This document shows, piece by piece, positions 1 to 26,474 of a stretch of DNA of 26,474 bases. This stretch comes from a virus. The notes below the pieces were generated by a model, which saw only the letters and a program-made list of their open reading frames with translations, did not search any database and was not told the DNA's origin. The number at the start of each line of letters is the position of its first letter. Within the stretch, counting starts at the first letter, position 1. Location: positions 1 through 26,474 of IMG/VR virus record IMGVR_UViG_3300034093_000632; one strand, written 5' to 3'. The position numbers were made by a program, and so were the translations under genes.

Positions 1-1
1 T

Positions 2-100
2 ATTAGTGGAAAATATTTAATATCAGAACTCAAACACGAAATAGGAAACAACAAAGCGTATACTCAACTTTCTTTGATACGCAATACATTTACTGCTTAA
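2..100 (+). CDS. C-terminal end of an upstream structural protein (partial)
   Basis: An open frame enters from the left edge and stops at TAA 98-100, giving 32 residues that begin ISGKYLISELKHEIGNN. Phrases of the type 'sGkylIs.lkHei....Y.t.l.LirnTf' are, as I recall, typical of the C-terminus of gp27/gpD-like baseplate hub proteins. Lying directly before cp12 and gp5 fits that. The start lies outside the window, so the family call is an inference from a short tail; any other baseplate protein is possible. Confidence 0.45.
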   Translation: MSGKYLISELKHEIGNNKAYTQLSLIRNTFTA

Positions 101-103
101 ATA
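74..103 (+). promoter_or_regulatory. possible sigma70-type promoter before cp12
   Basis: TTGATA (74-79) is followed after 18 bases by TAAATA (98-103), overlapping the stop of the upstream gene. The stretch TTAAATA here also resembles a degenerate late octamer. Either could serve cp12. The match is weak, and a purine-rich GAGG (111-114) then gives a ribosome site 9 bases before the cp12 ATG. Confidence 0.3.
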
Positions 104-123
104 TAGTATAGAGGTACAAAAAA

Positions 124-336
124 ATGGAAAACATCGAAGCACACATTAAGAAAGATAAGGAAATTCTTGATGATCCGACACTTTCTCCTCAAATGCGGCG
201 TCACACTGAAGAGGAATTAAAAGAGTTACAAGCTTATCAAGAACGTCACCCAGATAATTCACACGATCCAACACCATTAGAACTTTACTGTGATGCACAT
301 CCTGATGCTGCAGAATGTAAAGTATATGATGATTAA
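124..336 (+). CDS. cp12: CP12-like Calvin cycle inhibitor protein
   Basis: A 70-aa acidic protein whose C-terminus is the CP12 signature: LELYCDAHPDAAECKVYDD, with Cys56 and Cys65 spaced C-x8-C as in the redox-active C-terminal pair of CP12. The middle (RRHTEEELKELQAY, about 25-38) stands where CP12 has its helical AWD-VEEL core, but lacks the Trp. The N-terminal Cys pair is absent. CP12 of cyanobacteria binds GAPDH and phosphoribulokinase under oxidising conditions and stops the Calvin cycle. Cyanophage copies are known auxiliary metabolic genes thought to push host carbon toward the pentose phosphate pathway for NADPH and nucleotides. It lies 5 bases before gp5 and so is probably co-transcribed with baseplate genes. 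GAGG 10 bases upstream supports the start. Confidence 0.85.
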   Translation: MENIEAHIKKDKEILDDPTLSPQMRRHTEEELKELQAYQERHPDNSHDPTPLELYCDAHPDAAECKVYDD

Positions 337-341
337 TTGAA

Positions 342-2456
342 ATGCAAGAATTATCGTCTGTAAGAAATTTCTTTGGTAAAGATCAATTAATTTGGTGGAT
401 CGGTCAAGTTACTGATCCTTCCAAAGGAAAGTGGAAAACTGCCACAGAAAGACAAAGAACGGAAGATGGTCAAGAGATTTATTCTCATCGTGTTCGAGTT
501 CGTATCATTGGATATCACGATTGTGAAGAAGATTTACCTGATGAAGATCTTCCTCTCGCTCACGTTCTTTTACCACCAAATAGAAGTGTAACCGCTGGTC
601 AAGGAGAGTTATCCAATTATCAAGGTGGTGAAGTTGTCATTGGATTTTTCTTGGATGGAGACGATGCCCAACAACCAGTAGTTTTTGGAACATTATTCAA
701 ACAGACATATCAGAAAGATACTCTGAAACAGAATGAGTATTCTTCGAAGAGATCAACGTGTTTTCAGCCTTGGACACCTCCTCAACCAATTCTTGGAAAA
801 CATCAAATCGTTGAAGAGAAAGTCAAAGAAGGAAATAGAACTCACTCATCAGACACTACAAAAGATCAGAAAACAGTTGCAAGTAAACAGAAAAGTGTTT
901 CTGAGGACAATGAATTAACTTTACCAAGCCCCTGTGAAGATACAGAGATTGGTAGAATTCAAAAGTTTATGATTGACTTTATTGAAAGGTTGAATGGATA
1001 TCAAAAGATTCTTGATGTCTACGTTGACCCCATAATGGGTAAAATTGTCAACATCAATGAAGATTTAAAAACGACGGCAGGAAAAATATTTGATACAATG
1101 ACGAATTTAATTCGTCGTGCTCGTGCTTGGTTAATTCAAGAAATTCATCAAAAGTTATCCAAGTTATTAGGAACAACAACACCAAAACCATTAGAACCTT
1201 ACACTGGGAAATCCGTACAGACCTTAACTGATTTAATCTTCTGTTTATTTGAAAAGATCATCAAAGATCTTTTCAAGTACATCATTGATAGTTTGACAAA
1301 TATGATTGGTAAAATCATTGATGTTCCTCAATGTGTGGTCGAGAATTTCTTAGGTGATATGTTAGGTCAATTGTTCAATGTTCTTGACAACACTCTTGGC
1401 CCTATTCTTTCACAAATCAACAATGTACTGGGTGGTATCTTAGGAAGTGTGAGTTCAATTATTTCTCAAGCTTTAAAGTATGCCAATCTGTTCTTAAGTA
1501 TTCTGGGTTGTGATGAATTAAAATGCCCAACTCCAACGAACTGGTCTGCAAGATATGGGCCTGCTCAAGGAGATATTGATAATTTCAACAAGATCTTAGG
1601 AAATGCATCATTGAGTTCTCTTGTTTCACCAGGATTGCAAGAAGTAGATGATATGATTCCTTCAAACGCTGGTGCTGGGGTTCCAGATTGTAGTAGTAAT
1701 GTATTCCGTTGTGGGCCTCCACTCGTTGATTTTGTTGGTGGTGGTGGAGAAAGTGCAACTGGTAGTGCAGTCATCAATGCAATCGGAAACATTATTGGTG
1801 TTGCAATTGATAACTCTGGATTTGGATTTACAGATCCTCCACTGATTACATTCTACGATAGATGTAAGAATGGATATGGTGGTGGTGGATATGCCATTAT
1901 TGGCCCAGTTTCGCCCGTGACTGATGATACTGGAACTGTTGTAGAAGATGATGATGGAAATCCACTGTATGTTCCAGATCCAAATGGTACAGAAACTGGA
2001 ATCGTAGATGTTGTGATCTTAGACCCTGGTGATAGTTACTTACCAAACACAACAGAAACATCAATCGATGAAAATGGAAATGAGATTGTTAAAGAAGTGA
2101 TTCCCGATTCAAACACCAACAGTGACGGTGTAAATTCATACATCACGGAAATTGGTAATGTTGTTGTACAAGATACTGGATATGGTTACTCAGATGATAC
2201 CACAATTTCGATTGTGGATGATACCAGTGGAGCTCAGATTGAAGTTATCGTGTCTGATGGATTTATTGTTGGTGCCAATGTATTGAATGGTGGATCAGGA
2301 TTTACATCACTTCCAGATTTGCAAATAAATAGTGACACTGGTGCTGGGGCGAGATTGTTGCCTGTTCTCAGATTTATTAAACTTGAGGAAGCTAAACAAT
2401 TTGCTGCAACAACTCAAGATGCCATAGTCACAGTTATTGATTGTGTTCAGAGATGA
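342..2456 (+). CDS. gp5: gp5-like baseplate hub / spike-base subunit
   Basis: 704 aa. Residues about 8-120 look like the gp5/VgrG OB-fold: DQLIWWIGQVTDP at the start, then VRVRIIGYHD, and a GGEVVIGFFLDGDDAQQPVVFG segment typical of phage baseplate V domains. Residues about 200-395 are a long amphipathic helical region. Residues about 465-690 are Gly/Asp-rich with repeated beta phrases (SGFGFTDPP, TGYGYSDDT, GGSGFTSLP). The T4 gp5 lysozyme domain and its octapeptide needle repeats are not visible, so this protein probably keeps the hub role without a built-in muramidase. The stop overlaps the next start (ATGA at 2453), which implies translational coupling. The gp5 role is inferred from the N-terminal domain and context; the 200-700 portion is unfamiliar. 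Confidence 0.8.
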   Translation: MQELSSVRNFFGKDQLIWWIGQVTDPSKGKWKTATERQRTEDGQEIYSHRVRVRIIGYHDCEEDLPDEDLPLAHVLLPPNRSVTAGQGELSNYQGGEVVIGFFLDGDDAQQPVVFGTLFKQTYQKDTLKQNEYSSKRSTCFQPWTPPQPILGKHQIVEEKVKEGNRTHSSDTTKDQKTVASKQKSVSEDNELTLPSPCEDTEIGRIQKFMIDFIERLNGYQKILDVYVDPIMGKIVNINEDLKTTAGKIFDTMTNLIRRARAWLIQEIHQKLSKLLGTTTPKPLEPYTGKSVQTLTDLIFCLFEKIIKDLFKYIIDSLTNMIGKIIDVPQCVVENFLGDMLGQLFNVLDNTLGPILSQINNVLGGILGSVSSIISQALKYANLFLSILGCDELKCPTPTNWSARYGPAQGDIDNFNKILGNASLSSLVSPGLQEVDDMIPSNAGAGVPDCSSNVFRCGPPLVDFVGGGGESATGSAVINAIGNIIGVAIDNSGFGFTDPPLITFYDRCKNGYGGGGYAIIGPVSPVTDDTGTVVEDDDGNPLYVPDPNGTETGIVDVVILDPGDSYLPNTTETSIDENGNEIVKEVIPDSNTNSDGVNSYITEIGNVVVQDTGYGYSDDTTISIVDDTSGAQIEVIVSDGFIVGANVLNGGSGFTSLPDLQINSDTGAGARLLPVLRFIKLEEAKQFAATTQDAIVTVIDCVQR

Positions 2457-3097
2457 CAAAGAAGAATCCCGTTTACGATAAAACTCCACCCCAGGATAAA
2501 AAACAATACACGAGAGAGACCACAGCTAGATATTCATTTCAGAGTGGTCAAGGAACAATTCACGGAAGAACTCTTTTTGAAGTCGTCACTCAAGAAGCTC
2601 AAGGATTCGGTTTTTATTCTGGAACTGGTCAGGGTGGTGTGAATAATGGGCCTGGCACTGGTCGTGCAGTTCTTGACACGCCAGGAATGTCTTATGAAGT
2701 TCTTGGTGCTGGTCTTAAAGCCAAAGGTAACGATAATACTGGTGTCAATCCTGCGAAGTATATTCTTTGCAAACACGGAGATATTATTCTGAATGCAGAA
2801 GATGGTGACATAATCTTAATGGGAAAGAATGTAAGAATTTTTGCTCAAGGTGGTGGTGATGATGGTGACTTTACTGTGAATGCAACCAAGGTTGTAAACG
2901 TTAAAGGAATGGATGTTCGACTTCAAGCAGAAAAGATTAGTCTCTCTGCAATGAATACGATGAATATTGTGTCGAAAGGTTTTATGGAAATGAACAGTGC
3001 ATTTGTGAATGTCGCGGCTGCTGGAGATCTTGACTTGACTTCGATTGGTCAATTGATCAAGGGTTTGGGTATTAGCACAAAGTTAAGTATCGGTTAA
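2453..3097 (+). CDS. beta-helix needle-like baseplate protein
   Basis: 214 aa starting MTKKNPVYDKTPP. I chose ATG 2453, which overlaps the gp5 stop as ATGA, over the in-frame TTG at 2441. The second half (about 108-214) is a run of short beta phrases, such as GDIILNAEDGDIILMGKNVR, VRLQAEKISLSA and NIVSKGFMEMNS, of the kind seen in triple-stranded beta-helices of phage spikes (gpV, gp5C, VgrG). No enzyme motif is seen. Translational coupling to gp5 suggests the two act in one complex, so this may supply the needle that gp5 lacks. It could also be a spike-tip or baseplate accessory protein. Confidence 0.6.
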   Translation: MTKKNPVYDKTPPQDKKQYTRETTARYSFQSGQGTIHGRTLFEVVTQEAQGFGFYSGTGQGGVNNGPGTGRAVLDTPGMSYEVLGAGLKAKGNDNTGVNPAKYILCKHGDIILNAEDGDIILMGKNVRIFAQGGGDDGDFTVNATKVVNVKGMDVRLQAEKISLSAMNTMNIVSKGFMEMNSAFVNVAAAGDLDLTSIGQLIKGLGISTKLSIG

Positions 3098-3098
3098 T

Positions 3099-3944
3099 AT
3101 GGCAAACTCACCAAAATACGGTTTTGAACATAAGTTGGTTGTAGGAACAACAGACGTATCCTATCTTCCAACAGATGCAACTCCAAACGGAACTTCTGTT
3201 CTGAATGGCCCAGTTTTTATTGGTTTGCCTCTTTCTGCTCCAGTTGCCAAAGCGGTTTTAAATGTTGGCCCACCAGCCCCACAAACGATACCAGGAACAA
3301 AACCACCACTGGTCACTCCGATCAGTGTTTGGGTGGATGGTCAACATACTCACGTTGGTCTTAAAATTCATAAAGGTGTAAGAACTCAAGAAGGATTAAA
3401 TGTTGTAAAGGGAGATAGAATCACCAAAGGTAATGTAATTACCAAAGGAAGACATTTGGTAAGTGATCTGGTTAAGTCTGAACAATTCATTGGTGGAAAA
3501 TTCATTGGTCAGTTTCAAGGAACAATTAATGTTCAATCTTGGAAAGGATTTGACGTTAATCATCCAAACAAAGAAGGGCATCGACTGAGACACATTTGTT
3601 TAGAAGGCCCAGAAGCTGGTGTTTATATCCGTGGAAAAACAAAAGATTCAGTAATCAATCTACCAGAATATTGGGTGAATTTTATTGATCCAGAAAGTAT
3701 CACAGTAACTCTTACTCAGATTGGTTCTTCTCAAGATTTGATTGTCGAAAGAATTGAAGAAGACAAAAGAGTTGTGATCAGATCTGGAAATGGATCTGAT
3801 ATTCATTGTTATTATGTCATTCACGCTTCACGAATCGATGGAGAGCCATTGATTATTGAATACGAGGGAGAAACTCCTGCTGATTATCCTGGATCATCAG
3901 ATCAGTTCTCTATCGCTGGATGGGACTACAGTCGAGGATCTTGA
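3099..3944 (+). CDS. baseplate/tail-fibre structural protein with conserved C-terminal domain
   Basis: 281 aa, starting one base after the preceding stop. Residues 1-80 are Pro/Gly-rich. Residues about 85-150 repeat short beta phrases (GVRTQEGLNVVKGDRITKGN). The C-terminal part from about residue 150 carries NKEGHRLRHICLEGPEAGVY, then LPEYWVNFIDPESITVTL, a combination I recognise from many marine phage tail and baseplate proteins of uncertain fold. It is not an S74 domain: there is no SDxRLK. The last gene of the baseplate run; its TGA overlaps the -35 box of the tRNA-Gly promoter. Role is inferred from context and shared domain only. Confidence 0.6.
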   Translation: MANSPKYGFEHKLVVGTTDVSYLPTDATPNGTSVLNGPVFIGLPLSAPVAKAVLNVGPPAPQTIPGTKPPLVTPISVWVDGQHTHVGLKIHKGVRTQEGLNVVKGDRITKGNVITKGRHLVSDLVKSEQFIGGKFIGQFQGTINVQSWKGFDVNHPNKEGHRLRHICLEGPEAGVYIRGKTKDSVINLPEYWVNFIDPESITVTLTQIGSSQDLIVERIEEDKRVVIRSGNGSDIHCYYVIHASRIDGEPLIIEYEGETPADYPGSSDQFSIAGWDYSRGS

Positions 3945-3969
3945 CAATTCATCAAAAATGTTGTACTAT
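3941..3969 (+). promoter_or_regulatory. sigma70-type promoter for tRNA-Gly
   Basis: TTGACA (3941-3946) is a perfect -35 box, followed after exactly 17 bases by TACTAT (3964-3969) as a -10. A start near 3976 would lie just before the tRNA at 3980. The -35 overlaps the TGA of the upstream gene. Host RNA polymerase could use it early in infection. It may also transcribe the genes downstream. Confidence 0.7.
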
Positions 3970-3979
3970 ATAAAAATGC

Positions 3980-4051
3980 GCGGCTGTAGTTCAGTGGTAG
4001 AACGCTATCCTTCCAAGTTAGATGTCGCCCGTTCAAATCGGGTCAGCCGCT
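3980..4051 (+). tRNA. tRNA-Gly (anticodon TCC)
   Basis: A full cloverleaf can be drawn: acceptor GCGGCTG/CAGCCGC (3980-3986/4044-4050), D arm GTTC/GAAC, anticodon arm CTATC/GTTAG with one T:T mismatch and loop CTTCCAA (anticodon TCC at 4012-4014), a 5-base variable loop, and T arm GCCCG-TTCAAAT-CGGGT. Discriminator T at 4051; CCA is not encoded. It reads GGA/GGG, and GGA is frequent in the phage structural genes here. Confidence 0.93.
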
Positions 4052-4068
4052 TATAAGAGGAATCATCG

Positions 4069-4890
4069 ATGAGAGACGAAACTCAAAGGATTTTAGTCGA
4101 ATACGAGAAAACAATTGACAAAAATCTGAATGTCATTGAACAGGGTAAGTTTCTTGTTGATGGTTTAGCAGGTGTCAGTGACACAAGTCGTGTTGGTATT
4201 ACACAAGATGACTTGATTGCATTAGAACAACAAGGAACTCCTCTAGATCGTTCAATTCAAGATCGAATTAACGATTACAATCCAATGACAGTCAATGTAG
4301 ACAGTCGTCTTGTTGCAATCGCAAGTTCAATCACCACAATCAAAACTGAAATTTATAACTTAATTGTTCAAGCCATTGGAGCTGGCCCTGGAACTGGATG
4401 TGGGCAATCCACTGGTATTTGTACAAACTACACTGGTGGTATTTCAACTTGTTTGGTTGGATATGGTCAATTAAAAAACGATCTATTCCAAGTTCGTGTA
4501 CAAAATATGAGTAATAGATCTTATGTAGATCTCGATCCCGCTTCGTATTCAACCTCTACATTATCCTCTTCGAATGTTGGTGTAGGATCTTTTAATATTG
4601 TAAGCAAAGATGGTGGAACTGCAATCGGATACACCGCGACTATTGTAAACACAGGTGGATGTTCGAGTTATTATACTCAAGTTACAAACAAGTATGCAGA
4701 GATCGATACTCTTAGATCTGAAGCGGATACACTGATTTCAACAATCAATGTTGCCAAAAGAGAACGGTCAAGTTTACAATACGAGAGATGGGCGATCTTC
4801 TATGGTAACGAACAAGCTGCACAAGAAAACACCAGACTCAGAACCACATCATCCAACATTCAATCATCCACACTTGAACCTTACGTATGA
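4069..4890 (+). CDS. probable virion structural protein
   Basis: 273 aa. The N-terminal 1-50 and the C-terminal 205-273 are helical and charged (EYEKTIDKNLNVIEQGKFLV near the start; TLRSEADTLISTINVAKRER near the end). The middle is Gly/Ser/Thr-rich with Cys residues (GPGTGCGQSTGICTNYTGG). No enzyme motif. RBS AGAGGAA lies just after the tRNA-Gly gene. The stop overlaps the next start (ATGA at 4887). I think proteins of this type occur beside gp5 in cyanophages, but I cannot name a family. Structural role is inferred from composition and place. Confidence 0.5.
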   Translation: MRDETQRILVEYEKTIDKNLNVIEQGKFLVDGLAGVSDTSRVGITQDDLIALEQQGTPLDRSIQDRINDYNPMTVNVDSRLVAIASSITTIKTEIYNLIVQAIGAGPGTGCGQSTGICTNYTGGISTCLVGYGQLKNDLFQVRVQNMSNRSYVDLDPASYSTSTLSSSNVGVGSFNIVSKDGGTAIGYTATIVNTGGCSSYYTQVTNKYAEIDTLRSEADTLISTINVAKRERSSLQYERWAIFYGNEQAAQENTRLRTTSSNIQSSTLEPYV

Positions 4891-5066
4891 GACCTGAAAC
4901 ACGATATTCAATGGAAATGTTATTTGGTGCTAAGTGGAATATTCCAACTGCCGCTCGTAATTGTGGTCTGACCAATAAAGAGATGAAGATCACATTTAAT
5001 GAATACTGTCGTTTACACCCACCTACATTTGTGGTAGAATCAAAAGATCAACTCAGTCTGTTTTGA
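4887..5066 (+). CDS. small hypothetical protein, HTH-like
   Basis: 59 aa (MRPETRYSMEMLFGAKWNIP...). The ATG overlaps the previous stop as ATGA, so it is probably translationally coupled. Residues about 17-42 (WNIPTAARNCGLTNKEMKIT) read like a helix-turn-helix: two short helices around a turn at NCGLTN. It ends with a DQLSLF tail. It could be a small DNA-binding protein; the HTH reading is by eye only. Confidence 0.6.
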   Translation: MRPETRYSMEMLFGAKWNIPTAARNCGLTNKEMKITFNEYCRLHPPTFVVESKDQLSLF

Positions 5067-5074
5067 GTTTTGAT

Positions 5075-5149
5075 GGCGGTGTAGCCCAATCGGCAGCAGG
5101 CAGTTGACTTAAAATCAATACAGTGCGAGTTCGAATCTCGCCACCGCTA
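5075..5149 (+). tRNA. tRNA-Leu (anticodon TAA)
   Basis: Acceptor GGCGGTG/CACCGCT (5075-5081/5142-5148, first pair a G:T wobble), a three-pair D stem with an enlarged D loop containing GG, anticodon arm GTTGA/TCAAT with loop CTTAAAA (anticodon TAA at 5110-5112), T arm GCGAG-TTCGAAT-CTCGC, discriminator A. CCA is not encoded. The variable loop is only 5 bases (5120-5124), unlike the long arm normal for tRNA-Leu. It would read TTA/TTG, common in the AT-rich genes here. Confidence 0.85.
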
Positions 5150-5168
5150 TTAGAGGATTATCCTCTAA
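5150..5168 (+). repeat. near-perfect palindrome after tRNA-Leu
   Basis: TTAGAGGAT (5150-5158) and its exact reverse complement ATCCTCTAA (5160-5168) flank a single base. It starts at the first base after the tRNA discriminator. No T-run follows, so it is not a standard terminator. It may be a tRNA 3' processing hairpin or a protein-binding site. Confidence 0.6.
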
Positions 5169-5179
5169 ATACACAAAAG

Positions 5180-5195
5180 TAGGAAACATCCTATG
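5180..5195 (+). promoter_or_regulatory. hairpin over the ribosome site and start codon
   Basis: TAGGA (5180-5184) can pair with TCCTA (5189-5193) around loop AACA. The stem hides the AGGA Shine-Dalgarno core and ends on the A of the ATG at 5193, so folding would limit initiation of the 89-aa gene. Five base pairs is a weak stem. Confidence 0.4.
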
Positions 5196-5462
5196 AAGTA
5201 CCGAATTGATGCCAGATATGTTTGGTATAATCAAGGAACTCAATTGGTTCTGATGTATTTTATAGAAGGTATTCCATTTACTTTTGACGAACTTCCAGAC
5301 GAATCAATTTACGATCTGGAACTCATATCAGTAGCGGACAAAGAACGACGTTACGAACCAGATAATTTGTATAAAACATCATTCTATTTGATTGATGAAC
5401 AATGTCATCCAATGTTGTTCGAACTCGAACTGGAAAATCCAGAAATGTTACCTGCTGATTGA
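5193..5462 (+). CDS. hypothetical acidic protein
   Basis: 89 aa, rich in Asp/Glu and aromatics (MKYRIDARYVWYNQGTQLVL, then GIPFTFDELPDESIYDLELI). The pattern suggests a small beta sheet followed by a helix, with no catalytic or metal motif. It sits between tRNA-Leu and tRNA-Thr, 5 bases before the latter, in the accessory islet. Start supported by TAGGA 8 bases upstream. No function can be named. Confidence 0.6.
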   Translation: MKYRIDARYVWYNQGTQLVLMYFIEGIPFTFDELPDESIYDLELISVADKERRYEPDNLYKTSFYLIDEQCHPMLFELELENPEMLPAD

Positions 5463-5467
5463 TTTTT

Positions 5468-5540
5468 GCTCCTAAAGCATTTAGTGGCGATGTACCTGAC
5501 TTGTAATCAGGAGAGGATGGTTCAATTCCGTCTGGGAGCT
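5468..5540 (+). tRNA. tRNA-Thr (anticodon TGT)
   Basis: Acceptor GCTCCTA/TGGGAGC (5468-5474/5533-5539), D arm GCAT/ATGT, anticodon arm CCTGA/TCAGG with loop CTTGTAA (TGT at 5502-5504), a 4-base variable loop, T arm GATGG-TTCAATT-CCGTC, discriminator T. CCA is not encoded. It reads ACA/ACG; ACA is frequent in the Thr-rich fibre proteins. Confidence 0.92.
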
Positions 5541-5559
5541 CTGAGTTCATAAAACTCCA

Positions 5560-5718
5560 ATGTCATTAATTTCACAACAAGACCGTCAAATGGTCATTGA
5601 AGCATTAGAATATTATATCTACGATATGGAAAAAAATAACTGCAACGATGCAGCGATTTATTCTTACAATACACTTCTGAACTGGATTCGTTTGGAGTAT
5701 CAAAAGAATGAAAATTAA
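5560..5718 (+). CDS. small hypothetical protein
   Basis: 52 aa (MSLISQQDRQMVIEALEYYI...). It reads as two helices (residues 5-25 and 30-48) rich in Tyr, Glu and Asn, perhaps a small helical hairpin. It begins 20 bases after tRNA-Thr and overlaps the next start by 11 bases. No clear ribosome site. No family recognised; support is codon pattern and tight packing. Confidence 0.5.
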   Translation: MSLISQQDRQMVIEALEYYIYDMEKNNCNDAAIYSYNTLLNWIRLEYQKNEN

Positions 5719-5872
5719 TCTCTGGCATTGTAAAGATATGAATCAATGGCGTTGGACGCTCTGTGATTCTTCGAGACCCATTCGTCGTCAAGAATCTGGG
5801 CAACAACCACTTCTTCGTGATGCAATGAATGATGTTGCAAATACTGTAGAATTTTTGTTGAATGAAAAGTGA
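5708..5872 (+). CDS. small hypothetical protein
   Basis: 54 aa (MKINLWHCKDMNQWRWTLCD...). Two Trp-containing beta phrases followed by an Arg/Gln-rich turn (SSRPIRRQESGQQPLLRDAM) and a C-terminal helix, typical of small cyanophage proteins that form a beta-beta-alpha unit. It overlaps both neighbours by 11 bases, which argues for a real, coupled gene. Function unknown. Confidence 0.55.
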   Translation: MKINLWHCKDMNQWRWTLCDSSRPIRRQESGQQPLLRDAMNDVANTVEFLLNEK

Positions 5873-6455
5873 TTATCACATTGACAGAATCAATAAGTCC
5901 GAAACCGCAGAATTACTTCTGCGGTTTCATTATTTGAAAGATCTGTCAAAAGGTTTCAAAGTAGGATATAATTACGGTCTATACAAGAATAATGATTTCT
6001 GTTTTATGAACATTGGTGGTGCTTGTGGAGTTTGTATCTTCACTGGATTACCTGTTCCAGAAATCGCAAAAGGTGCATTTGGATTAGAAAGAAATGAACA
6101 ACAAGGGCTCTTCGAACTCTCAAGACTTTGCATTCACCCTGATACGCAGTCACGCGAATATAACATCACTTCTTGGTTTGTGTCACGAGCGATTAGACAA
6201 CTTCGGAAAGATACTGAAGTTAAAGCAATCATTTCTTATGCTGATTCAGATTACCATACTGGTACAATTTATCGGGCTTGCAACTTTAAATATGCAGGTC
6301 TCACAGATCCTAAAAAAGACTTCTACTTTGCAGACGGAACTAAACACTCTCGTGGAAGAGTCAAAGGTGCGGAAGGGGAGTGGAAAGACAGAAGTCGTAA
6401 ACACAGATATGTGATGGTGTTTGATAAAAGTTTGAAGCTGTTATGGGATAAATAA
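5862..6455 (+). CDS. Mom-like GNAT-fold protein, putative DNA adenine-modification enzyme
   Basis: 197 aa. An N-terminal FHYLK phrase (22-26) and ELSRLCIHPD (85-94) precede a helix with SWFVSRA (104-110). IISYADSDYHTGTIYRACNF (123-142) and DGTKHSRG (158-165) complete a pattern I recognise from the Mom family. Mu Mom, a GNAT-related enzyme, converts adenine in DNA to a carbamoylmethyl/methylcarbamoyl form that blocks restriction. If the function holds, this phage would protect its DNA in the same way. It overlaps the preceding small gene by 11 bases. A perfect 12-bp hairpin lies at codons 14-23. A plain GNAT acetyltransferase on another substrate is the main alternative. No Com-like zinc-finger gene is seen beside it. 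Confidence 0.7.
   Translation: MKSDYHIDRINKSETAELLLRFHYLKDLSKGFKVGYNYGLYKNNDFCFMNIGGACGVCIFTGLPVPEIAKGAFGLERNEQQGLFELSRLCIHPDTQSREYNITSWFVSRAIRQLRKDTEVKAIISYADSDYHTGTIYRACNFKYAGLTDPKKDFYFADGTKHSRGRVKGAEGEWKDRSRKHRYVMVFDKSLKLLWDK
5901..5928 (+). promoter_or_regulatory. perfect 12-bp hairpin inside the Mom-like gene
   Basis: GAAACCGCAGAA (5901-5912), loop TTAC, then the exact complement TTCTGCGGTTTC (5917-5928). It begins 37 bases after the ATG. ATTATTT follows instead of a T-run, so it is more likely an mRNA element slowing translation or stabilising the transcript than a terminator. Confidence 0.65.
6447..6454 (+). promoter_or_regulatory. T4-type late promoter octamer
   Basis: GATAAATA overlaps the stop of the Mom-like gene and ends 17 bases before the ATG at 6472. 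T4-like phages use TATAAATA-like boxes for late transcription by the gp55 sigma factor. Confidence 0.6.
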
Positions 6456-6471
6456 CTAAAAAAAGACTATA

Positions 6472-8733
6472 ATGGCACTTACTAAAATCACTGGTGACGT
6501 TATTGCAACAAACACTAGCATTACCGCAGTTGGCGCTACGTTTACTGGTAATGTTTCGATCGCTGGGACAATTAGCTACGAAGATGTCACCAACGTAGAC
6601 TCGGTTGGTCTGATTACTGCAAGAAGTGGAATTAATATTACTAGTGGTGGATTGATTGTTACTGGAGTAAGCACGGTTTCTGCAGGTAGTACTAGTGCTC
6701 CATCAATCAGCCCAAGTGGAGATACGAACACCGGCATCTTCTTCCCATCGGCTGATACGATCGCTTTTGGAGAAGGTGGTTCGGAAGTATTAAGGATTGA
6801 TTCATCTGGTCGTCTCTTAGTTGGCACATCTACAGCGCGTAGTAATTTCTTTGGCACAACTCTTAGTTCTTTAACTCAAACAGAAGGAACAGGTGGTTCT
6901 ACTGCACGGGGTGCTTTAAGCGTAATTAATAATGATGTAAGCAATAACCCTGCTTACGTTCTTCTTGGAAGATCAGGTGCAGCAACACTTGGTTCAAATG
7001 CTGCGGTTGTCAGTGGAAGCCGCCTTGGAACTTTAACTTTTCACGGTGCAGATGGTACTAGTTTTATCGAAGCGGCAACTGTTGCCGGTGAAGTAGATGG
7101 GACGCCTGGCACCAGTGACATGCCGGGCAGGCTTGTTTTTTCTACGACCTCAGATAATGCTGGCTCGCCCACCGAGCGGATGCGCCTGGACTCCAGTGGC
7201 GGATTCCAGTTTAAGGGCGCAGGTACTGCAGGTGTCACCCAAGCCGTCAGCTTCAACGGCAGCGCACCTGTTAATAGCCTCGTTATTGACTCGTCGGGGC
7301 GGGTAGGTCTGGGGACTAGTAGCCCTGGGGCATTGTTGCATTTATCAGCAACTGCAGGCAACCAAGAACTTCGGCTGAGTGATACTACTAACACCGCGAT
7401 GGGACGAATGTATGTCGCTAACGGTACTTACCTTATTTCAGAAACCGCTCATCCGATTGTTTTCCAGACTAATGCCACCAATCGCATGACGATTGATTCA
7501 AGTGGCAATGTCAACATTGATAGCAATACACTCTACGTTGATGCCACCAATAACAGAGTAGGGATTGGCGCTACGACGGTTGGCGATTTACTTCACCTCA
7601 GGGCTGCGACTACACCCCATCTGCGTATTGACCACACTACAACCAGTTCGTTTGGAGCGGTTCAATTTTATGAAGATACAACCCAGCAGGCATCCATTGG
7701 CGCACTGGGTTCTACCAGCAGTGGAACAGGCGGTGGCAATGCACTGCAGATTTGGAATTTCCTAAACGCGCCAACTGTATTTGCTACAAACAATCAAGAA
7801 CGCGCCCGCATCGACAGCTCGGGACGCTTGTTAGTTGGCACGTCTTCTAGCCGTGCCATTTATGGCATTTCATCCGCAATCCAAATAGAAGGTACTGGTT
7901 TTGACACAAGTTCCTTAAGTCTAATCTGCAACAACAATGGTTCTCAAAGTGCATACCTTGCGCTGGGAAGAACAAGAGGCACGTCTGTTGGTAGCACAAC
8001 AACGATTGCAAACGGTGACATTCTTGGTGCTGTTTCATTTACGGGTGCACATAACTCTGGGCTTACAGGCGCCTCTGCTTCTATTACTGGGTACGTAGAC
8101 GGCACCCCCGGCGCTAACGACATCCCAGGCCGCCTAGAGTTCTCCACTACCGCCGATGGAGCGAGCAGCCCGACGGAGCGGATGAGGATTAATAGCAACG
8201 GTATAATACAAGCAAGAAATGGCGCGGGCGATACACTTAATCTTTACAACGCAGTGTCTGCAGGTACTAGCAGTGGATTTATTTACGGAGTGCATAGCAG
8301 TACGTCTGCATACAATGGCACAACGAGCTTTGTTGTTTACACTAATGGCAACGTAGTTAACACAAACGGTAGCTACACAACACTTTCCGACGTCAGGCTA
8401 AAGGAGAACATTGTTGACGCAGGTTCCCAATGGGACGACCTGAAAGCAATTCGGATTCGCAACTGGAACTTCAAGGAAGAGACGGGGCACGAAACCCATC
8501 GTCAAATTGGTCCCATTGCCCAGGAGTTAGAGCAGGTATGCCCTGGTCTTGTTTTTGACACTCCAGACCGCGATGCAGATGGTAACAAAACCGGCGAAGT
8601 CACCAAGGGTGTTAATCAATCCGTTCTTTATATGAAGGCTGTCAAGGCGTTACAAGAAGCAATGGAACGCATCGAGCAACTGGAAGCAAGCAACGCTGAT
8701 CTGCTGGCCAGAGTAACAGCTCTTGAGTCATAA
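6472..8733 (+). CDS. tail fibre protein with C-terminal S74 chaperone-protease
   Basis: 753 aa. The head (about 1-110) has the module shared with other fibres here: TFTGNVSIAGTISYEDV (about 24-40) and GDTNTGIFFPSADTIAF. The middle is beta-rich with fibre repeats (DSSGRLLVGTS, RVGLGTSSPGALLHL). The tail from Ser639 is a Peptidase_S74 intramolecular chaperone: SDVRLKENI with the Ser639/Lys644 dyad, IGPIAQELEQVCP, then a coiled coil to the end. In this family the tail trimerises the fibre and then cuts itself off before the Ser, leaving a mature fibre of about 638 aa. The tail region is richer in GC than the head, suggesting a joined cassette. Preceded by a late octamer. Confidence 0.85.
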   Translation: MALTKITGDVIATNTSITAVGATFTGNVSIAGTISYEDVTNVDSVGLITARSGINITSGGLIVTGVSTVSAGSTSAPSISPSGDTNTGIFFPSADTIAFGEGGSEVLRIDSSGRLLVGTSTARSNFFGTTLSSLTQTEGTGGSTARGALSVINNDVSNNPAYVLLGRSGAATLGSNAAVVSGSRLGTLTFHGADGTSFIEAATVAGEVDGTPGTSDMPGRLVFSTTSDNAGSPTERMRLDSSGGFQFKGAGTAGVTQAVSFNGSAPVNSLVIDSSGRVGLGTSSPGALLHLSATAGNQELRLSDTTNTAMGRMYVANGTYLISETAHPIVFQTNATNRMTIDSSGNVNIDSNTLYVDATNNRVGIGATTVGDLLHLRAATTPHLRIDHTTTSSFGAVQFYEDTTQQASIGALGSTSSGTGGGNALQIWNFLNAPTVFATNNQERARIDSSGRLLVGTSSSRAIYGISSAIQIEGTGFDTSSLSLICNNNGSQSAYLALGRTRGTSVGSTTTIANGDILGAVSFTGAHNSGLTGASASITGYVDGTPGANDIPGRLEFSTTADGASSPTERMRINSNGIIQARNGAGDTLNLYNAVSAGTSSGFIYGVHSSTSAYNGTTSFVVYTNGNVVNTNGSYTTLSDVRLKENIVDAGSQWDDLKAIRIRNWNFKEETGHETHRQIGPIAQELEQVCPGLVFDTPDRDADGNKTGEVTKGVNQSVLYMKAVKALQEAMERIEQLEASNADLLARVTALES
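7091..7190 (+). repeat. fibre module repeat A, diverged copy
   Basis: Encodes EVDGTPGTSDMPGRLVFSTT followed by SPTERMRLDSSG. The same protein module as the other A copies, but with many silent and replacement changes. Confidence 0.7.
7798..7848 (+). repeat. fibre module repeat B
   Basis: Encodes ERARIDSSGRLLVGTSS. The DNA is almost identical to 19569-19620 in another fibre gene, and its second half recurs at 21191-21222, 23117-23148 and 23680-23718. Confidence 0.75.
8095..8190 (+). repeat. fibre module repeat A
   Basis: Contains the 38-base core (8140-8177, starting ttctccactaccgccga) that recurs in six places across four fibre genes with a single variable T/C position. It encodes FSTTADGASSPTERMRI. 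Confidence 0.85.
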
Positions 8734-8758
8734 CAACTTTACTCACTAATTTGCCCTG

Positions 8759-8766
8759 AATAAATA
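8759..8766 (+). promoter_or_regulatory. T4-type late promoter octamer
   Basis: AATAAATA in the gap between two structural genes, 27 bases before the ATG at 8794. Confidence 0.55.
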
Positions 8767-8793
8767 TAACAGAAGAAAATCTATGACAATAAG

Positions 8794-11700
8794 ATGCCTC
8801 TCTCAAGACTAGAGAACTTTCTCAAAAATATTCAGGGCAATGTCATTTACGTTGATCCGAATGAGCTAGATGCAACGGATAGTATTGAAAACCAAGGTAA
8901 CTCACAAACGAGACCTTTCAAAACTATTCAGAGAGCTCTTATTGAAGCCGCAAGGTTTTCGTATGTAGCAGGTCAAAGAAATGATAAGTTTGATCAAACC
9001 ACGATCATTCTTGCCGCTGGTACTCACTACGTAGACAATAGACCTGGTTGGATTCCTTATGCATCGGGTACTAATGCAAGATATTATACTCGATTTGGTT
9101 CAAGTAACCTTATTCTAAGCCCATATGGCTTAAGTAGTAATTTTGATTTAACATCATCCGATAACGAACTGTATAAGTTAAACAGTGTTCGTGGTGGTGT
9201 AATTATTCCAAGAGGAACATCAATCGTTGGTAAGGATCTTCGTAAGACCAAGATCTATCCAAAGTATGTTCCAGATCCAGAAAACAACAATATTGAGTCT
9301 TCAGCTATCTTTAGACTGACCGGTGCGTGTTATATTTCTCAGTTTACAATCTTTGATGGTAATCCTTCTGGTAACGTTTATAAGGACTACACATCAAACA
9401 CTTATGCACCTAACTTCTCCCACCATAAACTGACTTGTTTTGAGTATGTTGATGGGGCAAATGATGTTGTTATTAATGACAACTTCTTGAACATCAGTTC
9501 AACATTCACTGACCTTGATATGTATTATCAAAAGGTTGGGGATGTTTATGACTCTGGAACTGGAAGACCGATTGAACCTGATTTCCCATCAGGATCGGTT
9601 GATTTCCAAACAAGAGTTGAAGAGTATCGAATCGTTGGTTCAAAAGGTGAACAGGTTGGTATTTCATCAATCAAATCTGGTGACGGTGCAACTGCATCGA
9701 CAACCATCACAGTTGATTTAGAATCTGCATTGGTTGATCTTTCGATTGACACTCCAGTTCGTATTTCTGGTGTCAGCACTTCTGGATACAATGGCATTCA
9801 CGTTGTATCGGAAGTTGTATCCACCACACAATTCAAGTACGTTGTACCTTCTGCTCCCAATAATCCACTTCCAACATTAACAAGTGCAGACGTTAATATT
9901 GAAGTTGATACGATTAACTCTGCATCTCCATATCTGTTTAATCTTTCCAAGAGATCCGTATTTGGTCTGAATGGTATTCACTTAGATGGATCAAAAGTCA
10001 CTGGATTCAAGAGTGGTCTGGTTGCACAATTCACTGGTAATGCACTGCAGAAAGATGATAAGGCGTTCGTAAGATACAACACCACATCTGGTCAGTATGA
10101 TGATTATACGGCTGTTAACAATCTTCACTTAGATCCAGAAGCTGTTTACAAACCTGGATACAAATCCACTCATATTAAAGTGTCGAATGATTCAATCATT
10201 CAGGCTGTTTCAGTATTTGCAATCGGTCATAACAATCAATACGTTGCTGAGAGTGGTGGAGAACTGTCTCTCGCTAACTGCAATGCAAACTTTGGTGAAA
10301 ATGCTCTGTTGTCTGAAGGTTTCAAACAAGCCGCATTAGGCCCAGACAATGCAGCGTATATCACTCACATCATTCCACCAAAGGAAATTGTTGATGGAGA
10401 GACAAATGTTGATTACTTGTCCATCGATGTAGACAAGACCATTGGTATTGGTACAGTCACTAGACTGTATTTTGAAGGATACACAAGTCAAGATTCACCT
10501 CCTCCATACATTGTTGATGGTTATCGTATTGGTGCAAATACAAATGATCGATTAAGAGTTCAATTGAACATTCGTGGAAACGAAGGAGATTTTGTTTCCA
10601 AAATTGTAATGCCATCAGCAACAGGTATTACTACAAATACAGGTGAAAAGTCTTATGTTGTTTCCAATTCTATTGGTGTTAGCAACATCAGTTCTAACAT
10701 CATTAGTTTCAAGACAAATCACAATCTGATTGATGGAGAATCGATTCGTATTCTTTCAAACAATGGATTCTTACCTGATGGTTTGGACGATGATCAAGTT
10801 TATTATGCCATTGTCAGTGGTTTAAGCAGCAATGCAATCAAAGTTGCAAGAACGTTCAACGATGCTCTGGAAGGAACGTCTCTGACAATCAACAACACGG
10901 GTGGAGAACTGAGTGTTGTCAGCCGTGTCTCTGATAAGAAATCAGGTGATATTGGTCACCCAATTCAATTTGATGTTCCAAATAAGAACTGGTACATTAA
11001 CGTTTCGAATCAAACCATTGATAACGAGATTTATCCAACAATCATTGGATTTGGAACAACAGCCTTAGGTGCAAACACACCAAAGACATATTTCACAAGA
11101 AAAGAAAATTCAAGAAGTATTGAAGATTCGATCTATCGTCTCAGATATGTGATTCCTGCAGGTATCACCACTGCAAGACCACCAATCGAAGGATACATCA
11201 TTCAAGAAACGAGTGATACAACTGGTGCTACGGATTCAGAAATCACTGCGACATCTCTGACAAACATTGATGATCAAAAGAACTTCCACTTCTTAAGTGA
11301 AGCATCTTGGAACAGCAACATCGCTACCGTGATGTCAGAAGAACCACATAATTTAACTGTCGGTTCGATTGTCAATGTAAACAAAATTACTTCATCCAAC
11401 AACGCGACTGGTATTGGTAGCTCTGGTTTTAATGGTCGTTTTGAAGTTATTGGTATTACAAGTGCAAGAGGATTCCAATATTCTCTCACCGATAATCCTG
11501 GATCATCAACACTTAGCAATCAAACGAGAACTGTTGATGATCTTCCAAACTTCTCAAGAAATGAATACGAAAAGACATTCTACATCTACAAGGTAGAAGA
11601 AGTCAAGAAACACATCACGGGTGAACAGGATGGCGTTTATCATCTGGTCTGTTTGCATTATGATGCATCTCCAACAGTTTCTCCATTTACAGGATTCAAG

Positions 11701-13821
11701 TTCAGTCAACCAGTCAAAGATCTGTATCCACAAATTGATAGAGACAATCCAGTATCTGATCCTTCTGCAGCCATCAGTCACGCTGAATCAAAACCAATTG
11801 GTAAGGTTGTATCCAGTGATGTAAGAAAGAGTATCACAAAAGATACGATTCAGAAGTTCTTAGGGCAGAATGATATCAGTGTTGGTATCACCAGTATCGT
11901 TACAGATATGGGCACTGGTCTTGCTCATACAGCTTATCTGTCAGTTGAACATCAATTAAACTCGATTGTATCTGTTGGTATTGCTTCTTCTGGTGTTGGT
12001 TATGGTTCTGGAAGTTCAGCCACATTATATGGTGCTAAGTTAGTTGGTGTTGGTGTTGGTAGCACTGCAGGTAGTGGTGCGATTGCAAATATCACTGTAG
12101 ATGCAAATGGTGGTATCACTGGTGTAACGATTGTCAATGGTGGTGGTGCTTATGGTATTGGAAACTCCTTACAAGTTATTGGAGTCACCACATCAGCTGG
12201 TCACGTTGTCGGTATTCTGACAGTTACTAACATCTATCAAGGTGTTGGTGAAGTCATTCAGATCGCTGGTATTCGTTCAGACACAAACCTGAAACTGAAT
12301 AATACATTCAGAGTCACTGCAACTCCGAGTGCAAAAACTGTCTCGTTTGCTTCCACGGAAGTCATTAACTTCGGTATGTCATTGGGTGGCCCAAACAATG
12401 TAACTGTTGGAGCTGCAACTTCGGATGCAACGATGTCAGTCATTGGCCCATCAATCGGTGTCACTGCAATCTCTTATGACATTAACACTGGTATTGCCAC
12501 CGTAGGTACAGGTATCACTGCTCACGGGTTCCTTGCTGGTTCTAAGATTAAACTGGTTGGTGCTGGTCAAACTGCATACAATGGAGTCTTTACTGTTAAG
12601 GAAAGAGTTGGTCTTACGACATTTACGGTACATCTTGGAGTATCAACTGTCTCTGCACCAGCCTTAACTGGTTCTGTCTTTGCTTTCCCTGGTGGTTACT
12701 CATCTAACGATGGTGCGATCACGACTGCCGATGAAAAGGTCGGTAGCAGAATGAACAGTATGTACGCTGGAATTACCACAACGATGTCTGCTGGTATTTC
12801 TTCAACTTCATCTTCAATCAGTATCACCAATGCCACATCGAGTGGTTTGAACATTGGTGATTACATTATGGTGAACGACGAGATGATGAGAATCAGTAAC
12901 ACTTCAATTAATACTGTATTCAGAGGTGTGTTTGGAACACAATCAACAAATCATTCTTCTGGAACCGTTATCAAGAAGGTAAGTGTTGTTCCTGTAGAAC
13001 TGAGAAGAAGTTCTCTGATTCGTGCTGCAAACCAAACCTTTGAGTATGTTGGTTTCGGGCAAGGTAACTATTCTGTTGCTTTACCAGAGAATCAAACAAA
13101 AGTTCTGACAACAGAAGATCGTAAACTGGGTCAAACACAGAGAAGAAATGGTGGGCAGAATTACTACACAGGTCTGAATGATGTTGGTGAATACTTCATT
13201 GGTAATGCCGTCATCAAAGGAACTACGGGCGAAGAAGAAGTATTTGATGCTCCAATTCCAACGGTAACTGGTGAAGACAAAGGTATTAAAAATGCCCTGA
13301 CTGATAGTATCAAAGTAACTGGTGGTGCAAATAAAGACATTCTGTCTGAGTTTGATGGCCCAACGTTGTTCTCCAGTAAGATCACATCAACCTCTGTTGA
13401 TGGTATTGAAGCTGTATCTCTTCAATTACAAGGTGATGCAAAAGTTGCGAGAAAGATTACTGTAGGTATTGCAACTCCAAGTGTCGGTGGTGCTGCTGGT
13501 GATGTCACGTTCTCATCAAAACCATCAGAAAGAGGATATGCTGGTTGGATTTACACCACACAAAACAGCTGGAGAAGATTTGGTCTTGTATCTCGTGATG
13601 CTGATGCAATGGTTGTGAGTGTCGATAGAATCGGCATTGGCACCACCAGCCCAGCGAACACTTTAAATGTAATTGGTATCAGTTCGTTTAGAGGTGATGT
13701 ACGAGTTGGTGTTGGAACCACTCAAGGTTTAATTCTGACAGCTCCAAATGGATCACTGTATCGTTTGACCGTCAGCAACACTGGAGTTGTGAGTGCGATT
13801 TCAACCAGTGTTCTTTCATAA
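8794..13821 (+). CDS. very large virion structural / tail fibre protein
   Basis: 1675 aa, the longest gene here. The N-terminus has YVDPNELDATDSIENQGNSQ, then TRPFKTIQRALIEAARFSY (about 20-58), the start of a right-handed beta-helix (pectate-lyase type) fold. I recognise this opening from cyanophage structural proteins. The centre has Gly-rich beta repeats (about 1065-1130, for example GGITGVTIVNGGGAYGIGN) resembling those in the gp5 C-terminus. Near residue 1580 GYAGWIYTTQNSWRRFG begins a small domain, followed by a fibre-like RIGIGTTSPANTLNVIG phrase. There is no S74 or G2 chaperone tail. Codon use is uniformly AT-leaning, unlike the mosaic fibres around it. Likely a tail-fibre shaft or baseplate appendage; a polysaccharide-binding or cleaving activity is possible but no catalytic residues are evident. 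Confidence 0.75.
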   Translation: MPLSRLENFLKNIQGNVIYVDPNELDATDSIENQGNSQTRPFKTIQRALIEAARFSYVAGQRNDKFDQTTIILAAGTHYVDNRPGWIPYASGTNARYYTRFGSSNLILSPYGLSSNFDLTSSDNELYKLNSVRGGVIIPRGTSIVGKDLRKTKIYPKYVPDPENNNIESSAIFRLTGACYISQFTIFDGNPSGNVYKDYTSNTYAPNFSHHKLTCFEYVDGANDVVINDNFLNISSTFTDLDMYYQKVGDVYDSGTGRPIEPDFPSGSVDFQTRVEEYRIVGSKGEQVGISSIKSGDGATASTTITVDLESALVDLSIDTPVRISGVSTSGYNGIHVVSEVVSTTQFKYVVPSAPNNPLPTLTSADVNIEVDTINSASPYLFNLSKRSVFGLNGIHLDGSKVTGFKSGLVAQFTGNALQKDDKAFVRYNTTSGQYDDYTAVNNLHLDPEAVYKPGYKSTHIKVSNDSIIQAVSVFAIGHNNQYVAESGGELSLANCNANFGENALLSEGFKQAALGPDNAAYITHIIPPKEIVDGETNVDYLSIDVDKTIGIGTVTRLYFEGYTSQDSPPPYIVDGYRIGANTNDRLRVQLNIRGNEGDFVSKIVMPSATGITTNTGEKSYVVSNSIGVSNISSNIISFKTNHNLIDGESIRILSNNGFLPDGLDDDQVYYAIVSGLSSNAIKVARTFNDALEGTSLTINNTGGELSVVSRVSDKKSGDIGHPIQFDVPNKNWYINVSNQTIDNEIYPTIIGFGTTALGANTPKTYFTRKENSRSIEDSIYRLRYVIPAGITTARPPIEGYIIQETSDTTGATDSEITATSLTNIDDQKNFHFLSEASWNSNIATVMSEEPHNLTVGSIVNVNKITSSNNATGIGSSGFNGRFEVIGITSARGFQYSLTDNPGSSTLSNQTRTVDDLPNFSRNEYEKTFYIYKVEEVKKHITGEQDGVYHLVCLHYDASPTVSPFTGFKFSQPVKDLYPQIDRDNPVSDPSAAISHAESKPIGKVVSSDVRKSITKDTIQKFLGQNDISVGITSIVTDMGTGLAHTAYLSVEHQLNSIVSVGIASSGVGYGSGSSATLYGAKLVGVGVGSTAGSGAIANITVDANGGITGVTIVNGGGAYGIGNSLQVIGVTTSAGHVVGILTVTNIYQGVGEVIQIAGIRSDTNLKLNNTFRVTATPSAKTVSFASTEVINFGMSLGGPNNVTVGAATSDATMSVIGPSIGVTAISYDINTGIATVGTGITAHGFLAGSKIKLVGAGQTAYNGVFTVKERVGLTTFTVHLGVSTVSAPALTGSVFAFPGGYSSNDGAITTADEKVGSRMNSMYAGITTTMSAGISSTSSSISITNATSSGLNIGDYIMVNDEMMRISNTSINTVFRGVFGTQSTNHSSGTVIKKVSVVPVELRRSSLIRAANQTFEYVGFGQGNYSVALPENQTKVLTTEDRKLGQTQRRNGGQNYYTGLNDVGEYFIGNAVIKGTTGEEEVFDAPIPTVTGEDKGIKNALTDSIKVTGGANKDILSEFDGPTLFSSKITSTSVDGIEAVSLQLQGDAKVARKITVGIATPSVGGAAGDVTFSSKPSERGYAGWIYTTQNSWRRFGLVSRDADAMVVSVDRIGIGTTSPANTLNVIGISSFRGDVRVGVGTTQGLILTAPNGSLYRLTVSNTGVVSAISTSVLS

Positions 13822-13824
13822 ATA
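13817..13824 (+). promoter_or_regulatory. T4-type late promoter octamer
   Basis: CATAAATA overlaps the stop codon of the 1675-aa gene and ends 28 bases before the ATG at 13853. The leader between has a GGGT...ACCC pair around a GGAGAG ribosome site. Confidence 0.6.
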
Positions 13825-13852
13825 AAAAGAAAAGGGTGGAGAGTGAAACCCG

Positions 13853-15037
13853 ATGGCAATTAACAAGAACTTTGTCGTCAAAAACGGATTAGAAGTAGAT
13901 ACTGATACGTTATTTGTCGATTCAGCGAATAACAGAGTTGCCATCGGTACTACTGTTCCAACGACTGCTTTGGATGTCCGTGGAAAGATTCTATCGGACA
14001 GTGAGATTCAAACTTGGAACGCGAGAATCACTGGTATTGCAACAGTTGGTGCGATTGGTATTACAACCTTAAACGCCACTGATGCAGTTATCACTGGATT
14101 CTCAACTCTTGGTTATGCAAATGCGACTTCACTGAAAGTTACCACAGGATTCACCACAGTTCAAGGTTTATCATCACTTGATCTGACTGTTTCCATCGGT
14201 GCAACAATCAGCAAAGACTTGAATGTTGGTGCAGCTGCAACTGTTGGTGCCGCTCTGACAGTTGTAGGGGCTTCAAAGTTTGCAGAATTTGCACGATTTG
14301 AAAAAGATGTCACAGTCGGTGCAGCAGTTACGGTTGGTGCCGCTCTGACTGTTACTGGTGCTTCTAAATTCGCAGAGTTTGCGAGATTTGAAAAAGATGT
14401 TAGTGTCGGAGCTGCAGTCACTGTTGGTGCAGCTTTAACGGTCACTGGTGCTTCCAAATTCGCAGAGTTTGTAAGATTTGAAAAGGACATTGTAGTAGGA
14501 TCTGCTGCAACAGTTGGTGTCTTAACTGTTACCAATGACACGTACATCGGAGGAAATCTGGTTGTTGCTGGTGACATTAATCTTGATGAATTCAATGGTC
14601 GAAATCTGAATGTCACTGGAATCGCCACCATTGGTTTTCTGACTGCAACAAATTCTTATACTTCTGGTGTAGGAACGATCGTTGACTTCAGAAGCACATT
14701 CGCCAATGTCAGTGGTGTTGCTACGATTGGTTTCTTAACTGCATCCAATTCATATGTAACTGGTGTTTCTACTGTTGGTTTCTTAAGTGCAACCAACATC
14801 TTTGTATCTGGTGTTTCAACGGTTGCAAACACATTTAATGTTGGTCTCGCAGGTACAATGTTATCTGTGATTGGAGTTGGTAATTCTGTAAGAGTTGGTA
14901 TCAGTTCTGCAGATCCACAATATGTTCTTGATGTGAATGGAGATATAAATAGTTCAACCGCATTCCGTGTCAACGGAATTGATATTCTTTCAACCGCTTC
15001 TGGTGACGCCACCGCTCTCGCAATTGCTCTCGGATAA
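13853..15037 (+). CDS. repeat-built tail fibre-like protein
   Basis: 394 aa. It opens MAINKNFVVKNGLEVDTDTL and DSANNRVAIGTTVPTTALDV, the usual head of cyanophage fibre proteins. Residues about 120-225 are just over three tandem 30-residue repeats of the type FEKDVTVGAAVTVGAALTV + TGASKFAEFAR. Later, shorter units repeat (VSGVATIGFLTASNSYVTG). It ends with YVLDVNGDINSSTAFRVNG and has no chaperone tail. The repeats suggest an elongated beta shaft whose length can change by repeat gain or loss. Good RBS (GGAGAG). Likely co-expressed with the next two genes. Confidence 0.7.
   Translation: MAINKNFVVKNGLEVDTDTLFVDSANNRVAIGTTVPTTALDVRGKILSDSEIQTWNARITGIATVGAIGITTLNATDAVITGFSTLGYANATSLKVTTGFTTVQGLSSLDLTVSIGATISKDLNVGAAATVGAALTVVGASKFAEFARFEKDVTVGAAVTVGAALTVTGASKFAEFARFEKDVSVGAAVTVGAALTVTGASKFAEFVRFEKDIVVGSAATVGVLTVTNDTYIGGNLVVAGDINLDEFNGRNLNVTGIATIGFLTATNSYTSGVGTIVDFRSTFANVSGVATIGFLTASNSYVTGVSTVGFLSATNIFVSGVSTVANTFNVGLAGTMLSVIGVGNSVRVGISSADPQYVLDVNGDINSSTAFRVNGIDILSTASGDATALAIALG
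14224..14500 (+). repeat. three tandem 90-base repeats
   Basis: Units start near 14224, 14314 and 14404, and each encodes 30 residues ending in SKFAEFAR or SKFAEFVR. DNA differs mostly at third codon positions, so the copies are old enough to have drifted while the protein stayed the same. Confidence 0.8.
14944..14951 (+). promoter_or_regulatory. internal TATAAATA late promoter match
   Basis: A perfect match to the T4 late consensus inside the 394-aa gene, about 92 bases before the ATG at 15044. It could give extra late transcription of the 110-aa gene and the fibre gene after it, which have no octamer of their own. Confidence 0.4.
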
Positions 15038-15043
15038 TAGGAA

Positions 15044-15376
15044 ATGGCAAACACTTTTAAACTCAAAACAAAATCAAACGTAGGTGTAACCACAGTTGGT
15101 ATTTACACCTGCCCATCAGCAACAACAACTGTTGTGATTGGTATCACTCTTTCAAATACTTCTGGAGCTGGAGTCAATGTAGGAGTTGGTGTTACAAGAT
15201 TGGCTGCAAACGGAGAAAATATTGATCTTCTGAAGAACGCCCCTCTTCCACAAGGATCATCTCTTGAATTTATGCAAGGTAACAAAGTAGTCTTACAAAC
15301 AGGAGATTGTGTAAGAGTGAGCAGTGACACAAACAACAGTGTTGATGCTGCTCTGACGATTATGGAGATTACCTGA
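15044..15376 (+). CDS. small virion structural protein
   Basis: 110 aa (MANTFKLKTKSNVGVTTVGI...). Reads as a single beta-sandwich: alternating hydrophobic strands, SGAGVNVGVGVTRL in the middle, and a late motif FMQGNKVVLQTGDCVRV. RBS TAGGAA directly before the start; its TGA overlaps the next ATG by one base (TGATG). This beta pattern is common in small phage tail or capsid decoration proteins; exact role unknown. No catalytic motif. Confidence 0.6.
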   Translation: MANTFKLKTKSNVGVTTVGIYTCPSATTTVVIGITLSNTSGAGVNVGVGVTRLAANGENIDLLKNAPLPQGSSLEFMQGNKVVLQTGDCVRVSSDTNNSVDAALTIMEIT

Positions 15377-17055
15377 TGTCATTTACTAAGGTCAATGCGG
15401 CTGGTATCGGAACAACACAGCCATTAACACTTTCTGGAGCCAATCTTTCAGGTGTCATCACGGCTTCTGGTCTTTACGTTACTGGAATCTCTACATTTAC
15501 TGGTAACGTTTCGATCGGGGGCACATTAACTTATGAAGATACCACGAACGTTGATTCAATCGGTCTGATTACTGCGAGAAGTGGTATTCAAATCACTGGT
15601 GGTAGTGGTCTCGATTTAACTGGTAGTTCTGGTATTATTACCGCTACGACTTATAAAGTTGGTGCTGCTGTTACCATTAGTTCTGGTGGTGTAGAAGTTG
15701 CTGGTGTGACAACCACACAAACTCTGAGAGTTGGAACTGCAGTTACAATTAGTTCTGGTGGTATTCACGTATTATCTGGTATCACAACGGTATCAGCAGG
15801 CACCACGAGTGCTCCATCGATTACTCCATTAGGAGACAATAATACTGGTATCTTCTTCCCATCAGCCGACACCATTGCTTTCGCTGAAGGTGGTGTAGAG
15901 GCAGCTAGGTTTGATAGTAGTGGGCGGTTTGGTTTAGGAACTAATGCTCCTGGTTCATTATTAACTTTGAACGCAGCGTCAAACCCGGCACTCAGAATTG
16001 ATGTATCAAATACAAGGCACGCAAGCCTGACTGCCGATACAAGTTCTACTGCCACCTTCTTAGAATCTTACGAAAACTACCCACTTGCATTTTCTGTTTC
16101 CTCCGGCGGCGGAAGAACGGAAAGAGCGCGTATTGATACATCGGGACGGTTGTTAGTTGGCACGTCTACTGCGCGTACTAATTTCTTTAATGGAGCCGAT
16201 AGTAGCCAGCTTCAATTAGAAGGTACGTCAACAAGTACTGCATCTTTAGCCATAATAAGAAACAGTGACAATATTGGATATCCAATCCTTAATTTAGCGA
16301 AGGCAAGAGGGGCATCGGTTGGATCTATCACAATCGTACAAAATAATGATTACGTTGGTGGTATTGAGTTTCAAGGCTCTGATGGAACTGACTTTGTACA
16401 AGCTGCTTCAATTACTGCACAAGTAGACGGCACACCCGGTGCTAACGACATGCCGGGGCGCCTAGTGTTCTCCACTACTTTGGACGGCGCTAGTAGTCCT
16501 ACCGAAAGGATGAGGATTACAAATAATGGCCGTGTAATGATCGGGACAACAACTGATCCCGGTTATCAAACCTCCATTATTGGCTTTAACAGTTACGCCT
16601 GTTTAATTCGACAAGATACAGGCAATTCCACTTACCCATGCCTAGATCTTTTTAGCAATTTTGGAACTGGCAACAACATATTTACTCAATTTTATGATGC
16701 TTCAGGATTGCGAGGATCAATAACTTTTAACCGTAGCGGTGGTGTAGTTGCTTACAACACTACGTCTGACTATCGAGCTAAAACTTTGCTTGGCGAGGTT
16801 GAAGACCCTGGTCAAACTATTGATGCCTTAAAAGTTTATCGAGGCGTAATGAATGGTGCCACGGTTGAGCGCCCGATGTTGGTAGCTCACGAAGCTCAAG
16901 AGGTCGCACCGTATTCCGTAACAGGAGAAAAGGATGCCGTTGATGAAGAAGGCAATCCGGTCTACCAGCAAATGGATCATCAGGTGCTGGTGCCGCTTCT
17001 AATTGCTGAAATCCAACAACTTCGCGCTCGTGTTGCAGCCCTTGAGGCGTCGTAG
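15376..17055 (+). CDS. tail fibre protein with C-terminal S74 chaperone-protease
   Basis: 559 aa. Head: STFTGNVSIGGTLTYEDT and GDNNTGIFFPSADTIAFAEG, shared with other fibres. The middle has RIDTSGRLLVGTSTAR and one A-type repeat. The tail starts at Ser464 in TTSDYRAKTLLGEV: the Ser464/Lys469 dyad of S74 is kept, but the usual RLKENI is RAKTLL. Then comes LVAHEAQEVAP and a C-terminal coiled coil. Predicted to self-cleave before Ser464 after trimer folding. The start overlaps the preceding stop, so it is translated from the same mRNA as the 110-aa gene. A 75-base stretch (15841-15915) is identical to part of the 582-aa fibre gene. Confidence 0.82.
   Translation: MSFTKVNAAGIGTTQPLTLSGANLSGVITASGLYVTGISTFTGNVSIGGTLTYEDTTNVDSIGLITARSGIQITGGSGLDLTGSSGIITATTYKVGAAVTISSGGVEVAGVTTTQTLRVGTAVTISSGGIHVLSGITTVSAGTTSAPSITPLGDNNTGIFFPSADTIAFAEGGVEAARFDSSGRFGLGTNAPGSLLTLNAASNPALRIDVSNTRHASLTADTSSTATFLESYENYPLAFSVSSGGGRTERARIDTSGRLLVGTSTARTNFFNGADSSQLQLEGTSTSTASLAIIRNSDNIGYPILNLAKARGASVGSITIVQNNDYVGGIEFQGSDGTDFVQAASITAQVDGTPGANDMPGRLVFSTTLDGASSPTERMRITNNGRVMIGTTTDPGYQTSIIGFNSYACLIRQDTGNSTYPCLDLFSNFGTGNNIFTQFYDASGLRGSITFNRSGGVVAYNTTSDYRAKTLLGEVEDPGQTIDALKVYRGVMNGATVERPMLVAHEAQEVAPYSVTGEKDAVDEEGNPVYQQMDHQVLVPLLIAEIQQLRARVAALEAS
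15841..15915 (+). repeat. 75-base identical repeat, copy 1
   Basis: Identical by eye to 20740-20814. It encodes NTGIFFPSADTIAFAEGG plus VEAARFD, at the border between the fibre head and the variable middle. Confidence 0.85.
16422..16518 (+). repeat. fibre module repeat A, diverged copy
   Basis: Encodes VDGTPGANDMPGRLVFSTT, then LDGASSPTERMRI. The first half is nearly identical to other A copies; the second half (16475-16510) has drifted. Confidence 0.75.
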
Positions 17056-17073
17056 TCCTACTCCCTAATGACT
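17055..17073 (+). repeat. shared 3' junction sequence
   Basis: GTCCTACTCCCTAATGACT begins on the last base of the stop codon. Close relatives lie just after three other fibre genes: 20472-20486, 22289-22304 and 24693-24706. The likely edge of a recombining fibre-tail cassette. Confidence 0.65.
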
Positions 17074-17075
17074 TT

Positions 17076-17083
17076 CATAAATA
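17076..17083 (+). promoter_or_regulatory. T4-type late promoter octamer
   Basis: CATAAATA, 17 bases before the ATG at 17101 and directly after the shared 3' junction sequence. Confidence 0.65.
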
Positions 17084-17100
17084 TCTAAAAACACAAGAAG

Positions 17101-20100
17101 ATGCCATACATCGGACAACCACCAATCGTCGGTGACACCACAAGCAGTTTTAGATTACTTGATAACATTGCATCATACACTTTAACGTTTGATGCAACGA
17201 GTTCTGATGTAGTATCAACCACAAACGATACTCTGACTTTTAGTAATCATCGATTTGTAACTGCACAGAGAGTTACTTATACAAACGGTGGTGGAACTGC
17301 GATTGGTGGTCTGACTTCTGGCACTGCATATTTCATCATCAAAGTAGATCAGAACACGATCAAACTTGCAACGTCTGCAGCCAATGCAAATGCTGGAACT
17401 GCAATCGATTTAACGTCTGGTGCCACTGGTACAACTCACACGTTAAACGTTGCATTTGATGGAGTTAACACAAAATTCAAAGCGACATACAATAACGGTA
17501 CAAAAGCCAAAATCAGCCGTGCTGGTCAATTACTGTTGTCCATCAACGGTGTAATTCAACAACCACAAGAAACTTCAGCTCCTACAGTTGGATTTGGTAT
17601 TGATGCTGATTCAACGATTGTCTTCAGCGTCGCACCAGTTAACACGGATGTAGTATTTGGTAATATCATTGCAAACACCGTTGCATCATTCGACCTTTCG
17701 GATAATACGGTTGATAATTTTACAGGTGATGGTTCAACGGTTTCATTCAATCTTTCTAAAACACCAGCCAACAGCCAAAACGTTCTGGTAACTCTGAATG
17801 GTGTTGTACAATATCCAACTGACACATCAACTTCAAGAGCTTACAGTGTCACTGGTAATCTTCTGACATTTGTATCTCCACCTGGAAGTGGTGTTGAGAT
17901 TCAAGTTCGTCACATTGGTTTCGCTGGTGCAACCACAAGTGCAGTCACAGGATTTTATGGAAGAACTGGTAATGTTGTTCTGACTGGATCTGATGATGTC
18001 ACAGTTAGAAACTTGGTTGGTATTGCTGCCACATTTACTGGTAACGTTTCGATCGCTGGTACTCTGACTTATGAAGACGTTACTAACATTGATTCTGTTG
18101 GTCTGATCACTGCTCGTTCTGGTGCGATTATTAACACTGGTACTGCAACAACTGCACTGGTTGTCAATGGTGATACGAGAATCACTGGTATTCTGACTGT
18201 TGGAAGTTCTTCTGTTACGATTGATGGTAGCTCAAACTCAATTCGTATTGGAACTGGAGTTACAATCACATCATCAGGTATCATTGCAACTGCTGGTGTT
18301 ACCACTGTTTCTGCAGGCTCAACCAGTGTTCCATCCATCACTCCAGTAGGAGATACAAACACCGGCATCTTCTTCCCATCAGCCGACACCATTGCTTTCA
18401 CTGAAGGTGGTGCTGAGGCAGCTAGGATTGATAGTTCGGGCAGATTGTTGATTGGCACGTCTACTGCACGGGTGTTTGATAGCTCCGCAGGGACGCTTAC
18501 TCCTATAACGCAAATTGAATCTACCGGTGCAGAATCCGCTTTTTCTATAACTAGAAACAATACCGCTGCTACTGGTCCAGGGTTGTTTTTTGGTAAAAGT
18601 CGATCAGGGAGTATCGGTGGAACTACAGTTGTTCAAAGCGACGACAAACTTGGGACTATATTCTTTGAAGGCACCGATGGAACCAATTTAATTGAAGCTG
18701 CAACTATTTTTGCCGAAGTAGACGGCACCCCCGGCGCTAACGACATGCCGGGCAGGTTAGTGTTCTCCACTACGGCAGATGGCGCGTCTAGTCCTACGGA
18801 GCGGATGAGACTGGATTCTTCTGGTCGATTAGGTCTGGGGACTAGTAGCGTTAACACAAAACTAGAAATTGCTGGCAGCAATGATGCGGTAACTGAGAAC
18901 AACACGCTTCGTTTTACGGATACAGATGCAAACACTGAAGCAAATCAACAAATAGGCAAGATTGAATTTTATTCAAGCGACGCTTCTACTCCCGGAGCCG
19001 GTGTTAAGGCGTACATTGGCGCATTTGCTGCGGATACGACTCCAGACGCATACTTAGCATTTGCTACTCAAGATGGCAGCGTTGTTAGCACTCCGGTTGA
19101 ACGACTTCGGATTACTTCGGAGGGGAAAGTAGGTCTGGGGACTAGTAGCCCTGGCGCAACATTTGAAGCCTATACAAGTTCCGCACGTCGCGTAAGAATA
19201 GGGGAAACGCCCGGTTATACCGCTAGCGACTATTCCGCGCTGGGAGGCTCTGTTACTTTCTCAAGAGCAAGTGATAACAGGACAGACTTACACGCAATTT
19301 ATAGCTACGACAATACTGGGCCAACAAAAAATAACCTTGCAATTACTTCGCGCAACGATACTGTATTTATTAATGACAACGCTGAACGACTACGCATTAC
19401 CGACACAGGCCGTGTAGGGATTGGCACTACTAGCCCGGCAGCGACATTGGACATCTCCGGAAACCAGCTATTCTCTGCCGCAAACCCACAGATCCAATTT
19501 AATGCTGGCGGTCCTATTATCCGGTTGCCTTCAGCAAACACCCTCGCATTTTTAACTGACAGTACAAATGAACGCGCCCGCATCGACAGCTCGGGACGCC
19601 TTTTAGTTGGCACGTCTTCTGCTGCTACCGGTACAGATTCGCAATATTCGCTTATTCATGTTTACGGCAATACCAGCGGAAACTTCCAAGGTGGTCGCAT
19701 AAATATTGGCAGAGCCGAGTTTTCCGCAAACATTACTGCGGGCGAAATACTTGGTGACATTTATTTTTCGGATGCTCAATCTGGCACTTATGGTCGGATT
19801 GAGTGCGTTGCAGATGGAACCGCTGGCGCGAATGACTATCCGGGGCGTTTAGTGTTCTCCACTACCGCCGACGGAGCGAGCAGCCCGACGGAAGCAATGC
19901 GAATTACAAGCAATCAAAACATTTGCATTGGCAGTGGAGTAGATGACTCAACCGATCTAACAGTAGCTACTGTTAGAGGCAAACGTATTGGTGGACCTGC
20001 TGATCAAACAATTATTGCGGACAGAGGAGTAACGCCTTTTGCCGTTAATCGCAGTGAGAGTGACAATGTAAGCCGCGCACTCATCGACTTTTATCGCAAC

Positions 20101-20472
20101 GGAGCTAATCCAGGCTCAATTACTGCGACCAATACGGCTACCGCATACAACACCTCTTCCGATTACCGTCTGAAGGAAAACGTAGTCCCGCTGACTGGAG
20201 CCGTTGATCGCCTCAATGATCTTCAGGTTCACCGCTTTAACTTCATCGCAGATCCCGACACCACTGTTGACGGCTTCCTTGCTCACGAAGCCCAAGCCGT
20301 TGTCCCTGAATGCGCTACCGGCAACAAGGATGAGGTTGATGACGAAGGAAATCCCGTCTACCAAGGCATCGACCAGTCTAAGCTGGTGCCGCTGCTGACG
20401 GCTGCGCTGCAGGAGACGATTGCCGAACTACAGGCTCTGAAGGCTGAAGTAGCAGCTCTCAAGGGCGCGTAG
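17101..20472 (+). CDS. long tail fibre protein with C-terminal S74 chaperone-protease
   Basis: 1123 aa. Residues 1-300 are a different head from the other fibres: MPYIGQPPIVGDTTSSFRLL, a FSNHRFVTAQRVTY beta domain and two FTGDGSTVSFNLSKTPANSQ-like units, also known from phage tail proteins. The shared fibre module then begins at TFTGNVSIAGTLTYEDV (about 310). The long shaft has several SSGRLLVGTS and RVGIGTTSPAATLDI repeats. The tail starts at Ser1020 (SDYRLKENVV, Ser1020/Lys1025), with LAHEAQAVVPECATG and a C-terminal helix: an S74 domain that should cleave itself off. GC content rises along the gene. A late octamer precedes it. Confidence 0.83.
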   Translation: MPYIGQPPIVGDTTSSFRLLDNIASYTLTFDATSSDVVSTTNDTLTFSNHRFVTAQRVTYTNGGGTAIGGLTSGTAYFIIKVDQNTIKLATSAANANAGTAIDLTSGATGTTHTLNVAFDGVNTKFKATYNNGTKAKISRAGQLLLSINGVIQQPQETSAPTVGFGIDADSTIVFSVAPVNTDVVFGNIIANTVASFDLSDNTVDNFTGDGSTVSFNLSKTPANSQNVLVTLNGVVQYPTDTSTSRAYSVTGNLLTFVSPPGSGVEIQVRHIGFAGATTSAVTGFYGRTGNVVLTGSDDVTVRNLVGIAATFTGNVSIAGTLTYEDVTNIDSVGLITARSGAIINTGTATTALVVNGDTRITGILTVGSSSVTIDGSSNSIRIGTGVTITSSGIIATAGVTTVSAGSTSVPSITPVGDTNTGIFFPSADTIAFTEGGAEAARIDSSGRLLIGTSTARVFDSSAGTLTPITQIESTGAESAFSITRNNTAATGPGLFFGKSRSGSIGGTTVVQSDDKLGTIFFEGTDGTNLIEAATIFAEVDGTPGANDMPGRLVFSTTADGASSPTERMRLDSSGRLGLGTSSVNTKLEIAGSNDAVTENNTLRFTDTDANTEANQQIGKIEFYSSDASTPGAGVKAYIGAFAADTTPDAYLAFATQDGSVVSTPVERLRITSEGKVGLGTSSPGATFEAYTSSARRVRIGETPGYTASDYSALGGSVTFSRASDNRTDLHAIYSYDNTGPTKNNLAITSRNDTVFINDNAERLRITDTGRVGIGTTSPAATLDISGNQLFSAANPQIQFNAGGPIIRLPSANTLAFLTDSTNERARIDSSGRLLVGTSSAATGTDSQYSLIHVYGNTSGNFQGGRINIGRAEFSANITAGEILGDIYFSDAQSGTYGRIECVADGTAGANDYPGRLVFSTTADGASSPTEAMRITSNQNICIGSGVDDSTDLTVATVRGKRIGGPADQTIIADRGVTPFAVNRSESDNVSRALIDFYRNGANPGSITATNTATAYNTSSDYRLKENVVPLTGAVDRLNDLQVHRFNFIADPDTTVDGFLAHEAQAVVPECATGNKDEVDDEGNPVYQGIDQSKLVPLLTAALQETIAELQALKAEVAALKGA
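18718..18815 (+). repeat. fibre module repeat A, diverged copy
   Basis: Encodes VDGTPGANDMPGRLVFSTTA, then DGASSPTERMRLDSSGR. Part of the core carries synonymous changes. Confidence 0.7.
19569..19620 (+). repeat. fibre module repeat B
   Basis: Nearly identical DNA to 7798-7848; encodes ERARIDSSGRLLVGTSS. Confidence 0.75.
19811..19905 (+). repeat. fibre module repeat A
   Basis: Contains the 38-base core at 19855-19892 and encodes FSTTADGASSPTEAMRI. Confidence 0.85.
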
Positions 20473-20492
20473 TCCTACTCTCTAAACAATTT

Positions 20493-20500
20493 AATAAATA
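20493..20500 (+). promoter_or_regulatory. T4-type late promoter octamer
   Basis: AATAAATA, 29 bases before the ATG at 20530. The leader GGGGGATAGTGAACCC before that ATG resembles the one before 13853. Confidence 0.6.
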
Positions 20501-20529
20501 ACTAAAACAACGGGGGATAGTGAACCCAA

Positions 20530-22278
20530 ATGGCTTCAGAAATCAGAGTTAATACGATTAATAATAGTTCTGGTCTCGGAACAATTACCATTAGTAACAC
20601 TGGTGCAGTTTTTGCCGGTGTTACGACGATCACAAATCTTCAAGTCACAGGAACCACAACTGGTGTTGTAGTATCTGGTGTTACAACTGTCTCTGCCGGA
20701 TCAACTGCAACTCCTTCTATCAGCCCATCAGGAGATACGAATACTGGTATCTTCTTCCCATCAGCCGACACCATTGCTTTCGCTGAAGGTGGTGTAGAGG
20801 CAGCTAGGTTTGATTCATCTGGTCGTCTCTTAGTTGGCACGTCTTCTGCGTTCGATTCTGCAAACACCGGCACTAGCTGGCTTGTTGGAATTGAAAATCC
20901 CTCAAATTACACCGCTTTTTCAATTAAAACAAATCAAGCCAATGCAAATGGCGCATATATAAATCTTGGCAAATCTCGCGGTACTACAGCTAACTCAAAA
21001 ACACTAGTCAATAATAATGACGAGTTGGGTGGTGTTTACTTTGAAGGCGCAGACGGGAGTGCCATGCGCATTGGTGCAAATATCTCTGCTTATGTAGATG
21101 GAACACCAGGGGCAAGCGACCTTCCGACAAGGTTAGTGTTCTCCACTACCGCCGACGGAGCGAGCAGCCCGACGGAGCGCCTCCGCATCGACAGCTCGGG
21201 ACGCCTGTTAGTTGGCACGTCTACTTCTTACAACGTCGGCTCAACCGTTGGCGCTGTGTTTCAGCAAGTAAATACGGATAGTGTCGTAAATGCATCTTTT
21301 AGTCGCTACACAAACGATACAAGTGGAGCAATTTTATCTTTAGGCAAAAGTAGAGGTACTTCGGCTGGTAGTTATACCATTGTTCAAAATGGAGATGAAC
21401 TTGGAAGCATCCGATTTGCTGCCGCTGATGGCACAGATCTTGTAACTCAAGCCGCGCAAATTACTTGCGCTGTAGACGGCACCCCTGGCGCTAATGACAT
21501 GCCGGGCAGGCTAGTGTTCTCCACTACCGCCGATGGAGCGAGCAGCCCGACGGAGCGGATGAGGATTCGGGCGGATGGAAGTATTGAAATGGGTAAAGCT
21601 GATTCTGGCGATAAGCTTGCCGTTTTAAACGCAGCGAGCCAAGGCGTCATCAGTGCTTACGCAACAAATGCTTCGTATGCAGCCACGGCGACGTACGTTA
21701 ATGTCAGCAGAGCGGCAAATACCGCTTACAGTTTTATTAAACTAATTAGCGGTGATTTTGCAGATACAGAGTTCCATCTTCGTGGTGATGGCAACGCTTT
21801 CGCTGATGGCACTTGGAGCGGAGGCGGTGCTGACTACGCTGAATACTTTGAGTGGAGCGACGGCAACCCTGACGAGGAAGATCGCCGTGGCATCAGCGTT
21901 GTCCTAGACGGCAATCAAATCCGCCCCGCTGTAGACGGCGAAGACCCAATCGGTGTGATCTCTGGCAACCCCAGTGTCGTTGGTGATGCAGCTTGGAACA
22001 AGTGGAGCGGCAAATACTTGCGCGACGATTACGGCACCTACATCCTTGAGGACTACGAGGTCGTCAACGATGAAGGTGAAACTGTTATTCAACAGCGCCG
22101 CAAGATGAATCCCGCCTACGACCCCGATCAGGAGTACGTCAACCGCGAAGATCGTCCTGAGTGGGACTGTGTTGGTCTGATGGGTAAGCTCCGCATCCGC
22201 AAGGGTCAACCCACCGGAAGCCGCTGGATCAAGATGCGCGACATCAGCGATTCCGTTGAGGAGTGGTTGATTCGCTAG
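20530..22278 (+). CDS. tail fibre protein with C-terminal G2-type autoproteolytic chaperone
   Basis: 582 aa. A short head (MASEIRVNTINNSSGLGTIT) common in cyanophage fibres leads into the shared GDTNTGIFFPSADTIAF module and two blocks of repeats A and B. The tail from about residue 430 carries GADYAEYFEWSDGNPDEEDR, the signature of the Peptidase_G2 intramolecular chaperone domain known from the phi29 gp12 appendage, which drives trimer assembly and then cuts itself off. It continues with DPIGVISGNPSVVGD and ends in ISDSVEEWLIR. The tail DNA is clearly more GC-rich than the head. A good RBS (GGGGGA) and a late octamer precede it. Confidence 0.82.
   Translation: MASEIRVNTINNSSGLGTITISNTGAVFAGVTTITNLQVTGTTTGVVVSGVTTVSAGSTATPSISPSGDTNTGIFFPSADTIAFAEGGVEAARFDSSGRLLVGTSSAFDSANTGTSWLVGIENPSNYTAFSIKTNQANANGAYINLGKSRGTTANSKTLVNNNDELGGVYFEGADGSAMRIGANISAYVDGTPGASDLPTRLVFSTTADGASSPTERLRIDSSGRLLVGTSTSYNVGSTVGAVFQQVNTDSVVNASFSRYTNDTSGAILSLGKSRGTSAGSYTIVQNGDELGSIRFAAADGTDLVTQAAQITCAVDGTPGANDMPGRLVFSTTADGASSPTERMRIRADGSIEMGKADSGDKLAVLNAASQGVISAYATNASYAATATYVNVSRAANTAYSFIKLISGDFADTEFHLRGDGNAFADGTWSGGGADYAEYFEWSDGNPDEEDRRGISVVLDGNQIRPAVDGEDPIGVISGNPSVVGDAAWNKWSGKYLRDDYGTYILEDYEVVNDEGETVIQQRRKMNPAYDPDQEYVNREDRPEWDCVGLMGKLRIRKGQPTGSRWIKMRDISDSVEEWLIR
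20740..20814 (+). repeat. 75-base identical repeat, copy 2
   Basis: Identical by eye to 15841-15915. The two genes differ freely on both sides. Confidence 0.85.
21093..21225 (+). repeat. fused fibre module repeats A and B
   Basis: The A core (21139-21176) is followed directly by the B unit (21191-21222), encoding SPTERLRIDSSGRLLVGTS. Here A and B are adjacent with no variable segment between. Confidence 0.85.
21471..21567 (+). repeat. fibre module repeat A
   Basis: Contains the 38-base core at 21517-21554; second full copy in the same gene. Confidence 0.85.
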
Positions 22279-22308
22279 ACCCAGAAGACCTACTCTCTAA
22301 TGACTTTT

Positions 22309-22316
22309 CATAAATA
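22309..22316 (+). promoter_or_regulatory. T4-type late promoter octamer
   Basis: CATAAATA, 17 bases before the ATG at 22334. The surrounding sequence from the junction to TAAAAACACA is almost the same as at 17055-17095. Confidence 0.65.
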
Positions 22317-22333
22317 CCTAAAAACACAGTAAA

Positions 22334-22516
22334 ATGCCATACCACATCGAGAGAACTGGAAGTGTTTTAGATCCAAATAGAACTCTTTATTATAAGGGTG
22401 ATAATTCTTGGACTGATGATTATTCAAATCGTAAAGTTTATAGTTCAAAAGCAAAAGCCAACACAGATCTGAAAGCCAAAGAGAACACTCGTGGCGGAAC
22501 AGTGGTCTCTGAATAA
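22334..22516 (+). CDS. small hypothetical protein
   Basis: 60 aa (MPYHIERTGSVLDPNRTLYY, then KGDNSWTDDYSNRKVYSSKA). Two aromatic beta phrases and a Lys/Ala-rich helix. The spacing 'YY.gd..Wt.dy..rk.y...a.A' is common in small cyanophage proteins of unknown role. It has its own late octamer and lies between two fibre genes, so it may be a fibre-associated or late regulatory protein. No motif allows a call. Confidence 0.6.
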   Translation: MPYHIERTGSVLDPNRTLYYKGDNSWTDDYSNRKVYSSKAKANTDLKAKENTRGGTVVSE

Positions 22517-22519
22517 ATA
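22512..22519 (+). promoter_or_regulatory. T4-type late promoter octamer
   Basis: AATAAATA overlaps the stop of the 60-aa gene and ends 20 bases before the ATG at 22540. Confidence 0.55.
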
Positions 22520-22539
22520 TTCAAAAAGAGTGTTGAGTA

Positions 22540-24684
22540 ATGGCTTTAACTAAAGTTCAAACGATTGGTATTGAAACGGGAATAACTTTTACTGGTATCA
22601 CAACCACTTCAAGCCTTCAAGCAACAACAATTAACGTAAGTGGTATTGCTACGTTTGGTGGTAACGTTTCGATCGCTGGTACTTTAACTTATGAAGACGT
22701 TACAGATGTTGATTCCGTAGGTTTAATCACCGCGAGAAGTGGAGTTAATATTACTGGTGGTGGTTTAGTTGTGACTGGTGTTACAACTGTTTCGGCTGGA
22801 TCTACGAGTATTCCATCCATCAGCCCAACAGGAGATACGAATACTGGTATCTTCTTTCCAAGCCCTGATACCATTGCTTTTGGTGAGGGTGGTTCAGAAG
22901 TCGCTAGGTTTGATAGTTCGGGCAGATTTGCGATTGGTACTACGAGTCCCAGTCAACCACTACATGTTGCCAGCACTGGAACAGTCGCCAGGTTTGAATC
23001 CAGTTCAAGTGATGTATTGCTGCGTCTTTCAAACAGCTCAAACGGTTTGGGCTACATCGGTTATCAAAGCAGCAACCTTACTTTTTATGTAAATGACACA
23101 GAAAGATTCAGATGCGACAGCTCGGGACGCCTGTTAGTTGGCACGTCTAGTAGCCGCAACACCGCACTGGGCCAGGGAGTATTTCAGATCGAAGGTGGCA
23201 CGCCTTTAGCCACTATTACTGCAAATGCCGCCAACCAATATGGAGCCGCTTATATTTTCTCAAAAACTCGTGGCAGCAGCTTTGAGACGGTTGTTAGCGG
23301 CGACAATCTTGGCATTTTGAGTTGGCAGGGATCGAATGGCTCTGCACTACTTGAAGGCGCACGCATTGAAGGAGTAGTTGATGGGACAGTATCCGGGGGT
23401 GGTGCTGGTGACCTTCCGTCCCGCCTAGTGTTCTCCACTACCGCCGACGGAGCGAGCAGCCCGACGGAGCGGATGAGGATTGACAGCTCAGGCCGTGTAG
23501 GGATTGGCACTACTGCGCCTGGCGCTTTATTGCACGCCGCCGGAAAGATTCGCTTTGGCTCTAACGCTTCGTATTACGGCGAAATTGATCATGACGCGGC
23601 AAGTACAGGCTCTAATATCTATAACCACTCAGATAACGGCGGTCACATCTTCCAAAATGGTGGAACAGAGCGATTAAGGATTGACAGCTCCGGCCGCCTG
23701 TTAGTTGGCACGTCTTCTTGGTCTAACTCGTTTACAACCGCAGTTCTTCAGGGAAATGCCAGTGATGGGGCAACTGGTCCGGGTGTTTTAGCAATTTCTA
23801 GAGGACTTGCGCCATCTTCGTTGGGCGCAGGCAATGCTGTAGGCAACATCGTTTTTACCGCAAATAACGCTGGCGCTTTTGCATCGATTATCTGCGAAGG
23901 CGATGCAAACGCTGGAACGAATGACTACCCAGGCCGCCTAGTGTTCTCCACTACCGCCGATGGAGCGAGCAGCCCGACGGAGGCGCTGCGTATTAATAAC
24001 GATGGCAGCATCGTTGGAGGAGGCAACACAAATAGCGCAAATCTATTCTCAGGTCCTGGATTTAGCCTTCGCAAAGGCAGCGGCTCTAACTTTGAAGGTT
24101 TATCGCTATCTAAAACTTCTACTTCGTGGGGCACCGCTTTATACATTCATCGTTCATTCAGTGCAGGAGATGGCACTCTAATTGAGTTTGCTCACGATAC
24201 GGCGACTGAAGGCACTATTAGTATTTCTGGTACTACTGTTCAACTCAATGGTGCCCACCTTTCTCGCTGGTCCCAACTTCTTGACGGTGGACGTGAGGAC
24301 ATTCTGCGCGGCACTGTCCTGAGCAATCTAGATGAGATGTGCGAATGGGGTGATGAAGACAATGAACAGCTCAACCGCACCAAAGTGAGCGACGTTGAAG
24401 GCGATCCAAACGTGGCTGGCGTGTTTGTCGATTGGGACAACGACGACGACACCTACACCGAAGACTTCTACTGCGCGATGACGGGTGACTTCATCATCCG
24501 CATTGCCGAAGGCGTCACGGTGCAACGGGGCGACCTGCTGATGTCCGCTGGGGATGGCACTGCCAAGCCTCAGGACGACGACATCATCCGCAGCAAGACT
24601 ATCGCCAAAGTGACTTCAAACCACGTCACCTGCACTTACGACGATGGCAGCTACTGCGTGCCTTGCGTGCTGATGGCTTGTTAA
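22540..24684 (+). CDS. tail fibre protein with a third type of C-terminal domain
   Basis: 714 aa. Head MALTKVQTIGIETGITFTGI and ATFGGNVSIAGTLTYEDV, then the shared GDTNTGIFFPSPDTIAFGEG module and a shaft with repeats A and B (RVGIGTTAPGALLHA, GRLLVGTSS). The tail from about residue 572 (HLSRWSQLLDGG) is neither S74 nor G2: it has LSNLDEMCEWGDEDNEQLNR, DPNVAGVFVDWDNDDD, GDFIIRIAEGVTVQRGDLLM and a Cys-rich end (YCVPCVLMAC). From place and composition it may be an assembly domain or receptor-binding tip. The 'VqrGDLLmsagdGtAkpq' phrase resembles G2-type endings, so distant kinship is possible. The tail has the highest GC in the window. Confidence 0.78.
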   Translation: MALTKVQTIGIETGITFTGITTTSSLQATTINVSGIATFGGNVSIAGTLTYEDVTDVDSVGLITARSGVNITGGGLVVTGVTTVSAGSTSIPSISPTGDTNTGIFFPSPDTIAFGEGGSEVARFDSSGRFAIGTTSPSQPLHVASTGTVARFESSSSDVLLRLSNSSNGLGYIGYQSSNLTFYVNDTERFRCDSSGRLLVGTSSSRNTALGQGVFQIEGGTPLATITANAANQYGAAYIFSKTRGSSFETVVSGDNLGILSWQGSNGSALLEGARIEGVVDGTVSGGGAGDLPSRLVFSTTADGASSPTERMRIDSSGRVGIGTTAPGALLHAAGKIRFGSNASYYGEIDHDAASTGSNIYNHSDNGGHIFQNGGTERLRIDSSGRLLVGTSSWSNSFTTAVLQGNASDGATGPGVLAISRGLAPSSLGAGNAVGNIVFTANNAGAFASIICEGDANAGTNDYPGRLVFSTTADGASSPTEALRINNDGSIVGGGNTNSANLFSGPGFSLRKGSGSNFEGLSLSKTSTSWGTALYIHRSFSAGDGTLIEFAHDTATEGTISISGTTVQLNGAHLSRWSQLLDGGREDILRGTVLSNLDEMCEWGDEDNEQLNRTKVSDVEGDPNVAGVFVDWDNDDDTYTEDFYCAMTGDFIIRIAEGVTVQRGDLLMSAGDGTAKPQDDDIIRSKTIAKVTSNHVTCTYDDGSYCVPCVLMAC
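23117..23148 (+). repeat. fibre module repeat B
   Basis: Identical over 32 bases to 21191-21222 in the neighbouring fibre gene; encodes DSSGRLLVGTS. Confidence 0.8.
23375..23520 (+). repeat. fibre module repeat A plus GIGTT unit
   Basis: The 38-base core at 23431-23468 is followed by a RIDSSGRVGIGTTAPGALLH unit that resembles 19384-19450. Confidence 0.8.
23890..23992 (+). repeat. fibre module repeat A
   Basis: Contains the 38-base core at 23944-23981. The flanks ANAGTNDYPGRLVFSTT and SPTEALRI match the copy at 19811-19905 more than the others. Confidence 0.85.
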
Positions 24685-24692
24685 GCATAGAA

Positions 24693-24706
24693 GTCCTACT
24701 CTCTAA
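24693..24706 (+). repeat. shared 3' junction sequence
   Basis: GTCCTACTCTCTAA shortly after the stop of the last fibre gene, the same string as at 20473-20486. No late octamer follows here. Confidence 0.6.
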
Positions 24707-24713
24707 AAACCCG

Positions 24714-24869
24714 CTACGAGATATCAATCAAGACCTCCACATCTTGACAACCATTTCTTCGAACATACTTTTCCCAGTTTAAAGCATCTCTCTCATCATA
24801 AAAGGTTGCTACTTGTTGTGAGTAGTAACCTTTTTTCTTTGGTTTCTTATAGCTTACTTTAAACTTCAT
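24714..24869 (-). CDS. small basic protein, the only minus-strand gene
   Basis: 51 aa reading leftward (MKFKVSYKKPKKKGYYSQQV, then ATFYDERDALNWEKYVRRNG). A Lys-rich start with a beta strand, then a helix with Trp and a final VEVLIDIS strand: a small beta-alpha-beta unit. The protein reads as coherent and I believe similar short proteins occur in cyanophages. Expressed from a well-formed leftward promoter (24899-24927). The + strand terminator lies inside it, so its codons 12-23 also form an RNA hairpin. Function unknown. Confidence 0.65.
   Translation of the reverse strand: MKFKVSYKKPKKKGYYSQQVATFYDERDALNWEKYVRRNGCQDVEVLIDIS
24800..24840 (+). terminator. strong intrinsic terminator of the fibre array
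   Basis: AAAAGGTTGCTACT (24800-24813), loop TGTTGTG, then AGTAGTAACCTTTT (24821-24834): a 14-pair stem with one G:T wobble that runs straight into TTCTTT. The T-run is on the + strand, so it stops transcription from the fibre genes before the divergent promoter. It lies within the antisense 51-aa gene. Confidence 0.85.
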
Positions 24870-24898
24870 AGAGCGTCCCGATCATCCTTAACAGAGTT

Positions 24899-24927
24899 AT
24901 CCTACTCACGGAACAGAGACCTGTCAA
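24899..24927 (-). promoter_or_regulatory. leftward sigma70-type promoter
   Basis: On the minus strand TTGACA (24927-24922), 17 bases, then TAGGAT (24904-24899). A start near 24892 gives a short leader before the 51-aa gene at 24869. Confidence 0.65.
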
Positions 24928-24937
24928 GCCCTTGACA
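24922..24937. promoter_or_regulatory. palindrome joining two -35 boxes
   Basis: TGTCAAG-CC-CTTGACA: two 7-base arms in perfect inverted repeat. It contains the -35 box of the leftward promoter on one arm and of the rightward promoter on the other, 4 bases apart. A dimeric protein bound here, or one polymerase excluding the other, would link the two directions. Confidence 0.7.
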
Positions 24938-24960
24938 AGACTCACCGAGCCTGATACACT
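24932..24960 (+). promoter_or_regulatory. rightward sigma70-type promoter
   Basis: TTGACA (24932-24937), exactly 17 bases, TACACT (24955-24960). A start near 24967 would serve the genes from 24981 to 26165. Probably an early promoter used by host polymerase. Confidence 0.75.
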
Positions 24961-24980
24961 GGATTCGGTTTCAAGAGATT

Positions 24981-25082
24981 ATGACCACAACGGACAAACT
25001 TATTTTTATTGGGTCATTCGTTTGGTTCCTACATTGGGGAACAAAAGTCACTGAAGCTCTTTTTCATTATGCTTTCGCTTAG
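24981..25082 (+). CDS. very small hydrophobic protein or leader peptide
   Basis: 33 aa (MTTTDKLIFIGSFVWFLHWG, then TKVTEALFHYAFA). First ATG after the rightward promoter. Residues 7-20 could span or sit on a membrane, but are short for a full helix. It overlaps the next start by 14 bases, so it could be a leader that couples translation to the metallopeptidase-like gene. No strong ribosome site; could also be non-coding. Confidence 0.4.
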   Translation: MTTTDKLIFIGSFVWFLHWGTKVTEALFHYAFA

Positions 25083-25491
25083 TCATTCTGGTTACAATTA
25101 CTCCAAGAAACGTTGCGAGAGAGTTGTAACTTGGTTCGTGAATAAACATCTTCCACGTCATAAGATTCACATCAATGTGCATCATCGTGGATTGTATCGT
25201 GAAGGTGTTTATGGTTGGGTTTGGGCTACAGATTGTCATTATCGACCTCGTGAATTTGAGATCGAGATGCACAACTTTATGACCACTGAACATTACACCA
25301 GAACACTTTTGCACGAACTCTGGCACGTCTATCAACACGTCAAAGGTGCTCTGAAGGATAAACACGGAAAGAGACTTTGGTGTGGTATTGATTGTTCCGA
25401 ACTGGATTACGAGGATCAACCTTGGGAACAACAAGCTCATCAGATGGAAGACATTCTTTTGGAGGAATATCTCTATGACAACGAACTTTAA
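25069..25491 (+). CDS. HELWH zinc metallopeptidase-like protein
   Basis: 140 aa from ATG 25069, preferred to an in-frame TTG at 25009 that would cover the promoter-proximal ORF. TLLHELWHVYQH (79-90) contains the HExxH zinc motif, with His82, Glu83 and His86. DQPWEQQAHQME places Glu120 as a plausible third ligand, giving a small gluzincin-like core (HExxH...E). Upstream strands such as KIHINVHHRGLY and EFEIEMHNFM fit the beta sheet before the active helix. Targets are unknown; host regulatory proteins or phage proteins are both possible. It overlaps the next gene by 17 bases. Confidence 0.65.
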   Translation: MLSLSHSGYNYSKKRCERVVTWFVNKHLPRHKIHINVHHRGLYREGVYGWVWATDCHYRPREFEIEMHNFMTTEHYTRTLLHELWHVYQHVKGALKDKHGKRLWCGIDCSELDYEDQPWEQQAHQMEDILLEEYLYDNEL

Positions 25492-25741
25492 TGATCTGAA
25501 CAAGAATGATACGATTCTGTCACCAAAGCCTGCACCGACAGGATATGTAACCAAAGACGGAATGTATGCAGCGGTGCCTTATGGAAAACAATACATCATC
25601 ATTTCCAATGGGCAACAAGTTCAACTCTGTCGAAGCCTAGATACTGCAAAGAAACAGATTACGAAATTGAGAAATGAAGACCGTAGAAAGACACAGGTAC
25701 GAGGGAAAAAGAATCGTTCAAACAAGAAGTCTAACGTTTGA
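25475..25741 (+). CDS. small basic hypothetical protein
   Basis: 88 aa from ATG 25475, which has a good RBS (GGAGG at 25461-25465); the longer open frame upstream is only overlap with the metallopeptidase gene. MTTNFNDLNKNDTILSPKPA leads to a compact beta unit (GYVTKDGMYAAVPYGKQYII) and a helix with a very basic tail (RRKTQVRGKKNRSNKKSNV). The tail suggests nucleic-acid binding. It overlaps the next gene by 68 bases. Family unknown. Confidence 0.6.
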   Translation: MTTNFNDLNKNDTILSPKPAPTGYVTKDGMYAAVPYGKQYIIISNGQQVQLCRSLDTAKKQITKLRNEDRRKTQVRGKKNRSNKKSNV

Positions 25742-26165
25742 GCCATATCGGTATTCTGAACACAATATGGCTCTGGTGATGGGTTTAATTCGTCAGAATC
25801 TATCACCAGAGTTTCTTCGTGGTCGTAAGGCTTTGATGTATCCTGATGATGTTCTGACCAATCAAACCTACGGGCATTGTTATCATTCCGCTCAGTCATT
25901 GTATTATCTAATGGACACGGATCAGTTGATTCCAATGAGTGCAATCGACTATCGTGAAGAGAAACATTGGTGGCTTCAGAATGGTGATAAAATCTATGAT
26001 GTGACTGCAGAACAATATTATTCAGTAGGAAAACAACCTCCGTATCACATTGGAAAGAAAAGTCGGTGGTATGGATGGAAAGAAAGACCACAACAAATTA
26101 CTCTCAATTTGATGGTCAAAGTTTTAGGAAACAGACTCATCAAAGACGTTGTGACAGTCCGATAA
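25674..26165 (+). CDS. papain-like (Cys-His-Asp) fold protein
   Basis: 163 aa. TYGHCYHSAQSLYYLM (65-80), EKHWWLQNGDKIYDVTAEQY: Cys69 at the start of a helix, His98 on a strand and Asp109 on the next strand give the order and spacing of a papain-like NlpC/P60 or transglutaminase-type triad. I recall 'GHCY...(H)W.l...g.i.D.Ta.q' from uncharacterised phage and bacterial proteins. It might be a protease, amidase or deamidase. The start lies 68 bases inside the previous gene, with GAGAA before the ATG; a terminator follows 8 bases after the stop. Confidence 0.6.
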   Translation: MKTVERHRYEGKRIVQTRSLTFEPYRYSEHNMALVMGLIRQNLSPEFLRGRKALMYPDDVLTNQTYGHCYHSAQSLYYLMDTDQLIPMSAIDYREEKHWWLQNGDKIYDVTAEQYYSVGKQPPYHIGKKSRWYGWKERPQQITLNLMVKVLGNRLIKDVVTVR

Positions 26166-26172
26166 CCGTCAC

Positions 26173-26198
26173 AGGGCCCTCGCCAAGGGGGCTCTTTT
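26173..26198 (+). terminator. intrinsic terminator
   Basis: AGGGCCCTC (26173-26181), loop GCCAA, GGGGGCTCT (26187-26195): nine pairs including two G:T, then TTT. It closes the early operon before the helicase gene. Confidence 0.8.
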
Positions 26199-26229
26199 GT
26201 TGTAGGATACTCTCATACAAAACAACACA

Positions 26230-26474
26230 ATGCAACTTCGACCGCATCAACAACGCGCTCTTGCTGCGATGCAGACCTATTCTAAAGGTCAGATCATTGT
26301 TCCTACGGGTGGCGGCAAAACCCTGAAGATGATCTATGACACTGCACGTCTGTTTGAGTCTGAAACTCCTCAGACTGTTGTAGTTGTCGCACCTCGTATT
26401 CTTCTTGCAGAACAACTTTGTTCTGAGTTTCTTGAAGTTATCACTGATCCTATGGTTCGTGTTCTTCACGTTCA
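26230..26474 (+). CDS. SF2 DNA/RNA helicase, N-terminal part
   Basis: 81 codons reach the window edge. MQLRPHQQRALAAMQTYSKG is the Q-tip-like opening of type III restriction/RecG/UvsW-style SF2 helicases. IIVPTGGGKTLKMIYD holds Walker A (PTGGGKT), and TVVVVAPRILLAEQLCSEF is motif Ia. It starts directly at the helicase core, without the N-terminal DNA-binding domain of T4 UvsW, so it is either a short UvsW relative or a second helicase type. Likely role: branch migration or unwinding in phage recombination and replication. No clear ribosome site or promoter is visible in the 31-base gap after the terminator. Confidence 0.8.
   Translation, partial: MQLRPHQQRALAAMQTYSKGQIIVPTGGGKTLKMIYDTARLFESETPQTVVVVAPRILLAEQLCSEFLEVITDPMVRVLHV

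What the first reader, a model, noticed from the sequence alone, without database searches (positions are those of the whole stretch)
124..336. CP12 metabolic gene embedded between baseplate genes, with only the C-terminal redox pair
The 70-aa product ends in the CP12 signature with Cys56/Cys65, but has no N-terminal Cys pair and no Trp in the core. It sits 5 bases from gp5, so the carbon-metabolism switch may be expressed with virion genes. Seen: motifs and spacing. Known: cyanophage CP12 as an inhibitor of GAPDH/PRK. Inferred: late or dual expression.
Basis: partly seen in the sequence, partly recalled or inferred. Interest (0 to 1): 0.55.

Follow-up and report, generated by a model that had tools for sequence, protein, structure and literature searches.

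The report
Phage CP12 gene in baseplate operon
A virus of photosynthetic bacteria carries a small gene, CP12, thought to shut down carbon fixation, set between two tail genes; the protein is of the ordinary kind that such viruses and their hosts carry, and only its likely tail-gene-linked timing deserves a follow-up.

Summary
Bases 124-336 encode a 70-aa CP12 (PF02672 E 6.9e-14) with only Cys56/Cys65 and no Trp, 5 bases before gp5 and 23 after a tail-protein gene. The 'missing' N-terminal pair is ordinary: 66 of 66 distinct phage CP12s and 57 of 57 distinct CP12s from the genome collection (six look phage-type) have only the C-terminal pair. cp12 'near gp5' is in print (PMC3037559, passage). 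The addition is a regulatory pattern. In 57 of 80 related viral contigs CP12 lies directly between tail gene and gp5. Where it abuts the tail gene (under 12 nt) no late-promoter-like NTAAATA lies in the 45 nt upstream (0 of 40 loci); with a wider gap or elsewhere it mostly does (44 of 49). The window has TTAAATA at -27. Late or middle-plus-late expression with virion genes is plausible, unproven; the one cp12 timing I could read (P-HM2, other locus) is middle, and that cp12 also has ATAAATA. Most likely function: GAPDH (perhaps PRK) inhibitor of the known C-terminal-pair type. A new member of a known kind; modest interest.

The parts
1..100 (+). 3' end of a tail-protein gene (phrog_350 type); its TAA stop is 98-100
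   Evidence: Sequence; full ORF in the near-identical contig L003, phrog_350 E 2.1e-77
97..103 (+). TTAAATA, late-promoter-like element 27 nt before the CP12 ATG, overlapping the tail gene's stop codon (one mismatch to the cyanomyovirus late motif NATAAATA)
   Evidence: NATAAATA as late promoter: PMC2984593 passage. Function inferred
110..114 (+). AGAGG, possible ribosome-binding site for CP12
   Evidence: sequence; inference
124..336 (+). CP12, 70 aa, C-terminal-Cys-pair type
   Evidence: PF02672 E 6.9e-14; phrog_627 E 4.9e-31; AlphaFold2 mean pLDDT 91.8
289..318 (+). Cys56...Cys65 loop, the predicted GAPDH-binding redox loop
   Evidence: translation; aligned to the C-terminus of solved CP12 chains 6gfo and 3zdf; 6gfo is titled cyanobacterial GAPDH with full-length CP12
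342..2456 (+). gp5-like baseplate hub / tail lysozyme, next cistron
   Evidence: phrog_1922 E 1.5e-90

Best explanation
This is a cyanophage auxiliary metabolic gene coding for a CP12 of the C-terminal-pair type, the type that marine Synechococcus and Prochlorococcus carry. Most likely its C-terminal loop, closed by a Cys56-Cys65 disulfide, enters host GAPDH and blocks it. Its N-terminal half is predicted to be a helix hairpin that needs no disulfide and may dock PRK. Carbon fixation is then throttled so that ATP and NADPH go to phage synthesis. In this phage the gene sits in the tail/baseplate gene row and is probably transcribed from a late-type promoter at 97-103 plus read-through from the tail gene, hence together with gp5. 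Shown: identity, cysteine pattern, gene order, motif and its conserved position, conservation. Inferred: disulfide state, GAPDH/PRK binding, timing, effect on metabolism.
For: PF02672 over its cut-off. The PDB sequence matches with E under 0.05 are all CP12 or CP12-domain chains (7 of the 9 listed; the other two are colicin immunity entries at E 0.7-0.9); Foldseek's top two hits, though weak (E 0.017 and 0.020), are CP12 bound to GAPDH, 6ghr and 6ghl. In 28 chosen phage CP12s 20 positions are invariant, including both Cys and, in the N-terminal half, I4 H7 I8 D11 R25 R26 H27 E31 L32 L35 Y38; the matching I4, H7, I8, D11, His29, Glu33, Leu37 and Tyr40 are invariant in 23 chosen host CP12s. AlphaFold2: helices 4-15, 22-41, 51-58, pLDDT 91.8 for phage; a like pattern, pLDDT 90.9, for the WH7803 protein. 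pS well above pN between window CP12 and relatives (0.62 vs 0.14 for L031; most such dS values are saturated); among 74 pairs with dS 0.2-1, not independent, median dN/dS is 0.10, highest 0.38. Tail-CP12-gp5 order in 57 of 80 viral loci and in isolates S-T4, DSL-LC02 and DSL-LC03. NTAAATA at -27 here, and at -26 to -31 in 29 of 32 distinct upstreams of relatives whose CP12 is either isolated or 12 nt or more from the tail gene. Seven of 15 other gene starts checked in the window have ATAAATA at -24 to -36, all seven in the tail-fibre region.
Against: The motif before CP12 is TTAAATA, one base off NATAAATA. In P-HM2 cp12 belongs to the middle cluster (PMC5082946, passages), yet it too has ATAAATA upstream, next to a TTGACA, so the motif does not prove late timing. 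A review passage says CO2 fixation stops about 2 h after infection by S-RSM4, which has cp12, against about 4 h for S-PM2, which lacks it (PMC10452541): this fits the function but speaks for early or middle action there; I did not look at S-RSM4's cp12 context. No RNA or binding data for this phage. The conserved N-terminal half may bind something other than PRK. The VIA-align Z of 4.8 to 6gfo_E is no better than unrelated helical hairpins.
Confidence: 0.7

Rival explanations
1. CP12 is a middle gene despite its place: overlapping early and late-type promoter elements switch it on during DNA replication, and it is merely carried among virion genes.
For: P-HM2 cp12 and the other auxiliary metabolic genes of that phage are middle, and 95% of genes shared between P-HM2 and P-SSM2 keep their class (PMC5082946, passages); a review says middle mode in cyanomyoviruses may use overlapping early and late promoters (PMC2984593, passage).
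Against: P-HM2 cp12 lies between an endonuclease gene and talC, not at gp5. In 40 of 40 abutting loci no NTAAATA lies in the 45 nt upstream, so there CP12 very probably shares the tail gene's transcript. The sigma-70 scan lists no site that would drive CP12 in the window, though that scan fares no better than shuffles.
Confidence: 0.3
2. GAPDH-only inhibitor: without the N-terminal Cys pair it cannot build the GAPDH-CP12-PRK complex and acts on GAPDH alone.
For: Early work held both disulfides necessary for the ternary complex (PMC3906501, passage); AWD_VEE core and N-terminal pair are absent.
Against: The N-terminal half keeps invariant residues in phage and host and is predicted to fold without a disulfide, which points to a kept partner.
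Confidence: 0.4
3. A decaying host relic or chance ORF with no function.
For: No functional data for this phage.
Against: Conserved sequence, pN low relative to pS, over cut-off Pfam match, matches in hundreds of phage records.
Confidence: 0.02
4. CP12 made with baseplate proteins is packed in the virion and delivered with the genome, acting at once after infection.
For: Only its tight place between tail gene and gp5.
Against: No virion proteome was looked at; the published models have it made in the infected cell.
Confidence: 0.02

Closest known systems
Cyanophage CP12 (phrog_627; T4-GC 337), e.g. Synechococcus phages S-T4, S-RIM50, Syn9, S-SM1, Prochlorococcus phage P-HM2
   Same: 70-75 aa in the 66 distinct proteins viewed, C-terminal Cys pair only, conserved RRH...EL...DPxxxELxC...EC core
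   Different: Context: directly before gp5 here and in S-T4, DSL-LC02 and DSL-LC03; in Syn9, S-SM1, S-RIM50, ACG-2014b and P-SSM7 cpeT (with tRNAs or other genes in some) lies between; in P-HM2 it precedes talC
Host CP12 (C-terminal-pair type) of marine Synechococcus / Prochlorococcus
   Same: Two C-terminal Cys, no Trp, like predicted helices
   Different: Separate branch (100/100) from the phage proteins in the tree; 44-53% identical to the window protein in the host-type loci listed
Canonical four-Cys CP12 with solved structures (6gfo, 3qv1)
   Same: C-terminal Cys-loop and acidic tail that aligns with the solved CP12 chains
   Different: The window protein has no N-terminal Cys pair and no AWD_VEE core; definition from PMC3906501

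Membership tests
CP12 domain (PF02672) | Score above the Pfam curated cut-off over the full profile | tested here: met
   52.8 bits vs 22.7, residues 2-69 on profile 3-70 of 70
CP12 domain (PF02672) | C-terminal Cys pair around a central Pro | tested here: met
   Cys56, Pro60, Cys65
Canonical (four-Cys) CP12 | N-terminal Cys pair | tested here: not met
   No further Cys in the protein
Canonical (four-Cys) CP12 | AWD_VEE core | tested here: not met
   Core reads RRHTEEELKEL, no Trp
C-terminal-pair CP12 of marine picocyanobacteria and their phages | Only the C-terminal pair, shared by relatives | tested here: met
   66 of 66 distinct phage and 57 of 57 distinct genome-collection sequences; the class name CP12-C is in a figure legend of PMC3906501
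CP12 | Redox-dependent inhibition of GAPDH/PRK | not testable with these tools
   Needs purified proteins
T4-type late gene | NATAAATA promoter upstream | tested here: inconclusive
   TTAAATA at -27, one mismatch; conserved position in relatives
T4-type late gene | Late transcript peak | not testable with these tools
   In the papers I looked into I found no time course for this phage or for S-T4, DSL-LC02 or DSL-LC03

The most novel reading that the evidence does not exclude
In cyanomyoviruses CP12 has repeatedly moved between two regulatory states: an autonomous gene with its own late-type promoter about 27 nt upstream, and a promoterless cistron set flush between a tail gene and gp5 and translated with them. 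In the second state Calvin-cycle shut-off would be timed to virion assembly and not, as measured in P-HM2, to the DNA-replication phase.
Probability: 0.35. Interest if true: 0.5.

Novelty: new member of a known kind. Interest (0 to 1): 0.3.

Why it matters
Phage CP12 is a standard example of viral reprogramming of carbon fixation and is placed, from P-HM2, in the middle, DNA-replication phase. If in many phages it is tied to late tail genes, the timing and perhaps the purpose of the shut-off differ among phages, which can be tested with isolates such as S-T4 and DSL-LC03.

Tried and rejected
The idea that the absent N-terminal Cys pair is peculiar to this phage was rejected. A chance ORF was rejected. 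A sigma-70 promoter directly before CP12: none listed, and the scan of 1-6600 found fewer sites than shuffles, 14 against a mean of 20.4. The first genome-contig scan with the window protein alone found no relative; the alignment query did. A near-identity DNA search with 25 kb gave 59 records with no more than 1% of the query covered in the 20 rows shown, tail-fibre pieces, tRNA matches and one unannotated record, no close isolate. VIA-align put CP12 chain 6gfo_E at Z 4.8, tied with unrelated helical hairpins, so fold comparison adds little. The tree of 73 CP12s has only 70 columns and an unsettled bootstrap: use it only for 'more than one change of context'. The gp5 distances are extrapolated and often negative; I used only the 60-nt threshold; the tail and gp5 queries of that call include copies from some of the isolates, so those isolates match themselves. 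The absence of the motif in abutting genes is partly a constraint, since that stretch codes for the tail protein. Where P-SSM2's cp12 (53.8 kb) lies relative to gp5 was not looked at.

Papers: Thompson 2011, Stanley 2013 and the Syn9 transcriptome paper are not held. Passages only were seen of PMC3906501, PMC3037559, PMC5082946, PMC9964418, PMC10452541, PMC10665884, PMC9406205, PMC5931967, PMC9723779, PMC2984593 and PMC7238727; all other papers only as search listings.

Full report
What is there. The window is a 26,474-base virus record. Bases 124-336 encode 70 aa ending in LELYCDAHPDAAECKVYDD with Cys56 and Cys65 as the only cysteines and no Trp. Pfam gives CP12 at E 6.9e-14, over the cut-off and over nearly the whole profile; PHROGs gives phrog_627 at E 4.9e-31, which that library lists as of unknown function. 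The best PDB sequence matches are CP12 chains. Downstream, 5 bases on, begins a gp5-like baseplate hub/lysozyme (phrog_1922); upstream ends a phrog_350 tail protein, 23 bases before the CP12 ATG.

The cysteine pattern is ordinary. I collected 80 viral loci (the best of 294 confirmed) and ten isolate regions. They give 66 distinct CP12 proteins; all 66 have exactly two Cys, in the C-terminal positions, and one has a Trp, which lies just before the first Cys of P-SSM7 and not in the core. In the genome collection 80 loci (best of 288) give 57 distinct CP12s; all 57 have the same two Cys and no Trp. By my reading six of these 57 (L092, L093, L094, L096, L099, L100) are phage-type, leaving 51 host-type, WH7803 and many Prochlorococcus among them. 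The query motif holds the first Cys but does not constrain the part where the N-terminal pair would lie. A Pfam search of five of these genomes finds one CP12 each in four and two in one; the four copies my script could read there are of this type. So the phage has the form its hosts have. That phage CP12s resemble the C-terminal part, and that marine picocyanobacteria are the exception among groups that have a classical copy, is already in a review (PMC3906501, passages).

Protein. In 28 chosen phage CP12s 20 columns are invariant, spread over both halves. AlphaFold2 with 23 phage rows gives pLDDT 91.8 with helices 4-15, 22-41 and 51-58; 23 host rows with WH7803 first give 90.9 with helices 4-21, 24-43 and 53-60. 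The N-terminal helix pair, which canonical CP12 staples with a disulfide (recalled), is thus predicted to form without one. This is a prediction from natural alignments, not a demonstration, and I had no four-Cys CP12 as a control. Foldseek's two best hits are CP12 in GAPDH complexes but weak (E 0.017 and 0.020), and VIA-align does not separate CP12 from unrelated hairpins.

Gene order. Of 80 viral loci, 57 have the tail gene within 60 nt upstream and gp5 within 60 nt downstream; 19 have neither; 4 are partial or unclear. This is a sample of the loci most like the window, not a census. The first ATG after the CP12 stop overlaps it by one base in 19 of 59 loci and lies 3-6 nt on in 33 of 59 (first ATG, not proven start). 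Isolates S-T4, DSL-LC02 and DSL-LC03 have the order tail-CP12-gp5. S-RIM50, ACG-2014b, P-SSM7, Syn9, S-SM1, S-CREM1 and S-H25 have a tail or structural gene, then CP12, then cpeT and/or tRNAs or other genes, then gp5. P-HM2 and S-TIM5 have CP12 elsewhere. That talC and cp12 occupy variable places, some near gp5 and often near tRNAs, was published in 2010 (PMC3037559, passage).

Promoter pattern. A late promoter NATAAATA has been named for cyanomyoviruses (PMC2984593, passage). In the window 7 of 15 other gene starts checked, all in the tail-fibre region, have ATAAATA 24-36 nt upstream. Before CP12 lies TTAAATA at -27, with the tail gene's stop inside it. Across the 80 viral loci, identical upstreams counted once (59 distinct), NTAAATA in the -45 to -15 span occurs in 14 of 14 isolated CP12s (at -27, -28 or -31), 15 of 18 embedded ones with a gap of 12 nt or more (at -26 to -29), 0 of 26 that abut the tail gene, and 0 of 1 unclear locus; random window positions have it in 1.6%. 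Counting all 90 rows with isolates and any place in the 45 nt upstream: 0 of 40 abutting, 24 of 28 with a wider gap, 20 of 21 elsewhere, and 1 of 1 of unknown upstream; exceptions are L032, L047, L062, L080 and S-TIM5 (L084). No NTAAATA lies inside cp12 in the 40 abutting loci, and in 32 of these 40 no ATAAATA occurs in up to 1,400 nt upstream; so I did not locate the promoter of that tail-gene row. The rows are related, so these counts are not independent; grouped at 80% identity within context and scored by majority they are 9 clusters without motif to 0 with (abutting), 12 with to 0 without (gap), 5 with to 1 without (isolated) and 1 with (unknown). On a CP12 tree the abutting state needs at least 4 changes by well-supported branches, and the 66 phage CP12s form one group apart from the seven host sequences used.

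Reading. Abutting CP12 is very probably co-transcribed with the tail gene and gp5; the window's CP12 adds a late-like element of its own. Late or middle-plus-late expression is the best inference. Against it, P-HM2 cp12 peaks with middle genes (PMC5082946, passages) and has ATAAATA together with TTGACA upstream, and CO2 fixation is said to stop about 2 h after infection by S-RSM4, which has cp12, earlier than with S-PM2, which lacks it (PMC10452541 and PMC10665884, passages). The proposed effect, diversion of carbon and reductant from the Calvin cycle, follows the published model for phage CP12 and was not tested here.

Verdict. A real, well-identified, ordinary phage CP12 in a known neighbourhood. 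The possible addition is the context-dependent promoter pattern; in the listings of my ten library searches and the passages I read I saw no description of it, but I read no paper whole and key papers are not held.

Noticed in passing
window 5862-6455: Mom-like DNA modification protein (PF25680 E 3.3e-24; phrog_1384) near tRNA genes, in a cyanophage.
   Followed up: no
window 6472-24684: Run of large tail-fibre-type ORFs (6472, 8794, 13853, 17101, 20530, 22540; small ORF at 22334), these seven starts with ATAAATA 24-36 nt upstream; several share repeated segments seen in the translations; three were scanned (one in part) and match tail-fibre PHROGs.
   Followed up: partly
window 3980-4051, 5074-5150, 5468-5541: tRNA-Gly(TCC), tRNA-Leu(TAA) and tRNA-Thr(TGT) downstream of the gp5 cluster.
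   Followed up: no
window 25009-25491: Possible SprT-like metallopeptidase, below the Pfam cut-off (E 0.0066); phrog_10499 E 1.5e-43.
   Followed up: no
L092, L093, L094, L096, L100: Phage-type CP12 in contigs titled Euryarchaeota MAGs or Nonlabens xiamenensis; gp5 matches lie downstream in L093, L094, L096 and L100, so these look like cyanophage contigs in other assemblies.
   Followed up: partly
L061, L050, L037, L039 and like loci: CP12 with ATAAATA about 27 nt upstream and no tail gene or gp5 found nearby; after the stop in some (L039, L049, L061) comes a repeat and T-rich stretch that looks like a terminator (by eye).
   Followed up: partly
L179 (second CP12 of the genome behind L111); L124: More divergent CP12 copies with only the C-terminal pair in picocyanobacteria; L124 and L167 bear the same strain name, so that strain also seems to have two.
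   Followed up: no
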